Assembly (NCBI GenBank): GCA_035529075.1
Contig: DATKXK010000001.1
Coordinates: 1 to 61,425, forward strand
Length of the DNA stretch: 61,425 bases
Reading direction: 5' to 3'
Origin: Acidobacteriota bacterium
GTDB lineage: Bacteria > Zixibacteria > MSB-5A5 > GN15 > FEB-12
In this document: positions 1-61,425 of the stretch, in pieces
Layout: each line of letters opens with the position of its first letter
Numbering within the stretch: the first letter of the stretch is position 1
The notes under the pieces: generated by a model
What the model saw: the letters and a program-made list of their open reading frames with translations, nothing else
Databases searched by the model: none
What the model was told of the DNA's origin: nothing
Position numbers and translations under genes: made by a program

Positions 1-103
1 CGAGCGAGTCCGCAGGACTCCCAGACCGGACTGCGAAATATCAAGGCGTGGCTTGACATCGAGCCGGGTACCAGGTATGATCCTTAAAGCGGTGGCATCG
101 TAA

Positions 104-346
104 GGTCTGATCTTCGTCGCATCTGCAGGTTCTCACCAGACACTTACTGACGGGCTTTCATCCAAGCACACAACTCAAGAGGCCATTGAACCGCAATGGT
201 GGCGTGGCAACACGGGCGATGGCCCGGGCGAGATCGTATACATCAGCGATCTGACGAGGTTGATTGATCACCTGTTTATCAGCTTCATGCCGTTAGAGGT
301 GGCCTGCGACCGGCCACTCCGGGAATGTGGTTTGCCGGCGACCTGA
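104..346 (+). pseudogene. Relic of a dockerin-tailed secreted protein
   Basis: The frame is open from just after a TAA at 101-103 to a TGA at 344-346. From 215 it encodes GDGPGEIVYISDLTRLI followed by DHLFIS, which matches one half of the dockerin-like tails at the ends of the proteins near 12.7, 17.9 and 38.4 kb. The usual VDIGDL is degraded to VYISDL, the second calcium-binding repeat is missing, and no start codon or secreted domain precedes it. The same frame is also open from the window edge to the TAA at 101. I read this as a decayed 3' end of a larger gene lying to the left. The following 347-528 is AT-rich and I see no gene in it. Confidence 0.55.
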
Positions 347-528
347 TCCTCACCTCGGCCGACTCCTGTGAAATAACGATCCTATTGGTTGGGGCCAAGG
401 TATGGGCCGGTGAGTTTTGGGAACTCGACTTGTTAGGCGTTCACCGTCATAACAAACGTGAGCAGCAAACCGGTAATAGTATTTCGAATTCTCATGTTAG
501 TCTATTCTTTTTGTATTTATTTTCATTT

Positions 529-1830
529 CTATCTTCGTATTTCAATTCCCAGCCAATCCTCGAGGGCTGTATATATTTGTTCTTTTTCTGGCAACCCAAA
601 ATCTACTATACTAAATACATGTCCTTTATCCCTGGCAATGAGTTTGACTGCATTGGTGTTTCCTGTTAGTTCTACTGCGCACGAAGTCCACATGTCGTAT
701 TCACCGTAGAGATAGAGAATGTTATTCCCTTCGTTTTGAAGGTAGTTCAGAATTGTTGGCATAACATCCTTTCGAAACGTTGCGTTCCGGGCATCCTTTG
801 GAACGTAGATCGAAAAGTTTGGATCTTTAACCCACTGCAGCAAATCCACCATGTGAGCTACCGGATAGCCATGGTAGCCCAACTCCGTGAATTGTTGATA
901 GTAAAGAGCCGCATTGTACGTCATTTGGCGTTCTGTAAACCTTGTGAATGAACCACTCAATAATCCAAAAAGCTGCTCTTTTGGCGCATCGGGTTGAGGA
1001 ATATCCGACCCTCTTCGATCACCCGACCAGAACGAGAATGGGAATTGGATAATAGCCCATTCAAAAACCTCGTCAAGGCCGAGGGCAAAACTCAGTTTCT
1101 GGTTCATCGACAGCTCTTTCAGCATGGGAAGTAGTTCTGACCTTCTCGCCAGGCAGGTTCTCTGAAACTGCTTAGTCTTTTCTCGAGTCGGCTCATCGCC
1201 AATAGAACTCATAAAACTCTCGAAACGCGGATCGATAGGGCCTAACATGATTGGGGCAACCCAAGCGACTGTCGCATCCACATCGTGTGGGTAGTTTGCC
1301 CGGTGAAAAAGCGCAGCCATACCGCCTTTACTCCTACCGCATGAAATCCATTTCCCCGGATAAATTGCCTTTAGAGTCTCTACTACCAGATGAAGATCCG
1401 ATGCGGCCTGCCACGATGTAAGATATTCCCATTTCACCGGATTGGGCTTTGATGACTCGTAGTATCTGTGTTCAACGATGACCTGGTTGGCATCAAGTAT
1501 TCTTGCCATTTCCCGCTCCTTGGGCCAAGAAACTCCGTACCCCTCGGTTTCCAACACGACAGGTTTTGAGAAGTCGCGGTGCGAAAGAAATACGCGCTGG
1601 GTAAATCTCGCTCCTTTGGGATTCCCATGATCCAAAGGTTGAACAAATGCCAACTCAAATCCCTCAATAAAACCGGGAAGGGCCTCAATTCTCTTAACAT
1701 ATACACCATTAATTGCCTTTAACCTGTCAAATAGGTCAGCGGAATGTTCTTGACATTGTCCCGGACACGGAACTGTCAGCTTGAATAGCAGAATAGAGAG
1801 GCAAACAAAACGAATTACATTTACTGTCAT
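529..1830 (-). CDS. Secreted S37-family serine tripeptidyl peptidase (PS-10 type)
   Basis: The 433-residue protein has an N-terminal hydrophobic stretch (residues 7-20) that looks like a signal peptide. The core resembles the PS-10/S37 peptidases, alpha/beta-hydrolase enzymes that release N-terminal tripeptides. The nucleophile is probably Ser167 in GRSKGG (165-170); acid and histidine candidates are the Asp in YGEYDMW and the His in DKGHVFSI near the C-terminus. The ATG at 1830 is preferred over an upstream TTG because AAGG lies 7 nt before it. The downstream MBL-type gene (1890-2798) is on the same strand and lies upstream in transcription, 59 bp away, so the two may be co-transcribed. The gene is visibly lower in GC than the clusters beyond 20 kb. 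The substrate is unknown. Confidence 0.75.
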   Translation of the reverse strand: MTVNVIRFVCLSILLFKLTVPCPGQCQEHSADLFDRLKAINGVYVKRIEALPGFIEGFELAFVQPLDHGNPKGARFTQRVFLSHRDFSKPVVLETEGYGVSWPKEREMARILDANQVIVEHRYYESSKPNPVKWEYLTSWQAASDLHLVVETLKAIYPGKWISCGRSKGGMAALFHRANYPHDVDATVAWVAPIMLGPIDPRFESFMSSIGDEPTREKTKQFQRTCLARRSELLPMLKELSMNQKLSFALGLDEVFEWAIIQFPFSFWSGDRRGSDIPQPDAPKEQLFGLLSGSFTRFTERQMTYNAALYYQQFTELGYHGYPVAHMVDLLQWVKDPNFSIYVPKDARNATFRKDVMPTILNYLQNEGNNILYLYGEYDMWTSCAVELTGNTNAVKLIARDKGHVFSIVDFGLPEKEQIYTALEDWLGIEIRR

Positions 1831-1889
1831 TGTCAAACCTTTTTGTGAGCGCTATTTGTCATCGATCGCATATTCCCCTATTAGCCATA

Positions 1890-2798
1890 TTACTTCCAAA
1901 AGAGCTTAGCCGGCATGCCGGGCAGAAGAACGAAGATGTCCTTGTAGTACTGCCGGACTTTGTCGATCTTGCTGTCCGCGACGCTTTCAAGCTTGATAGT
2001 GAGGTGGCCTAAGGCGATGTGGTTCGGCCTGAGGACCTCTTGGAGGAAGCGAGGATACGAAGGATTCGGACTCAGCGGCCAAGCGTACCCAACAACGGCC
2101 AGATCGATCGGAACCGTTCCCAGTCCGAATTTGAGGAAATCATCAGGCTTCCCCATCCAATCCCCTTGGTGGAACACCCGCCAGCCGTTGACCTCGATGA
2201 AATACATGAGGTTCATCGGTGCTTTCTCGTTGCCATGGAGCGTTCGAACGATGGTGAGGGGGATGCGCGCCACGTCCCTCTTGACGTTCTCTCCAACCTC
2301 GAGGTCGACGGAGATGATCCGCGGGGCGATTCTCGACCAGTCCGACGCGACGTTGCGCATCTCGTCCACCGCGTCCGACGGCGCCACGAGGACGGGCTCA
2401 GGACGAGACTCCAGGTAGCGAACCGCCAGGGCAGCGTCGAAATGATCCCGGTGTTTGTGCGTGACGAGCACAAGGTCGACACTGTCGAAGGGGGCTTCCC
2501 CCTTCATCATACTGTCGAGCGTCTCGAGTGTGGGAACACGGTACAACTTCGGCTTATCGAAGAGGCAGTCGATCATGACCTTGGAATCACCCGAGCTTAC
2601 CAGAACGCCCATGTTGGCCACGTAGGTCAACACGAGAGGCTCTTGAGTCGCGGTCTGTCCCGATAAGGAAGAGGCCCACGGCGTTTTTTGGCCAAGATAT
2701 GGGCCTGTTAAAACCGGGAAATCATCCTTCTGTGCGTAAATGGATTGACCCAATATGGCGGAAACCAGAATCACAGCACAAATTGTTTTAGATCTCAA
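1890..2798 (-). CDS. Secreted metallo-beta-lactamase-fold hydrolase
   Basis: This 302-residue protein has a signal peptide (about residues 1-22, ending near SIYAQ). The metal-binding motif THKHRDHFD gives His114, His116, Asp118 and His119. Later candidates for the metal site are the His in RTLHGN, the Asp in HQGDWMG and the His in ALGHL, so the order of ligands fits a UlaG/RomA-like MBL-fold enzyme. The start is TTG at 2798, with GAGGA nine bases upstream; no ATG gives the signal peptide. It sits just upstream of the S37 peptidase on the same strand. The reaction is not predictable from sequence: lactonases, phosphodiesterases and plain hydrolases all share this fold. Confidence 0.8.
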   Translation of the reverse strand: MRSKTICAVILVSAILGQSIYAQKDDFPVLTGPYLGQKTPWASSLSGQTATQEPLVLTYVANMGVLVSSGDSKVMIDCLFDKPKLYRVPTLETLDSMMKGEAPFDSVDLVLVTHKHRDHFDAALAVRYLESRPEPVLVAPSDAVDEMRNVASDWSRIAPRIISVDLEVGENVKRDVARIPLTIVRTLHGNEKAPMNLMYFIEVNGWRVFHQGDWMGKPDDFLKFGLGTVPIDLAVVGYAWPLSPNPSYPRFLQEVLRPNHIALGHLTIKLESVADSKIDKVRQYYKDIFVLLPGMPAKLFWK

Positions 2799-3652
2799 TT
2801 TTCTATATCCTCTTTTCCGCTTTCTTATCTACTAATACGTTGAAGAGATAATTGTGTTACACTTCACCTTATTCCCTTCCAACGACTTCCACTCTTTGTA
2901 GTATACCTAATGCATGCTCGAAAGTTGAATTCCATAGAAGTTCGGGGAGAGTGAGGTCGGGGCCACTTGACGAGACCTGAACTCATGTAATAATGAGGCG
3001 TGGTACTGCCCGGCTGAGTTCCAAGCCGCTGCGCCATGCTTGGTGGAAGCTTTAATCATTGTGATCCGCATTGCGCAACTGCACCGAATGTACTGCCGTG
3101 TTCTCTGTCGCTGTCATGTCCAACCTTGACCGATATTCTCTCGGTCAGCTCTGCCCGTGAGTCGGTCTGTGTCCATCCTGTGAGTACGGGGGACAAAAAG
3201 AAACACAACCAGACAAAACCAGACAAAAAGAGACAACAAAACCTATATTTATCCTGTTAAGCCGGTTACGGCGTATTTTACTGCACCCCAACGGGTTACA
3301 CGAACGCCCCTTGGAGAATCCCTGCCTCTCCGCCAGATTGTTTTGGGGCGGTGGAACCAAAAACCCTTAGAGGTAAATGACTGTCAAATCAAGTCTCGTA
3401 TAGTGCACTTTAGCTCTGCCCACCCTGATGCTGCGGTCAATGTTACCGGCGCACAGTCCGTATCACAGAGAACCATACTCCCGGTACCCGGGTCAGGCTC
3501 CGACTCGAGTTGCCTCTCCCAGGGAGAGTGGGCTCTCTGGTGTCAACTATCCCTCTACCGGCGGCTGAAGGGTTCTGCTGCGCCTTCACAGCCAGGCTGA
3601 GGATACAGATCAGTGGCGTCGCGGATTCGGCCGGCGAACGATGCGATTCAAT
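2799..3652. other. 854-bp gap with no convincing gene
   Basis: Short frames exist on both strands but none has a ribosome-binding site plus recognisable protein content. The stretch contains a run of near-identical ACCAGACAAAA units (about 3209-3232) and a short piece resembling the 3' end of a tRNA-Ser gene at 3312-3335. It lies between two lower-GC accessory genes and may be decayed sequence. Confidence 0.5.
3312..3335 (+). other. tRNA-Ser 3'-end-like sequence, possible attachment-site scar
   Basis: The segment reads TGGAGAATCCCTGCC then TCTCCGCCA. It resembles the T-arm 3' half, acceptor strand, discriminator G and CCA of bacterial tRNA-Ser genes, which end in CTCTCCGCCA. No matching GGAGAG acceptor 5' strand lies about 90 bp upstream, so it is not a complete tRNA. 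Such 3' fragments are left when elements integrate into tRNA genes, but chance cannot be excluded. Confidence 0.25.
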
Positions 3653-4135
3653 CTACCCCATCAGCCGCTCGCAGCCATGTAACCGATTGATATAGGCTAA
3701 CTGTCCAATATGGTAGCTTTCGTGCAGTTGCATGAAGCCCACTATGGACCCAACCGTCCTTTCAACGCCGGGCATTTCGAACGGTGACTCTCCGGCCAGT
3801 ACTTCGTCAGGAACCTCCTGCAACCGGGCATGCATCTTCGTAGTTATGTTTTCCCATTCATTCTCGATCTGTTCAAGGCTCGGATAGATGGCCGGATCGC
3901 CTGGTTCTGCCCCATATTGAAACAGACTCGCGTCCGGGAATTCATCCTTGATTCCAAGTAGTCGAGCCACGACAAAACGATACGCCGTCAGGTGACCAAC
4001 TACCCAGTGAAACGAGTTTCCCTTATCATACGGACGCTTGTGCAAATCAGAAGAATTTGCCATCTCCAGAACCTTGCGAAACAGGTCAGAGTTAATCTGG
4101 TACAGCGTCGCGATGGATTTCATGTTCGGGTTCAT
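3653..4135 (-). CDS. DinB-superfamily protein
   Basis: The 160-residue protein has the length and helical pattern of the DinB/YfiT four-helix family of putative metal-dependent enzymes. Metal-ligand histidines are visible in WVVGHLTAY (about residue 48) and in the late motif HESYHIGQ (about 139-146), matching the His-x(n)-His-x3-His arrangement. The ATG at 4135 is preceded by AGGACCTGAGG. Known members include thiol transferases and damage-induced proteins; the substrate here is unknown. The next gene on the same strand, a flavin reductase, lies about 220 bp upstream in transcription, so co-transcription is possible but not shown. Confidence 0.75.
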   Translation of the reverse strand: MNPNMKSIATLYQINSDLFRKVLEMANSSDLHKRPYDKGNSFHWVVGHLTAYRFVVARLLGIKDEFPDASLFQYGAEPGDPAIYPSLEQIENEWENITTKMHARLQEVPDEVLAGESPFEMPGVERTVGSIVGFMQLHESYHIGQLAYINRLHGCERLMG

Positions 4136-4356
4136 CCTCAGGTCCTTTCATTCAGCTGTGTGCGAGCACAGGTAAGTGAGTTCCGTTATCGATTCTTGTT
4201 CCGTACAACGAGATAGTTTTCACGCTTTCCTCGGTTTGCCCGCGTTCAATCCGATGTCTTCCGGCACCGGCAACTTACATTCACCCTCTCCGGGAATCTC
4301 TCCCGCCCCTGCATTTCGCGCGCGATGCCACGGAAACGACAGACAAGTCAGTCTTT

Positions 4357-4890
4357 TCAAGAACGATCGAGGGGAGGTCCGAGGCCGTAGTACAAGTTGT
4401 CTCCCGCACCCTGGCTCCAGAGGAGTGGATGAACTTTTGATATATCCAGTTCACCCTCAGTGAGACATTCTTCATCAACATACGACTTGATAACGCGGCC
4501 AATGACCCCTTCACCCTCCTCACGGGTGATGATCTCAGTGACTTTACACTCTATGTTGATGGGGCATTGCGTAATCATCGGCGCCGTTTTCAGTTCGCCA
4601 TAGAACGTATCGAAAAGCCTGCTCTTGTCGTAATCGCGGCCGGACTTGGACCCGCAGATATACATCTCCCGGAGTAGTGCTTCTGAAGGAATGTTCACAC
4701 TGAACGCCCTGTGCTCCCTGATTCCGCCAAATGTATAGCGTTTTCGGTACATGCTGAGAAAGATATAACGACCGAACGCAAACGGACAGATGTAGCCTAT
4801 CACCAGGTAGTTGGGCCGTTCGTCAACGAGCGCCCCTACCAAGACAGCAGGAAGCGGGTAGAGCTGATGCCTGTCATATTCGTTTTTCAC
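4357..4890 (-). CDS. Flavin-reductase-like FMN-binding protein
   Basis: This 177-residue protein fits the flavin reductase-like / FMN-binding split-barrel family. It opens with LYPLPAVLVGALVDERPN and continues with IGYICPFAFGRY, where the family usually has a TIAW(T/C)G-type stretch. FSVNIPSEALL is also characteristic of the family, as is the central CGSKSGRDYDKS. Family members bind FMN without a covalent link and reduce flavin or act on small molecules with NAD(P)H or ferredoxin. The start is GTG at 4890, with AAGGAG seven bases upstream. It could act with the DinB-type neighbour, but nothing in the sequence ties them together. Confidence 0.75.
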   Translation of the reverse strand: MKNEYDRHQLYPLPAVLVGALVDERPNYLVIGYICPFAFGRYIFLSMYRKRYTFGGIREHRAFSVNIPSEALLREMYICGSKSGRDYDKSRLFDTFYGELKTAPMITQCPINIECKVTEIITREEGEGVIGRVIKSYVDEECLTEGELDISKVHPLLWSQGAGDNLYYGLGPPLDRS

Positions 4891-5320
4891 GTGTTCTCCT
4901 TTATGGCTGCGGACCTTGCGTGGACTATTTCCAATTCGGCTTACGCTCAGTCTCTTGCTTTTCCATAGCAGACAACCGAGTATACCTATATGCTAACGTG
5001 ATTTGTCGTATAAGTCACGTGCAATGTAATCATCATTAGCATGCACACCATTTATATAGCTCTCAGCACTGTTTTTGACCGCCGGTCTGTACACAGTTGT
5101 TGCGCAATATGAGCGGCGTTGAACAACCCCGGCCCGACTATGGCTACGCATACGACGATGGGTTTCTGAATCTGATCATCGTCGAACATCTCCCTGAGAA
5201 TGAAGCGTCCGCCAGGCCTGCAGTATGTGATCAGATATAGAAACACTCAGCATCGCGGCGCTGATAGTATCGATTGACAACTGGTCAAAGCTGACACACC
5301 GTACTGGACTATCCGTTGCC
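4891..5320. other. 430-bp AT-rich gap
   Basis: No supported gene. A 64-codon minus-strand frame (5052-5246) has no ribosome-binding site or recognisable motif. The stretch separates two minus-strand genes and should hold the promoter of the flavin reductase gene, but I could not pick a convincing -35/-10 pair. Confidence 0.4.
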
Positions 5321-7612
5321 TCATATCTGCAGCAAATACTGCATCTTGACAAAGAACTGTCTGGATGCAAGCCTGTTCGAGATAGATATGTGTCCACTCG
5401 TGTTCTCCCGGGTAAGCTCCTCGTAGTTGTAGGTTGATCCTATATAGAATACCGAGAACGGGTTCAGCCTGTACGTCAGGAGTGGTTCAATGGACCACTG
5501 GTCGATGAAGTCATCATACTGAATCGCCAGGCGCCCTGCCATCCGGCGCGATACCTGGTAATCCATGCGCGTACGGTATATAAACCCGTTATACAGCTCC
5601 TCATCCGAATCCAGCTGAAGACCTCGAGCGTAATCCAGCCACTGTTGCAGCAAGATGCGATCGTACGGCTTCAGTTTTACCGACAGGTTGAGATCGAGTG
5701 TCTTGGCCATCGTCAAATAACGTCGAGCTATTCCATGCCCGCAGGTCACAGCCGCTTCCAGTTGCAGCAGGTTCCCAAGCTGAGCACTAGCGTCCTGATA
5801 GATGTGCCAGCTGTCGTCGGATTGAATACCCCCGAAGTTCTCCGCCGTCCGTGCGTATTGCGAGAAGAATCCCGCCTGGGCTACTCTGAGACGGGTCCAC
5901 AGGTTCAATTCGAGCATTCTGTACTTCGGTTTGCCGTCGAAATTCCACTCTCCAAACAAACTGATATGTGGATTGATTGTTTCAAAGGGCCCCGCGGGCA
6001 AGCGATGGAAATAGCCAACGACGGAGTTCACGGCACGATAGTCATTCTGCGGTACGAATCCGAGGTACTGTCGGAAGGTTGGGGCAGCCTGTTCGAAAGC
6101 CAGTGAGGCGTTCCAACTGCTTGTCCACCAGCCCAGGTAAGCATAGTCGAATTGTCCCCAGAATGACTCTCCATCCATTGCTCTGGTATAACGCTTATCG
6201 AATGTAGAATCTGAGTCAGCAATCTCGCCGGTCAAGCCGGGATCATCGTGTTCGGTTACGTGACTGGCCGCAAGATGGTACCTTGCCCGAACCGTCGGAG
6301 CCAGTCGGAAAAGTCCGTCCAGTGTAACGGAAGAACCGGAGCCACCTCCGTTGAATCTCTGGTCCGTGACAATCATGCCTACCTCGGAGCCTTCTCCAAC
6401 AGATTGCCTGATTCTGATCACGTTCGACGTGCTCTTTCCTGCGAGCAGATAATCGCTCCGCTCCTCGGACGGCAATACGATTGGTGATATCCGGTCTCGA
6501 GCCAGCAGATACCCCACGCTGGTGCGTCCGGAGCGCAAGGTTGCCTTCGCAACGAGCTCGGGGTCGTTGATCATGCGTGTATAGACAGTACGGATGGCGG
6601 CCCGGAACAAGTCGCTACCCTCCTGAAAGAACGGACGGCGTTCCGGATAAAAGAGCGTGAATGTCGTGGTCACGTCGATCTGTCCGGCATCGGCTTCGAT
6701 CTGGCTGAAGTCCGGATTTACTGCAGCCTCCAGAGTGGCGCTGGAGGATATAGAGTATTTACCCCATACCGAAAGTTCTCCATCCGGATTATCGTTCACG
6801 AATTCATACGGAGATTTAACCTCGCCGGTCCCGGCAACCCGTCCCGACTGATATGCGATCACGCTCGGGGTTATTTGAATCCCCCGTCCGGGTGATACTC
6901 CCGCAATGCCGCTTACTGTTCCCCACTGGCAGGGCCAGCAGTTCTCATCACGGTCGTAGGCGGCCCAGGCGTACTCGGCCTGTGTTTCCCTCGGATGAAT
7001 GCGCCAGAAATCCAACCTCCAGACCCGGTTATCCCTGTTCGGAAACCTGAGGGATGCAAACGGAATGGCTATTTCTACCTGGTAACCGGAATCAGTGACT
7101 ATACCTGCTGACTCCCAGATAAGATCGAAGCCTCTTTCCTCGCCGCCGGTTGCGGCCCACATAACATCTCCCTGAATACCCAGGGGGTTGACGTACAGCA
7201 GATATGCCCAAGCGGCGTCTCCGTAGGTGTCCAGACCCACCATGACATAATCGTCGCTGAATATCTTGTCACGCTCACATAAGGAAGCCCGGATGGTCTC
7301 CGGCTCGTCGTGGCAGACGAAGGCGATGTACAGCTTGTCGCCATCATAGGTTAGGTAAGCCTCAGTTTCCACAGGAGGTTTCGTCCGGTCGCCTGGATAG
7401 CGCTCTGCGAAGTTCGCTGCCAGCGCGGCACTTTGCCAACCCGAATCGTCCAGATGACCGTCAATCTCAATATTCCCGCGCGCTCTGGCAGCCTCAAGGG
7501 ACGGTTGAAAGACAGGGCTGAAGTCGTTGACCGTTTCACAGTGCGTTGGGGCAGGAGACCAGACGAAGAGCCCCGCCAAGCACGCCGCGAGAAGCCAACC
7601 TGAGTATCTCAT
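5321..7612 (-). CDS. DUF5916-type exported protein with N-terminal CBM9-like domain
   Basis: The 763-residue protein starts at the ATG at 7612, which has AAGGAG eight bases upstream and begins a clear signal peptide (MRYSGWLLAACLAGLFVWS). A longer frame upstream lacks these. About residues 40-220 resemble a family-9 carbohydrate-binding-like sandwich (IDGHLDDSGWQ, then DGDKLYIAFVCHDEP), typical of the first part of DUF5916 proteins. The remainder has alternating amphipathic strands and ends in an aromatic-rich segment (FFVKMQYLLQI), consistent with an outer-membrane beta-barrel. The family's function is unknown; genomic partners are often peptidases or surface glycan systems. It stands alone between two gaps. 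Confidence 0.8.
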   Translation of the reverse strand: MRYSGWLLAACLAGLFVWSPAPTHCETVNDFSPVFQPSLEAARARGNIEIDGHLDDSGWQSAALAANFAERYPGDRTKPPVETEAYLTYDGDKLYIAFVCHDEPETIRASLCERDKIFSDDYVMVGLDTYGDAAWAYLLYVNPLGIQGDVMWAATGGEERGFDLIWESAGIVTDSGYQVEIAIPFASLRFPNRDNRVWRLDFWRIHPRETQAEYAWAAYDRDENCWPCQWGTVSGIAGVSPGRGIQITPSVIAYQSGRVAGTGEVKSPYEFVNDNPDGELSVWGKYSISSSATLEAAVNPDFSQIEADAGQIDVTTTFTLFYPERRPFFQEGSDLFRAAIRTVYTRMINDPELVAKATLRSGRTSVGYLLARDRISPIVLPSEERSDYLLAGKSTSNVIRIRQSVGEGSEVGMIVTDQRFNGGGSGSSVTLDGLFRLAPTVRARYHLAASHVTEHDDPGLTGEIADSDSTFDKRYTRAMDGESFWGQFDYAYLGWWTSSWNASLAFEQAAPTFRQYLGFVPQNDYRAVNSVVGYFHRLPAGPFETINPHISLFGEWNFDGKPKYRMLELNLWTRLRVAQAGFFSQYARTAENFGGIQSDDSWHIYQDASAQLGNLLQLEAAVTCGHGIARRYLTMAKTLDLNLSVKLKPYDRILLQQWLDYARGLQLDSDEELYNGFIYRTRMDYQVSRRMAGRLAIQYDDFIDQWSIEPLLTYRLNPFSVFYIGSTYNYEELTRENTSGHISISNRLASRQFFVKMQYLLQI

Positions 7613-7780
7613 ATGTACAACTCCTTGCCACATCGCCGACATTGTTCCGGCGCTTTGCTGAACGTTCGTAAAACCAAACGCTGCCGTCATTGCGCTCACC
7701 GGGTACTTCGCTTAACGCTCGTGCATTATAGCATACGCCAGATAGTGCTATAAGTCTCATGCAATTATACTATAGTATCC

Positions 7781-8074
7781 ATGATGCTTCGTCATATATC
7801 GCTGCAATTCTCAGACGTGACTCCTTTGGCGCGCAACTTACAGGGGCCGTTCCTCCGGATATCTGAGTTCCTGCCACCCGGAGTCATTGGTGAAGTGAAT
7901 GATGTCTATGTGAACTTCACGACAGTGACAGGTGACGTCGTACCCTGGCCTTCGCATGTCGAAAAGGAGGAGATGTGTTATGTCGTTAGAGGCTCGCTGC
8001 GAACGGACAGTGAGAACCGTCCCGGCCGACTCCCGACCTGGACAGTTCAAGTACCGCACCGACGAGAAAGATGA
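7781..8074 (+). pseudogene. Truncated cupin-domain gene
   Basis: The first 75 residues match the start of small single-domain cupins (GEVNDVYVNFTTVTGD, then EKEEMCYVVRGSL). In intact relatives the first metal motif is W-H-x-H; here it is W-P-S-H, so one ligand is lost. After the GSL position the expected second half (a glycine turn followed by a PxGxxH motif) is not found in any frame, and the frame runs into the tail of the convergent LysR gene. No good ribosome-binding site precedes the ATG. I read it as a frameshifted or truncated cupin, with a short unusual cupin as the alternative. Confidence 0.5.
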
Positions 8075-8079
8075 GCCAA

Positions 8080-8976
8080 CTACTCCAGGCCGGAGCCCAG
8101 ATTGTCTCGAAGCAGATCGATAAAACCTTGTATGTAACCGGGACGGTTCGGATCTTTCAGAGTCATTGCATACCAGGTTCGCTTGACACCTTTTCTGGTG
8201 AGACGGATAGGAACCAATCTTGCGGACCTCAAGTAAGGTGTTGCCGCCCACCGGACCATAACAGTTATCCCCAGGCCGGCCTTAACCATGTCTATGATTG
8301 CATCCGTCATAGGCAGCGTGACCACCTCTTTCGGCGTGACACCGGCAGGTGTAAGTACCTTTTGGAATAGATTGCTTTCTTCCAACTTACTTTCAAAAAC
8401 TATGAGATTCTCGGCGGCAAGGTCTTTAGGCAGAATGAACTTCCTACTTGCCCAGCGGTGATCGTTGCGAACAATAACAACGTCCTCGTCCTCGAAAAGA
8501 GACTGATACTGCAGATCTTTGGACGATATGACTCGATTCACGAGGGCCATGTCAAGCTCACCATCAAGCAGAGAATTGTAAGGATCAGCAGTTGCGGCGA
8601 GGCGGATCTTAATCTCGACACCCTGGAATTCTTTTTTATATGCCTCCAGGATTTTAGGAAGCCAATGGTAACACGTGTAGCATGCGGTCACCAGTCTCAG
8701 CATGCCGCCGCGCCCATGGCTAATGGCATTCACGTCATTCTCGATTTTTTGTAATTCGCAGAGTATTTTGCAGGCTCCTCGGTTAAGTATCTGCCCCGCC
8801 TGCGTAAGGGTCATCCGTCTGCCGATCCTGTTAAAGAGAGCCAGACCAAACTCATCTTCGACAGCGCGGAGTTGGCGGCTGAGTGCAGGCTGTGTCAGGT
8901 AGAGTGTCTTGCCTGCCGCGGTAAGTGTACCGGTCTGGGCGAGAGTCTTAATAAGCTGCAAATGTCTTATTTCCAC
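8080..8976 (-). CDS. LysR-type transcriptional regulator
   Basis: The 298-residue protein has standard LysR length. A winged helix-turn-helix at residues 1-60 (LAQTGTLTAAGKTLYLTQPA followed by LSRQLRAVEDEFG) is followed by a two-lobed effector-binding domain. GTG at 8976 is the start, with AGGAG eight bases upstream. It is divergent from the PhzF-like gene at 9263, the classic arrangement in which a LysR protein controls its divergent neighbour; the shared 286-bp gap contains a paired direct repeat that could be its site. The effector is unknown. Its 3' end abuts the truncated cupin gene, which runs toward it. Confidence 0.88.
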   Translation of the reverse strand: MEIRHLQLIKTLAQTGTLTAAGKTLYLTQPALSRQLRAVEDEFGLALFNRIGRRMTLTQAGQILNRGACKILCELQKIENDVNAISHGRGGMLRLVTACYTCYHWLPKILEAYKKEFQGVEIKIRLAATADPYNSLLDGELDMALVNRVISSKDLQYQSLFEDEDVVIVRNDHRWASRKFILPKDLAAENLIVFESKLEESNLFQKVLTPAGVTPKEVVTLPMTDAIIDMVKAGLGITVMVRWAATPYLRSARLVPIRLTRKGVKRTWYAMTLKDPNRPGYIQGFIDLLRDNLGSGLE

Positions 8977-9262
8977 GTTCAGTCTCCTGTCATCATAATC
9001 TCCGGGGTATATAACCCTGTGTAATAGGAATCATGAAAAAGTTACAGTGTTATTATACATCTTCTGCTCGTATTATACAAAAGGAATTATTGAAAAGAGC
9101 CGTCGTTGAGCGATCACTACTGGCGGGTGCCTGGCTCAGGTGCTTCCGGACTCTTGAGGTTCTTTTGCCTCCGGGCTTGAGTTGTAGCCGGCAGAGGAGA
9201 AACTTGATCGGGTTCGAAGACCAAAGGCCGGGCGGGCGGCGGATAGCAAAGGAGACAACCAC
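8977..9262. promoter_or_regulatory. LysR/PhzF divergent control region
   Basis: This gap between divergent genes contains two exact copies of TATTATACA at 9051-9059 and 9071-9079. They are 20 bp apart start to start, about two turns of the helix, so both would face the same side of the DNA. Each could also serve as a -10-like element. Binding by the LysR protein is an inference from the layout. Confidence 0.4.
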
Positions 9263-10096
9263 ATGGACCAGGATCTGTATCAAGTTGATGTCTTTACGGA
9301 CAGGTATTTCCATGGCAACCCTGCCGGGGTATGTATTCTTCAGGGGCCTGCAAGTGTGGATTGGATGCAGGATGTAGCCGCTGAGATGAATCTGTCCGAA
9401 ACCGCATTTCTTTATCCGGAGGGAGAAGGGTTTCGCCTGCGGTGGTTTACGCCGCAAACGGAAGTGGATTTGTGCGGTCACGCTACTGTAGGGAGTGCGC
9501 ACGTTCTTTGGGAGACCGAGAGCCTGCCGCGCTCACGCCGCATCCGGTTTTTCACGAACAGCGGGGAATTGACCGCCGAGTGGGACAACGGATCGATTAC
9601 TGTCGATTTCCCCGCTATACCTACGGTTGAGGCCGATCCACCGGATGGATTGATGGAGGCACTCGGGGTGGCAGGTGAGTGGTTTGGCATGGGAGATCAG
9701 CATTACCTGGTGCAAGTGCGATCTGAGACCGATGTCCGGTCCGCCCGACCTGATTATACTGCGCTCGCACGAGTAGCCGATCGCCCCGTCATCCTGTCAA
9801 GCCGAGCTTCTTCACCTCAGTATGACATTGTCTCCCGTTTCTTTGCACCTTGTATTGGGATCAACGAGGATCCGGTGACGGGCTTTGCCCACTGCTGCCT
9901 GGGGCCGTTTTGGGGGGTGAGGCTTGGTCGGAACACCATCTGCGCCCACCAGGCGTCTACCAGAACGGGTGATGTATTCGTAACCCTGCGTGAGAACAGG
10001 GTTCTGCTCACCGGCAATGCCCTCACCGTGTTTCGAATCAAGCTTCTCCCGGACGTGGCTAGCACCAATAGTCCTGTGGCTGAAAACGGAGTGTGA
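9263..10096 (+). CDS. PhzF-family isomerase/epimerase
   Basis: The 277-residue protein belongs to the PhzF family (diaminopimelate-epimerase-like fold). The N-terminus QVDVFTDRYFHGNPAGVCIL and the motif NLSETAFLYP with the catalytic-type Glu near residue 46 are diagnostic. FRLRWFTPQTEVDLCGHATV and the late EDPVTGFAHCCLGPF complete the pattern. Where many members have GSA after TG the sequence has GFAHC, as in a common subgroup. Family enzymes isomerise small carbon-ring or amino-acid-derived compounds; the substrate here is unknown. The ATG is preceded by AAAGGAG at a good distance. It is probably controlled by the divergent LysR gene. Confidence 0.85.
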   Translation: MDQDLYQVDVFTDRYFHGNPAGVCILQGPASVDWMQDVAAEMNLSETAFLYPEGEGFRLRWFTPQTEVDLCGHATVGSAHVLWETESLPRSRRIRFFTNSGELTAEWDNGSITVDFPAIPTVEADPPDGLMEALGVAGEWFGMGDQHYLVQVRSETDVRSARPDYTALARVADRPVILSSRASSPQYDIVSRFFAPCIGINEDPVTGFAHCCLGPFWGVRLGRNTICAHQASTRTGDVFVTLRENRVLLTGNALTVFRIKLLPDVASTNSPVAENGV

Positions 10097-10157
10097 TGGA
10101 GGCGCAGAAATGCTTCCTGAGCACCCTGCCTTGCGGCCCGATATGTCGGATTGGTGA

Positions 10158-10511
10158 AGGAGATGCTCGCGGCCCACTTTTCAGGATTGCCGCCTGCGGG
10201 ATAATCTCGGGCCCAGCTATGGGGGGACCGTTTATCTCAGTGCATCCGACGCTGTTTTCGCTCGGTGTGAATTCATCGGTAGCTACGGCATATGGGGCGG
10301 GGTGTTAAAGGGGGGGCGCCGTTTCATGGGGCGCTTGATCTTCATTGGACTCCCTTACTGTGCGAAGAAGACAGTCGTTGCGGAAACAACTCCTGGAATC
10401 ATGCAATCTCTTGCGCATTCCTCGGAGACCGGTTTGGCCGGTCGCGCAGGGAAAATGGCCGGCAGGCCAGAGTTCCCCGGCCTGAAATATCGTGGACTTT
10501 TTGGTCCATAG
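10158..10511 (+). pseudogene. Relic of a right-handed beta-helix repeat protein
   Basis: This frame is open from a TGA at 10155 to a TAG at 10509-10511. It reads SRPTFQDCRLRDN, then YGGTVYLSASDAVFARCEFI, then GSYGIWGG: the S-P-x-F-x-x-C / GGxVYxxxS / C-x-F rhythm of secreted parallel beta-helix proteins. Only about two coils remain before the sequence becomes unrecognisable around 10312. No start or ribosome-binding site is present. It is a fragment of a longer gene, perhaps broken when the downstream FG-GAP gene arrived. The rest of 10097-10697 holds nothing else I can support. Confidence 0.5.
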
Positions 10512-10697
10512 TGCCTATATTAACGCGTCATCTACGGCCCTGATCAACCTGCTGTCCACCACTCGACCTGGCAGCGGAATTGACCACTTCACGCTGAGGG
10601 GCTGGAGAATCCCTGCTGTGGGGGCGGGTGCGTTTTGAAACACGACGCTAAATGTCTGAGTTGCATTGCAGAAAACAAAACACCAGGGGAGATAAAG

Positions 10698-12788
10698 ATG
10701 AAAAACGTACTCAGATCAGGGTGTATCCTGGCGCTGTGGATGATGGTGGGAATGGTACCGGTCATACCTGATGCCCTGGCCGATGAACCATTGTTCGGCG
10801 AAAGGATCGATTATGGTACAGGAGATGGTCCGCACTCTGTCTTCTCGATTGATCTTGACGGGGATGGTGACAATGACCTGGCGGTAGCGAACATGGGCTC
10901 TTACAATGTCTCCATTCTGAAGAATAACGGTGACGGGAGTTTTCAAACGGCGGTCGACTATGACGCAGGAGCTTTGCCGCACTCTGTCTTCTCGATCGAT
11001 CTTGACGGGGATGTTGATAATGACCTGGCGGTAGCTGACTATGGGTCTGACAATGTTTCCATTCTGAAGAATAACGGTGACGGGACATTTCAGGCCGCGG
11101 TCGACTATGGCGCAGGAGATGATCCGCGCTCTGTCGTCTCGATTGATCTTGACGGGGATGGTGACAATGACCTGGCGACAGCGAACGAGGGCTCTAACGA
11201 TGTCTCCATTCTCAAGAATAACGGTGACGGGACATTTCAGGCCGCGGTCGGCTATGGCGCAGGAGATTACCCGAGCTCTGTTTTCTCGATCGATCTTGAC
11301 GGGGATGGTGACAATGACCTGGCGACAGCCAACTATATGTCTGCCAATGTTTCCATTCTGAAGAATAACGGTGACGGGACGTTTCAGACGGCGGTCGCCT
11401 ATGGCGCAGGAGATTATCCGTACTCTGTCTTCTCGATCGATCTTGACGGTGATGGTGACAATGACCTGGCGGTAGCGAACTTATACTCTGACAATGTTTC
11501 CATTCTGAAGAATAACGGTGACGGGACGTTTCTAACGGCGGTCAACTATGGCGCAGGAGATGGTCCGCACTCTGTCTTCTCGATTGATCTTGACGCGGAT
11601 GGCGACAATGACCTGGCGGTAGCGAACGCGGGCTCACAGAGTGTTTCCATTCTGAAGAATAACGGTGACGGGACGTTTCAAACGGCGGTCGACTATGGCG
11701 CAGGAGATGGTCCGTTCTCTGTCTTCTCGATTGATCTTGACGGGGATGGTGACAATGACCTGGCGGTAGCTAACGCGGGCTCTAACAATGTTTCCATTCT
11801 CATGAATAACAGTGACACGCTGTTTCAAACCGCGGTTGCCTATGCCGCGGGAGATGGTTCGTACTCTGTCTTCTCAATTGACCTTGACGGAGATGGTGAC
11901 AATGACCTGGCGGTAGCCAACAATTACTCTGCCAATGTTTCTGTCCTGATGAACAACGGTGACGGGACCTTTCAAACCGCGGTCGACTATGGGGCAGGAT
12001 ATTCTCCGGTCTCTGTCTTCTCGATTGATCTTGACGGGGATGGCGACAATGACCTGGCGGTAGCCAATGTGTCATCTGACACTGTTTCCATTCTGAAGAA
12101 TAACGGTGACGGGACCTTTGCTGCCGCGGTCGACTATGTTACAGGAGGTGGTCCGGTCTCTGTCTTCTCGATTGATCTTGACGGTGATGGTGACAACGAC
12201 CTGGCGACAGCCAACTATGCGTCTGCCAATGTTTCCATACTGAAGAACAACGGTGACGGGACGTTTGAAACCGCGGTCGACTATGGCGCAGGAGTTACTC
12301 CGTACTCTGTCTTCTCGATTGATCTTGACGGAGATGGTGACAATGACCTGGCGGTAGCGAATTATACGGCTAACAATGTGTCTGTCTTAAGGAACAACGG
12401 TGGCGGGACGTTTCAAACGCCGGTCGACTATGGCGCAGGAGATTATCCGGTCTCTGTCTTCTCGATTGATCTTGACGGGGACGGTGACAATGACCTGGCG
12501 GTCGCTAACAGTGAGTCTGACAATGTTTCCATTCTATTCAACCTGCTGGTCTCGTCCTGTTGCACGGGTATCACCGGGAACGTGGACGGTGATCCGGGTG
12601 AGATTGTGGATATCGGTGACCTCACATATCTTATTCGTTACCTTTTCATCCCGCCCAACGAACCGCCCGATTGCCTGCCGGAAGCGAATATCGACGGGGA
12701 TCCGGGAGAAGTCGTGGACATAGGCGATCTGACGGGGTTGATCGACTACCTGTTCATCAGCCACACGCCGCCGGCGGAGTGTCAATAG
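10698..12788 (+). CDS. Secreted FG-GAP/VCBS repeat protein with dockerin-like tail
   Basis: The 696-residue protein starts at the ATG at 10698 (GGGGAG six bases upstream), which begins a signal peptide ending near ALADE; an in-frame ATG at 10635 has neither. Residues about 38-615 are twelve 49-residue repeats, each with SVFSIDLDGDGDNDLAVAN and VSILKNNGDGTFQ, a calcium-binding FG-GAP blade motif; twelve blades would make about two seven-bladed propellers minus two. The C-terminus (about 620-696) carries two dockerin-like repeats, [17 protein letters not shown] and [17 protein letters not shown]. It converges on the zinc-finger/TPR gene of the sigma module. It is probably surface-located; ligand unknown. 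Confidence 0.85.
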   Translation: MKNVLRSGCILALWMMVGMVPVIPDALADEPLFGERIDYGTGDGPHSVFSIDLDGDGDNDLAVANMGSYNVSILKNNGDGSFQTAVDYDAGALPHSVFSIDLDGDVDNDLAVADYGSDNVSILKNNGDGTFQAAVDYGAGDDPRSVVSIDLDGDGDNDLATANEGSNDVSILKNNGDGTFQAAVGYGAGDYPSSVFSIDLDGDGDNDLATANYMSANVSILKNNGDGTFQTAVAYGAGDYPYSVFSIDLDGDGDNDLAVANLYSDNVSILKNNGDGTFLTAVNYGAGDGPHSVFSIDLDADGDNDLAVANAGSQSVSILKNNGDGTFQTAVDYGAGDGPFSVFSIDLDGDGDNDLAVANAGSNNVSILMNNSDTLFQTAVAYAAGDGSYSVFSIDLDGDGDNDLAVANNYSANVSVLMNNGDGTFQTAVDYGAGYSPVSVFSIDLDGDGDNDLAVANVSSDTVSILKNNGDGTFAAAVDYVTGGGPVSVFSIDLDGDGDNDLATANYASANVSILKNNGDGTFETAVDYGAGVTPYSVFSIDLDGDGDNDLAVANYTANNVSVLRNNGGGTFQTPVDYGAGDYPVSVFSIDLDGDGDNDLAVANSESDNVSILFNLLVSSCCTGITGNVDGDPGEIVDIGDLTYLIRYLFIPPNEPPDCLPEANIDGDPGEVVDIGDLTGLIDYLFISHTPPAECQ
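10809..12540 (+). repeat. Twelve tandem 147-bp coding repeats
   Basis: The FG-GAP units are 147 bp each with no length change from one to the next, and long runs of identical DNA recur in most units (for example GATCTTGACGGGGATGGTGA and AATGACCTGGCGGTAGC). Synonymous sites are largely identical, so the array is young or is being homogenised by recombination. Such arrays change copy number easily. Confidence 0.85.
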
Positions 12789-12892
12789 GGGACGGCCAGC
12801 GATAAGCCGACCTGCGAAACTGAATGCAGCTTGCCGGGGATTACCGCAGGACTCACTCAAGAAGCGGTACAATAACCGGGGGACGGATCAGA

Positions 12893-15184
12893 TCAGGACT
12901 TGCTTCTCAGGCGGGCCAGCCGTTCCGTAGCGTCCTGGACTGACCCGATACCGGGGTCGGCGTTCGTCCAGATGTCGAGAAATGTTTCGTATCGGGCGAT
13001 GGCCATGTCCACATCTCCCTTCTGCTCGTATGCCAGACCCAGATAGTAATATACTTTTACAGACAGGTTGCCGGAAAAGAGTCCGAGTGAGCTGTACACT
13101 TTGCTCAGGTCTTCGAAAGCCGCAATCGAGCGGTCGAGCTTGCCCAGTTCAAGGCGCGTTTTTGCGAGCATAAAGCGGCCGAAAAAGTCTCCGGACGCTT
13201 CGACTGCCTTCTCGAAGTGTACCTCGGCCAGGTCCGGGTTGCTCACGGCCAGTTCGAACAAGCCACGTGCTAAGTGGTACGAGGTCATTGGCCGCTCATT
13301 CTCCTCAAGGAACTCTTTGAGTTCTCGCACCACCTGCTCGGCCAATTCAACCTCGCCTTTCTCCGCAAGTAGCTGCGCGTATCTGCATCGATACTGTTCC
13401 CTGTCCTCCGGATAGATCCTGTGGTGAGCCTCCATGGCAAGCTCGATTTCCTGTATGGCTTGTTCGAGCTTCCCTTGCTCCCTGAAAACAGAAGACCTCA
13501 CCGCATGCTTGTGCCTGAGTTGTGATGTGACGCGGTCAATCCGGTCGGCACTCAAACCGTCGTTGAGCACGTCGAGAGCCTCTTCGAATTTTCCCTGATA
13601 CAGCGGTATGTAGGAAAGGTATAATCGGGCTGCGGAGCGCTGGATCTGATTTCCTTCCGCAACGAGAGCCCGGAGACAACTGTCGGCCAGAGTGTATTCC
13701 CCTTTGTAGATATACATGAATCCGAGATTCATCCATGAAGTGATAAAGTCCGGTTTTATCGCAACGGCCCGTCTGTAGGATTCAATAGCTTCATCGAGTC
13801 GGCCATGTCGGGCGCAGATCTCGCCCCGTGAGTCGTACGGGTTGGCCTCATCAGGCGCGACTTTAACATATTCGTCGATGGCCTGTATGGCCCTGTCACC
13901 ATCGCCGATTGCATCATAAGCATACGCGAGCTGGTTGAGAGCGATCCCATAACTCGGATCAATCTGTACGGCGCTGTCCAACAGCCTGATTGCCACGTCA
14001 TACTGACCCCGGGCAAATCGATATCGACCCATTCGATAGAACGCTTCCTTGTCATCCGGATAGCGCTGGACAGCCACCCGGAGTTCTTCGATAGCTTTCT
14101 CATAATCGCCGGAAAGAGCTGCGCTAAGACTTCTGATGTGATGTCCCTCTATCGGACTGGAGCCGTCTGAGAACTCGACCGCCCTGGCAATCAATCCCGT
14201 GTCCGCAAGTTGAGCCAGGTAGTAATAGGCCATAGCGAAGGTGGAGTCGAGATCCAATGCATGCCTGAAGTATACTTCCGCCTCACCGTAGTACAGTTTG
14301 TTATAGTACTCCACACCTTTTAAATAATTGTAATATGCTTCCCTGGAGTCAGTAGTAACCTCAGCCACCAGCCGATCCGGCCCCCAGTCCGCGGTCGTTG
14401 GAGGCGGCAGCATCCGCCTGACTTCCACTGTGAGCTTGTCCACCAGGCCGAAAATACTCTCGTCAGGCTCACCGGTTATCCGGTGCGAAGCCAGTGTCAG
14501 ACCGCTTGAAACCTCCACAAGCTGGATCGTGATGACAGGCCGTGGTTGCATCTTCAGGATACTTCCGGTGATCATCCATGTGGCCCGCGCTCGACGCGCC
14601 ACTTCTGCTGCCGTGTTCTTGTCCAGGGTCTTGGCACCGTCCTGGCCCAGCAGTTTGAGAATGTCGTGCAATCTCTGGCTCGAGACAACCTGCAAATACT
14701 GCGATTGAGATAGATCGGTGATAAAGAGGTTCGTCACTATCTCTCCAAGCGCTGCGATACCCGAGGAGTCCGCGAGGTTTTCAAAGTACATTACGGCCAG
14801 CCGGTTCTCCGCAGCAACAGCCCGGTCCGAAGGCTGAAACTCGATACGCCATGGCTTGAGCACCAACAGCAGGACAATTGCGGAAACCAGGGCGGCAAAT
14901 CGCAGAGCCACCGAGGCTCTTCGTCTGAGCTTAGGCGATAGCCGCCTCGCGGAATCTGTGCGTTCGGCGGCTTGTTCTTCCGTGATAATTGAGCGAATGC
15001 ACTCCCGTGCCTCAGGATCATCTCTTATTAACCGGCCCATGGCCTGGAAGTCCCGTACGCGTTCATAGCAGTGGGCACAGTCGAGAATGTGTATCTCAAC
15101 CTCCCGACGTTCCGCTTCGCCCAGCATGTTCAGCTCATAGGCGAGTAGCATGCGCGATATGCGGCTGTCACTGCACTTACTCAT
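12893..15184 (-). CDS. Zinc-finger anti-sigma-like membrane protein with FlgO-like and TPR domains
   Basis: The 763-residue protein starts with a zinc-finger anti-sigma motif: His32-x3-Cys36-x2-Cys39 in EIHILDCAHC. A single membrane segment follows at about 91-111 (LRFAALVSAIVLLLVLKPW). A FlgO/TolB-like alpha/beta domain covers about 120-250 (LAVMYFENLADSSGIAALGE), followed by some ten TPR units to the C-terminus. Predicted topology puts the zinc finger in the cytoplasm and the TPRs in the periplasm. Its ATG lies inside the end of the sigma-factor gene (8-bp overlap), so the two are translationally coupled. It probably binds and restrains that sigma factor. A paralogue lies at 33411-35711. 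Anti-sigma activity is inferred, not shown. Confidence 0.8.
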   Translation of the reverse strand: MSKCSDSRISRMLLAYELNMLGEAERREVEIHILDCAHCYERVRDFQAMGRLIRDDPEARECIRSIITEEQAAERTDSARRLSPKLRRRASVALRFAALVSAIVLLLVLKPWRIEFQPSDRAVAAENRLAVMYFENLADSSGIAALGEIVTNLFITDLSQSQYLQVVSSQRLHDILKLLGQDGAKTLDKNTAAEVARRARATWMITGSILKMQPRPVITIQLVEVSSGLTLASHRITGEPDESIFGLVDKLTVEVRRMLPPPTTADWGPDRLVAEVTTDSREAYYNYLKGVEYYNKLYYGEAEVYFRHALDLDSTFAMAYYYLAQLADTGLIARAVEFSDGSSPIEGHHIRSLSAALSGDYEKAIEELRVAVQRYPDDKEAFYRMGRYRFARGQYDVAIRLLDSAVQIDPSYGIALNQLAYAYDAIGDGDRAIQAIDEYVKVAPDEANPYDSRGEICARHGRLDEAIESYRRAVAIKPDFITSWMNLGFMYIYKGEYTLADSCLRALVAEGNQIQRSAARLYLSYIPLYQGKFEEALDVLNDGLSADRIDRVTSQLRHKHAVRSSVFREQGKLEQAIQEIELAMEAHHRIYPEDREQYRCRYAQLLAEKGEVELAEQVVRELKEFLEENERPMTSYHLARGLFELAVSNPDLAEVHFEKAVEASGDFFGRFMLAKTRLELGKLDRSIAAFEDLSKVYSSLGLFSGNLSVKVYYYLGLAYEQKGDVDMAIARYETFLDIWTNADPGIGSVQDATERLARLRSKS

Positions 15185-15722
15185 GGTGACGACGTTCCCC
15201 CTTTGTTAGGCAATTTTCCAGCATGGACCGGGCCCTCGAAAGCACTACGTAATAATAGGCCTTGTTCAGTTGGAGCTTGTCGCATATTTCGTCGCTGCCG
15301 TAGCCTTGATAACTTAGATTGAGGATCCTGGCAAACCTGCGATTCGCTCGTGCCACTTCGGTGAGGCACTGAAGCATGTGCTGTCTCACTATCGGGTCAA
15401 GGTCGGTAGAGCGGCTGTGACAGTCACTGTCAGGAAGAGACCCAAAATGCTTCTGCCGCGTGCGCTCGGTCTTAAAATAATCCATGACCTTATGCTCGAG
15501 AACCTTGTAGGCCCAGCCGGCAAAACTGATCTGGAAATCAACTGCGCCGTGTTTCTCGGCAATCGTCGCGAGAGCCTGCTGCACGACATCCTCTGAATCT
15601 TCCCTGTTTCGTATTCTTTGTTGAACGAACAGCCGGAACCTATCAGAAAGGTGCTGAAATAGCTGTGTTTCGGCCTCTCTATGGCCTTCTCTCACTCTGC
15701 GGTACAAGGATTCAATGCTCAT
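15177..15722 (-). CDS. ECF-type RNA polymerase sigma factor
   Basis: The 181-residue protein has a sigma-70 region 2 (FRLFVQQRIRNREDSEDVVQ, then FAGWAYKVLEHKVMDYFKTE) and a region 4 helix-turn-helix (FARILNLSYQGYGSDEICDK onward). Size and domain content match extracytoplasmic-function sigma factors. The ATG at 15722 has only a weak ribosome-binding site. It overlaps the downstream zinc-finger/TPR gene by 8 bp and is divergent from the SBBP dockerin gene at 15904. The 181-bp gap between them is the obvious place for its target promoter. Its closest relative in the window is 35708-36268. Confidence 0.88.
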   Translation of the reverse strand: MSIESLYRRVREGHREAETQLFQHLSDRFRLFVQQRIRNREDSEDVVQQALATIAEKHGAVDFQISFAGWAYKVLEHKVMDYFKTERTRQKHFGSLPDSDCHSRSTDLDPIVRQHMLQCLTEVARANRRFARILNLSYQGYGSDEICDKLQLNKAYYYVVLSRARSMLENCLTKGERRHHE

Positions 15723-15903
15723 CGGTGCCTGGTGCCTTCAAGCTCGTCGGAACCATACCGCATTTCCTTGCCGCAGTCAAGTGTGGCGCTTTTAGCGCCG
15801 GGATTCCGCTGACCTCTTCCGCAGGAAGATAGAATACTGTGGCTGGGTCAACATTAGTAGGTAGAGATCTATAGGAAAAACCGAAAACTTCATAGGAGTA
15901 ATC

Positions 15904-17964
15904 ATGTTTCAACATTGCCACCGAAAACCGGCTTTGGCCTTGGCCGCCGCCGTCTGTTTGATGGCCAGCCCGGTTCCTGCCTTCGCTGAGGCATCCCAGC
16001 CGATGCGCTTGACGTATTTCGGCGGAAACGCCTCTGAGCTTGCCTTTCCGCGCGTGGCTACCGCTGTAGGACATGACGGGTCCGTTTATATTGCAGGCTA
16101 CACTACCTCTGAAGACCTTTTAGCATCCGCGACCGCGGTCTACGGGGATGATGTCTCCGGGGAAGAGGCGTTTGTGGCGAGGTTCTCGAGCGATTTGTCA
16201 ACCCTGCTGGGCCTGGCCGTTCTGACCGGCAGCGGGGATGACCGAGCAACATCGGTCGCCGTCGATGAAGCAGGCCGCGTCTACGTGGGTGGACACACAA
16301 CCTCGGAGGGCTTCCCGTATATTTCCGGAAGTTACGATACCACGTACAACGGCACCGGCTCCAGTCCTTACGGTAACGGTGACGTTTTTGTGGCCAGGTT
16401 TGACAGCGAGTTGTTTGAACTACAGGCCTGTACTTTTCTTGGAGGGGCTGGCGCTGACTACTCCCATTGCATGGTCCTGAATGGGGCCGGGTTAGTATGC
16501 ATCTCCGGCAGTACGAACTCCAGCGATTTCCCGGTGTCGCCGGATGCTTACGATACGACACGTAGTCCTTCGGGTAGCTTCGGCTTGGATGTCTTTATCT
16601 CCGTGCTTGATGCTGACCTGGAGACCCTTGTAGCTTCCACTTACTTCGGAGGAACCGCCGATGACTTCACCGAGGCCATCGTCGTGTCCGCCGCAGGTGA
16701 TATCTATGTCTCCGGCTGGACCAATTCAATGAGTTTCCCATTGGTGTCAACCTGCTACGACCTCACTTACAACGGAGGAATGTACGATTCCTTCATTTCG
16801 AAGCTGGACGGCAATCTCACCACCCTGATTGCTTCAACCTTCCTGGGTGGCAACTACTGGGACATGGTTTACTCCATCTGTCTCGATGGCAGTGGCTCCG
16901 TCTTCGTCACGGGTCATACCGCCTCCAAGTACGATTTTCCGTATACACCGGACGCTTACGATACGCTGTATAACGGGGTGCTCAACCAGGGTGCGACCGA
17001 TGACTGTTTCGTGTCCAAGTTCGACGAAAACCTGACGGTGTTATCAGCCTCCACGTTTCTCGGCGGCCAGAACTGGGATTGTGGGTTCACAATGGTGCTC
17101 GACGACAGCGGCTACGTCTTTGTGGGTAACCACACCAACTCCCTGGACTTTCCCACCAGCCCCGTGACCTACGACGCCGACTATAACGGCGGCCAGTACG
17201 ATCTGACTATTGTCAGGCTCAACAACGATTTGTCCGAGCTTCTGTTTTCCTCCTACCTCGGCGGACAGGAAAGAGAGTACTATCCGGGACTGGCTCTGGA
17301 CACAGCCACGAACCTGTTCGCGGCCGCCGCCACCGGATCAAGTGACCTGCCCTATTCCTCGGATGCCTTCGACACCAGCCTGAACGGCAGCCGGGACATC
17401 ATGGTGGCGTTCCTGCCGAAAGGGTACTGGGTCGACACCGATGGCGATGGCCATCTTGATGTGTTCGATAACTGCCCGCTCGTTCCCAACCCGGATCAGG
17501 AAGATTCAGACGATGACGCCGTCGGCGACAGTTGCGATGTGTGCCAAGGGCATGACGACAACGCTGATGCGGACGGTGATCTTGTACCCGACGGATGCGA
17601 TGACTGTACCGATACTGACGGCGATGGCTACGGCAATCCAGGCTACCCGTTCAATACCTGCGATGATGACAACTGCCCGGATGTTTACAATCCCGGTCAG
17701 GAGGACAACGATGGCGATGGGACAGGCAACGCCTGCTGCTGTGCGAACGGGACGGGCAACGTTGATGGTGATCCGGGAGAGATCGTTGACATCGGCGACC
17801 TGACCCGTCTGATAGGCTATCTCTTCATCAGCCAGGACCCCCTGGGTTGTCCGGGTGAGGCGAATATCGACGGCGACGAGGCTGGTGTCGTCGACATCGG
17901 CGACCTGACGAAGTTGATCGACTACCTGTTCATCAGCAACACGCCCCCGGCGGTCTGCCTGTAG
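15904..17964 (+). CDS. Secreted SBBP beta-propeller protein with TSP3-like and dockerin-like tail
   Basis: The 686-residue protein starts at the ATG at 15904 with AGGAG five bases upstream and a signal peptide ending near PAFAEA. Residues about 35-505 are a row of SBBP propeller repeats ([45 protein letters not shown]). Then come aspartate-rich, thrombospondin-type-3-like repeats ([20 protein letters not shown]), followed by two dockerin-like repeats ([17 protein letters not shown] and [11 protein letters not shown]). It is transcribed away from the sigma gene and ends in a strong terminator. The protein is probably exported and calcium-dependent; its partner is unknown. Confidence 0.85.
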
Positions 17965-17994
17965 CGGCACGCTGAGATAACCGAGAGAGACGAG

Positions 17995-18022
17995 GGCCCT
18001 GCCGGTTCGGCAGGGCCTTTTT
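17995..18022 (+). terminator. Rho-independent terminator of the SBBP gene
   Basis: A perfect 9-bp stem (GGCCCTGCC at 17995-18003, GGCAGGGCC at 18009-18017) with loop GGTTC is followed by five T residues, 31 bp after the stop codon. Confidence 0.9.
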
Positions 18023-18069
18023 GATACTGTGTGGGACTGCTCCTGCCTGATGCTTCACCGGGCAGCAGT

Positions 18070-18203
18070 AGGGCAGAACCCCTGCGGTTCTGCCCTGCCG
18101 TTACTAATATGCATTCCCCTTGACACAATATAGACCATATGGTATACTCTTGGTTCACCGGGGGTTGCATCTGAGAGTAGTTGATAGACGGGCTGGTGTC
18201 GGG
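18070..18203 (+). repeat. Repeat A, copy 1 (hairpin plus promoter)
   Basis: It begins with an 11-bp perfect inverted repeat (AGGGCAGAACC, loop CCTGC, GGTTCTGCCCT; 18070-18096). After an unrelated spacer comes an 86-bp block from 18118 to 18203 that recurs nearly unchanged at 19713-19798. The block starts with a consensus promoter. The hairpin lacks a T-run, so it may act as a boundary or protective structure and not as a terminator. Confidence 0.8.
18120..18148 (+). promoter_or_regulatory. Consensus sigma-70 promoter in repeat A copy 1
   Basis: TTGACA at 18120-18125 and TATACT at 18143-18148 are separated by exactly 17 bp. It points toward the split secreted-protein gene at 18495, with a leader of about 340 nt that includes repeat B. 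Confidence 0.75.
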
Positions 18204-18398
18204 TTTCTTTCCGTCTACGGGTGGCCGGAACCCAACCTACAAGCTTGAAAGCAAGAAGCCTGGCGCAAGCAGGTGGCCCGTGGGCTTGCCCCGGGTTTCC
18301 AGGAGCAACCCGTTTCGGCGAGTGTCTGGAAATCGGTGACAATTGCGTGGAGCGTGAGAGGCTACTAGAAACCCAGCGCGAGCGCTGGGCCACCCCGC

Positions 18399-18463
18399 GA
18401 CGGGTTGCGGAGGCGAGCGGACATGCGAGGGCGCCGGGCTTATCCGAGCTTGCGGGCGGCCGG
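18399..18463 (+). repeat. Repeat B, copy 1
   Basis: This 65-bp GC-rich block (starting GACGGGTTGCGGA and containing GCGAGCGGACATGCGAGGGC) recurs at 20551-20615 with about three mismatches. It lies about 195 bp after repeat A copy 1, with no supported gene between them, and ends 31 bp before the start at 18495. Confidence 0.75.
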
Positions 18464-18494
18464 AACCCGACCTGCGGGCTGGAGGAGATAACAG

Positions 18495-19655
18495 ATGAGT
18501 GGCAATTCAACGCCGTGCGGTGTCGTAAGAACTTGTTGGACGCGGCTGGTCATGGCCGTATTGGTTTTGTGCGCGCCGTGCAGCCTGGCTGACGCTCTGT
18601 ACTTTGTGTATGCTCGTCCCTGTACGTCTAAGCCCGGTGGGCTTTTCTACCCAGCCTCGATTTATCGGTACGATGCCTCTGAGCAGCGACTGGTTGAGGT
18701 TTGGACGACGGGGGAATCGAAGCCGGTCCACGCGGTTTGGCAGTATGCGTCATCTGGGGATCTGGTGATTGTGCTGGGTTGGGAGGGGACGAGGAAGTTG
18801 GCGGTGGTTTCCACGGAACGGGCATCGCGTCCGAATGTGGTCGATCTTTCCGACTACGGCTATGTTATGTGATTCAAGTACATGGCGGGTAGTGACGGCC
18901 GGGGAAGCACCAGGATCTTCTTTTTTGACAGGACAATCGATCTCAGTAAGCTAACGCCGGAGACCGTGGTGTTTGAGCAGGCGGAAGTTATGGCCACTGG
19001 AGAGCGTGCGTCCCTTGACGCAACTACAGAAGTGAGGCTGGCCGGAGCACTGCCGGTCCATGCTACGGGAGAAAGTGACCTGCTGCCCGTCAACATTGGT
19101 GCTGACCGCTGGGTAAGCGCTCGTGATTCAAGCATGGTTCAGTTCGCCAGTCCTATACCTGATAGTATAACCTTGCTGGAACCCACAAGTACATGGATTC
19201 TTATCGCCAATGAACCTGCATACCAGGCGTTGCTGTCGCCTCCGGTCGAGCACGACTTTCCCCACAGGCAGCTGGTCCTGCATCTCAGGGGTCCGGACAC
19301 GTGGAGTTCGGTGCTCCTGGAGGGTCCGCTCACCGCCCCGAGACCGATGAACGAGTGGCTTGTGGGAGTCACGGAGTATGAAGATCCAAGGACTGACTAT
19401 GCGGCGCGCCAATTCTATCCGTCGGTGGCCGGTGAAGCCGTGGTTTTGGTGAACCCGGTTGCGGGTCGTACTCTCCAGGTGACGCTGGGCGAGGACAGCG
19501 AGGTTCTCTGGGTGGAATCGGATACCGTGTATTATCGTATAGGCGATACGTTATATCGGGCGCTGCTCGGGGAGGATGATTTCCTGAACCGGACGAAACT
19601 GGTATCGGATCCGATCGTGAAGCAGGTTCACTGGGCGTTTCGAGGCGACGAATGA
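18495..19655 (+). pseudogene. Secreted propeller-like protein gene split by an in-frame TGA
   Basis: The first part (18495-18872, 125 residues) has a good ribosome-binding site (GGAGGA) and a signal peptide (about residues 17-34), and ends at TGA 18870-18872. The same frame continues without shift through 19655, adding FKYMAGSDG and about 265 more residues with no ribosome-binding site before the next ATG (18882). Content on both sides (IYRYD, VLVNPVAG, VLWVESDTVYYRIGDTLYRA) looks like one beta-rich exported protein of about 386 residues. So the gene is either a recent nonsense mutant, a sequencing error, or read through. I do not recognise a named family. Confidence 0.6.
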
Positions 19656-19667
19656 GATCGGTATTGT

Positions 19668-19798
19668 AGGGCAGAACCCCTGCGGTTCTGCCGCTTGGCT
19701 AAGGCACACACTCCTTGACACAATATAGACCATAAGGTATACTCTTGGTTCACCGGGGGTTCCATCTGCGGGTAGTTGATATACGGGCTGGTGCCGGG
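19668..19798 (+). repeat. Repeat A, copy 2 (hairpin plus promoter)
   Basis: The hairpin half (GGCAGAACC at 19670-19678, GGTTCTGCC at 19684-19692) and the promoter half (19713-19798) match copy 1 closely; only the roughly 20-bp spacer between the halves differs. Loss of identity in the spacer but not on both sides suggests the two halves are conserved for function. It lies immediately after the stop of the split gene and upstream of the PIN gene. Confidence 0.8.
19715..19743 (+). promoter_or_regulatory. Consensus sigma-70 promoter in repeat A copy 2
   Basis: TTGACA (19715-19720), a 17-bp spacer and TATACT (19738-19743) face the PIN-domain gene that starts at 19850, giving a leader of about 100 nt. 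Confidence 0.78.
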
Positions 19799-19849
19799 CA
19801 TGTGGGCTGGGTGAAGGGAGATATTGTCAGGATTCTCGTGGAGTAGGTT

Positions 19850-20488
19850 ATGAAAAGAAAGGGACGAAAGATAGATAGGAGGCCATCGAGAAGTAGGAAC
19901 TACTTCTTTGTGGACGCGTGTTTTCTAGTCAACAAGTACATCCCCTTGTCGGCAGCCCCGGATGGGAATGAGGTTGACCGACTGCGCAAATGCAAAACGT
20001 GGTGGCGTGAAATAGCAAGTCAGTTGAGGACAGCGTGCGCTAGAGTATACGTTCCTGACGTGTGCATCGCCGAGGGCTTCAAGGTGTTGGCAAAGAAGTA
20101 CTATCAAGATGATTGGTTTCGTACTGCTCAAGAGTATAAGTCGGCGCGCGACCGTATGAGTCGCGACCTACGAACGTCAGTCCAAGAAATTCGATCTGTG
20201 GATCGGCGCATACTTTTCCACGATATATCGACATGCCGTGATATCATCATTGCAGTGGATCGGTTTTTCGAAGTATTCATGAAGCACGGGAAGAAAGTGC
20301 AAATCGCAGATCTGATCCTGCTCGCATCTGCGAAGTATTTGATGGATTTCTATGACGTTCACCGCGCGGATCTGCACATAATTACGCTTGATGAGGATCT
20401 GTACTCCGGGATTAAGTTGGTTAAGGAGCTCCCGAATGCCTATGACCCAACGAAGGGAAAGGACGCAGCGGGACGCGTGTTTAGGTAA
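19850..20488 (+). CDS. PIN-like ribonuclease-domain protein
   Basis: The 212-residue protein has the spaced acidic residues of a PIN nuclease: Asp22 in YFFVDACFLVNKY, Glu75 in VPDVCIAEGF, Asp154 in VQIADLILLASAKYL and Asp181/Asp183 in LHIITLDEDL. PIN domains cut RNA with Mg or Mn and are common toxins, but no antitoxin-like gene lies next to it and it is longer than a typical VapC (about 130 residues). The N-terminus is strongly basic (MKRKGRKIDRRPSRSR). ATG 19850 has GGAG six to seven bases upstream. GC content is visibly lower than its neighbours. Bracketed by repeats A and B, it may be the cargo of a small mobile cassette. Confidence 0.7.
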   Translation: MKRKGRKIDRRPSRSRNYFFVDACFLVNKYIPLSAAPDGNEVDRLRKCKTWWREIASQLRTACARVYVPDVCIAEGFKVLAKKYYQDDWFRTAQEYKSARDRMSRDLRTSVQEIRSVDRRILFHDISTCRDIIIAVDRFFEVFMKHGKKVQIADLILLASAKYLMDFYDVHRADLHIITLDEDLYSGIKLVKELPNAYDPTKGKDAAGRVFR

Positions 20489-20550
20489 AAGACACCTTTG
20501 CGCACGCCGTAATTGAGGTCGAGTGCTGAGGTTGGGGACAAGAGGCTGCC

Positions 20551-20615
20551 GACGGGTTGCGGACGCGAGCGGACATGCGAGGGCGCCGGGCTTATCCGAG
20601 CTTGCGGGTAGCCGG
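20551..20615 (+). repeat. Repeat B, copy 2
   Basis: This 65-bp block is nearly identical to 18399-18463. It lies 62 bp after the PIN gene and 20 bp before the 3' end of the minus-strand PEP/pyruvate-binding gene. Confidence 0.75.
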
Positions 20616-20635
20616 TGGCCGGCATGCGAGGTTGA

Positions 20636-22798
20636 TCAGAACTCGGAGGGTTTGTTACAGGGGAACTGACGGCCACACTGTAACAGGTACAGATCACGGC
20701 CGTCCGACGCGAAGTCCAGGCGGACCGGGGCGCCGAGTGCCTCTTCGATAGAGCGCAAGGCCTGTTTCATCCTGACGACAAAAGGCGTGTCAGTCAGCAG
20801 CCCTTCAAAGCACGCGGCTACCTGAACGTCATCCTGATCGAGCCTGGCGGTGCCGGGCCTGCAAATGTGGCCGTCTTCAACGACGCTGATCACGTGTTCG
20901 ATCCCCGGTATCTGGCTGCTGACAAGTTTCAGGAGGCGGTTCAGTTCCAGCGTCTGAACGGTGCCGGTCTCGAGGTTGATGACGTCGGCTCTCTTGGGAC
21001 AGTAGCGAAGGATCTCTTCCTCTTCGACGTTAATGCGCATCTGGAGCGATCCCGGCGCCACGAGCATAGGGAAGTCATCTTCCGGGCGGTTCCAGCCGCG
21101 CACGTCGAGCCCGGGTACGAGCCGGATTAAACCGTCTTTTCGTTTGACGTTGGGGAACGATCCCAGGTCGTTTTCGCTGAACGCCGCCCCGGCGAAAGTG
21201 GGCAGGAAATACTTGCCGGCGCGAGTGCCCACGACTTCCTGGATGAGAACGCCCATCTCCTCGTCGAAGTCCAGCAGATTGTGCTCGACGCGGTACCTGA
21301 TGGCCTCGGGATTGAAGACGGACGCGTACACTTCGGCGACGGCGTCCAGCAGGGCGTCGAGCCGCTTCTGCTTGCTGCCGTGGTTAGCCAGGAAGAGGCT
21401 TTTGTACTTGCCGGCGAAGGCTGCGCCCATGCGGTCTTCAAGGAGGCTCGAACTTCGAACGATAAGGGGGTCATCGCCCAGGTCGTCAAGCGCCATCGCC
21501 ATTCCCCGGACAATCTCGGACGGGAACCGGGCGGTCTTGAAAAGCCTGACGATATGCGGATACTCGAGCGTAACCTGATCGATCTCTTTATACTTCTGTT
21601 CGATCACATGGTCCAGGCCCTGATAGCGTATGAAATGTCGGAGGACGTCGGAACTGATGTACCACGTTTTCGGGGTTTTTATGTCCCTGAGCAGGTCCGA
21701 TGCGGCGCCTGCCTTTTTCATGACCTGGGCAGCCAGGACGAGTCCGGCTCCTTTGCCGCCCAGTTTTCCCTGGCTGTCGTGGCTGAAAATGACACGCTGG
21801 AGCAGGTCCTGTAAATCCGGAATGTCGACGAACTCCCTGGCGGCATCGACATACTCCTGCCGGTCAGATAACAGGCGCCGGATCAACGAGGCCTTAATCC
21901 CCCGCATGCTCGTGGTCGGTTCCAGGGGGCGGTCGTGAATCGAATCCTGGTAGCGCCGAATGGCGTCGGCCACGTCGGCGAGGGAGAGGTTTCTGTTGAC
22001 GACCTGGGCCAGCAGGCTGAGCTTGTCTTCCTGGATCCACTTCTGCAGAAGCTCAAGGATCTCCTCACTGGAGAGGTGGTGCTCGGCAATCCTGAAGGCG
22101 GCGGAACTGAAATCCCACAGGAAGCTCATGGGCTGGCTGCGGTAGGATATGCTGGAAGCGTCGTCAGCGGCCTCCTCGACGTGCTCGGTGCGGCCGGTGA
22201 CACAGGATCGGTACAGGCCTTCGGCCTCGGAAACGCCGGTCCAGCAGAGGTGGCACAGCATCTTCTGCGAAAGTCTCTGGTAGAGGTTCTGGTCGGTCTG
22301 CTGCAGGAGCTCGAGCACGGCCAGCCAGCGCCCGTGGCCTTTGCCCGGGCTTTCCAGACGCAGGCTCTCCAGGCTTTCGATGACCTGTCGCATCCTCTGA
22401 TGGACAATGAATTCGGCGAGACGTTCAGCGATTGTCTCGATCAGCCTGGCCTCCTCGGCCAGGAAGGGGCCGGCGCCGGCCATCTCCATGTCCCTGGTAT
22501 AGCCGACGTGGATGGTGCCTACGGTGACGTTCTGAGCGACAATCTCGGCGACCTGCACCCAGGGAGTCTCTTTGAACCCGGGGGAGGTGAAAGTCTTGTT
22601 TTCGATGGCGATCTTGACTTCACATATTTCCGGGTGCTGCCAGCCGGGCGGTATGGCCTCGACGATGTCGGCGCATACCGTGTCCAGCGACTCCTCGGGC
22701 TTGCTCAGGATTTCCTCAACCCGATACAGGCAGTTGAGTTCCTTGGCTCGCTCCTGCAGGCTCGCCAGAAGCTCGTCTACAGTTCTGTCTAAGCCCAT
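20636..22798 (-). CDS. GAF-like sensory domain plus PEP/pyruvate-binding (PPDK N-type) protein
   Basis: The 720-residue protein begins with a GAF-like module (about 1-150: LQERAKELNCLYRVEEILSK, then GPFLAEEARLIETIAERLAE). A middle helical part follows. The C-terminal ATP-grasp-type PEP/pyruvate-binding domain is about 340-715, with LGGKGAGLVLAAQVMKKAG, PLIVRSSSLLEDRMGAAFAG and a terminal LYLLQCGRQF. Such domains phosphorylate pyruvate or a partner protein from ATP. No swivelling phosphohistidine domain or PEP-utilising C-terminal domain follows, so it cannot be a full dikinase. ATG 22798 is chosen over a TTG 36 bp upstream because AGAGGA lies before it. It is the last gene of the redox cluster, and its GAF-like part resembles that of the histidine kinase at 31417. 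Confidence 0.75.
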   Translation of the reverse strand: MGLDRTVDELLASLQERAKELNCLYRVEEILSKPEESLDTVCADIVEAIPPGWQHPEICEVKIAIENKTFTSPGFKETPWVQVAEIVAQNVTVGTIHVGYTRDMEMAGAGPFLAEEARLIETIAERLAEFIVHQRMRQVIESLESLRLESPGKGHGRWLAVLELLQQTDQNLYQRLSQKMLCHLCWTGVSEAEGLYRSCVTGRTEHVEEAADDASSISYRSQPMSFLWDFSSAAFRIAEHHLSSEEILELLQKWIQEDKLSLLAQVVNRNLSLADVADAIRRYQDSIHDRPLEPTTSMRGIKASLIRRLLSDRQEYVDAAREFVDIPDLQDLLQRVIFSHDSQGKLGGKGAGLVLAAQVMKKAGAASDLLRDIKTPKTWYISSDVLRHFIRYQGLDHVIEQKYKEIDQVTLEYPHIVRLFKTARFPSEIVRGMAMALDDLGDDPLIVRSSSLLEDRMGAAFAGKYKSLFLANHGSKQKRLDALLDAVAEVYASVFNPEAIRYRVEHNLLDFDEEMGVLIQEVVGTRAGKYFLPTFAGAAFSENDLGSFPNVKRKDGLIRLVPGLDVRGWNRPEDDFPMLVAPGSLQMRINVEEEEILRYCPKRADVINLETGTVQTLELNRLLKLVSSQIPGIEHVISVVEDGHICRPGTARLDQDDVQVAACFEGLLTDTPFVVRMKQALRSIEEALGAPVRLDFASDGRDLYLLQCGRQFPCNKPSEF

Positions 22799-22929
22799 CA
22801 GTTCTGGGATCCTCTTACCAGCCGGTACGGTCAACTCCTCGGCGGCCGGGATTCAAAGCAGCGCGCCTGGTACCGGCTATTCAATTACCTGTTTGCGGAA
22901 CGCGCCGCATTCGGCCGTCCGGGGATTGG

Positions 22930-24516
22930 TCAGGATGCGGTTAGAATCTCCTCTGCTTCGGCCTTATCGACGTCCATCACGTACTGGATACCGCTGATGT
23001 CTGCGGCCTCGCTCGTCAACGCGGCAATGTCATCGCGCGTCAGGTGCTCCAGCGCGAACTTCCTGCTACCGGCCATCAGCTGTCTCATTCCCTGGGCGAG
23101 CCGCTCATAGTACGTGTACAACCCGAGCGCGCCGGTCGGTACCCGTTCGAAGTCGGCGTCTCCAAGTTCCTTTCGCAGCTCGGTGGCGGTCACGAAGATC
23201 TCGTCCTTGGTGTTTCCGAAGCGTTCCACGTAGACGGGCAACTGGTGCTCATCCATGGTTCGTCCGATGGTCTTGCCGACCATGGCGGCGGCAATGGGGC
23301 TGCGCGCCATGCCGATAAGTTTGACGAACGGAGCGCCGAGGGCCAGGCCCTTATAGATGTGATCCTCGAACGTGAAGCCACCCGCAAAGGCGATGGCGGG
23401 GATGTATTCGCCACGGTCGGCGAGCAGCTTGGCATACCGGTAGGCCAGCGAGTGCAATTCCACCGGCGGGATGCCCCACTCGTTCATCATCCGCCAGGGG
23501 CTCATCCCGGTGCCGCCGCCGGCGCCGTCAATGGTGAGCAGGTCGATTTTGTACTTGGAGGCGAACTTGACGGCCCTGGCAAGGTCGGCCGGGCGGTAGG
23601 CGCCGGTCTTGAGGAACACGAACCTGGCCCCCGCGGCGCGCAACTCCTCGACGCGAGCGGCGAAGGCTTCCTCGGTGACCATGCCCACTCGCGAATGCCG
23701 CTCAAACTCCTTGAAGGCACCGCGCTCGAAGGCCCGGATGACTTCGGGGTTGGTCGGGTTCGGCAGGACGACATAGCCTCGCTCATAGAGCAACTGCGCC
23801 TTGGCGAGGTTTCTGACCTTGACTTCACCGCCGATGTTTTTCGCCCCCTGTCCCCATTTCAGTTCGACTACTTCCACGCCGAGTTTTTCAAGGGCGTACT
23901 CCTGCGTGCCGAGGCGGGTGTCCTCGATGTTGGCCTGGACGACGATGGCGCCGTAGCCGTCGCGCTGGTGATCCTGAAAGAGCTTCACGCGACGTTTCAG
24001 GTCGACCGTGTCGACAACGCGGCCGTTCTTGATGACTGACTCGGGATCCATGCCGACCACGTTTTCGCCGATGGTAAGGCCGGTGCCGGCCAGGGCCGAT
24101 CCGATGGCCAGCCCTTCCCAGTTGTTCTTGGCAATGTCGGTCGACCCGATACCGGGGATAATCCACGGATACCTGAACTTCAGGCCGTTCTCGTGGCCGA
24201 ACGTAACTTCGAGATTGACGTTGGGGAAGATGGCCTTGTCGCTGTCGGCCTCGATTCCGTGCGCCCCCACGGCGGTACCGAGAATGTTAAAATGTGAGTA
24301 GTCGACCGGGTACGCCTTTTCACCGGCGGTGGTAATCACACCGAACGGCTGGGGATAAATGACCTCGTGCCCTCGGTAGGCGGATTTGCCGATTTCGCAC
24401 ATGCCGATGCAGCCATCGACACACGTTACACACATGCCGGAGGTCGGGACAATGGAATCCTCGGTCCGGTTCTTGGTCAGGGTTGCAGCCGAAGCGTTCA
24501 CTCGCGTAAGAGACAT
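22930..24516 (-). CDS. FMN-binding glutamate-synthase-family subunit with N-terminal 4Fe-4S motif
   Basis: The 528-residue protein corresponds to the FMN/synthase domain of glutamate synthase (GltB central-C part) as a stand-alone subunit of the archaeal type. Cys29-x2-Cys32-x3-Cys36-x3-Cys40 near the N-terminus forms a 4Fe-4S-type motif. The barrel contains TIDGAGGGTGMSPWRMMNEW, typical for FMN and 2-oxoglutarate binding, and IAFAGGFTFEDHIYKGLALG. There is no glutaminase domain, so ammonia or another substrate must come from elsewhere. A GGAGGG sequence lies before the ATG. It lies in a row with Fe-S and NADH-dehydrogenase-like subunits, suggesting it is the acceptor end of that complex; true glutamate formation is unproven. 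Confidence 0.85.
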   Translation of the reverse strand: MSLTRVNASAATLTKNRTEDSIVPTSGMCVTCVDGCIGMCEIGKSAYRGHEVIYPQPFGVITTAGEKAYPVDYSHFNILGTAVGAHGIEADSDKAIFPNVNLEVTFGHENGLKFRYPWIIPGIGSTDIAKNNWEGLAIGSALAGTGLTIGENVVGMDPESVIKNGRVVDTVDLKRRVKLFQDHQRDGYGAIVVQANIEDTRLGTQEYALEKLGVEVVELKWGQGAKNIGGEVKVRNLAKAQLLYERGYVVLPNPTNPEVIRAFERGAFKEFERHSRVGMVTEEAFAARVEELRAAGARFVFLKTGAYRPADLARAVKFASKYKIDLLTIDGAGGGTGMSPWRMMNEWGIPPVELHSLAYRYAKLLADRGEYIPAIAFAGGFTFEDHIYKGLALGAPFVKLIGMARSPIAAAMVGKTIGRTMDEHQLPVYVERFGNTKDEIFVTATELRKELGDADFERVPTGALGLYTYYERLAQGMRQLMAGSRKFALEHLTRDDIAALTSEAADISGIQYVMDVDKAEAEEILTAS

Positions 24517-24540
24517 CGTGCAATGCCCTCCTCTCTATCC

Positions 24541-25218
24541 TCATTCTTTCGTAATTTCACAGGCGACGCATGGTTCCATGTAACACATCATGTCATGAAA
24601 CTGCTCTTTCTCGATGCAGGGCGGGCTCAGGTTGGCGCAGCCGCCGCAAACGGCCTTCTCCGGGTCGGTAAAGGTGCACCGGAGTTGACAGGCCGGGCAT
24701 ATGTAAATGCACCCCCCGCACAGACGGCAGACGTCGGATTTGACGTCGAAGGGGGTGCCGATCGTTCGCTTTTCCCCGCGTCCTCGAAAACCGATGGCCT
24801 TGGCCATCATCTGTTCCTCGCACATGCGGACGCAGCGGCCGCAGAGGACGCAGTCCTCGTACTCCTGCCTGAACCGCTGCCGGCGGACGTTGTGCGCCGA
24901 GGCGAGGTCCTGAATCACCTTGGACTGCGGGCAGGAAGCCAGCAGGAGTTCTATGACCATTTTCCTGGCCCGAAGAACCCGCTCTGACGCCGTGCGGACC
25001 TTCAGCCCGGGCTCCACGGGATAGGTACAGGAGGTGACCAGTTTTGCCCTGTCGCCCTCGCCGATCTGGACGAGGCAGAGCCGGCAGGCACCGTAGGGAG
25101 AGAGCCCGTCCATGTGACAGAAGGTGGGAATGGGGAATCCGATGAACCGGGCAGCCTCGAGAAGGGTGGTCCCTTTTTCAACGCTCACTTGCAGGCCATT
25201 GATGGTCAGGGTAATCAT
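24541..25218 (-). CDS. HoxU/NuoG-N-like iron-sulfur electron-transfer protein
   Basis: The 225-residue protein has an N-terminal plant-type 2Fe-2S ferredoxin domain (Cys34, Cys45, Cys48, Cys64). A NuoG-like linker follows, then two cysteine-rich 4Fe-4S motifs: CVLCGRCVRMCEEQ and CRLCGGCIYICPACQLRC. Additional cysteines lie near the C-terminus (CGGCANLSPPC, MCYMEPCVAC), more than a standard HoxU has. It would pass electrons between the NAD/FMN subunit and the FMN subunit. Its start overlaps the stop of the NuoF::GltD gene by four bases (ATGA), so the two are coupled, and the glutamate-synthase-like gene follows 25 bp later. Confidence 0.85.
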   Translation of the reverse strand: MITLTINGLQVSVEKGTTLLEAARFIGFPIPTFCHMDGLSPYGACRLCLVQIGEGDRAKLVTSCTYPVEPGLKVRTASERVLRARKMVIELLLASCPQSKVIQDLASAHNVRRQRFRQEYEDCVLCGRCVRMCEEQMMAKAIGFRGRGEKRTIGTPFDVKSDVCRLCGGCIYICPACQLRCTFTDPEKAVCGGCANLSPPCIEKEQFHDMMCYMEPCVACEITKE

Positions 25219-28200
25219 ACTGCCTCCACTTTTGTTGCCGCAGGCTCGTCTTCGGTTTCTTTCGGTCTGGTAAAATCGAGGTCACAGCGCAGGCACCGGC
25301 ATGCCTCGCGAGTGGCTTCCAGGGCTGAGAAAGAGACCTCGACCTCGGCGAAGTTGCGGCACCGCCATTCGGCCGGCGCTCGCGGGGTTTCAGCGCGCTC
25401 GATGGTCTCCATCTCTTCAATGTCAACTTTGACCGGCTCGACATAAATGTTCGGCACGGCCGGGGTCGCGGGCTGGTGGAGCTTCTCGTCTCGCAGATAG
25501 CGCTCCATCATGACGGTCGCTCTTTTTCCGGCCGCGATGGCTTCGACTACCGTGTTGGGTCCCGTGACCACGTCGCCGGCGGCAAAGACACCATCGCGAT
25601 TAGTGCAGAGGGTGTCCGTGTCGACTCGCACCGTGTTCCAATCGGTGGTTTCGATATTGCTTGACTGAGCCGGGGAGATGCAGTCGATGCCGGCGTCTTC
25701 ACTGATGGCCACTATGAGTGTGTCCAGGTTATAGACGTGGTTGCTTCCCTTGACGGCCACGGGGCGACGACGTCCCGTGGCGTCGGGTTCGCCCAGTTCG
25801 TTTTTCACGCACTCGAGGCCGGACAGGCGCCCGTTTTCGGTTATGACACGGGTGGGCGTGACGAGCGTGACAATCTCGATACCTTCCTGATCGGCGGCCT
25901 CGATCTCTTCGGGAAGGGCGGGCATTTCTTCACGGGTGCGGCGATAGAGGATGGTCACGTCCTCGACGTCCGGTTGTCGCAGGGCCACGCGTGCGGCGTC
26001 AATGGCGGAGTTGCCGCCGCCGATAACGCCTACTCTGCCCCAGGCCAGTTTCTGGCCGCGCTGATTGAAGGCCTTGAGGAAATCGATTGACGGATAGACG
26101 CCGGTGGCGTCCTCGTTCCTGAGCTGGAGGCGGCGGCTTTTGTGTGCCCCCATGGCCAGCAGGACCGCCCGGTAACCGTTATCGAAAAGATCATCAACGG
26201 TGAAGTCGCGTCCCAGGGCGGTATTGCACTTCACGGCGAAACAGTTGTCGATAAGCGCGTCTATCTCCCTTTTGATGATATCCTGCGGCAGCCGGTATGC
26301 CGGGATGGCGCAGTAGAGCATGCCGCCGGGTTTGTCTTCAGCCTCGAAGACCGTGACAGTGCAGCCGTGCAGGGAGAGGAAGTGGGCGGCGGTGAGGCCG
26401 GCCGGTCCCGAGCCGATAATCGCGACCTTCGGCGGTTCACCCTCCGTCCACGCTCTTCGCTCAGGCCTGTAGGTGGACGGATCGATACGATCGGTGACGA
26501 AGCGTTTCAACGCTCGAACGGCCACGGCGCCGCTTCCACTGACGCCGGACTTGCACCGCTGTTCGCAGGGGTGGTGGCATACCCGGCTGCAGACCGACGG
26601 GAACGGGTTGGCTTCGCGAATGACGCGGTACGCATCCTCGTACTTGCCGTCGGCGATGTACGCAACGTAACGCCAGGCCTCAGTGCCGAGGGGGCAGGCG
26701 GCCTGGCAGGGTGCGCCGACGAGATCGTTGCACACGAAAGCGCGGCACCTCTTGTCGATGATGTGCTCTTCGAACTCCTCGCGGAAATGCCGCAGCATGC
26801 TCAGTACCGGGTTGGGGGCCGACTGTCCGAGACCGCACATGCTGGCGTCCCTGACCACGTAGGCCAACTCTTCGAGGAGGTCGAGTGACTCGATAGCTGC
26901 CCTGCCCTTACTGATATCATCCAGGATTTCCCACATGCGCTGGGTGCCTTTCCGGCAAGTAAGGCATTTGCCGCACGATTCGTCCTTGAGGAAGGCCATG
27001 AAGTACTTGGCGACGTCGACCATGCAGGTGTTTTCGTCCATAACGATCATGCCGCCGGAGCCCATTATGGAACCGGCCTTCGCGAGGCTCTCGTAGTCGA
27101 TGGACAGGTCGAACATCCTGGCCGGAATGCAGCCGCCCGAGGGACCGCCGGTTTGAACCGCCTTGATTCGTGCCTTGCTTACCGGCCCGCCGCCAATGCC
27201 GTAGATGACTTCGCTGAGTTTCATCCCGAGCGGGACTTCGACGAGGCCGGTGTTGCGGATTTTTCCGACCAGCGAGAATATCTTTGTTCCGGTGTTGCCC
27301 GGTACCCCGACCTTGGCGTACTCTTCAGCCCCGACCTTGATGATGGCCGAGATGTTGGCCAGCGTTTCGACGTTGTTGATACAGGTCGGGCAGCCGTTGA
27401 TACCCTTCTCGATGGGGTAGGGCGGTCGCTGTCTGGGCTCGCCCATGAAACCCTCGACGGATCTTATCAGGGCGGTCTCCTCGCCGCAGACGAAAGCTCC
27501 GGCTCCCCGCACGATGTCAACGTCGAAGTCGATGCCGGTTTCCAGGATGTTCTTGCCCAGCATGCCGAGGTCGCGGGCCTGGCGAATGGCGATGAGCGAA
27601 TGCTTGATGGCCAGCGGGTATTCGCTGCGCACGTATATGAAGCCCCGGGTGGCGCCGATCGCAGTGCCGGCAATGATCATTCCTTCGATGATCGCATGAG
27701 GATTGCCTTCCAGGAGACTGCGGTCCATGTAGGCCCCGGGGTCACCTTCGTCGGCGTTGCAGACGACGTACTTCTGCCCCAGGGGGCTGCTGGACGCCCG
27801 GGCCAGCTCCCACTTGCGGCCGGTCGGAAAGCCGGCGCCGCCGCGCCCGCGGAGTCCGGACTTCTTTACCTCGTCGATGATCCACTCCGGGTCCGGACGA
27901 GAGAGCACCTTTTCGAGAGCGGCGTATCCGTCCTGTTCGAAGTAGTCGAGAATCCTTATGGGGTCGAGTTGCTGATTGTTGCCCAGGATGGTCCGCGTCT
28001 GCTTACGGAAGAACTCGATATCGTTCTGGCAGGCGTAGGGTTTGAGCTCCCTTGAGTCTCTGTAGATGAGGTCTTCGTCGATCCGTCCTTCCAGGGTGGC
28101 TTCGATAACTTTGGGCACGTCCTCCATCCTCAGTTTTGGATAGAGGTGTCGGCCCGGCTCGACCACAATGAAGGGATCCATTTCGCAGAATCCCTGGCAT

Positions 28201-28406
28201 CCGGTAATCCTCAGGGCGAGTTTTTCTTGGAGGAAGTGGTCGAGCAGGTACTTCTTAACGATCCTTATGACATCGTTGGAGCCGCTGGCCTGCCCGCCGG
28301 TTCCGGAGCACACCACCAGAGTAGGCCTGTCATGCTGAATGTCCCGTTCGGACAGAATACGTTGCCGAAAGCCCGTCAGCTCGTCAACTGATGAAAGTCT
28401 CTTCAT
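25215..28406 (-). CDS. NuoF-like NADH:FMN subunit fused to a GltD-like FAD/NAD(P) oxidoreductase
   Basis: The 1063-residue protein has three parts. Residues 1-130 are a thioredoxin-like 2Fe-2S domain with Cys33, Cys70 and Cys74, but the fourth ligand is Gly38 in CSGTGG where relatives have CSGTGC. Residues about 135-545 are NuoF: GLRGRGGAGFPTGRKWE, CNADEGDPGAYMDR and the N3 cluster cysteines 478, 481, 484 and 524. Residues about 555-1040 are GltD-like: Cys-rich CQAACPLG and CSRVCHHPCEQRC, FAD site IIGSGPAGLTAA (663-674) and NAD(P) site VIGGGNSAIDAA (794-805). CRCLRCDLDF closes the protein. GGGAGAAG precedes the ATG. Such a double-flavin chain is suited to joining NADH and NADPH pools or to electron bifurcation; direction is unknown. 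Confidence 0.85.
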   Translation of the reverse strand: MKRLSSVDELTGFRQRILSERDIQHDRPTLVVCSGTGGQASGSNDVIRIVKKYLLDHFLQEKLALRITGCQGFCEMDPFIVVEPGRHLYPKLRMEDVPKVIEATLEGRIDEDLIYRDSRELKPYACQNDIEFFRKQTRTILGNNQQLDPIRILDYFEQDGYAALEKVLSRPDPEWIIDEVKKSGLRGRGGAGFPTGRKWELARASSSPLGQKYVVCNADEGDPGAYMDRSLLEGNPHAIIEGMIIAGTAIGATRGFIYVRSEYPLAIKHSLIAIRQARDLGMLGKNILETGIDFDVDIVRGAGAFVCGEETALIRSVEGFMGEPRQRPPYPIEKGINGCPTCINNVETLANISAIIKVGAEEYAKVGVPGNTGTKIFSLVGKIRNTGLVEVPLGMKLSEVIYGIGGGPVSKARIKAVQTGGPSGGCIPARMFDLSIDYESLAKAGSIMGSGGMIVMDENTCMVDVAKYFMAFLKDESCGKCLTCRKGTQRMWEILDDISKGRAAIESLDLLEELAYVVRDASMCGLGQSAPNPVLSMLRHFREEFEEHIIDKRCRAFVCNDLVGAPCQAACPLGTEAWRYVAYIADGKYEDAYRVIREANPFPSVCSRVCHHPCEQRCKSGVSGSGAVAVRALKRFVTDRIDPSTYRPERRAWTEGEPPKVAIIGSGPAGLTAAHFLSLHGCTVTVFEAEDKPGGMLYCAIPAYRLPQDIIKREIDALIDNCFAVKCNTALGRDFTVDDLFDNGYRAVLLAMGAHKSRRLQLRNEDATGVYPSIDFLKAFNQRGQKLAWGRVGVIGGGNSAIDAARVALRQPDVEDVTILYRRTREEMPALPEEIEAADQEGIEIVTLVTPTRVITENGRLSGLECVKNELGEPDATGRRRPVAVKGSNHVYNLDTLIVAISEDAGIDCISPAQSSNIETTDWNTVRVDTDTLCTNRDGVFAAGDVVTGPNTVVEAIAAGKRATVMMERYLRDEKLHQPATPAVPNIYVEPVKVDIEEMETIERAETPRAPAEWRCRNFAEVEVSFSALEATREACRCLRCDLDFTRPKETEDEPAATKVEAV

Positions 28407-28442
28407 GTATCACTTCTCCCGTTAACGCCAGGTGAGCAACCG

Positions 28443-29294
28443 TCAATCCCCGGCCGTTCCTCTCAGGTCCAGCAGGTGACCTTTGCAACCCCGACGTGAG
28501 CACAGTTGTACGATGCCGCCGCCACGGACGATCATCGGTATCATGGAGGCGCCGCACTCGCCACACGTGGCCCCGCCGATCATCTCGGCATGGCAGTGAG
28601 GGCAGAACACGTGAACGATGGTGTCGACCGGAATTTCGTACAGGGAGTGCACCGCGTAGCTGCCCCACAGACTCGAAAGGGCCAGCCAGCCGTGCTTGTC
28701 ACCGAAGGAAACGGTCACTCGAATGGAAGGGTGACCGTCGATAGAGTGGTCCGGATCCATGAGGCTATGGTTGCAGCGGGCGCAACTGACGTCGATGGGG
28801 AAGATCCGCTCGTCGGTGTCGATTTCAATTTTGTCCAGGCCCTCTTGCACCCGGTCGAGAATTCCTTTGATCATCGACGTCTTCACCTTGGAAAAGTAGT
28901 GGCCGTCGGCCACGACAATCGGGCCCAGGGCGCAGGCGCCGAGGCAGTTGACGGTCTCCAGGGTGAACTCGCGGTCGGGGGTGGTGTCGCCTGATCCGAT
29001 GCCGAGTTGCCGTTGAACCTCTTGTGCCACCGCAGGGGCTCCCCGCACGTGACAGGCGGTGCCCAGGCACACGGAGACAAGGTGCTTGCCACGGGGTTTG
29101 AGGCTGAAGGCCTTGAAGAATGCCGCCACGCCGTACACGTCGACCAGCGACCGGCCGGTTTTTTCGGCCACCTCTCTCAGGGCCTGCTCAGGGAGATAAC
29201 TGTATTTGGCCTGAATCTCTTCCAGAATCGAGATCAGTTCCCCCTGTTTGCCTTCGTGTTTTTCAAGGATTCCTGGAATTTCGTCAGTATTCAT
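28443..29294 (-). CDS. NuoE-like 2Fe-2S subunit with C-terminal zinc-ribbon extension
   Basis: The 283-residue protein matches NuoE/HoxE over residues 1-155, with all four cluster ligands present: Cys76 and Cys81 (VCLGTACH) and Cys117 and Cys121 (NCLGACALGP). NuoE usually ends near residue 160. Here about 120 further residues follow, with cysteine pairs CARC, CPHCHAE, CGEC and CSRRGC that look like zinc-ribbon elements. I chose ATG 29294 over a GTG two codons upstream because AGAAAGG sits at normal distance. It is followed 36 bp later by the NuoF::GltD gene and is surely part of the same complex. Confidence 0.85.
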   Translation of the reverse strand: MNTDEIPGILEKHEGKQGELISILEEIQAKYSYLPEQALREVAEKTGRSLVDVYGVAAFFKAFSLKPRGKHLVSVCLGTACHVRGAPAVAQEVQRQLGIGSGDTTPDREFTLETVNCLGACALGPIVVADGHYFSKVKTSMIKGILDRVQEGLDKIEIDTDERIFPIDVSCARCNHSLMDPDHSIDGHPSIRVTVSFGDKHGWLALSSLWGSYAVHSLYEIPVDTIVHVFCPHCHAEMIGGATCGECGASMIPMIVRGGGIVQLCSRRGCKGHLLDLRGTAGD

Positions 29295-29347
29295 TCTCAC
29301 CTTTCTGACAGCCCCGGGGGTCCGTTAAGGCGTGCAATGGGATTTCG

Positions 29348-29665
29348 TTACTCGTAGTGATCACAATGCCACACTCCTCCGCCCGGCCGCGGCAACGAGC
29401 AGCCTTCGCGGTGTTCGCAGTCGATACACAGCCCCTCTCGCCGGCGTGAGCTTGCACTTGAGCCGGGGTCTCCGGCCCCGGAAAGAGGCGATCGCGTGAG
29501 CGATACCTGTCCGGTATCGCCGCTGCCTGGCGGGTAATGGCTCTCGAAAAGGTCGCAGTATAAAGCGTCGAAACCTTTCATCGCCCGGTAGACGCAGAAG
29601 GAGGCAAGATTGCAGGCAGAGCAAAGGCCACCGCCCATCGCTCCCTGAATATGTTCTTGAGCCAT
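29348..29665 (-). CDS. Small cysteine-rich protein with duplicated 4-Cys module
   Basis: The 105-residue protein contains two copies of one motif. The first is GLC-x2-C-x5-C-x12-C-D near residues 14-40; the second is GLC-x2-C-x5-C-x11-C-D near 79-104. A low-complexity Gly/Ser/Arg linker separates them. Each module could hold one zinc ion or an iron-sulfur cluster. GGGAG precedes the ATG at a slightly short distance. It is the first gene of the redox cluster, 53 bp before the NuoE-like gene. I do not recognise a named family; an assembly or regulatory accessory of the complex is the natural guess. Confidence 0.6.
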   Translation of the reverse strand: MAQEHIQGAMGGGLCSACNLASFCVYRAMKGFDALYCDLFESHYPPGSGDTGQVSLTRSPLSGAGDPGSSASSRRREGLCIDCEHREGCSLPRPGGGVWHCDHYE

Positions 29666-30067
29666 CCACTCCCACGTCTGCTTCGTTGGGCTGACGTGAA
29701 TCGCCAGCCATTTTCACACAGTAACAAGCCGCATGCCCATTCGCGGTGCCGGGTGTGTCCGCCCCTGCGGAGCTTCGTGGAGCCGTTTCGTTGAGTGTTA
29801 AGATGTTTTATGGTAACGAATTGGAGAAGTCGGTCAGTGTCTTGTGGCCGGGACTCAAGGGTCGTGCGGGGTTGCACGCTCCGGACTTCGGGTGGGGATT
29901 TATGCCCCACTGGAGCGAAATGCCCCGATCACACAGATCGCAGCCCGGGCCGCTGGGCGACAGTCAGCACGGGGCCGGTCATCATCGGCGTGTGATCCGG
30001 GTGGCACTCTTTTCAGAGCGTGTGAGAACGGCGAAACTGACGGGTGGCGACCCTGGAGGGAGGGGGA
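29666..30067. other. 402-bp gap upstream of the redox cluster
   Basis: This stretch separates the response-regulator gene (3' end) from the first redox gene, so the cluster's promoter should lie here on the minus strand. I looked for a GG-N10-GC sigma-54 pattern, expected because the regulator is of NtrC type, and found no convincing match. The open frames in it have no coding character. Confidence 0.4.
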
Positions 30068-31420
30068 TCAGGATGAAGAATCCCGGATGCGCTTCAGTTT
30101 TTCGCGGAGGGTTTTACGGTCGATGCCGAGTATTTCGGCCGCCCGTGTCTTGTTGCCGCCAACGCTGGTAAGGACGTTGGAGATATATTCCTGTTCTACG
30201 TTCTGCAGCGTGCGGTTGAAGCTGGCCGGCCGTGGTGTAGTCGTACGCATCAGCGAAGGCAAATCCGGGACATCGATGACGTCTCCGTCCGTCATGACGG
30301 ACAATCGCTGGATGATGTTCTCGAGTTCCCGGACGTTGCCCGGCCAGTAGTAGTTTTTCAGGGCCTGAAGGGCGTCGTCGGAGAAACGCAGTGGCGGTTT
30401 CTCGAGTTCTTTTGCGACGCGGATGGCGAAATCGTGGGCCAGCAGGAGCACGTCATTGCCGCGTTCCCGGAGCGGCGGCACCGTAATGGTGATAACACTC
30501 AATCTGAAGTACAGGTCTTCTCTGAACGACTCCTTCGCGACGAGGGTCTGGAGGTCCTTGTTGGTGGCGGCGACTATCCGGACGTTGACCTGTCGTGAGC
30601 GATTATCACCGACCATGCGGACCTGCTTGTCCTGAAGGACGCGCAGGAGTTTTACCTGCATGGCGAGGCTGGTTTCGCTGATTTCGTCCAGGAAAATCGT
30701 GCCGCCGTCGGCGGTCTGGAAAAAGCCGGCGCGTGAGTCGGTCGCCCCGGTGAAGGCGCCCTTGACGTGCCCGAACAGCTCGCTTTCAAGCAGCCCTTCG
30801 GGTATGCCGCCGCAGTTTACGGGGACGAAGGGAGCCGAGACACGGTTGCTGTTGTAGTGAATGGCTCGAGCGACCAGTTCCTTGCCGGTGCCGCTTTCAC
30901 CGGTAATGAGCACCGTCACGGGTGTTGAGGCGGCCTTGCCGATGGCGCGGAAGACGTTTTGCAGGGCCTCGGATTCACCCAGGATGCCGTGGGATCGGGA
31001 CGCCTTTTTATCCGAGCCGAAGCGGGCGGCGCGGCGGGAATGAAGCTTGTCGAGGGCGCGTTCCACGGCGCTGAAGAGTTCGGTGTCGGTAAACGGCTTG
31101 GCGAGGTAGTCGTCGGCGCCGGATTTGACCGCAGCCACGGCACCATTGACGGAGGCGTGCCCGGTGATCATCATCACCTCGGTATCCTTGTAGTTCTCCC
31201 GGACGTGCCTGACGAGATCCAGGCCGCTCAGCCTGGGCATCTTGAAGTCGGTAACAACGAGGTCGATGGAGGCCGTTTCGAGGATCGAGACCGCTTCCTC
31301 CACCCCGGGTGCCGTGAACACCTTGTAGCCGCGTGAATGCAGATTGCGCCGCAGTACCTCCAGGGTGTCCGGGGCATCGTCGACCACCAGGACGCGTTCC
31401 TGTTCACCGTTCCTGGTCAT
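30068..31420 (-). CDS. NtrC-family sigma-54-dependent response regulator
   Basis: The 450-residue protein has a receiver domain (1-125, phosphoacceptor Asp58 in VVTDFKMP). A sigma-54-interacting AAA+ domain follows (about 140-375, Walker A GESGTGKE and the GAFTGA loop intact). A Fis-type helix-turn-helix lies at the C-terminus ([20 protein letters not shown]). It overlaps the kinase gene by four bases (ATGA), so the pair is coupled. It should activate a sigma-54 promoter when phosphorylated; the adjacent redox cluster is the likely target. Confidence 0.92.
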
Positions 31421-33192
31421 CCGGATTTCTTCCGAGTCGTTTCGTCGAGCGGTGAGGCCGGAAGCCGGACGATAAGAGTTGTTCCATGGCCGACTTTGCT
31501 TTCCACCTTTACCGTTCCGCCGTGTGCCGACACTATGCCGTGAACCACGGAAAGACCGAGACCGGTTCCCTGGTCGACGGCCTTGGTAGTGAAGAAGGGA
31601 TTGAAGGCTTTCTTCAGAACCTCGTCCGTCATGCCGCTGCCGGTATCCTCAACGGTCAACTGCACGTACTTGCCGACCGGCGACGTCGTGATAGTCAGCC
31701 GCCCACCGTCGGGCATCGCCTGCACCGCGTTAACGACCAGGTTTGTCAGCACCTGCATCAACTGTGACCGGTCGGCCACGAGTCTCGGCAGGGAGGGAGA
31801 AAGGTTGCGAATCAGTTCGATGCCGGCCTTCTTGCACCGCAGCTCGAGGAAGAACAGCCCGTCCTCGACGAGTTCACTCACGTTGAGCTCGGTGCGCATG
31901 GGGGTCGTTTCCCTGGCGAAAACGAGCAGTTTTCTGATCACCTCACGGGCGTGCAGGGCGGCGTTGACGATTCTGTCCAGATCCTGGCGGGTCTGATCGA
32001 CCAGGCCGCTCTCCTTGGCCGACAGTTGCGAGAACCCCAGTATGCTGGCGAGCGGTTCGTTAAGCTCGTGCGCGACTCCGGCCGCGAGCTGGCCGAGAGT
32101 CGCGAGTCGATCGGCATGGCGCAACTGCTCCTGCAGGAGGTACTTTTCGGTCTCGGCGTGCTTTTGTTCGACGATGAGTGAAACTTCGCGGGCAAAGGTA
32201 TCGATAAGGTTTCGCTCTTCCGATAGGAAGGGACCTTCATCGAGGTCGGGCCGCTTTTCAATGTATCCGACCTCAACCCTGCCGCGCGTCCGCCGGTCCA
32301 CAACCACCGCGGCATCGATCACGTGGACGGCCCTGGCAAACTCGGGAGTCGCGTAGGTATCGGCATCGACAGTGATTCGTGCGGCTGCAATGTCCGTATA
32401 GAGCAGGGCCGGCGGAAGCAGTTTGACTGCTCCCTGCAAAATGTCGTTCATTGACGCGCCGGGCTGGGCGGTTAGTTTGGCGATGCCGTACAAGCACAGG
32501 AGTTCTTTGACGCGCTCGCGCAGGGCTACCTGCAGACGGCGCTGCTGCATGGCCATACCGAGGGTATGGCCGAGCCGTTCGAGGGATCCCACCAGGTTGG
32601 GCTGAAATGCATCCGTGTGGCTTGACTCCAATTGCAACAGACCGGCACGCTCCTGACCGGTATCGATCGGCAGGATGATCATGGAGCGGCACTGCCGGCT
32701 GATGCGGAGGCCGGGCTGCTCCGAATCTCTGAATCGGTCAAGCCCCTCGAGACCGGCCTTGCGGATGTCGCCGGTCCAGAAGCTGCCTGCCCGGGTGAAG
32801 CTGTAGTCCGAAGAATGCCCGGACATGGCAACAACGTCCCGGCACAGGGCTTCGAAGGCGTGATTCTCGCCGGTGGTCCATTGGAAATCGTCGCCCGAGG
32901 GCGGCTTGATGGGGGACACTGTGCACTGAAGCGGGTCGTTGCGGGTGCGGGTGGCCTCACTATAGTAGCATCGGCCATGATCTTTGATGACCACGCGCAC
33001 AGTGTTGCAGCCTGCCTGTTCGAGGAGCAGTCGGGACACCTCCCTGAGGAAATGCACCCGGGGCATGCCGTTACCGGCATACTCCAGAACGCGCCTTGAA
33101 AGTATGCGCTGGAACTCCAACTCTTCCGGAGCCTGTTTTCTCGGGCTGCTTTCAGGTGCCTGGTTTTGCACGGCTGTTCGGCAACGCTCCAT
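31417..33192 (-). CDS. Sensor histidine kinase with GAF-like domains
   Basis: The 591-residue protein has no membrane segment, so the signal is cytoplasmic. Two GAF-like regions precede the transmitter; the second (LRERVKELLCLYGIAKLTAQ, then GPFLSEERNLIDTFAREVSL) closely resembles the N-terminus of the PEP/pyruvate-binding protein at 20636. The HisKA box is LAAGVAHELNEPLASILGFS, and the ATPase has N (LVVNAVQA), G1 (DTGSGM), F (FNPFFTTK) and G2 (GTGLGL) motifs, so it is complete. It has no recognisable ribosome-binding site at ATG 33192; an internal start is possible. It forms a two-gene operon with the NtrC-type regulator. Confidence 0.9.
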   Translation of the reverse strand: MERCRTAVQNQAPESSPRKQAPEELEFQRILSRRVLEYAGNGMPRVHFLREVSRLLLEQAGCNTVRVVIKDHGRCYYSEATRTRNDPLQCTVSPIKPPSGDDFQWTTGENHAFEALCRDVVAMSGHSSDYSFTRAGSFWTGDIRKAGLEGLDRFRDSEQPGLRISRQCRSMIILPIDTGQERAGLLQLESSHTDAFQPNLVGSLERLGHTLGMAMQQRRLQVALRERVKELLCLYGIAKLTAQPGASMNDILQGAVKLLPPALLYTDIAAARITVDADTYATPEFARAVHVIDAAVVVDRRTRGRVEVGYIEKRPDLDEGPFLSEERNLIDTFAREVSLIVEQKHAETEKYLLQEQLRHADRLATLGQLAAGVAHELNEPLASILGFSQLSAKESGLVDQTRQDLDRIVNAALHAREVIRKLLVFARETTPMRTELNVSELVEDGLFFLELRCKKAGIELIRNLSPSLPRLVADRSQLMQVLTNLVVNAVQAMPDGGRLTITTSPVGKYVQLTVEDTGSGMTDEVLKKAFNPFFTTKAVDQGTGLGLSVVHGIVSAHGGTVKVESKVGHGTTLIVRLPASPLDETTRKKSG

Positions 33193-33410
33193 ATCAAGGG
33201 ATAGCAGGCAATCGGTTCGGGCGGGTGTCCGTCGGCCCGGCCTCTCTGATGTGTATTCTCGGCTTCAATCTGTCCTTCGCAAGTGCTATTAGCACCAACT
33301 AATTACAGTGGTCACATAAGGCCGAGAAGTCAAGGGGAAAGTTATCTGCAAGCGGCGTGCCGGCACCGGCAGGATGACCCGAGGTGCGCACCGAGCGCGG
33401 CCGCACCCGG

Positions 33411-35711
33411 TTATGGTCTGTTCGTAAGACGAGCCAGCCGTGCCCGGGCGTCGTCCAGTTCCGCGGCCCCGGTCTCGGCCTCGGCCCACAAGTCGAGGAA
33501 TACCCTGTACTGTTCAGCGGCGTCCTCGGTCCTTCCCATCTGCTCGTACGCCAGGCCGAGATAGTAGTATGTTCTGACCGCCTGAAGGCCCCAGAACAGG
33601 CGTTCAGCTGGACTTCGCGTCAGGGCGGTTTCAAGATCATCGACCGCTCGCTCATATCTGCCGAGTTCCAGATGTGAGCGGCCGAGCATGACACGGGCCG
33701 GGAAGGCGCAACCTACAGAGTCTTCAAGCGCCTGCTGCAAGGCGGCGGCAGCTTTCTCCCAGTTGCCTTTTGACAGCTCTATTGTACCCACCGCGTAGTA
33801 GTAATTTGACAGAGGCCGGCCGGCCTTCCGGAGCCTGGTTATCAGAATCTCGGCGTCCCGTTCGGCGCGAGCGATCCGGGTATTCTCTGCGAGCATCTGT
33901 ATGCGGAGATCCTGCCCGTACAACGAATCCGTGCGATCCGAAGCGAGGTTTACCTGGGTGCTCAAATCGAATTCCCTGAGTGCCTGCTCCAGGTTCTTTT
34001 CTTCAGAGAATATAGTTGCCAGCAGCAGGTGGTGAGAACCGTGCACTTCACCCCCCGAATCCGCGGCGTTGGCCCTGATGCCGGCCTGGAGGACATCGAC
34101 GGCTACCTCGAGTTTGCCCTGGTAGAGCGGGACGTACGCAAGGTACAATCTCCCGGTCGAACGCCAGTTCTTGCCGGCAGTTGAAACCAATTCCTGCAGG
34201 GTAGCCTCCGCCAGGGCGTATTCACCGGTAAGAACGTAGAGAAACCCGAGCTTCACGCGAGAGTTGTGGAAATCCGGTTTTATCGCCAGCGCCTTGCGGT
34301 ACGATTCAATAGCCGGATGCAACTGGCCGTTCGCGGCGTAGATGTCACCCCTGGAATCGTACGGATTGGGTTCTTCCGGGGCCAGCGAGATGTAGGTATT
34401 GATTGCCTCGAGGGCTTTCCGGACGTCGCCAAGCCCGTTATACGAGTAAGCGAGCATGTTGTACGCGACCTTGAACAGGGGATCCATTTCGATGATCTGG
34501 GTGAGGTATCGCACGGCCTCGTCATAGTCGCCCAAGCCGTACGTGTACGTGGCAATAAGGTAGAGTGCTTCCTTGTCATCAGGATACTGCTCGACGGCTT
34601 TGCGAAGCACCTCTATGGCCCCGGTGACATCATCCGAGACGATAGCTTCCAGACTTTTGATGTAGTACCTGTCCTTCTGGCCGGCCCGGTCGGCGTACTT
34701 GACGGCGCTGGTGATGTAGTCGGTGTCCCTGGTTCTGGCCAGATAGTAGTAGGCCATGGCAAACGTGGAGTCTATCCGCACGGCCCTTTCAAAGCAGGCC
34801 GCGGCTTCCGCCGTATAGTACTTGTGATACTGTTCGATCCCTTCGAGGTAGTAGCGGTACGCTTCGGGCGAGTGCGTAGTCACATCGGCCACGGGGCGGT
34901 CCGGTTCCTGCCGTGCGGAAGATGGAAGCGACAGGTCCTCTTTTATCCGAACGGTCAGTCTATCGACCAGGGAGAAAATGTCGTCACCCGGTTTTCCGTC
35001 GATTCGCTGGGACGCCACCGCATTGCCCGTGGCGACGTCGGTGAGTTGTCCGGTGATAACATAGTGCGGTTCCGCCTGGAGAATGCTTCCCATGATGATC
35101 CAGGTGGCGGAAGCTTCGTCGGCGACTTGAGATGCGATATCCCTGTCCACCACCCTCGCGCCCTCATGCCCCAGCAGCTTGAGGATATCGTACAGCCGCT
35201 GGCTGGAGACGATCTGGAGGTACCGGGACTCAGAAAGGTCGGTGATAAGCAGGTTGGAGACAATTTCGCCAAGGCGGCCGGCGTCCTCGGGGTCGGCCAG
35301 GTTCTCAAAATACATGACGGCGACACGATTCTCGACCGCAACCGCTTCCTGGGAGGGCCGAAACTCCAGTTGCCAGTCCTTGACCAGGAGAAGAAACAGG
35401 ATGGCGGCGGCCACCGCCGAGGTCGGTACGAGGGAGAACCAGAGGCGTCGACGGCGCAGCGGCCGTGGTCTGTCCGCCAATGCGGTCGTATCCTGCGTGG
35501 ATCTGCTCCGTACGGCACTCCGGACTGTCTCACGGACGTCGGGATCGTATTTCATCAGTCGAGCCGCCTGCTGGAACTGCAAAACGTTGTTCATGCAGTG
35601 TTCGCACTCAAGCAGGTGAAGTTCCAGTTCCCGACGCTCCTCGGAGGTGAGCATGCCCACTTCATAGGCATACAGCATGTCGTCGAAGCGCCGATCGAGG
35701 CAGTCGCTCAT
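33411..35711 (-). CDS. Zinc-finger anti-sigma-like membrane protein with FlgO-like and TPR domains (paralogue 2)
   Basis: The 766-residue protein shares its full architecture with 12893-15184: His32-x3-Cys36-x2-Cys39 at the same positions (LELHLLECEHC), and one membrane segment near 97-114 (SAVAAAILFLLLVKDW). The FlgO/TolB-like domain (VAVMYFENLADPEDAGRLGE) and a long TPR array (for example AYNMLAYSYNGLGDVRKALE) follow. ATG 35711 is chosen because AGGAGG stands nine bases upstream and it overlaps the sigma stop by ATGA; an upstream in-frame start has no such site. It is likely the membrane-bound antagonist and sensor for the coupled sigma factor, with TPRs outside the cytoplasm. Confidence 0.8.
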   Translation of the reverse strand: MSDCLDRRFDDMLYAYEVGMLTSEERRELELHLLECEHCMNNVLQFQQAARLMKYDPDVRETVRSAVRSRSTQDTTALADRPRPLRRRRLWFSLVPTSAVAAAILFLLLVKDWQLEFRPSQEAVAVENRVAVMYFENLADPEDAGRLGEIVSNLLITDLSESRYLQIVSSQRLYDILKLLGHEGARVVDRDIASQVADEASATWIIMGSILQAEPHYVITGQLTDVATGNAVASQRIDGKPGDDIFSLVDRLTVRIKEDLSLPSSARQEPDRPVADVTTHSPEAYRYYLEGIEQYHKYYTAEAAACFERAVRIDSTFAMAYYYLARTRDTDYITSAVKYADRAGQKDRYYIKSLEAIVSDDVTGAIEVLRKAVEQYPDDKEALYLIATYTYGLGDYDEAVRYLTQIIEMDPLFKVAYNMLAYSYNGLGDVRKALEAINTYISLAPEEPNPYDSRGDIYAANGQLHPAIESYRKALAIKPDFHNSRVKLGFLYVLTGEYALAEATLQELVSTAGKNWRSTGRLYLAYVPLYQGKLEVAVDVLQAGIRANAADSGGEVHGSHHLLLATIFSEEKNLEQALREFDLSTQVNLASDRTDSLYGQDLRIQMLAENTRIARAERDAEILITRLRKAGRPLSNYYYAVGTIELSKGNWEKAAAALQQALEDSVGCAFPARVMLGRSHLELGRYERAVDDLETALTRSPAERLFWGLQAVRTYYYLGLAYEQMGRTEDAAEQYRVFLDLWAEAETGAAELDDARARLARLTNRP

Positions 35712-36268
35712 GGCTTGAAGCCTCCTTCTTCCAGACAACTCTTCAGCATTGCCCTGGCGCGCGAGAGTAGAATGTAGGCCGCGTTTTTCGTCAGGCTCAG
35801 TTTTGCACAAACCTCAGCGGCGCTGTATCCCTGGTAGTGCAGGTGCAGAATCTGAGCATGCCGATGATTCGCGGCCGCAACCGATTGCAGGCAATTGAGC
35901 AGTCGTCGCTTGAATTCGGGATCCGGATTCCACGACGAACCGGTGGCATCGCCGTCCGCCCGGGTCGTAATCCTGCTTTCCCGCCGCTGCTTGGTCCGGT
36001 AGTAATCCAGGAGTTTGTTCTCCAGTACCCTATAAGCCCACGCCGCGAAACTGGTCGTGAAATCGATTTCCCTGTACTTCTCCGCGATTGTAATCAGAGC
36101 CTCCTGGACGATTTCCTCCCCATCCTCCTGGCTCTGTATCCTTTGTTGTACAAAGACCCGGAAGCTTTCAGTCAATCGCTGAAAAAGCTGTTCTTCGGTG
36201 GCTCGATCTCCGAGGCGGGCCAAATTCTGTAAGGCGTTGATGTTCAAAAGTACCGTCTGATTCGACAC
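35708..36268 (-). CDS. ECF-type RNA polymerase sigma factor (paralogue 2)
   Basis: The 186-residue protein aligns along its length with 15177-15722: FRVFVQQRIQSQEDGEEIVQ and FAAWAYRVLENKLLDYYRTK for region 2, and the HLHYQGYSAAEVCAKLSL segment for the region 4 helix-turn-helix. The start is GTG at 36268 with AGAGG upstream. The stop overlaps the zinc-finger/TPR start. It is divergent from the dockerin-tailed gene at 36530; the 261-bp gap is the candidate target region. Confidence 0.88.
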   Translation of the reverse strand: MSNQTVLLNINALQNLARLGDRATEEQLFQRLTESFRVFVQQRIQSQEDGEEIVQEALITIAEKYREIDFTTSFAAWAYRVLENKLLDYYRTKQRRESRITTRADGDATGSSWNPDPEFKRRLLNCLQSVAAANHRHAQILHLHYQGYSAAEVCAKLSLTKNAAYILLSRARAMLKSCLEEGGFKP

Positions 36269-36529
36269 CTGTCTGACCTCTTAGTATACGCAGCTCGTTC
36301 GTTTGGCGCAAATATCAACACGATCGGCGGTTCAGGGGCGGCCGACGATCAACCCGGACCGGAGTCTGATTTCTCAGCTTTGGGTTGAAAGAGACAGGCC
36401 TGAGCAACGACTAAGGGATTGCACACGAGGGGTGACGGAAGGCGGCCCGGGGCGGGCTTGCCACTGATCGCCTGGATTTTGCACCATGACTTGACAGGAC
36501 GGCGATTACGCTCGCCGCAAGGAGGGAAC

Positions 36530-38455
36530 ATGACCAGGATTATCTGCCTGTTGATGGCGGCGGTGCCGTTAACGCTCGCGGCAGGCATCAACGCTCAGGG
36601 CCTGATCGACGGCCCGGAGAGCGTTGCCTTTGACTCACTCAATAACCGCTACCTTGTATCCAGCCTGCGAAACAGCACCATTATCTCGATTGACACGGCC
36701 GGTGCCCAGGACGCCTTCTACCCGAATCTGGGCGTAGTGGCGGGCAACTGCATAGTCGGGAATACGCTGTACGTTACCGCACGGCCGGACGTGGTCGGGA
36801 TTGACCTGACAACGCGCGAGGTTGTCATGCATCTGAGTGACAAGCGATGGCAGACAATCGACGGGTTGACCGCTGACACGTCCGGCAACCTGTACGTGCT
36901 GGAGACAATAGGGGCAGAGATTTACAAGATACGACTGAGCGATAACACGTACTCCGAGTTTGTGATGTCCGGTATCACTTCCGGGGCACAGGACCTGTTT
37001 TTTGACGAGAGGCATAACCGGATCCTTATCTGTACCTGGGTCACCGCCCACCCCATCCAGTCGATCAGTCTCGAAGACTCGACGGTGACGACTCTGCTAT
37101 CGCCGACGCCGGGGTTCTTTGACGGCATAACGATGGACCAGAACGGCTTTGTGTACGCCGGGTCATACATGGATAATGCCGTATATATGTGGGACAGTAC
37201 TTACAGCAATCCGCCGATTCGGATTTCGACCGGGCATACCGAGCCGGCCGGTCTTGACTACAACAGGCGCGACGACATCCTGGCCGTGCCAAACTTCGGC
37301 GGGGACAGAGTAGACTTTGTCAAGTGCAACGTGCCGTCACTCCGCGTAAGCGGTTGTACCCTTGATGACAGCGGCGGCGATGGGGATGGCCGCGGCGATC
37401 CCGGTGAATCGGGAGAGCTGGCGGTCATCCTCGGTAATAAATTGTGGGAGGGGCAAAACGTTGCAGCCGAGTTGACCAGCCTGGATCCGAATGTAACCGT
37501 TGTTTCGTCAACGGTTCAATTCGGAACCTGCGCCGGCTGGGGCCAAAGAACCGTTTCGGGAACCTCCTGCGCGCTGGAGATAGACGACGCCTGCCCGGTT
37601 CCGCGCATTGCTCCCCTTGAGATAGCAGTCACTGCCGGGGGCGGGTACGAGATTACCGACACGGCGTACCTGTTCATTGGTGATACGACGGGCTTTGCCG
37701 ATCAGTGTGAGAGCGGGGCCGGTTTCTGGAGGCATTGGTCTGCGACGGTCAACAGCGCCGACGAGTGGCACCTCGACGATTACAGGGCCCACAGCGGCGA
37801 CTACAGCTGGAAGGTGGGGGGCGCCGGCAGCACGCCCTACGCACACACGTCCGACGGTGCTCTGGTGTCCCCACCCTTACTTCTCCCGCCGGAAGCGCGC
37901 CTTTCGTTCTGGCACTGGATGGAGGCCGAACAAGGGGGTGGGGAGGGCAGTGCCTGTGACGCTGGGGTGGTCATGATATCGGCCGACGGCGGCGAATGGC
38001 AGTTGCTGACCCCCGTGGACGGATATACGCATACTCGTATTGGCGATCTGCTCAATCCGCTTCCCGCCGGGACGCCGTGCTTTTCGGGAAGTCTGGACTG
38101 GACGCAGGCGGAGTTTGATCTCGCGGCGTATTCCGGTGTGGTTCGGTTGATGTTCAGGTTCATCACGGACGCCGGTGTCAGCCGGGAAGGCTGGTATATC
38201 GACGATATAGAAGTCTACCCTGCAGGTTGCTGCCTCGGGGAGACCGGGAACATCGACGGCGATCCGGAGGAGATCGTGGACATCGGCGACCTGACGACGC
38301 TGATCTCTTACCTCTTTATCAGCCAGGTGGAACCTGCCTGTATGGAAGAGGCGAATACGGACGGTGATATCGCAGGTGTTGTCGACATCGGCGATCTGAC
38401 GAAGCTGATCTCGTACTTGTTCATCAGTTACGTCCCGCCGGCCGCGTGCCAGTAG
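36530..38455 (+). CDS. Secreted NHL/SMP-30-like propeller protein with dockerin-like tail
   Basis: The 641-residue protein begins at ATG 36530 (AAGGAGGG just upstream) with a signal peptide ending near AAGINAQ. Residues about 25-270 are a propeller of the NHL/SMP-30 type (GPESVAFDSLNNRYLVSSLR; GNLYVLETIGAEIYKI). About 300-395 is a beta-sandwich-like stretch. About 420-565 is a MAM/jelly-roll-like domain of the kind seen in immune-inhibitor-A-type peptidases (ARLSFWHWMEAEQ, then EGWYIDDIEVYPAG). The last 75 residues are paired dockerin-like repeats ([29 protein letters not shown]). No protease domain is seen. It is probably regulated by the divergent sigma factor. Confidence 0.82.
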   Translation: MTRIICLLMAAVPLTLAAGINAQGLIDGPESVAFDSLNNRYLVSSLRNSTIISIDTAGAQDAFYPNLGVVAGNCIVGNTLYVTARPDVVGIDLTTREVVMHLSDKRWQTIDGLTADTSGNLYVLETIGAEIYKIRLSDNTYSEFVMSGITSGAQDLFFDERHNRILICTWVTAHPIQSISLEDSTVTTLLSPTPGFFDGITMDQNGFVYAGSYMDNAVYMWDSTYSNPPIRISTGHTEPAGLDYNRRDDILAVPNFGGDRVDFVKCNVPSLRVSGCTLDDSGGDGDGRGDPGESGELAVILGNKLWEGQNVAAELTSLDPNVTVVSSTVQFGTCAGWGQRTVSGTSCALEIDDACPVPRIAPLEIAVTAGGGYEITDTAYLFIGDTTGFADQCESGAGFWRHWSATVNSADEWHLDDYRAHSGDYSWKVGGAGSTPYAHTSDGALVSPPLLLPPEARLSFWHWMEAEQGGGEGSACDAGVVMISADGGEWQLLTPVDGYTHTRIGDLLNPLPAGTPCFSGSLDWTQAEFDLAAYSGVVRLMFRFITDAGVSREGWYIDDIEVYPAGCCLGETGNIDGDPEEIVDIGDLTTLISYLFISQVEPACMEEANTDGDIAGVVDIGDLTKLISYLFISYVPPAACQ

Positions 38456-38595
38456 TGAAGAGAATCATCGCTGCCGGGCACCTTACGAAAAAACGGCGGC
38501 CGTGAAGTAGGTTGTTTCTGAGCGAGAACGCCAACCGGGGCCGCCTGAGGGAGGCCGTCGGCATGTGCCGTCGGTTGACGCCGGCGCTTTTCACC

Positions 38596-38624
38596 TTGGA
38601 TATTTCGAGTATCTTTGCTATACT
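38596..38624 (+). promoter_or_regulatory. Sigma-70-like promoter before a small gene and the pseudokinase gene
   Basis: TTGGAT (38596-38601), a 17-bp spacer and TATACT (38619-38624). It lies 29 bp before a 34-codon frame and about 260 bp before the large regulator gene. The rest of 38456-38885 shows nothing else I can support. Confidence 0.5.
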
Positions 38625-38652
38625 GCCGTCAGGGAAAGCCATAAGGTGTGCA

Positions 38653-38757
38653 ATGAACGTTGAAGTCTCGCGGGCAACCCGAACTCCTATTGTCTCCGCC
38701 GTGGATCAGCGCAGGTCCCTGAATGCCATTCACGAAACCTCTTCCTTCGGCGTTTAG
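38653..38757 (+). CDS. Possible 34-residue small protein
   Basis: An ATG with AAGGTG four bases upstream opens a 34-codon frame (MNVEVSRATRTPIVSAVDQR and 14 more residues ending SSFGV). A good promoter precedes it. I recognise no family. It could be a small regulator, a leader peptide for the downstream pseudokinase gene, or a chance frame. Confidence 0.3.
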   Translation: MNVEVSRATRTPIVSAVDQRRSLNAIHETSSFGV

Positions 38758-38885
38758 GCGAGATACCGGCAGGATAGACATACTCCGGGCATGTGCGCGA
38801 CAGTCAGATGCCGGTGGCAGGAAGGCGAGGATGTGATTCCGGCCACCGGGCTCCAGGGGTTTGGCAGTGAGGATTTCAGGCTGGT

Positions 38886-41800
38886 ATGACGGCTGAACCG
38901 GACCACGACGGAAAGGCCAATCCTGAGGCGGCGATCCCCTCCGGGACGACAGCGGGACGCTATCTGGTCCTGGAGGGGCCGGATTCCACGTGCCTGGGTG
39001 AAGTGTACCGAGCCAGAGACACCAGGCTTGGCCGCATGGTGCAACTGTATTTCCTGCCCTCCTCGCCGGCCTCAGACGAGGAATTGAAGACGCGACTGGC
39101 CCGCACGGTGCAGGCGGTTGCGGCCCTTGCCTGCCCCGGGTTAACCCCGGTCTATGATATATCCGAATACAACGAGCGGCCGTTCGTTGTCACTGAGTAC
39201 ACGGAGTCCCGGCCCCTGTCGGACCTTATACGGTGTCAGCCGCTTTCTCTTGACCGAACTCTGCAAACGGTTGTATCGGTGGCCGAGGCCCTGCGCGATG
39301 TCCACCGTTCCGGGATATTGTACGGTGATCTGAGGCCCTGTAACGTTCTGGTGGACAAGAACGAGCGCTGCCAGCTGGCCGTTCCTGGCCTGCTGGCATC
39401 TGACTTCGGCACATGGTCGGACGCGGATAGTGCGTCGAGCAAGGTAAGTGCCTACCGAGCCCCCGAGGCAGTACGCGGCACGCGGCCGGACACTCGGAGC
39501 GATATCTACTCGCTGGGCGTTCTGCTGTGCGAGATGATCACCGGCAGTGACGCGTTCTTGAAGGCTGGGCCGGCGGCGACTGTGCGGTCGATCGCAGAGG
39601 AAGGCTCAGGCTCAGACGACCGCTGGGGATCGTCGCTGCCGGAAGCAGTCCTGGTGGTGGTCCGGAAGGCACTTCAGGCGGAGCCGGAGGCGAGGTATCA
39701 GTGTGTCGACGAGTTGCTGGACGACCTGAGGTACGAACTTGCACAGCGGACGTTTCGGGAAAGCGAGGAGTCGTACCGGTCTCTGCTGGAGAGCGCCCGT
39801 GAAGTCATCTTCATTGTCAATCAGGCCGGGGTGTTTCTCTATATGAACCGATATGCCGCGGAGAGGCTGACCGGCGAGCCCTCGTTTCATATCGGGAAAT
39901 CCATGTGGGACGTATTCCCGCAGCACGTGGCCGACCGCCAGATGGGCCCCGTTCGACAGGTGTTCGAGAGCGGCTGCAGCCAGACGGTGGAGATGGCAAC
40001 AGAAATCCAGGGCCAAAGCTACCGGTACAACACCAGTCTTCAACCCATAAGGGACGAATCCGGGACGATCGTGTCTGTTCTGGGTATTGCCAGGAGCGTC
40101 GACGAGTTTGCAAGTCTCCAGGAGGAACTTGCGCGGCAGCGAGGTCTTGTCTCCACGTTGCTGGATACCGCCAATAGCCTGGTTGTGTGTCTGGATCGGA
40201 AGGCCAGGATAACCGTTTTCAACGGCGCATGCGAGCGCGTGACCGGATATACGCGGGCCGAGGTGCTCGGCAAGAGCTGGCCCGATACGTTTCTCCCGGC
40301 TGACCACAAGCAACCGGCGCCGGAGGATTTCGGTCAGTGGGTCAGGCAGCATCCACGCGACATGTATGAAGGCCAGTTAAGGACAAAGGACGGTCAGTTC
40401 AGGACGATCCTGTGGTCCACCTCGGCCGTGTTTTCCCCTGATTCGGATGAACTGACAGCTATCGCCGTGGGACAGGATATTACCGAGCGCAAGCTCGCTG
40501 AACGGACGTTGCGTGAGGCCGAGGCCCGTTTCGGCGAGGTCCTGGAGTATTCCCGTGACGTGCTGTATCGATTGAATCTGGATACGCTCACGTACGATTA
40601 CATCAGTTCGTCGGTGCTTGAGATGACCGGCTACCGTCCGGACGAAGTGATCGCCGGGGGCGTGGCCAAAATGCGAGCGTTGGTTCACCCCGAGGATTTG
40701 AAACGCTTCGGGATGCACAGGGAGGAGTTGATACAATCGGACGCCGACAGTGATACGGCCTTCACGACCGAGTATCGGCTGAAGGTGAAGGACGGCACGT
40801 ACCGCTGGCTGAGTGACAGCCACGCGCTGGTCCGGGACAGCGAGGGCTCGGCCCGGTTCATAATCGGCACTGTGCGCGACATCACGGAGCACAAGCAGGC
40901 CGATGAGGCACTGCAACGGGCGCACGATGAACTGGAGCGACGGGTCGAGCAACGGACCGGGGAGCTTGTCCGGATCAACCGGGATCTGAGGCAGCACATC
41001 GAGGATCGGCTCAAGGCGCAACAGGCCCTCCTGGAGAGTGAAGAGAAGTACCGCAACCTGGTCGAACGGGCCAACGACGGCATCTGTATCCTGCAGGGTG
41101 GACTGCTGAAATTCGTGAATCAGCGGCTCGCCGAGATGGTGGGCTACACGGTGGAGGAAGTCTTGAATACGCCATTCGTGAGATACGTCCACCCGGATGA
41201 CGTGGCCGGGATCGCGGAACGTTACCGACTCCGGATGGCCGGCGGTGAGCTGGACCAGGGGCATGAAGCCGGCCTGCTTCACAGAAACGGCCAGCGTATC
41301 GAGGTTGAGATGAACGGTAACCTCGTTACCTACGAAGGACGGCCGGGCGATCTCACGTTTGTTCATGATATAACGGAGCGCAAACGATCCCGCGAGGCAC
41401 TTCAGGCGAGCCGCAGGAGGTACGAGCAGGCGTCAATCGGAGGCCGGGTGGGCGTATGGGATCAGGATCTTGTGACGGGGGAGTTCTTCGTTGACGCGGG
41501 TCTCAAGGCGCTTCTGGGTTTCGCGGATCACGAGATTGGAAGCCAGCTCGATGTATGGACCGAGCGAGTACATCCCGATGACGTGGACAGAGTTACAAAG
41601 GACATTAATGCTGTTATTAACGGGGCGGTCGATAAATACGAGATGGAGCACCGGATGATCCATCGTGACGGGAGTGTCCGGTGGTTTCTTTCTCGCGGGA
41701 AGGCAATCCGTGACGCGGAGGGGAAGCCCTGCCGTATCGTGGGGACGGATACGGACATAACGGACCGCAAGGAGGCGGAAGAAGCACTTCGGGAAAGCGA

Positions 41801-42989
41801 AGAGCGGTTCCGGAAACTCTCGGATGCGGCTGAGGAGGGGATAGTCATCCATGACCATGGAGTGATAGTGGACGCCAACGAAGCATTCGCTCGCATGACC
41901 GGCTATGAGCAACCTGAAGTGATAGGTATGCACATAAGGCCGTTCACCACGGCCGAATCATGGCAGACGGTAGCGGAACATCTGGCCGCCGATAGCGATG
42001 AGCCGTATGAGGCGACGGGCATTCGGAAGGACGGCTCGACGCTGTACTGCCAGCTGGTTGGCAAGTCGTATGAATGGCAGGGGAAGACGCTTCGGGTGAC
42101 GGTATTACGCGACATCACGAGCCGCAAGCAGGCCGAGGAGGCTCTCTTTGAAAGCAGGCGGGCCCTGGCGACGCTTATGAGCAACCTGCCGGGCATGGCA
42201 TATCGATGCCGGAACGACCCTGACTGGACAATGCTGTTTGTGAGCAACGGCTGCAAGGAGCTGACGGGGTACGAGTCGGCGGAGCTGGTGGGGAACACCC
42301 AGATATCCTACAACGAGGTGATACATCCGGGAGACCGGGCACAGGTATTCGAGGTGGTCGACAACGGGCTTGGCGGAGACCGGCCGTTCCAGATGGTGTA
42401 CCGGATAATCACAAGAGATCGGCAGGTGAAGTGGGTGTGGGAAAAGGGGCGCGGCGTTTATTCCGATGATGGACAGCTGGTTGCACTTGAAGGGTTCATT
42501 ACGGACATTACTGAACGGAAACGCGTGGAGGATATGCTCCGCCAGACGACCGATGAGCTGGAAGTGGAGCGCGAAGACCTCACCGATAAGAACATCGCCC
42601 TGGAGCAGATACTTAAACACATCGACAAGGAGCGGCAGGACTACAAGGCGAGGACCTGCAGGGACATGGAGCAGGCCATCACCCCGATTCTGAAACGTCT
42701 GCGGGAGAGTGCCGGTGCGGAACACAGCAACGAGATGGAAGCCCTCGAAACCAACCTTCAGGCCATACTGGCCAAGGACGTCGATGTTTTCAGAGATCGC
42801 TATGCGAGCCTGACGCCGCGCGAGGTTGAGGTATGCGAAATGATCAAGAAGGGGCTGTCCTCCAAGCAGATAGCCAGCCACATGAACCTCTCGCTGTACA
42901 CGGTTCACAAGCACCGTGAGCAGATCAGGGAGAAGCTTGGAATCACGAATAAAAGGGTCAATTTAAGCACGTATCTTCAACTGCATTAG
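38886..42989 (+). CDS. Pseudokinase - seven PAS - LuxR helix-turn-helix regulator
   Basis: The 1367-residue protein begins with a Ser/Thr-kinase fold (about 20-280) that has lost its key residues. The beta-3 Lys is Tyr55 in VQLYFLP, the helix-C Glu is Val75, the catalytic loop reads YGDLRPCN, and the DFG position reads VPG (166-168); RAPEAVRG and RSDIYSLGVLL are kept. Seven PAS/PAC units follow (about 295-1225), most closing with a DITERK-like motif, one followed by a coiled coil. The C-terminus has a LuxR/GerE helix-turn-helix (LTPREVEVCEMIKKGLSSKQ). No histidine-kinase domain exists, so this is a one-piece sensor that binds DNA. Its ribosome-binding site is weak. Confidence 0.8.
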   Translation: MTAEPDHDGKANPEAAIPSGTTAGRYLVLEGPDSTCLGEVYRARDTRLGRMVQLYFLPSSPASDEELKTRLARTVQAVAALACPGLTPVYDISEYNERPFVVTEYTESRPLSDLIRCQPLSLDRTLQTVVSVAEALRDVHRSGILYGDLRPCNVLVDKNERCQLAVPGLLASDFGTWSDADSASSKVSAYRAPEAVRGTRPDTRSDIYSLGVLLCEMITGSDAFLKAGPAATVRSIAEEGSGSDDRWGSSLPEAVLVVVRKALQAEPEARYQCVDELLDDLRYELAQRTFRESEESYRSLLESAREVIFIVNQAGVFLYMNRYAAERLTGEPSFHIGKSMWDVFPQHVADRQMGPVRQVFESGCSQTVEMATEIQGQSYRYNTSLQPIRDESGTIVSVLGIARSVDEFASLQEELARQRGLVSTLLDTANSLVVCLDRKARITVFNGACERVTGYTRAEVLGKSWPDTFLPADHKQPAPEDFGQWVRQHPRDMYEGQLRTKDGQFRTILWSTSAVFSPDSDELTAIAVGQDITERKLAERTLREAEARFGEVLEYSRDVLYRLNLDTLTYDYISSSVLEMTGYRPDEVIAGGVAKMRALVHPEDLKRFGMHREELIQSDADSDTAFTTEYRLKVKDGTYRWLSDSHALVRDSEGSARFIIGTVRDITEHKQADEALQRAHDELERRVEQRTGELVRINRDLRQHIEDRLKAQQALLESEEKYRNLVERANDGICILQGGLLKFVNQRLAEMVGYTVEEVLNTPFVRYVHPDDVAGIAERYRLRMAGGELDQGHEAGLLHRNGQRIEVEMNGNLVTYEGRPGDLTFVHDITERKRSREALQASRRRYEQASIGGRVGVWDQDLVTGEFFVDAGLKALLGFADHEIGSQLDVWTERVHPDDVDRVTKDINAVINGAVDKYEMEHRMIHRDGSVRWFLSRGKAIRDAEGKPCRIVGTDTDITDRKEAEEALRESEERFRKLSDAAEEGIVIHDHGVIVDANEAFARMTGYEQPEVIGMHIRPFTTAESWQTVAEHLAADSDEPYEATGIRKDGSTLYCQLVGKSYEWQGKTLRVTVLRDITSRKQAEEALFESRRALATLMSNLPGMAYRCRNDPDWTMLFVSNGCKELTGYESAELVGNTQISYNEVIHPGDRAQVFEVVDNGLGGDRPFQMVYRIITRDRQVKWVWEKGRGVYSDDGQLVALEGFITDITERKRVEDMLRQTTDELEVEREDLTDKNIALEQILKHIDKERQDYKARTCRDMEQAITPILKRLRESAGAEHSNEMEALETNLQAILAKDVDVFRDRYASLTPREVEVCEMIKKGLSSKQIASHMNLSLYTVHKHREQIREKLGITNKRVNLSTYLQLH

Positions 42990-43029
42990 TTCCCTGCCTG
43001 TACGTAATAAATACGTAAACAATCAGTAT

Positions 43030-43255
43030 TGACGACTGCTTGTTTTATCATATCTTCTTTAGCTGTAGAGAGCTTTGGAAGGAAGAACCCGGCGGTGCAA
43101 GCACACCGACACCGCGAGAGCACATCTGACATCGCCGGGGTTCCAAAAATGATCAGGCACATGCACCTGATCTAGTTTCCCCCCTCTTCAAGAGAATGCC
43201 CGGCGGTGCAAGCACACCGAACACCGCCGGGTCCCCTTGTCTCAAACCAGGCGCA
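43030..43255 (+). ncRNA. Intergenic array of three hairpins, possible structured RNA
   Basis: Two copies of the core GGCGGTGCAAGCACACCGA(A)CACCGC lie at 43091-43115 and 43201-43227. In copy 2 the arms form a perfect 10-bp stem (CCCGGCGGTG at 43199-43208, CACCGCCGGG at 43222-43231). Copy 1 has the inner 6-bp stem and a longer outer pairing of 43085-43094 with 43133-43143. Between them lies a third hairpin, GATCAGG (43151-43157) with CCTGATC (43166-43172). A possible promoter, TTGACG-N16-TATCTT, lies near 43029-43056. The unit could be a small RNA, a cis-regulator of the glycosyltransferase gene, or a repeat family. The rest of 42990-43563 shows no gene. Confidence 0.4.
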
Positions 43256-43563
43256 TGTGCTGTCTAATTTGAACTGCTAATCTCTTACTCACTATCACGC
43301 CAGGACTCTCGTCCATTGGCAGGAAGACACGTGCCTGAAAACAGACGTTTCAGACCATAAATGCATGAATAAACTCCTGCCGGTCCCCTGTCAAGGGCAA
43401 TGTTTTCCTCTCTTGGCGCCGCCAACCGCCGATTGGTCTCCGACGGGAGCCGTCGGGTGAATTGACGGTCAGGCGCGCCGGGCTTTTGCGTGTATAACAG
43501 TAGAGTCCCGGCGGTGTCGGAAGTCGACCGCAGGGGTGGTTATCCTGTTTCGGAGAAGCGAAC

Positions 43564-44664
43564 TTGAGTGTCTCGAACAAACTGCTGGCGCTAAGAGCAG
43601 GGGTCCTGCACGGGGCGGTGAGGGCGGACCATCCCGACGTGCTGCTGGTTACGGCGGGCGGCGGCTCGAGGGTTTCCACCGGCAGGGCCAGTACGCTGGC
43701 CTCGTACCTGACCGGAGACAAATGGACCGTGCACGTTCACAGCGAGTGGCGGCACGCAGCGGGCAGATCGGATCTCGGTGGCGTGATCGACCGACTGGCC
43801 TTTTTCAGAGAGCTGGTGCGCGTAATTCCGCGGCATGACATCGTCCACCTGATGGCGGATTCTCCCGGTTCGTTCTGGTGTTTCGTGGTTCCGTCCCTGG
43901 CGCTGGCGAGGTTCTTCAACAAGAGGATCATCCTGAGCTTTCTCTGCCCGGAGGTTGAGGACGTTCTTGGCCGGTGGGGTTGGCTCGCGCGCCCGTTTTT
44001 CCGTCTGGCCGATCCGGTGGTCGCAGACTGCAATTACGTGGCAGGCATTTTTGCCCGCCACGGTCTGGCCACGCGGATGATATTGCCGTTGCCGCGACGT
44101 TTCGCCGGATCTATCCGGCAGATCACACGTCTTCAGCCAAAGATACTGGTTGATCGACCTCTTACGCGAGCCAACAACGTAGCTTGCCTTGTCCGTGCCT
44201 TCAAGTTCGTCAAGCAGAAATACCCGCGCTCCGAACTGCTTATTGCCGGTGACGGTCCGGAGCGTCAGGCCCTGCAGCATCTGATCAGCGCCGAGTACAT
44301 TCATGGCGTGACGTTCACGACTAAAGGGTGGGATGCGCTCTTTGCCGAGGCTGACCTGTACGCGAACTCGTCTTCGTATGATACTTTTCCCGAATCGATT
44401 CTCACGGCCTTAGGCGGCGGGCTGCCCGTGGTGACCACCGACGCCGGGGGTATCCCACAGGTTGTCAAAGACCGCATCAACGGCATGGTTGTGCCGATCA
44501 ACGACCACGTGGGGCTGGCCGAGCGGATTATCGAGCTGGTCGAAAACCCGGAATTGGTGGCGGCCCTGACGACGGCGGCTGGCGACCTTCTGAGAAATTT
44601 CTCCTGGGAAAGCGCCGGGAATTCGTGGCGCAGGCTGTACCTGGCCACTTTTGAGCGGAGTTGA
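43564..44664 (+). CDS. GT4-family glycosyltransferase
   Basis: The 366-residue protein has the two Rossmann-like halves of GT-B enzymes. The C-terminal half carries SELLIAGDGPERQALQ and a donor-binding segment YDTFPESILTALGGGLPVVT with the conserved E-x7-E-like pattern of GT4 family members. The N-terminal half has VLLVTAGGGSRVSTGRAS, a glycine-rich acceptor-side loop. It probably adds a sugar from a nucleotide donor to a surface glycan or lipid. The start is TTG at 43564 with GGAG eight bases upstream. It stands alone, before the nuclease gene on the same strand. Confidence 0.82.
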   Translation: MSVSNKLLALRAGVLHGAVRADHPDVLLVTAGGGSRVSTGRASTLASYLTGDKWTVHVHSEWRHAAGRSDLGGVIDRLAFFRELVRVIPRHDIVHLMADSPGSFWCFVVPSLALARFFNKRIILSFLCPEVEDVLGRWGWLARPFFRLADPVVADCNYVAGIFARHGLATRMILPLPRRFAGSIRQITRLQPKILVDRPLTRANNVACLVRAFKFVKQKYPRSELLIAGDGPERQALQHLISAEYIHGVTFTTKGWDALFAEADLYANSSSYDTFPESILTALGGGLPVVTTDAGGIPQVVKDRINGMVVPINDHVGLAERIIELVENPELVAALTTAAGDLLRNFSWESAGNSWRRLYLATFERS

Positions 44665-44737
44665 GATTCCCCGTTTCACCCGCTTCCGACCGAATATGTG
44701 ATTGCCAGTTATCTCACCGCCGGGTTATACTTGGTTG

Positions 44738-45973
44738 ATGCCTTCGCAGTATAGCCACAGCAGGCTGAACATGTTTCGCACCTGTCCGCGGAAGTACAAA
44801 TTCCGCTATATCGAGAAGGTCTCGGTCCCGGAGCGTGTATCGGCTGATTTGTACCTGGGCAGTGCCGTTCATCGACAACTCCGGAAAGCCTACGAGTTGG
44901 GTGCGGATGGGATTCTATACCCTCTCGAGGACATGATCGCGGCCTATCGGGCCGAGTGGGATAAGCCGGGTATGGAGAAGATCGCGGTTACGGGTGACTA
45001 CCGGACGGTGGTGGACTACATCCGCAGCGGTGAAGAGATGCTCCGGCGATTCTACGATCAGTATCAACCGTACGACCAGGGGACACTTCTCGGCGTAGAG
45101 CGCAATTTCCGATTTTGCCTGCCGGGGACACCGTTCAGGTTTGTAGCCATAATCGACCGCCTGTGGCGGCGCGAAGACGAAGTGATAGAGATCTGCGACT
45201 ACAAGACCGGCCGACACCTGGCAAGCCCCGGCGACCGCTTCTTCCTGGAGCAGATGGGGCTTTATCAACTGGCCATACAGTCGGTCTACCCGCAGTTTCA
45301 GCAGGTGGATCTGGCTCAGTATTTCCTGAGACACGGTGAGGTTGTCTGCCGTCGCGTGAGTCAGTATGAACTGGATGAGCTTGCCGAACAGTTAAGACAG
45401 ACTGTACTTCAGACAATTCACGCGCAGCGGCTGGATGATTTCCCGACCCGGGAGAACGGGCACTGCAGTTACTGTGAGTATTATCAGCTCTGTCCGGCCA
45501 AGCGGCACCGTCTGCACCTCGAAGCGGAGGCCGGAACCGACGGACCCGAGAAGACTACGCTGGAGTCGGCTGCGGCGCTGGCCGACAGGTACGCGGCCGC
45601 CGATGCCGAGTACAAGCGGCTGAAGGCCGAACGGGAAGCGCTCAGGCAGGACGTCGTCCGGACGGCCAGAGAGCTTGACGTGAGCAATCTGGCGGGCAGC
45701 CGGGCGGAGGTATCGGTACGGATCTCACGCGAGGAGCAGTTTGTCACCAAGACCTCGGATGCTCAGGCGTTTGCACAACTTGCCCGCCTGGCGCGCGAAT
45801 GGCAGCTTGACGAGTGTTTCTCCCTCGACGGGAAAGCCTTGATGTCCGAGAGGTACCGTACGGAGCGCCTGACTTCAGCACAGCTTGAGGAGATGAAGAA
45901 ATTCGTGGTGGAAAAGGAGAACGCGCGCGTTTCCGTCCGTTCCCAGGAACCTCCGGGTGAAGACGAAGTTTAG
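44738..45973 (+). CDS. PD-(D/E)XK Fe-S nuclease of the RecB/AddB-Cas4 type
   Basis: The 411-residue protein begins YSHSRLNMFRTCPRKYKFRY, the usual opening of RecB-like nucleases, whose Cys is the first ligand of a 4Fe-4S cluster; CSYCEYYQLC supplies the other three. Nuclease residues are visible in YLGSAVH, AIIDRLWRREDEVIEICDYK (the Asp and the Asp-Lys of the D...(D/E)xK site) and EQMGLYQLA. The last 130 residues are a coiled-coil-rich extension. ATG 44738 is chosen on family grounds; a TTG 36 bp upstream is possible and neither has a strong ribosome-binding site. No helicase or CRISPR partner is present, so its role in DNA repair or processing is a guess. Confidence 0.82.
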   Translation: MPSQYSHSRLNMFRTCPRKYKFRYIEKVSVPERVSADLYLGSAVHRQLRKAYELGADGILYPLEDMIAAYRAEWDKPGMEKIAVTGDYRTVVDYIRSGEEMLRRFYDQYQPYDQGTLLGVERNFRFCLPGTPFRFVAIIDRLWRREDEVIEICDYKTGRHLASPGDRFFLEQMGLYQLAIQSVYPQFQQVDLAQYFLRHGEVVCRRVSQYELDELAEQLRQTVLQTIHAQRLDDFPTRENGHCSYCEYYQLCPAKRHRLHLEAEAGTDGPEKTTLESAAALADRYAAADAEYKRLKAEREALRQDVVRTARELDVSNLAGSRAEVSVRISREEQFVTKTSDAQAFAQLARLAREWQLDECFSLDGKALMSERYRTERLTSAQLEEMKKFVVEKENARVSVRSQEPPGEDEV

Positions 45974-45999
45974 GACGGATCCTGCGCGGCAGGCAGGCG

Positions 46000-46032
46000 A
46001 AAGCCCGGTGCACTTTGCACGGGGCTTTCTTT
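46000..46032. terminator. Bidirectional terminator between convergent genes
   Basis: AAAGCCCGGTGCA (46000-46012) pairs with TGCACGGGGCTTT (46016-46028) with one mismatch and a 3-base loop. CTTT follows on the plus side and a short A-tract precedes. It serves both the nuclease gene and the minus-strand gene at 46056. Confidence 0.75.
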
Positions 46033-46055
46033 GAATTCGGCCCTGCCTTCCGGCG

Positions 46056-46625
46056 CTATTTGGAAGCGATACTGAGGAAGATAGGGATTATTGTGCGTTT
46101 TGTCTTGTCGGTCACCTTAACGGTGTCCGGCGGTTCGCCCTGAACCGAGTCCGCGATGATCTCCAGCGAGTTGCTGGGATGAGTGGTTGTCGTATCCACG
46201 GTCAGTCCCTCAATCGGTTCGTCCGTCAACGAAGAGACGAAGATGGTGGCCAGGCGGCCTTTGCCCGGCAGCAGGTTCACTTTCTTGGCGGAGAGGGACG
46301 CAATCATGCCGAGTGTAACGCACTGGATGGCGGTGTCGGCCCGGAAAGCGCGGACGTTAAAGTGCTCTACCCGTCCCCCGGTATAGACGCATGAATCGGC
46401 GACAATGCGATTCAGCCCGGCGGACAGCTTGAGCGGGATTGACATCCCGACAATTGGTTCATCGTTGAAGTAGGACAGATTGATCGACCAGTTATCGTCG
46501 TTGATCCTGGAGACCTCTGCCCAGACCGTGTCGATGGCTCCGAACGCGTCCTGCTGAGCCGTTGCTGCTACAGGGAGCAGTACGAGCAGGGCCAGAGCGG
46601 AGAGCATTATAGTAATCGGCTTCAT
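46056..46625 (-). CDS. Exported protein of unknown function
   Basis: The 189-residue protein starts at ATG 46625 with GGAGG five bases upstream and a signal peptide ending near ATAQQ; a longer frame upstream lacks these. The mature part has beta-strand character with patterns such as NWSINLSYFNDEPIVGMSIP, LNRIVADSCVYTGGRVEHFN and LLPGKGRLATIFVSS. These resemble cohesin-type or cadherin-like sandwiches in layout, but the match is too weak to name. A cohesin would be attractive given the dockerin-like tails elsewhere in the window. The TPR gene lies 61 bp upstream on the same strand and may share a transcript. Confidence 0.6.
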   Translation of the reverse strand: MKPITIMLSALALLVLLPVAATAQQDAFGAIDTVWAEVSRINDDNWSINLSYFNDEPIVGMSIPLKLSAGLNRIVADSCVYTGGRVEHFNVRAFRADTAIQCVTLGMIASLSAKKVNLLPGKGRLATIFVSSLTDEPIEGLTVDTTTTHPSNSLEIIADSVQGEPPDTVKVTDKTKRTIIPIFLSIASK

Positions 46626-46686
46626 TGTTCCTCCGTGTACTCGTGTGCAATACCTTCGTTTTACAGCCTGCCTCAGGCCAAAGATC

Positions 46687-48177
46687 CTAAAATTCCGTCG
46701 TTTCGTCAACTTCAGTTAAGCTGTTTCGCAACAACTGTACCAGCGAATCCGCCGCTGCCCGGTTGTCCAATTCATCGGCATAAACCCGGGCCGCGGTGAG
46801 CAGCGCTCGCTGGCCGATGGCCGAGTTGGGGAAGCGCTCAAAGATAGAAGTGAGAATACCGGCGGCACCGGCCAGATCGCCCTTCTGACGGAGCAATTCG
46901 GCTTTATAGGTGCGGGCCGTGGCCTCTCTGAGCGTGGAAGGGGATTGCCGGATGACGTCCTCGAAGTACTGTTCGGCGCGTTGGTACCAGATGTCTGACT
47001 CCCTGGGGCGGCCTTCACCGGCGAAATGTCTGGCAAGGAACAGGTAGGCCGACATGGCTTGCTCGGACCCGGCGTAGTTCTCGATCAGAAACCTGTATTC
47101 CGACTCCGCCCGCGCCCAGTTGTCCTCTCGCTCGAATGACTGCGCCTTGGTCAACTGGGCTTGAGGCGTCGTGCGGTAGAAGAACCTGTACCTGCTTTCG
47201 AGGTCCACCAGAATGTTGCGGGCTGCCTGGTAGTCTCCTTTGTGCTGGTGCACGAGGGCCTGCTTGAGCATCACGACCGGTTGGAGAAGCGTATCGGCCG
47301 ACAGAATGTCAGCTTCGATCCGCCGGTAGTGTGCCAGGGCGGTATCGGGCATATCCAGCCCGGTGGCGTACAGGTCAGCTATGTGAAGGCGAATCTGCGC
47401 ATTGATATTTCCCAAGGAATCACGTACGAGGCCGAACTGTTCGATAGCAGGCCGGTACCGGCCGGCCAGTTCGTACAGACGCCCGAGGCCGGCGTGCGAG
47501 GCGGCACCAAGCGGGGCGTCCGCGTAGTCACTGATCAATCGTTGATAGTAATTCTCGGCCACGTCAAGGCGCCGGGATGATTCGGATTCGTTGCCGGCCT
47601 GAATGGTGATCCTGTAAAGGTGCAGGGGCAGGTTGAAAAGTGTCAGGACAATGGAGCCGTCACGGTCAAGCGGCGGATAGAAAAGTTCTAGGGTGCTGTC
47701 GTAGACGGCCATGGCGCTGTCCCATTGGCCGCCGGCCTGCATGGCACGACCCAGGTTGTATCGGGCGGTAATCCCTTCGACGCCCGGGATGCGAACGCGC
47801 TCCAGCAGCCGAGTAATGATCGCCTGGCACGTGTCGAAGTGCCTGAGGGCGAAGAAATGCTGTGACAGCCTGGTGCTGCTTTTGAAGGTCAACTCTTCAA
47901 TCTCTCGAAACTCGGTGGGATACTGCGCGGGGTCAATTGAATCGAGGGCGTGATAGCAGCGTTCGACCAACTCGCCGTAGGCTTTTCGGATGGCCGCGGC
48001 GGTTCCCGGGGCATTTAGCTGGGGCCGAATCGCGGCGTCACGGCTGTTCTTTTCTACAGCATAGTATTCCTTTTCGAGATCGTATCTGAGTCGAACGGCC
48101 GGGTTGTCGGTACATGCCTGATACAGGAGTCCCGTGACGGCCATAGCGGCCAGCAAGTACCCTCTAAAGTTGCTCAT
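46687..48177 (-). CDS. Exported TPR-repeat protein
   Basis: The 496-residue protein has an N-terminal hydrophobic stretch ending LLYQAC, which may be a weak lipobox (Cys22) or an ordinary signal. The remainder is helical repeats of TPR/YfgC-like type with clear pairs such as AASHAGLGRLYELAGRYRPA, ALVHQHKGDYQAARNILVDL and AYLFLARHFAGEGRPRESDI. TPRs bind peptides or act as scaffolds; the partner is unknown. No ribosome-binding site is seen before ATG 48177. It lies upstream of, and probably in one transcript with, the exported protein at 46056. Confidence 0.75.
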   Translation of the reverse strand: MSNFRGYLLAAMAVTGLLYQACTDNPAVRLRYDLEKEYYAVEKNSRDAAIRPQLNAPGTAAAIRKAYGELVERCYHALDSIDPAQYPTEFREIEELTFKSSTRLSQHFFALRHFDTCQAIITRLLERVRIPGVEGITARYNLGRAMQAGGQWDSAMAVYDSTLELFYPPLDRDGSIVLTLFNLPLHLYRITIQAGNESESSRRLDVAENYYQRLISDYADAPLGAASHAGLGRLYELAGRYRPAIEQFGLVRDSLGNINAQIRLHIADLYATGLDMPDTALAHYRRIEADILSADTLLQPVVMLKQALVHQHKGDYQAARNILVDLESRYRFFYRTTPQAQLTKAQSFEREDNWARAESEYRFLIENYAGSEQAMSAYLFLARHFAGEGRPRESDIWYQRAEQYFEDVIRQSPSTLREATARTYKAELLRQKGDLAGAAGILTSIFERFPNSAIGQRALLTAARVYADELDNRAAADSLVQLLRNSLTEVDETTEF

Positions 48178-48323
48178 ATACGCTTGTATCGGCTATAAGT
48201 GGTTATGCTGTAACGGAAGCCAATATAGCCGGCCCGGTTGGTGCAAACAAGGCAAATATCTGTCCGGTGGCTCAACGGTTCCGTTCCGGGTACGGGTCGC
48301 TTGACGCCGGGCGCGGTGTCGGC

Positions 48324-48354
48324 AAAAAAAAGACGGCGCCGGGCGCCGTCTTTT
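48324..48354 (-). terminator. Rho-independent terminator of the PEP-CTERM gene
   Basis: On the minus strand a GACGGC/GCCGTC-centred stem, extended by A/T pairs to AAAAGACGGC, has loop GCCCGGC and is followed by a run of eight T residues. It lies 22 bp after the stop of the gene at 48376. Confidence 0.88.
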
Positions 48355-48375
48355 GAAGTTTCAAAAGGCTCCTGA

Positions 48376-48951
48376 TTACTTACGCCGCAAGGCTCCCAGT
48401 CCGACAAGACCCAGGCCAAGAAGGATCAAAGTCGCGGGCTCCGGCACCGCGGTCGTCACGGTAAGCTCAACCTTGTCATTGAAATAGTGACAGTCCGAGT
48501 CAAAGGCAAAGCCAAACCTGCCGTCAGCCGCATAGGTGCTGAACAAGTCGATCAGTCCCAGGTCGCTGAAAGTATAGGTCAGGTCTATTCCGGGGCCGCC
48601 ACCCAGGGGATCCGACCATGCGTCGATGAGTATACCCTGGCCGGAAAAGAAGTCGGCGGTGGCGTCACGATCAAATATACGAAGTGTGCCGATCTGGGCG
48701 TCGTCCAATAGATGAATGTATAGAAAGTCATTGTCCTCAACGCGGTAATCAGCAATGCCCCTGAAGGTCAGTACAACCTCCCTGATTTCCTCATCGGACT
48801 GCCAGTCTATACCCCACGTGTAGGCATTATACTCATTGAGATCCTGGAGATCGGCCGGACCGGGGTTGAACGTGTACACGTACGCCTGAGACGCCGGGGA
48901 ACCGAGAATGAGAATCACGCAGGCCATAGCGAAGAAGAGGAATATCTTCAT
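48376..48951 (-). CDS. PEP-CTERM-tailed exported protein
   Basis: The 191-residue protein has a signal peptide (MKIFLFFAMACVILILGSPA) and a C-terminal PEP-CTERM tag: VPEPAT, a hydrophobic helix LILLGLGLVGLGAL, then RRK. Such tags direct exosortase-dependent sorting to the surface or extracellular matrix. The middle part is a beta-rich domain (EVVLTFRGIADYRVEDNDFL) with several acidic residues. ATG 48951 has GGGAG five bases upstream. The gene has its own terminator and stands alone next to the phage-like region. No exosortase is in the window. Confidence 0.85.
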   Translation of the reverse strand: MKIFLFFAMACVILILGSPASQAYVYTFNPGPADLQDLNEYNAYTWGIDWQSDEEIREVVLTFRGIADYRVEDNDFLYIHLLDDAQIGTLRIFDRDATADFFSGQGILIDAWSDPLGGGPGIDLTYTFSDLGLIDLFSTYAADGRFGFAFDSDCHYFNDKVELTVTTAVPEPATLILLGLGLVGLGALRRK

Positions 48952-49298
48952 GTCCACTCCCATTGGAAGACGCATCAATCCATTTTACCGACATATATGA
49001 AGCAAATCACATGCCGCCAAACCGGACCAACCGCTCCATCTTAATCTCATGGTGGGCAGCAGGTTACAAGTGCCCCTGCGGTTTACCCGGTGGCCAGGGC
49101 CGGCAGTCTCGGCAGGTCCTTACATAATATAGGCAAGATTGTTCACAATTTGCACACAGGTCAACGCATCCGATAGGGCTGATTACCAAGCCTGTTGGGG
49201 TCGGGACAGGCAGCACGATCTGCGGCGGTGGCCGGGGCAAAATAGATGGCGGTCCTGCGTTGTTGGCGGGTGAGCACAGGCCAGAAAAAGGGTTCCTT
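48952..49298. other. 347-bp gap before the phage-like module
   Basis: No gene supported. It lies between the divergent PEP-CTERM gene and the portal gene and should hold promoters for both. I see no integrase, att repeat or tRNA here that would mark a prophage end. Confidence 0.4.
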
Positions 49299-50570
49299 AT
49301 GAAAAGCAAACCGACCGAAACCTCAGTGCTCGCCGGTACCCCTCCCGGCAGTTCGGGGTTGCCGCGCCTTGTGAAACTCCGGCAAACGACCGGGTTGCGT
49401 TCCCGTGACCGAATGGGAGCCTTGCTGACATGGTCGAACAGCGACGTTGAAAGTGGGCGGTATCGGATCATGCTGTACCGGTTCCTGGCCGATCAGTTGC
49501 CGATCATCAATGCGTGCCTGTGGACGTGGGTCAGGCTGATGGCGGCTCCGGGGGAATATCGAATAGCGGAGACCGGCAGGACCGCCCAGGCGGACAGGGC
49601 GCAGCGGCGCCTTGACCAACTCTGGAGCCAGGGTTACACCAACGTTCTAGGCAACCGCGTCGGTCTCGTGACGCTGCTTCCGGGCCTGGTCACGTCGCTT
49701 CTGAGGGACGGCATGTTCTGCGGGTTTGTCGTAGTGCACCGGGATGGTTCCGGTATCGATCAGTTTTTTCCGGTGGATCCGATTGACATCGTTCGTGAGG
49801 AAACGCGGGGTCAATGGCGGCTGGTGCTGGAGCGGGAGAACAGCCGGATAGACCTGAACAGGCCGGATTTCTACTATCTTCCGCTGCGCCACGGCGTCGA
49901 GGCGCCGTTTGGTCGTTCGATCCTTCAGCCTATCCCGTTCGTCAGTTACATCGAGCAGCAACTCGTGGATGATATGAGGCGGTCGAGCCACAATTCCGGT
50001 TACCACCGTCTGCACGTCAGGATAACGCCGCCGGAGCGGCTGGCCGGAGAATCTGACGACGCCTACACGGACCGAATAGACGGCTATTTCGACTCGACCG
50101 TCAAGATGATCAGGTCGTGCGAGGTAGACGACAACCCGGTGACGTGGGACAACGTGGCCGTCGACTATATAGGTCCGGACAAGAGCCGCGAGGTGTCGAA
50201 CAGCTGGTTCATGAATCACCGGGCGATGATCGAGGATATCTGCGCCGGGACGAACCTGGCCCCGTATCTCCTGGGTTACTCGTACGGAGCGACTACCACC
50301 TGGGCGAGTTTAAAGTTCGACGTCGTGATGCGCCAGGTGCGCTCAGTGCAGACGGAGATCGCGCATTTCCTTGAATGGCTGGGGAACCTCGATCTGGCCT
50401 TGGCCGGTCTGGACGTGAAGTGTCGTTTCGTCTTTGACAACTCCTTTGCATACCAGGCCGTTGACACGTTGGCAGTGCAGTCCGGGCAGATCGAGAACAT
50501 CCTCAAGCTATACAACGCCGGCCTGATTGACGAGGTATCGGCGCGCGAGAAGGCGGAGAATCTAATCTGA
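49299..50570 (+). CDS. Phage portal protein
   Basis: The 423-residue protein has the layout of portal proteins: an N-terminal clip/wing part with LPIINACLWTWVRLMAAPGE, the conserved PIPFVSYIEQQLVDDMRRSS helix region, and a C-terminal MIEDICAGTNLAPYLLGYSY segment typical of the portal family. It forms the ring through which DNA enters and leaves the head. ATG 49299 (AAAGGG before it) is preferred over a TTG 39 bp upstream. It is immediately followed by TerL, the reverse of the commonest terminase-portal order. Confidence 0.78.
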   Translation: MKSKPTETSVLAGTPPGSSGLPRLVKLRQTTGLRSRDRMGALLTWSNSDVESGRYRIMLYRFLADQLPIINACLWTWVRLMAAPGEYRIAETGRTAQADRAQRRLDQLWSQGYTNVLGNRVGLVTLLPGLVTSLLRDGMFCGFVVVHRDGSGIDQFFPVDPIDIVREETRGQWRLVLERENSRIDLNRPDFYYLPLRHGVEAPFGRSILQPIPFVSYIEQQLVDDMRRSSHNSGYHRLHVRITPPERLAGESDDAYTDRIDGYFDSTVKMIRSCEVDDNPVTWDNVAVDYIGPDKSREVSNSWFMNHRAMIEDICAGTNLAPYLLGYSYGATTTWASLKFDVVMRQVRSVQTEIAHFLEWLGNLDLALAGLDVKCRFVFDNSFAYQAVDTLAVQSGQIENILKLYNAGLIDEVSAREKAENLI

Positions 50571-50605
50571 GAGCGGGCGCGACGCCGGCGGAGTGGCGGC
50601 GAGGG

Positions 50606-51901
50606 ATGGTCGAGCCGGCCTTCTTCGCCAAGCGCTTTCTCGGCGCAGAGCTTCATGACGGCCAGCGGCGGTGGCTGGCTGAATCCTCGGCCCGCGAAAA
50701 CGTTCTCGTGACCGGTAATCGCTGGGGCAAGTCATTTGTCTCGGCGGTAAAACTGATTCACCATGCGATATACCGTCCCCGGCGGCTGGAGTTCGACCGT
50801 TGCGGCCGCTACCGGGCCGTCGTGGCATCGATCACGCAGGACCAGGCCAACCTGACCTTCAACCAGGTGGTGCGGTTCATTCGGCGTTCGCCCCTTCTCG
50901 AGTCGCTGGTGACGGCAAGTTCCCGGAGCGGACACCCGAGCCTCACCTTCGGTAACGGTGCGTCGATTGAAGCTCGATCCACCCAGAACCGAGGGGAGTA
51001 CCTGCTGGGCAATGACTATGATCTGTTCATTTTCGATGAGGTTGCGTTCGAGACCGATCCGGAGTACGTGGTCGAGGAGGTCATCATGATGCGGCTGGCC
51101 GACCGGGCGGGACGGCTGGATCTCGTCTCAACGCCGAACGGCAGGAACTGGTTCTACCGTCGCGTAAGGGAGATCGAACGGAGGAAACGGCCCGGATACG
51201 TTCAGTCCGGGGACAGTAGGGAAAACGGTTTCGTCTCGCGCGACTATCTGGACGAGCGCGTCAGGTATTTCAACGAGGCCCGTCTCAAACAGAACATCAT
51301 GGGTCAGTTCGTGGATTCGGGCGGTGAGATCCTGCCGGGCAGGTACGTTGATCGCGCCCTGGAGAAGGCTGCCGGGGTATCGGAACCGGTCACCGCCGCG
51401 CGGCGCTCTTATCTTTCCGGATGGGACCTGGCGCGCAAGCGGACGGCTACGGTCGGCGTGACCGTCGAACTGGTCGACGGTGTTGCGAGAGTCGTAAGGC
51501 TGGAGCGTTTCAGGCGGTTTGACTGGATGGTGGTAATCGAGAAGGTCAAGGCTCGTCAGCGGATGTATCCGGGGCGACTGATCATCGATGCCACCGGCCT
51601 GGGTGACGTCGTCGTCGAGCAACTGGCGGAGTACAATCCGGAGGCGGTGGTGTTCACGCCCGCCGTGAAAGCGGAACTGCTGACCAACGTTGAGCTTTTC
51701 CATGCCCGTGACGCTGTTTCTTATGATCGGTGGGAGATGCCGGACGGAACAGGAGGGGTGTGGTCGCTGGAGGATGAACTGCGGCAGGCACGCTGGGATC
51801 AAAACAGTGACTGCGATGCTCTCATGGCTTTGGCCCTGGCGCTCTGGCCGTTGAGAAAGCGTAGTCGGCCCCAGATCCGGCCGCGGCTGGCCCGAGTCTG
51901 A
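50606..51901 (+). CDS. terL: Terminase large subunit
   Basis: The 431-residue protein has an ATPase with Walker A GNRWGKS (37-43) and Walker B LFIFDE (140-145). A coupling-type motif VSTPNGR and an RNase-H-like nuclease domain follow, with acidic residues Asp274 (SGWDLARKR), Asp328 (LIIDATGLGD) and Asp404 (SDCDALMALALALW). It cuts and pumps DNA into the head. All catalytic residues look intact, so packaging ability is not visibly lost. A CTG at 50567 would overlap the portal stop and has GGAG upstream; the ATG at 50606 is the conservative choice. No small terminase is seen nearby. Confidence 0.88.
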   Translation: MVEPAFFAKRFLGAELHDGQRRWLAESSARENVLVTGNRWGKSFVSAVKLIHHAIYRPRRLEFDRCGRYRAVVASITQDQANLTFNQVVRFIRRSPLLESLVTASSRSGHPSLTFGNGASIEARSTQNRGEYLLGNDYDLFIFDEVAFETDPEYVVEEVIMMRLADRAGRLDLVSTPNGRNWFYRRVREIERRKRPGYVQSGDSRENGFVSRDYLDERVRYFNEARLKQNIMGQFVDSGGEILPGRYVDRALEKAAGVSEPVTAARRSYLSGWDLARKRTATVGVTVELVDGVARVVRLERFRRFDWMVVIEKVKARQRMYPGRLIIDATGLGDVVVEQLAEYNPEAVVFTPAVKAELLTNVELFHARDAVSYDRWEMPDGTGGVWSLEDELRQARWDQNSDCDALMALALALWPLRKRSRPQIRPRLARV

Positions 51902-51932
51902 CGTCCCGAGCCGCCGGTCAGCGGCAAGGAAA

Positions 51933-51963
51933 CGCCCATTGAGGGAAGGACACTCAACGGGCG
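51933..51963 (-). terminator. Hairpin between TerL and the PEP-CTERM gene
   Basis: CGCCC-A-TTGAG (51933-51943) pairs with CTCAA-C-GGGCG (51953-51963), one internal mismatch, 9-base loop. On the minus strand a short T tract follows. It probably stops both convergent transcripts. Confidence 0.55.
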
Positions 51964-51992
51964 CTTCAGGGAGGAGGGTTGGGGAGACTGTA

Positions 51993-52340
51993 CTAAGCTT
52001 TTCTTCGCCGCAGCAAATAGATGGCGCCAAGTCCTCCGGCCAGCAGCAGCAAGGTGGTCGGCTCCGGGACGTTAGTAGGTGCGCCGGGATCGCGCTCCGG
52101 CGGGTTAGTAATCCCGTCGCCGTCACCGGGCGGCATCTGTGCCGTTTGATCGGCCTGGGGCGGCGACTTCGGGGGTTTCTGAGTTTGATCGACCTGGTTC
52201 TGATCAGAGCTCTGGGAATTGTTACCGGGCAGGTTGAATCCGTCGACGGTGTCGAAGGTAACCCCCAGAGCCAGACCGAAAATTATCAGGGCGACAAGCC
52301 ACTTGAGCGGCTGGCTGGGGTTTCGTCTGTAAATCATCAT
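51993..52340 (-). CDS. Small PEP-CTERM-tailed protein inside the phage module
   Basis: The 115-residue protein has a membrane/signal segment (PLKWLVALIIFGLALGVTF), a low-complexity linker rich in Gln, Asp, Pro and Ser, and a PEP-CTERM tag: VPEPTT, then LLLLAGGLGAIYLL and RRRKA. Start ATG 52340 has AAGG eight bases upstream; GTG 52349 is the alternative. It lies against the phage genes in direction and is not a known virion component. It resembles short, proline-rich exosortase substrates. Presence inside a head module suggests a host gene inserted there or a cargo gene of the element. Confidence 0.75.
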   Translation of the reverse strand: MMIYRRNPSQPLKWLVALIIFGLALGVTFDTVDGFNLPGNNSQSSDQNQVDQTQKPPKSPPQADQTAQMPPGDGDGITNPPERDPGAPTNVPEPTTLLLLAGGLGAIYLLRRRKA

Positions 52341-52598
52341 CACAATCACCTTCCGGTCACTTAATGGTAATTCGTTACAGCTGTGTCCTCAGCGAGCAAA
52401 GGTTGTGCCGGGGGCTGCCGGCCGGGCCAAACTGACCCGTTAGTCTGTTATAAGACAGGAGCTTACGCGGATTCCGCGGCGGAGACCGAGGCCTGAAGGC
52501 AGCCCGAGCATCCGGCAACCACTTGCGCAGTTTCGCCGCCGAACTGCCGTTAATGTCGGGCGGGCAGGTCCTTGGAAAAAGACAGGTCAGGAGGAAAA

Positions 52599-54113
52599 AT
52601 GGCCGTAAGTCTGGCACGAGTCAGTGCACAACTCGCCGAGCCCGGCGAGCGTGTCCCGGCAGAACTGATCGATCTGATCAACCGGAACGTTGATCCACCG
52701 ACGACCCTTGGAGCCGACGACGTGTACATCCGCGCCATGTACGTAGTCTCCGATCAGGTAAACAGTTTCGGGGGAAGGTTTCCCCGGGACGAGCACGAAC
52801 GGCTGGCCTCGCTGCTGGTCGATTCGCCGGTAATGGTAGGGCACCGCCGGGACAAGCTGCCGGTCGGACGTACGTTCCACGCCACGAGCGTTATGCGCGG
52901 CGACGTGCAGTGGGTAAAAAGCTACTTTTACTGGCTCAAGTCGGCCGAAGGTTCCGAGAACCTGCGCGACAACATCGACGGCGGCATCTACAAGGAGTGT
53001 TCCGTCGCCTTCACGTACTGCCTGCCTGAGTGCTCGGTATGTAACAAGGACATCCGCGAGTGCGAACATGAACCGTTGCGAGAATACCGTCACGACGGCA
53101 CAATCGTCTCCTGCTGGTACAACTACCGTCAACTGGAACGGGTTCTGGAGACGTCTCTGGTCTACCGTGGAGCCCTGCGGGACACGTCGGTGTCCCGGGA
53201 TCTGAAGTCCGGAGCTGACGGCGCGGATGACAGCCCGGAAACAGCCGACCGACATCTGGCCACGATCGTGAACCTGACGGATCTCGATCCCTCGGCGGAT
53301 TATCTCGTGGTACCGCGGTACGACGGAATACCGATTCTGATCGGCGTTCGTGATAAGACCGTCGTCGTGACGCGACGTGACGGTTCCGTCGTGGACCACC
53401 CGGAGGTGGCGCGTCTGTGCGGGGAAGTCCCTCCAGGCGTGCACACCGGTCACGGGTTGCTTGTCGGATATCGGGGAAAGGAGCGCTGTAGCGGGCGGCA
53501 GGTCGAGAGCTTCCTGGCCGGGGCCGAGTCACCGGTGCGCCGTCTGGTGTTGACGCTGTACCCTGAAACCGCGGGAACGGCGTTATCCTGTTCGGACAAG
53601 TCAGTCCAGCGGTCGGTCAGGGTGATACCTTACAGGGTGGTCTGCCGGGGCGATCTGCACCGCAAGGCTCTTGAGATCATGACACGTGACGGTGTGGAAA
53701 TCTGGCCGGCCGGGCGTTCGCCCGCCGGCACCCGAGGCTATCATTACAGGCCTTCGGCCCCGGAGGTGTACCGCTTGGAGTACACCATCACGCAGGATCG
53801 CCGACCCGGCGACGGCGTGATCACGGTCCGTCATGGCGGTGACGTGACGTGCTTCGAGATCGTCCGACTTGATGTGGAGCGTCTAATGAAGGGCGGGCGC
53901 TTCGTTGCCCGCCGGCTGGCCGGGCCGCCGTCAGAGACCGGGGAAGCGTCGCCGTGCACGGTTGCATCCGGGCAGGTTTCGGGCGTGGACGCCGAGGGTG
54001 ATGGCATGGCGGTTCTGACGGGAGGGAAAACACGAGAACGGTTCATCTTCCGCCCCGTGCTGCTCGGGGGGAGAAGGCAATACCTGTTCTATCGGCAGGG
54101 TGCTCAGTCGTAG
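52599..54113 (+). CDS. Prohead-protease-like domain fused to a degenerate DNA-ligase-like domain
   Basis: The 504-residue protein starts at ATG 52599 with AGGAGG just upstream. Residues about 40-165 resemble a head maturation protease: PVMVGHRRDKLPVGRTFHA with His82, IYKECSVAFTY with Ser135, and a Cys-rich zinc-like insert (Cys141, 145, 148, 155). Residues about 225-320 look like the start of an ATP-dependent DNA ligase: YLVVPRYDGIPILIGV where KYDGxR is expected (Arg240 replaces the adenylated Lys), then VTRRDGSVVDHPEV and HTGHGLLVGY where a ligase has a GE motif. The rest (to 504) is beta-rich and unrecognised. The protease part is likely active on the capsid; the ligase part is probably not. 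Confidence 0.6.
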   Translation: MAVSLARVSAQLAEPGERVPAELIDLINRNVDPPTTLGADDVYIRAMYVVSDQVNSFGGRFPRDEHERLASLLVDSPVMVGHRRDKLPVGRTFHATSVMRGDVQWVKSYFYWLKSAEGSENLRDNIDGGIYKECSVAFTYCLPECSVCNKDIRECEHEPLREYRHDGTIVSCWYNYRQLERVLETSLVYRGALRDTSVSRDLKSGADGADDSPETADRHLATIVNLTDLDPSADYLVVPRYDGIPILIGVRDKTVVVTRRDGSVVDHPEVARLCGEVPPGVHTGHGLLVGYRGKERCSGRQVESFLAGAESPVRRLVLTLYPETAGTALSCSDKSVQRSVRVIPYRVVCRGDLHRKALEIMTRDGVEIWPAGRSPAGTRGYHYRPSAPEVYRLEYTITQDRRPGDGVITVRHGGDVTCFEIVRLDVERLMKGGRFVARRLAGPPSETGEASPCTVASGQVSGVDAEGDGMAVLTGGKTRERFIFRPVLLGGRRQYLFYRQGAQS

Positions 54114-54808
54114 GTTCTCAGACTCAGGACTCTGGTGAGGCCTTCGCCGCGGAAGGTTTGACGCACCAGTCCGATGTTGGGTGCGTAGTTCTCGACCACC
54201 GAGGCCAGGGGTTCCTTGTCGCCGGCGTGCCTATACAGGTGTACCTCGTAGCGGTATGTAGCGCCGCCGAAAGCAGGCACAAAGACCTGTTCGGTACCGA
54301 CGAACGTCTTGGTGAAGTAGAAGCCGAAGTAGCCGAAAAAGAAGGCAACCCTGAAGCTTCCCGAATCGGCTTCATAGACCGGCAGGGCACCATCCCAGGA
54401 TACGTCCTTGTCCGCTGTGCGATCCATCACGACGGCCGGCGTCTGGAACCAGACGATAGCGTCAAGGTCACCAACCTTTCGCCAGTATCCGTTCTGCATG
54501 ATAAAAGGGGACGAGACCTTTAGATTGAGAAGCGGGACGGTATCATTCTTGATCACCCAGTCGCTGCCGCCGCCGGAGACGCGAATGAGTTGCGTGCCGG
54601 TGTCCACTTCAACCTTGTAGCCGCGGATCCAGGTGACGGTGGTATCGACACGTGCATACTCGAGCGTGCGTCCATCCGTGAGGCCGAGCATGTCGGTGCC
54701 GGTGACTATCAGCGAGGGACCGGGGCCGGGCTCTTCTTCGGAATCGTCGCTGCAGGCGGCTGTGAACAAACAAAAACACAAAAAACAGACAGACCAGATG
54801 TTTTTCAC
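54104..54808 (-). CDS. Lipoprotein of unknown function inside the phage module
   Basis: The 234-residue protein begins with a lipoprotein signal (VKNIWSVCFLCFCLFTAAC, lipobox TAAC, Cys19), then an acidic linker (SDDSEEEPGPGPS). GTG 54808 is the start, with AGGAG eight bases upstream. The rest is beta-rich with SLIVTGTDMLGLTDGRTLEY, TVTWIRGYKVEVDTGTQLI and GATYRYEVHLYRHAGDKEPL, a form common in surface lipoproteins of unknown role. Its 3' end overlaps the tail of the convergent protease gene by 10 bp. It is the second opposite-strand exported protein in the head module. Confidence 0.7.
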   Translation of the reverse strand: MKNIWSVCFLCFCLFTAACSDDSEEEPGPGPSLIVTGTDMLGLTDGRTLEYARVDTTVTWIRGYKVEVDTGTQLIRVSGGGSDWVIKNDTVPLLNLKVSSPFIMQNGYWRKVGDLDAIVWFQTPAVVMDRTADKDVSWDGALPVYEADSGSFRVAFFFGYFGFYFTKTFVGTEQVFVPAFGGATYRYEVHLYRHAGDKEPLASVVENYAPNIGLVRQTFRGEGLTRVLSLRTYD

Positions 54809-54887
54809 TGCAGCTTCTCCTTTCTCCGAAGGCAACCTGTGCGCGTTTCGCACGGCCAGTCAACAAAAAAGATTGGGGGTTTGGCGC

Positions 54888-55199
54888 ATGTCGAACGGAT
54901 CAGTACATTTGCCGCTTCATTTAGGGGGACAGTTGCTCAACCTGCTTGTGCTCGCCCTCGGTCTCGCTGCCGCGTACTTCATGACTATCCAGTCGCTCAA
55001 GATCGAACTGGCGGCCAAGGCAGAAGGAGCGGTAGTCGCAACCCTTGACAAAAAGCTGAGCGGTTTTGAGGTCTTTCTGAGGGAAGGAGTGGTAAGCAAA
55101 GAGCAGTTTTACAGGTTTTCGCAGGAAGTCGAGAACCGACTGACGAGGATTGAACACTACCTGACGAGCCAGGCAGGAGGGAGCGTTGGAAAACGGTAA
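54888..55199 (+). CDS. Small membrane protein with coiled coil, holin- or spanin-like
   Basis: The 103-residue protein has one membrane helix near residues 13-33 (GGQLLNLLVLALGLAAAYFM) and a helical tail with heptad character (SKEQFYRFSQEVENRLTRIE). GGGGG stands eight bases before the ATG. Size and layout recall phage holin-like or inner-membrane anchored small proteins, but there is no endolysin next to it and the assignment is a guess. It overlaps the following gene by 14 bp, so the two are coupled. Confidence 0.5.
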   Translation: MSNGSVHLPLHLGGQLLNLLVLALGLAAAYFMTIQSLKIELAAKAEGAVVATLDKKLSGFEVFLREGVVSKEQFYRFSQEVENRLTRIEHYLTSQAGGSVGKR

Positions 55200-55599
55200 G
55201 AGTCACACCGACTACGTCACGGAGTTGCTCGAGACGCTCAACGACGAGAGCATGTCACTCATCGATTTCGACCGTCTCAGGGAGTGGCTGTCCCGGATGG
55301 CTCGCGTTCAGGATGACCGTCGGGAACTAAAAGAGCAGCTTGAGCACCTGCGCAGCGATTACGAGCAGCGTATTGGCGGGATGGTCAAGGCGATGGCGGC
55401 GCTGGACCGCAGGCAGGATTCATGGCCGGAGGCTCTGACCCTGGTCGAGTCTCTGCAATCGATGCCGGCCGGGGAGCTGGTGAGTTGTTACCGGCGGGTG
55501 GCGGCGCGGTTTCGCGACTGCTTTCCGGCCAGTTTCGGCCTGCTTCGCCAATCCGGCAGACCCGGTTCAAGCCGGCAGGATGTAAGTGTCTACAAGTAG
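55186..55599 (+). CDS. Coiled-coil protein of unknown function
   Basis: The 137-residue protein is almost entirely helical, with a likely coiled coil at about 40-85 (DDRRELKEQLEHLRSDYEQR). TTG 55186 is the start, with AGGAGGG upstream. It overlaps the previous small membrane gene and lies just before the decoration/capsid pair, where scaffolding proteins usually sit; scaffold is one possibility, unproven. Confidence 0.5.
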   Translation: MENGKSHTDYVTELLETLNDESMSLIDFDRLREWLSRMARVQDDRRELKEQLEHLRSDYEQRIGGMVKAMAALDRRQDSWPEALTLVESLQSMPAGELVSCYRRVAARFRDCFPASFGLLRQSGRPGSSRQDVSVYK

Positions 55600-55682
55600 C
55601 CGGTGGGAGCCGGCATTCCCCCTTACGCGGGGGAGCCTCCCATAGACAGGATACAGGAACCAGCGAAATTACAGGGGGAATC

Positions 55683-56105
55683 ATGTCAGTACGGGAACAG
55701 AACCTTGACACCATAGCACCGGTCTTGGCAACCTTTTCGATCAAGCAGACGGGCGGTGTCGATGACCTCAAGGACGACCACATCGGTCAGGCGGTCGAAC
55801 TGACGGGCAACTATGAGGTCGGGCCGATCACGGACGGCGGTCAACTCCTCGGGAAACTTGTCAGCCTCACTCTCTCCGACGGCGACGACGGTGATCGCCT
55901 GGCTACCGTTCAGGTCGGCGGTGTCTGTCGGCTGCCGATCTCATCGACGTACCCGTCGCCTGCCGACCGCATCGTGGGCGGAGGCAGCGGCACGGTGAAG
56001 CAGGCGCCGGCGCTTACCGGCGACGATCCGGCCGGCGGTAATATTGCCAGGGGGACGGTCCTGGAAGTGAACGGCACGACGGACTGTCTCGTTCTTCTCA
56101 ACTAA
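55683..56105 (+). CDS. Probable head decoration protein
   Basis: The 140-residue protein lies 12 bp before the capsid gene. It has a beta-rich pattern with GQAVELTGNYEVGPITDGGQ, GKLVSLTLSDGDDGDRLATV and a C-terminal ARGTVLEVNGTTDCLVLLN, recalling DUF2190-like or gpD-like capsid stabilisers. GGGGGAATC stands before the ATG. A short hairpin (CCCCC at 55618-55622, GGGGG at 55629-55633) lies in the gap upstream. Assignment rests on position and fold type. Confidence 0.55.
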   Translation: MSVREQNLDTIAPVLATFSIKQTGGVDDLKDDHIGQAVELTGNYEVGPITDGGQLLGKLVSLTLSDGDDGDRLATVQVGGVCRLPISSTYPSPADRIVGGGSGTVKQAPALTGDDPAGGNIARGTVLEVNGTTDCLVLLN

Positions 56106-56117
56106 CAAGGGGGTCAC

Positions 56118-57221
56118 ATGGATCTAAATACGATGTTCGATGCCGCCGCCGGAACGCGGGCGGAAGCCGATGCCGGCAGGGAGTCTCTTGTGGGCCAGGT
56201 GGATCTTTCGCGTGCGGCCGGGGTCGAAGTGAACCGCGATTTCTACGTTGAGGCCGAAGCGCGGGGGGCGACGCTTTCGGAACTGCTCGAACATGAGGAG
56301 TACGACCCGACACCTGCGGGATGTCCGCTGGACGCTTTCGAGCGGCAGCTTGCGCTGGCCGGGATTCGCCTGAGTGGGAAAGCGCCGACCACGGTCGAGC
56401 AGTTCTTCCAGAAGGCGGCGGCCCTGATGCCGGAGTTCATGCTGCGGGAGATCAAGAAGGGTCAGGCCATGCGTCCGGAACTGCGGCGCCTCGTGGCCAA
56501 CAGCACGGCTGTAGCCAGCAACCGCTACACGCCGTTCCACGTCGACACCTCCAATACTAACAGGTTCTCGTTGCGACCGATCGGCGACGGCGCCGAAGTG
56601 CCGCATCTGCTGGTCACCGAGCAAACGCACGCCGTCAACGTGGCGGACTATGGGCTGGCGCTGCGGGCTAGCTACAAGGCTCTCCGCTACCGCACCACGT
56701 CGCAGTTCCGGGTCCTGCTCTGGTACATCGGGTTCCGGATGCAGACGGACAAGATCGCGATGGTCGTGGACTGCATCATCAACGGCGATGGTAATGACAA
56801 CGCGGCCTCAAAGATCAATTCGGCCACCGGCGGGTCGCTGACGTACGATGATCTCATCTCGCTGTGGGCCCAGTTCGCGCCCTTCGAGATGAACACGATC
56901 ATCTGCCACGTCAACACCCTCAAGACCATCCTGACCATGGACGAGTTCAAGGACCCGCTGGCCGGGTACCGCTTCCAGAATCGCGGCGATCTGTTCAGCC
57001 CGCTCGGCGCCACGCTGATCCGGTCCGATGAGGTACCGACGGACTTCGTGATCGGTATGGATCATCGCTTCGCCGTGGAGGAAGTGGTAACGCAGCCGCT
57101 GGCCGTCGAATACGACAAGATCATCGAGCAGCGCTTTGAGGAGGCGGTCATCTCCGAGTCCGTCTCGTATGCCAAGGTGATCGGCGACGGTTCGGTGATT
57201 CTTGACACGGTGTGGTCATAA
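56118..57221 (+). CDS. HK97-type major capsid protein
   Basis: The 367-residue protein carries the features of HK97-fold capsids that lack a large delta domain: an N-terminal helical segment, then MPEFMLREIKKGQAMRPELR, FHVDTSNTNRFSLRPIGDGA and LALRASYKALRYRTTSQFRV. The core continues with GSLTYDDLISLWAQFAPFEM and MNTIICHVNTLKTILTMDEF; the last part AVEYDKIIEQRFEEAVISES is typical of the closing strands. AAGGGGG stands six bases before the ATG. A strong hairpin follows the stop. It builds the icosahedral shell. Confidence 0.78.
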   Translation: MDLNTMFDAAAGTRAEADAGRESLVGQVDLSRAAGVEVNRDFYVEAEARGATLSELLEHEEYDPTPAGCPLDAFERQLALAGIRLSGKAPTTVEQFFQKAAALMPEFMLREIKKGQAMRPELRRLVANSTAVASNRYTPFHVDTSNTNRFSLRPIGDGAEVPHLLVTEQTHAVNVADYGLALRASYKALRYRTTSQFRVLLWYIGFRMQTDKIAMVVDCIINGDGNDNAASKINSATGGSLTYDDLISLWAQFAPFEMNTIICHVNTLKTILTMDEFKDPLAGYRFQNRGDLFSPLGATLIRSDEVPTDFVIGMDHRFAVEEVVTQPLAVEYDKIIEQRFEEAVISESVSYAKVIGDGSVILDTVWS

Positions 57222-57228
57222 GACGTGC

Positions 57229-57252
57229 GGAGCCCGGAGCTTTCCGGGCTCC
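57229..57252 (+). other. Perfect hairpin after the capsid gene
   Basis: GGAGCCCGG (57229-57237) and CCGGGCTCC (57244-57252) form a 9-bp perfect stem with a 6-base loop. No T-run follows, so it may protect or partly stop the capsid transcript, raising capsid over downstream proteins. Confidence 0.6.
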
Positions 57253-57273
57253 GTGCCGTAAAGCAGGGGAACC

Positions 57274-58686
57274 ATGCAGAACAAGCTCATACAATCTTCG
57301 GCGCTGGCGCCGCTCGGCGAATCGTTCGGGCGGAGACTGTTGCAGGTGGCGGCGGGAGAATTCAGCGGACGGCTGGCGGCGCTCATGCAGTCGTCAGCCG
57401 GCGACATTGCCTTGTCCTACGCAGACCCTCCGTACACCTCGTGGTCGAATCTGCAAACGCTCGTGTCGGACGCCGCCGACACGGCTTTCGACTGTCTCAT
57501 CGAGACCAGCGGGGATATCCACCTCGTTTACACGGCGACCGGCACCTGCTACCTGGTGACTCGGAAGCTGACGCTCTCGGGCGGGACCTGGTCAGCCGGC
57601 TCCCAGGTGACGATCTACGACGGCGGTCAGTGTTACAGTCCGTCAATCGTCCGCGAATCGTCGGGCAAGCTCTGGGTGAGTTATGCCTGCTTTTCCCCTC
57701 CCGTGTGCACTCTGTACATCAAGTCGTCGGCCGACGGCGGGGCAAGCTGGGGGTCGGGAGGCTCGGACGCGGGCACCGAACTGGCCGGTCCGAGCATGAA
57801 TCTCTGGGCCAAGACGCTGATCGGTTTGAACGACGTCATCGTGATCTACACGATTGACCTGCAGAAGATTGCCATGTGTTGCCGTCCGCTCAGTGGTGGC
57901 GGCTGGACCTCGGAGTTCGTGATCAGTAGCGGCGGTTCCTTTTCGCAGAACTTTGACGCTGCGGTCAGATCCGACGGGCTTCTGGCTCTCGTTTACGAGG
58001 CGCAGGGACTGTACTACCGTGAGTACGATGGGAACGGCTGGAGTCCCGTAGTACAGATTGACTCGGCGGTCTGCACCTCGCCCAACGTATTCTTTCGGGC
58101 GCAGGCTCCGGCCATCCTGTACCTGTCACTTTTTAACGGAACCCAGCACGTGGTCAAGTACTCGGTGCGCAGGGCAGGGGTTTTCACGGCACCGGAGGCG
58201 CTTGACCGGCGTGCCTGCCCGTTTGATTCGGTGATCCTGTTTGACGCGTCATCCGAGTCCTTCGAGGATCGCACAAGCGAGGCGGCCAGTGGCACCGTCG
58301 GCGATCTTTACCATTCCAAGTCCGGTTGCCTGGTCGGAGACACCGGCGATCAGATTTATCTGGGGATGGAGGCGCCGTTTCGTTACGCGCATTTTGTTCT
58401 GTCAACGGCCGGAAGCGGCGGCACCGTGAGCTACACCTACTGGGACGGCAGCGTTTGGAAGTCGTTGACGCCGGCGGGCGGGATGTCGCACCTGGATGCC
58501 GCTACCGAACGAATACTTCTGTGGCAGGATTACATGCACGTCCCTGACGACTGGCAGAAGTGCTCCATCGATTCGCTCAACCGGTTCTGGATTCGGATCG
58601 AGGTCATATCATCATACGCCACCGGGCCGGTCGGGACACAGGCAACGGCCGTCTCGGAGCTACATAAGCTGATCGTGAGGAGGTGA
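57274..58686 (+). CDS. Sialidase-like beta-propeller structural protein
   Basis: The 470-residue protein shows repeated blades of the form DIHLVYTATGTCYLVTRKLT, GKLWVSYACFSPPVCTLYIK and LLALVYEAQGLYYREYDGNG, the pattern of sialidase/BNR propellers. The last 110 residues (TVSYTYWDGSVWKSLTPAGG and RFWIRIEVISSY) resemble fibre or receptor-binding domains of phage tails. No signal peptide. AGGGGA stands before the ATG. It could be a head-fibre or tail-fibre protein; location between capsid and connector genes is odd. Confidence 0.5.
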   Translation: MQNKLIQSSALAPLGESFGRRLLQVAAGEFSGRLAALMQSSAGDIALSYADPPYTSWSNLQTLVSDAADTAFDCLIETSGDIHLVYTATGTCYLVTRKLTLSGGTWSAGSQVTIYDGGQCYSPSIVRESSGKLWVSYACFSPPVCTLYIKSSADGGASWGSGGSDAGTELAGPSMNLWAKTLIGLNDVIVIYTIDLQKIAMCCRPLSGGGWTSEFVISSGGSFSQNFDAAVRSDGLLALVYEAQGLYYREYDGNGWSPVVQIDSAVCTSPNVFFRAQAPAILYLSLFNGTQHVVKYSVRRAGVFTAPEALDRRACPFDSVILFDASSESFEDRTSEAASGTVGDLYHSKSGCLVGDTGDQIYLGMEAPFRYAHFVLSTAGSGGTVSYTYWDGSVWKSLTPAGGMSHLDAATERILLWQDYMHVPDDWQKCSIDSLNRFWIRIEVISSYATGPVGTQATAVSELHKLIVRR

Positions 58687-58690
58687 GGTC

Positions 58691-59503
58691 ATGTCGTACA
58701 CAAACGCCGACCAGGTCAGGCATCACTTGGTGGCACGGTTCCCCATCCAGGGACGTGTCAGCAACCAGGCTGTTGTCATAAGGTCGGACGATTACATATC
58801 GTTCTACGGCGGCGCCGTTGATCAGTCCTCACTGGTCGTAAAATCGCTTCAGGCAAACGAGCCGACCCGCGTTGACGTGACGCTCGGCGCTGGACGCAAT
58901 GCCCTGGGTACATCGCCCCTGGTGCCGGGATCAGTGGTTGTGGCATCGGACAGCTCCCTCGGCACGGTCTATGTCGAAAACGCCGACTACGTCGTTGACT
59001 ATGAGACCGGTGAACTCATGATCAAGGACGGCGGCTCCTTGTCGGCTGGCCAGGACGTGACCGCCTGGTGCATCGCCTACCGGGAGTATACGGCCGGTGC
59101 CGACTACGAGGTGCGGGCCGATCGGGGTGAAATCCGTAGGCTCGCCGCCGGCGACATCGCCGGCGGGGAAACCCTCTGGCTGGATTACAGCCCGGTTTAC
59201 CAGACGTTTGACGATGAGGTTGTGAACAACGCGGTGATCACGGCCAACGGCTTGGTCGAACGCGAAGTGGACAAGGACCGGCAGTTCGGTGCCGATCCGA
59301 TGCTGGTTACGGCTGCCACATATCGGGCGCTGGAAGTGGTCTGCCGCACGTCCGCGGTGCGCGAACTGTCCGGCACGGACAGCGGTGACAGGAAAGCCCT
59401 GGCCTGGATGAAGCTGGCCGAAGAATACGCGGCGGAAGCAGCCAGGCTCCTGCGGTCATTTCGGCCGCCCGGTATGAACGCATCGGCGCCGAGGCGGGCG
59501 TAA
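58691..59503 (+). CDS. Probable head-tail connector or virion structural protein
   Basis: The 270-residue protein is beta-rich at first (DVTLGAGRNALGTSPLVPGS; YVENADYVVDYETGELMIKD) and helical at the end (ATYRALEVVCRTSAVRELSG; KLAEEYAAEAARLLRSF). The helical end resembles the gp6/adaptor-type connectors. GAGGAGGTGAG precedes the ATG, in tight row with the propeller gene. I recognise no exact family. Confidence 0.5.
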   Translation: MSYTNADQVRHHLVARFPIQGRVSNQAVVIRSDDYISFYGGAVDQSSLVVKSLQANEPTRVDVTLGAGRNALGTSPLVPGSVVVASDSSLGTVYVENADYVVDYETGELMIKDGGSLSAGQDVTAWCIAYREYTAGADYEVRADRGEIRRLAAGDIAGGETLWLDYSPVYQTFDDEVVNNAVITANGLVEREVDKDRQFGADPMLVTAATYRALEVVCRTSAVRELSGTDSGDRKALAWMKLAEEYAAEAARLLRSFRPPGMNASAPRRA

Positions 59504-59513
59504 AGGGGGAATC

Positions 59514-59888
59514 ATGCTTAGCGGACTGGAATTGCTTAAATCACGCCGGGCCTGGTTCGTACCCGACGTCGTAATCTGGGGATTGCCGGGTCTGGGGCAG
59601 GTGCAGTATCTGACTCAGGAAAACGTCGACTCCACGACCTCAGTATTGTTCGGCGCCGGTGAAGTCGGTCAGGCCGAGCAGGAAATCTCGTTCAGCGAGC
59701 TTACCGATCACCGAGGAAACCAGCTCCCTGACTCCATCGGCGCGGCGAGGGTCTTTCCGCGATCAAAGGAGGGACACCTGGTCTTTGTTGTCGGCCAGGA
59801 ATCAAACGAGAAATTCAAGATTGCCCGCGACCCCGACGCGCCGACCGCGGTCACGGCCGACCTGCTGATCTTGGAAATGGGTGAGTAA
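59514..59888 (+). CDS. Small virion-region protein, unknown
   Basis: The 124-residue protein is mixed alpha/beta with VIWGLPGLGQVQYLTQENVD, EQEISFSELTDHRGNQLPDS and VTADLLILEMGE. It lies where head-closure or tail-completion proteins usually sit. AGGGGGAATC stands before the ATG. No family recognised. Confidence 0.5.
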   Translation: MLSGLELLKSRRAWFVPDVVIWGLPGLGQVQYLTQENVDSTTSVLFGAGEVGQAEQEISFSELTDHRGNQLPDSIGAARVFPRSKEGHLVFVVGQESNEKFKIARDPDAPTAVTADLLILEMGE

Positions 59889-60177
59889 GTCGCGCCGGAC
59901 ATCCGGTCGGGCTGAGGCGCAAAAGACGGCTGACCGGCTTCTTTTCGATCTCATACTGCGTGGCTACAAGTCGCTGTGTAAACAGGTAGACGAAAACATG
60001 AAACCGGGGGATTGGCTTAAGATGATCGAACTCCATCGCAAGGTATCGCCGGACAAATCGGCGCAAAAGGAACTCTGGGAAAGCCTGGAGAAGATTCGCC
60101 GCGAGATTCTGGCGGGGAAGAAGGTCGAGGTACAGGCTCGTGACGGTAAGGATGAACGTGCCGGAAGCAAGAAGTAG
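59881..60177 (+). CDS. Small helical protein, unknown
   Basis: The 98-residue protein is basic and helical (ADRLLFDLILRGYKSLCKQV; KELWESLEKIRREILAGKKV). GTG 59881 overlaps the previous gene by 8 bp with GGAA upstream. It may be a tail assembly chaperone-like or packaging accessory protein; nothing in sequence decides. Confidence 0.45.
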   Translation: MSKSRRTSGRAEAQKTADRLLFDLILRGYKSLCKQVDENMKPGDWLKMIELHRKVSPDKSAQKELWESLEKIRREILAGKKVEVQARDGKDERAGSKK

Positions 60178-60244
60178 ACCGCCGTTTCAGGTGCGGCGCC
60201 CGGGCGGCCGGCGCCGGAGTCAACTCGTTCAGGCGGGCTGTCTC

Positions 60245-60955
60245 ATGAAACACTGGTTGCTTGTATTCCTGTTGTTGCCGGTGCCGGCTCAGGCCGGGAG
60301 TTTTACGCTTGGAGCCGGCAGCTACGACGCGGATGCGTCCTATATGTCCAAGCTGGCCACTGGGGACAATTACGGATCGGGCGATTACATTCAGATCTAC
60401 GAGGATGGATCAAGCACCGGTCGCTATCGCGCAGTCGCTGACTGGCCGGAGCTGAAGGATTCTCTGTACGGGGAAGCGGTTACGTCGTGCAGCTTGTTTG
60501 TCAAACTGCATGAGTCCGACAGCAAAGGCGCGACCACCATGCAGTTCGGTGTCTACGGCCTGCTGAGGCACTCCGTTGAGACGGAGATCTGCTGGGATTC
60601 GGCGCAGAAGGACCCCGGCGGCGTGGCCTGGACAACGGCCGGGGCCGACGGAAGCGGCACCGACAGAACCAGCACCATGTATGACGTGCATACCGGGGTG
60701 GGCGACACGATTGCCGGTGAGTGGTTCGCGTTCGACGTGACGTCACTGGTCCAGACGTGGGACGGAACCGATACGGCGAACGCACAGGGGTTTATGATTG
60801 CGCCGATCGAGGATAGTCACAACTGGAAAAACATCCTCTTCTGCAGTGACGACCACGCGACAACCGGAAACAGACCATACGTAAAAGTGGCCACGACCGA
60901 GGGCGGCGAGGTGCTGCTCCCGCGACGCAGGAAGTTACTCACAGGAGGTAGATAA
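60245..60955 (+). CDS. Exported DNRLRE-domain protein inside the phage module
   Basis: The 236-residue protein begins at ATG 60245 with a signal peptide (MKHWLLVFLLLPVPAQAGS). The mature part (about 22-225) matches the DNRLRE domain: DADASYMSKLATGDNYGSGD near the start, SLFVKLHESDSKGATTMQFG in the middle, and EWFAFDVTSLVQTWDGTDTA toward the end. DNRLRE domains occur in secreted and surface proteins and bind carbohydrate-like ligands. A signal peptide on a phage-region protein is unusual. It is followed one base later by another signal-peptide gene. Confidence 0.7.
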   Translation: MKHWLLVFLLLPVPAQAGSFTLGAGSYDADASYMSKLATGDNYGSGDYIQIYEDGSSTGRYRAVADWPELKDSLYGEAVTSCSLFVKLHESDSKGATTMQFGVYGLLRHSVETEICWDSAQKDPGGVAWTTAGADGSGTDRTSTMYDVHTGVGDTIAGEWFAFDVTSLVQTWDGTDTANAQGFMIAPIEDSHNWKNILFCSDDHATTGNRPYVKVATTEGGEVLLPRRRKLLTGGR

Positions 60956-60956
60956 C

Positions 60957-61425
60957 GTGAAGAGACTGTTGGTTTGGCTGGTGCTCTGCCTGACGATCCC
61001 GGGTGCTCTCAATGCGTTTGGGATTGTTAACAGGACCGCCACGCGAGACACGCTTTCGATACCGTTCCAGGTGCTTGACAGTCTGGCCAAACCGGTCGAT
61101 CTGGCCGGCGGTGACTCGGTGTATGTCACCGTCTTTTCACCCGGCGGGACGGTGGTCTTCAAGGACTCGATGGCTTACGATGACGCCAGTCTCAAGTCCT
61201 ACGATTGGGAGGATTTCAACGGCGGCAAGCATTACGCGTACACCGAACAGGTGTCTGTCCTTGACGGATCGAGCACGGCGGACGGGGTGTTCACCTACAT
61301 ATTGGTTGTCGACGACAACACGGGTGCAGACCTCATCACGCCGGTCCACGGGTACTTCCAGATCATCAACTCGAACTTCGAGAGCGGGCTGGATTCAGCC
61401 GGGCTGGCGGCGGAGCGCTCCGGCA
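60957..61425 (+). CDS. Exported protein, truncated by the window edge
   Basis: GTG 60957 with ACAGGAGG seven bases upstream opens a frame that runs to the right edge (156 codons seen). It begins with a signal peptide (VKRLLVWLVLCLTIPGALNA). The mature part is beta-rich (SIPFQVLDSLAKPVDLAGGD, SVYVTVFSPGGTVVFKDS) and recalls N-terminal domains of phage receptor-binding or baseplate upper proteins, but with export signal. It is coupled to the DNRLRE gene. The rest lies outside the window. Confidence 0.55.
   Translation, partial: MKRLLVWLVLCLTIPGALNAFGIVNRTATRDTLSIPFQVLDSLAKPVDLAGGDSVYVTVFSPGGTVVFKDSMAYDDASLKSYDWEDFNGGKHYAYTEQVSVLDGSSTADGVFTYILVVDDNTGADLITPVHGYFQIINSNFESGLDSAGLAAERSG

Follow-up and report, generated by a model that had tools for sequence, protein, structure and literature searches.

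The phage-head genes at the right end of the window, a 61,425-nucleotide stretch of DNA that is a complete contig ending at position 61425, probably represent a vertically inherited, domesticated phage-head set of the Zixibacteria, a phylum of uncultured bacteria, which we interpret as a gene transfer agent (GTA)-like viriform. One ancient, inherited set of head genes that apparently still allows DNA packing suggests, at the level of sequence, a new host-built gene transfer particle, and its architecture is best read as unusual and tail-poor. The original prediction of a domesticated, GTA-like capsid system is well supported by the distribution of the genes, a host-congruent tree, conserved flanks, and dN/dS.

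Setting, distribution, and inheritance of the cluster

The head-gene cluster spans about 13.6 kb. To its left lies a conserved host flank (44702..48978) that encodes a PD-(D/E)XK nuclease (+ strand) and, on the - strand, an exported protein (h12), a TPR lipoprotein (h8), and a PEP-CTERM protein (h20). The end of the window shares an exact 141-bp overlap with contig C14 of the same genome, on which the cluster stops 1.6 kb onward, within two more genes, and gives way to the host genes lipA, a response regulator, and a membrane protease. No tail module was found in this rightward extension, and no tape measure gene was identified in the cluster. Integrase, repressor, replication, and endolysin genes, described earlier as missing, were likewise not identified in the window's cluster; we reject contig truncation as the reason because the C14 continuation runs into lipA and other host genes. 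The C18 gene sits at the beginning of C14; its match to holins reached only E 0.07, and this identity is not claimed.

GTAs are recognized by particle proteins derived from caudoviricetes, by full endogenization, often at several loci, and by vertical inheritance with host codiversification, and further by the packaging of mostly random host DNA, an own genome that is not fully packageable, and DNA delivery to other cells (PMC9662315). In the Zixibacteria cluster, as judged from genes only, the large terminase (TerL), portal, and major capsid protein (MCP) match caudoviricete families. Endogenization is evident from fixed host flanks, which are constant across the order (lipA at the right, h12/h8 at the left), and from several genomes (e.g., G007, G089, G127, and G108) in which TerL and MCP are separated. 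The portal-TerL part and the head part are then 19 kb to 1.3 Mb apart, or the former is found well inside a different contig, and both are retained.

Vertical inheritance is indicated by several measures. Of the phylum's 132 genomes, 111 have the capsid gene, nearly always as a single copy, as do 73 of the 78 high-quality ones; TerL was present in 115 of the 132 and 71 of the 78. On examination, about 50 genomes, drawn from most of the 19 families, proved to share one gene order. The MCP tree shares 18 of 25 splits with the host rpoB tree, and a combination of MCP, C1, C3, and C2 shares 19 of 25, compared with a shuffled maximum of 3; the Mantel r for MCP was 0.84. Purifying selection is apparent from MCP dN/dS values of 0.05 to 0.13, and C1, C2, and C16 gave 0.08 to 0.25 in close pairs, the capsid being the slowest evolving of the structural genes tested. 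This pattern exceeds chance by far, and the checks proposed earlier on conserved position, vertical inheritance, and capsid dN/dS came out in favor of a domesticated system. As exceptions, the complete genome G094 keeps the capsid gene, with TerL not found; both genes are absent from G017 (98% complete); and stops or frameshifts occur in a few TerL or capsid genes (e.g., L059). The L059 genome was considered as a second phylum and rejected, since the phylum search returned an identical genome set, which places it inside.

We consider it extremely improbable that the cluster is an ordinary or decaying prophage cut off by the contig end. Its genes are of caudoviricete origin and the window is interrupted at position 61425, but this reading is refuted by the continuation into host genes on C14, the phylum-wide single copy, purifying selection, and the host-congruent tree. 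The integration, regulation, and lysis genes and the patchy presence that mark ordinary prophages were not observed.

Packaging, maturation, and capsid genes

The first gene of the cluster encodes the portal protein (49260..50570, + strand; phrog_3753 portal, E 1.1e-16), which has homologous profile matches in 32 of 50 loci and also in distant gut phages. The TerL gene follows (50606..51901, + strand), with matches to PF03237 (E 5e-9), phrog_2 (E 1e-34), and terminase chains in the PDB. Its catalytic residues, previously reported as intact, are so: Walker A, Walker B, and the three nuclease Asp residues show no variation among all 33 full-length homologues. The gene at 59881..60177 (+ strand), C9, is probably the small terminase (TerS). 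We infer this from a relative, which in families f7, f13, and f17 has its place between the portal and TerL genes, in some cases with a longer N terminus. In most lineages the candidate TerS has no domain for sequence-specific DNA binding and thereby resembles the TerS of RcGTA, which has been argued to lack a DNA-binding domain (PMC6854486). This feature may hint, though it is only suggestive, at mostly random host DNA in the particles.

The product of 52572..54113 (+ strand) was recognized by motif, position, and homology as an S78-like prohead protease that carries, as a fusion, a decayed region resembling ATP-dependent DNA ligase and LigD phosphoesterase; a Pfam search returned no match to the protease, whose family was assigned by motif and position. 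Across homologues, the catalytic His is conserved in 48 of 49 and the Ser in 49 of 49, and the protease is homologous to genes at the protease position in gut phages. An intact ligase domain (PF01068, E 1e-27 to 1e-30) is fused to the protease in G086, G120, G122, and G123. The fusion is intact in two families and has decayed in the window, where residual homology is detectable at E 1e-6. Like LigD-type DNA ligase/3'-phosphoesterase, the fusion has motif I (KYDG) and PF01068, and its C terminus is LigD phosphoesterase-like in families f11 and f19. Unlike LigD, the ligase region shares a polypeptide with a prohead protease and is encoded in a capsid cluster, and the ligase catalytic Lys is gone in most lineages, including that of the window. 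No earlier description of a protease-ligase fusion is apparent in the titles and abstracts of the literature, the coverage of which is incomplete.

The ligase fusion and the neighboring PD-(D/E)XK nuclease hint at DNA work, and one could imagine an essential-gene-like remnant from which some proteins were only recruited (e.g., TerL or ligase for DNA repair), with no particle formed. We regard this as very unlikely, given that the capsid is the slowest evolving of the structural genes tested and that decoration, connector, and portal genes are retained alongside it.

The MCP (56118..57221, + strand) matches phrog_3922 major head protein (E 4e-61) and PF25209; the capsid profile found no match among PDB sequences. 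Three smaller genes precede it on the + strand. TMcc (54888..55199), a small protein of no family with one transmembrane (TM) helix and a coiled coil, was found in 43 of 50 loci; C16 (55186..55599), a helical protein that is possibly a scaffold, in 29 of 50; and C2 (55683..56105), a head decoration (cement) protein, in 49 of 50. The G056 orthologue of C2 matches phrog_4588 virion structural (E 2e-7) and phrog_122 head decoration (E 9e-4).

Downstream of the MCP, C1 (57274..58686, + strand) was identified by fold search as a sialidase/lectin-like beta-propeller with a C-terminal beta domain, a candidate head or tail spike. It occurs in 49 of 50 loci with a length of 464 to 481 aa, and in Foldseek its AlphaFold model (pLDDT 94.8) resembles sialidases and PLL lectins, with E values from 1e-9 to 1e-11, and also phage propellers. 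A podovirus nozzle of the P22 gp10/T7 gp12 type was considered for C1 and dropped, since the fold search returned sialidases and PLL lectins. C3 (58691..59503, + strand) is a neck/tail-type (connector) protein with two beta domains and a helical C terminus; it matches phrog_807 major tail protein with Ig-like domain (E 2e-7) and, in Foldseek, the phi812 baseplate (E 1.6e-6) and, more weakly, the YSD1 major tail protein and phage Chi neck. C7 (59514..59888, + strand), a conserved 124-aa protein of no family found in 47 of 50 loci, is a possible neck component. Profile matches and conserved catalytic residues thus establish the portal, TerL, protease, capsid, and connector-like genes of the original prediction as real.

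Uncultured gut phages (MT835508, MT835952, MT835769, and MT836604) have the same capsid family, with MCPs 31 to 34% identical, and share with the cluster the portal-protease-(decoration)-capsid order and a zinc-knuckle protease. They differ from it in that their protease is without a ligase region and their post-capsid genes are unmatched to C1, C3, C7, C9, and C0.

Capsid-forming satellites of the cf-PICI type encode portal, TerL, protease, capsid, and connectors as a head module and have no tail genes. The Zixibacteria cluster matches this layout, and such a satellite would build its own head and take the tail of a helper phage. We think this scarcely plausible: unlike cf-PICIs, the cluster is immobile, with no integrase or replication genes found in it, its location is fixed, it is vertically inherited phylum-wide, and its halves are separated in several genomes.

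Exported and membrane proteins within the cluster

Several proteins encoded among the head genes carry export or membrane signals. A small single-pass membrane protein with a PEP-CTERM sorting tail lies antisense between TerL and the protease (51993..52349, - strand), and its motif scores above the Pfam cut-off (PF07589), as had been noticed before. Profile matches to this micro-protein occur at the equivalent place in 20 of 50 loci; in at least 7 genomes it is a mere short TM peptide without PEP-CTERM. A link between the tail and exosortase across genomes was tried and fails: G008 has the tail with no exosortase found, and G056 and G065 show the reverse. A lipoprotein, with the lipobox LFTAAC read from its sequence, is antisense between the protease and TMcc genes (54104..54853, - strand), and homologues occupy the equivalent position in 6 further genomes of families f1, f2, f9, and f14.

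Two predicted signal-peptide proteins at the right end were also recovered. The first (60245..60955, + strand), an exported protein, is lineage specific and occupies a variable slot, without a homologue in the other loci; its earlier label, DNRLRE, is weak, the sole match being Disaggr_repeat at E 1.6e-4, under its cut-off. The second, C0 (60957..61425, + strand), is Sec exported and has phage-fibre-like stalk repeats; it is interrupted by the contig end and resumes on G000:C14 at 1-1262. C0 was found in 45 of 50 loci, with a signal peptide predicted in nearly all. The proposed use of host export routes is therefore partly supported: C0 and, in 20 of 50 loci, a membrane or PEP-CTERM micro-protein belong to the cluster, but the "DNRLRE" protein is lineage specific, and a place for the exported proteins on the particle is hypothetical.

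The conservation of exported C0, membrane proteins, and lipoproteins in the cluster, the lectin/sialidase-like propeller of C1, and the failure to find conserved tail and lysis genes would also fit a domesticated particle that serves a purpose other than gene transfer. Such a capsid, DNA filled or empty, would be attached to the surface or envelope of the cell, where C0 and the PEP-CTERM/TM protein would anchor it; it might act in DNA export, as a matrix or decoy, or in nutrient storage. This explanation is rather unlikely in our view: the TerL motor and nuclease, required solely for DNA packaging, are conserved, the micro-protein is without its PEP-CTERM tail in several lineages, and no exosortase turned up in 5 of the 30 genomes searched.

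Proposed mode of action and comparison with known GTAs

Under the preferred GTA-like reading, the capsid protein, protease, and C16, identified by family, would build a procapsid on the portal that the protease then matures. TerL and a small terminase (probably C9) would pack chromosomal DNA through the intact ATPase and nuclease, the choice of DNA being conjectural. The ancestral protease-fused ligase/phosphoesterase, judging from its domains, may have sealed or repaired particle DNA; given its decay, the ligase region would be a structural remnant only in the window's lineage. C2, C3, C7, and the C1 propeller would decorate and close the particle, which would have a short tail at most because conserved genes for a tape measure, sheath, or baseplate were not recognized. 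C0 and the small membrane proteins, with their signal peptides, may take the Sec route, and release or attachment would therefore involve the envelope of the producing cell. Selection would maintain the system through a benefit to the host and not to the element. Where the two halves of the cluster are far apart, both are unlikely to travel in one packaged molecule. Counting against the GTA-like reading, a conserved tail and endolysin were not found in the cluster, so delivery is unexplained. ComEC, present in 29 of 30 genomes, is a possible uptake route, which is permissive only.

We tentatively entertain a more specific version: a DNA-packaging particle that belongs to the hosts throughout the phylum and has no conventional phage tail, with a protease that has a present or past ligase/phosphoesterase for end repair and with Sec-exported fibre-like and membrane-anchored partners at the envelope of the producing cell. 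If this is true, the particle would release or transfer DNA in a way that differs from tailed GTAs.

Well-studied GTAs, such as RcGTA, are tailed. An RcGTA-type tail module (tape measure, tube, and baseplate) was not recognized in the Zixibacteria cluster, in which C3 is tail/neck-like, and ordinary phage genes are patchy in the genomes searched (tape measure PF10145 in 2 of 32 genomes and sheath PF04984 in 2 of 30). The cluster further differs from GTAs in its protease-ligase fusion, its whole-phylum span, and the Sec-exported fibre-like and membrane/PEP-CTERM proteins within it. RcGTA (Rhodogtaviriformidae) and BhGTA/VSH-1 (Brachygtaviriformidae) are like it in having endogenized caudoviricete head genes, sometimes at split loci, that codiversify with the host. 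In size, the cluster comes close to the 14.5-kb core of RcGTA (PMC6854486) and the 16.3-kb cluster of BhGTA (PMC9662315). No descent shared with any GTA tested was found.

GTAs have been proven in a few lineages only, namely Alphaproteobacteria, Brachyspira, a Desulfovibrio, and a methanogen (PMC9662315). A phage-head system under selection phylum-wide would be one of the deepest domestications of this kind yet described, and the Zixibacteria cluster opens tests of the host benefit that preserves GTAs long-term and of capsid DNA delivery without a standard tail. In the incompletely covered literature, no work joining Zixibacteria with GTAs was found, and papers naming prophages are silent on this by title or abstract. 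A single-sequence search gave no close relatives among viral contigs. An alignment-based search recovered one IMG/VR contig (L146, 59% identity), which is the Zixibacteria cluster itself and illustrates that virus-mining pipelines can label such loci viral.

Extent of the head cluster

The window, which is the whole of contig C1 (61,425 bp) in a 3.04-Mb genome of 21 contigs, carries the head cluster on its plus strand from 49.26 kb to the window end. The order is portal, large terminase (TerL), protease, transmembrane coiled-coil protein (TMcc), C16, decoration protein C2, major capsid protein, C1, C3, C7, C9, an exported protein, and the 5' part of C0; two genes lie antisense within the cluster (a small PEP-CTERM/transmembrane protein and a lipoprotein). 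The contig ends inside C0. The window's final 141 bases match the start of contig C14 exactly. On C14, the remainder of C0 and then C18 are followed by host genes (for an exported protein, lipA, a response regulator, and a membrane protease), so the cluster is about 13.6 kb long, with host genes at both borders. Contig ends are frequent in or near the cluster in MAGs (at 61425, within C0, in the window; just past the capsid gene in genomes G092 and G100), and the repeats of C0 may cause the breaks within that gene. Positions 38886-42989, some 6 kb ahead of the cluster, encode a 1,367-aa protein that combines a Ser/Thr protein kinase domain and a LuxR-type DNA-binding domain with at least five PAS domains.

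Inheritance and distribution in Zixibacteria

Profiles were built from about 50 loci, across which the order portal-TerL-protease-TMcc-C16-C2-capsid-C1-C3-C7-C9-(exported)-C0-C18 was retained in most families, with small changes such as a swap of C7 and C3 or a shift of C9 to adjoin TerL. The flanks were constant in the window's order: the host genes h12 (exported protein) and h8 (TPR lipoprotein) upstream and lipA or the membrane protease downstream. In 28 genomes, the capsid tree had 18 of 25 splits in common with the rpoB tree and a four-gene concatenate had 19 of 25, against a maximum of 3 in 1,000 label shuffles; capsid and rpoB distance matrices were correlated (r = 0.84), and capsid dN/dS in close pairs was 0.05 to 0.13. 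Some genomes have the portal-TerL part apart from the capsid part, by 19 kb (G007), 60 kb (G089), 91 kb (G127), or 1.3 Mb (G122), or deep in another contig (G108, G080, G103, and G107), and still keep both. G041 (0.59-Mb gap) is left out of these cases: its capsid gene is broken into pieces whose ends overlap, which looks like an assembly effect. Conserved order and flanks, congruence with rpoB, low dN/dS, and retention of both separated parts disfavor a mobile element; the inheritance pattern fits a system kept by the host.

Among 117 relatives, 100 had the capsid protein; across the phylum, it was present in 111 of 132 genomes (73 of the 78 of good quality), nearly always in single copy, and TerL in 115 of 132. 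With very few exceptions, named records are Candidatus Zixiibacteriota or candidate division GN15. Identity to the window's capsid tracks kinship, mostly 66 to 81% within its family, 65 to 73% in its order, and 55 to 63% in its class. The complete genome G094 retains the capsid part and portal, with TerL not found, and neither capsid nor TerL was found in G017 (98% complete); these are natural loss cases of use for comparison. Stops, frameshifts, or splits, from assembly error or decay, occur in TerL (G031, G051, and G032), capsid (locus L059), and protease (G007).

A single-sequence capsid search of viral contigs gave no match. The sole IMG/VR match of an alignment-based search, L146 (IMGVR_UViG_3300027896_005586), bears the Zixibacteria cluster, including the gene at the PEP-CTERM position, and is probably a misclassified chromosomal fragment. 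The closest phage capsids, at 31 to 34% identity, belong to human gut phages, which share the arrangement portal, protease, (decoration), capsid with the cluster but differ downstream of the capsid.

Proteins of the cluster

The Walker A Lys, Walker B Asp-Glu, and three nuclease Asp residues of TerL were intact in all 33 full-length sequences. The protease residues were likewise conserved (His in 48 of 49, Ser in 49 of 49), and the protease region is homologous, Cys/His zinc knuckle included, to gut-phage proteins at the same position. In four genomes of families f11 and f19, the protease is fused to a downstream ATP-dependent DNA ligase that is intact (PF01068, E = 1e-27 to 1e-30), and then comes a region with weak similarity to LigD phosphoesterase (L131:5983-8184 and L137:5663-7912; L113:11789-13870 and L138:12049-14352, both minus strand). 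A profile of the ligase region detected decayed copies in many other lineages, including the window (E = 1e-6), where motif I KYDG reads RYDG in its context and later motifs are lost; in yet other lineages, the protease is short and lacks this region.

The original prediction of exported proteins mixed into the head cluster holds for C0, the membrane protein, and the lipoprotein, which recur across lineages; it fails for the "DNRLRE" protein as a cluster member, this being an unconserved occupant of a variable slot. A crude motif test predicted a signal peptide on C0 in nearly every lineage, and its stalk repeats, as we read the sequence, resemble those of phage fibers. Seven genomes from four families have the lipoprotein gene at this antisense position. 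The product of the PEP-CTERM gene is a short, conserved membrane protein, and only in some lineages does it carry the PEP-CTERM tail; exosortase was found in 25 of 30 genomes.

C1 is predicted (pLDDT 95) to be a β-propeller of the sialidase/PLL-lectin type with an additional C-terminal domain. The predicted structure of C3 (pLDDT 86) resembles tail and neck proteins, with a significant match to the phi812 baseplate and weaker ones to YSD1 tail and Chi neck. C9, short and helical, has a relative that lies between the portal and TerL genes in families f7, f13, and f17, in some cases with a longer N terminus. We infer that C9 is a small terminase (TerS), as we infer roles for the ligase and exported proteins. 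This candidate TerS lacks a DNA-binding domain in most lineages. The TerS of RcGTA, a well-studied gene transfer agent (GTA), has been argued to lack one too, an absence that would account for random packaging (PMC6854486).

A GTA-like system without a recognizable tail

Of six criteria for GTAs set out in PMC9662315, sequence can address three, all of which the cluster shows, and the other three need experiments; we therefore regard it as GTA-like rather than a proven GTA. Its products would assemble into particles, package host DNA, and deliver it. The main puzzle is the missing recognizable tail, which is also the main reason to treat the cluster as a new variant and not simply as another RcGTA. 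Within the cluster, no genes for tape measure, tube, sheath, baseplate, integrase, replication, or endolysin were recognized. A divergent tail locus may exist, as the tape-measure search covered the main family. Elsewhere in the genomes, that family occurred in 2 of 32 and sheath in 2 of 30, as expected if ordinary prophages are scattered among them. Tape-measure or sheath genes lie in G060 (contigs C52 and C55), G115 (C20 and C23), and G046 (C1:738633) and presumably belong to ordinary prophages or contractile systems.
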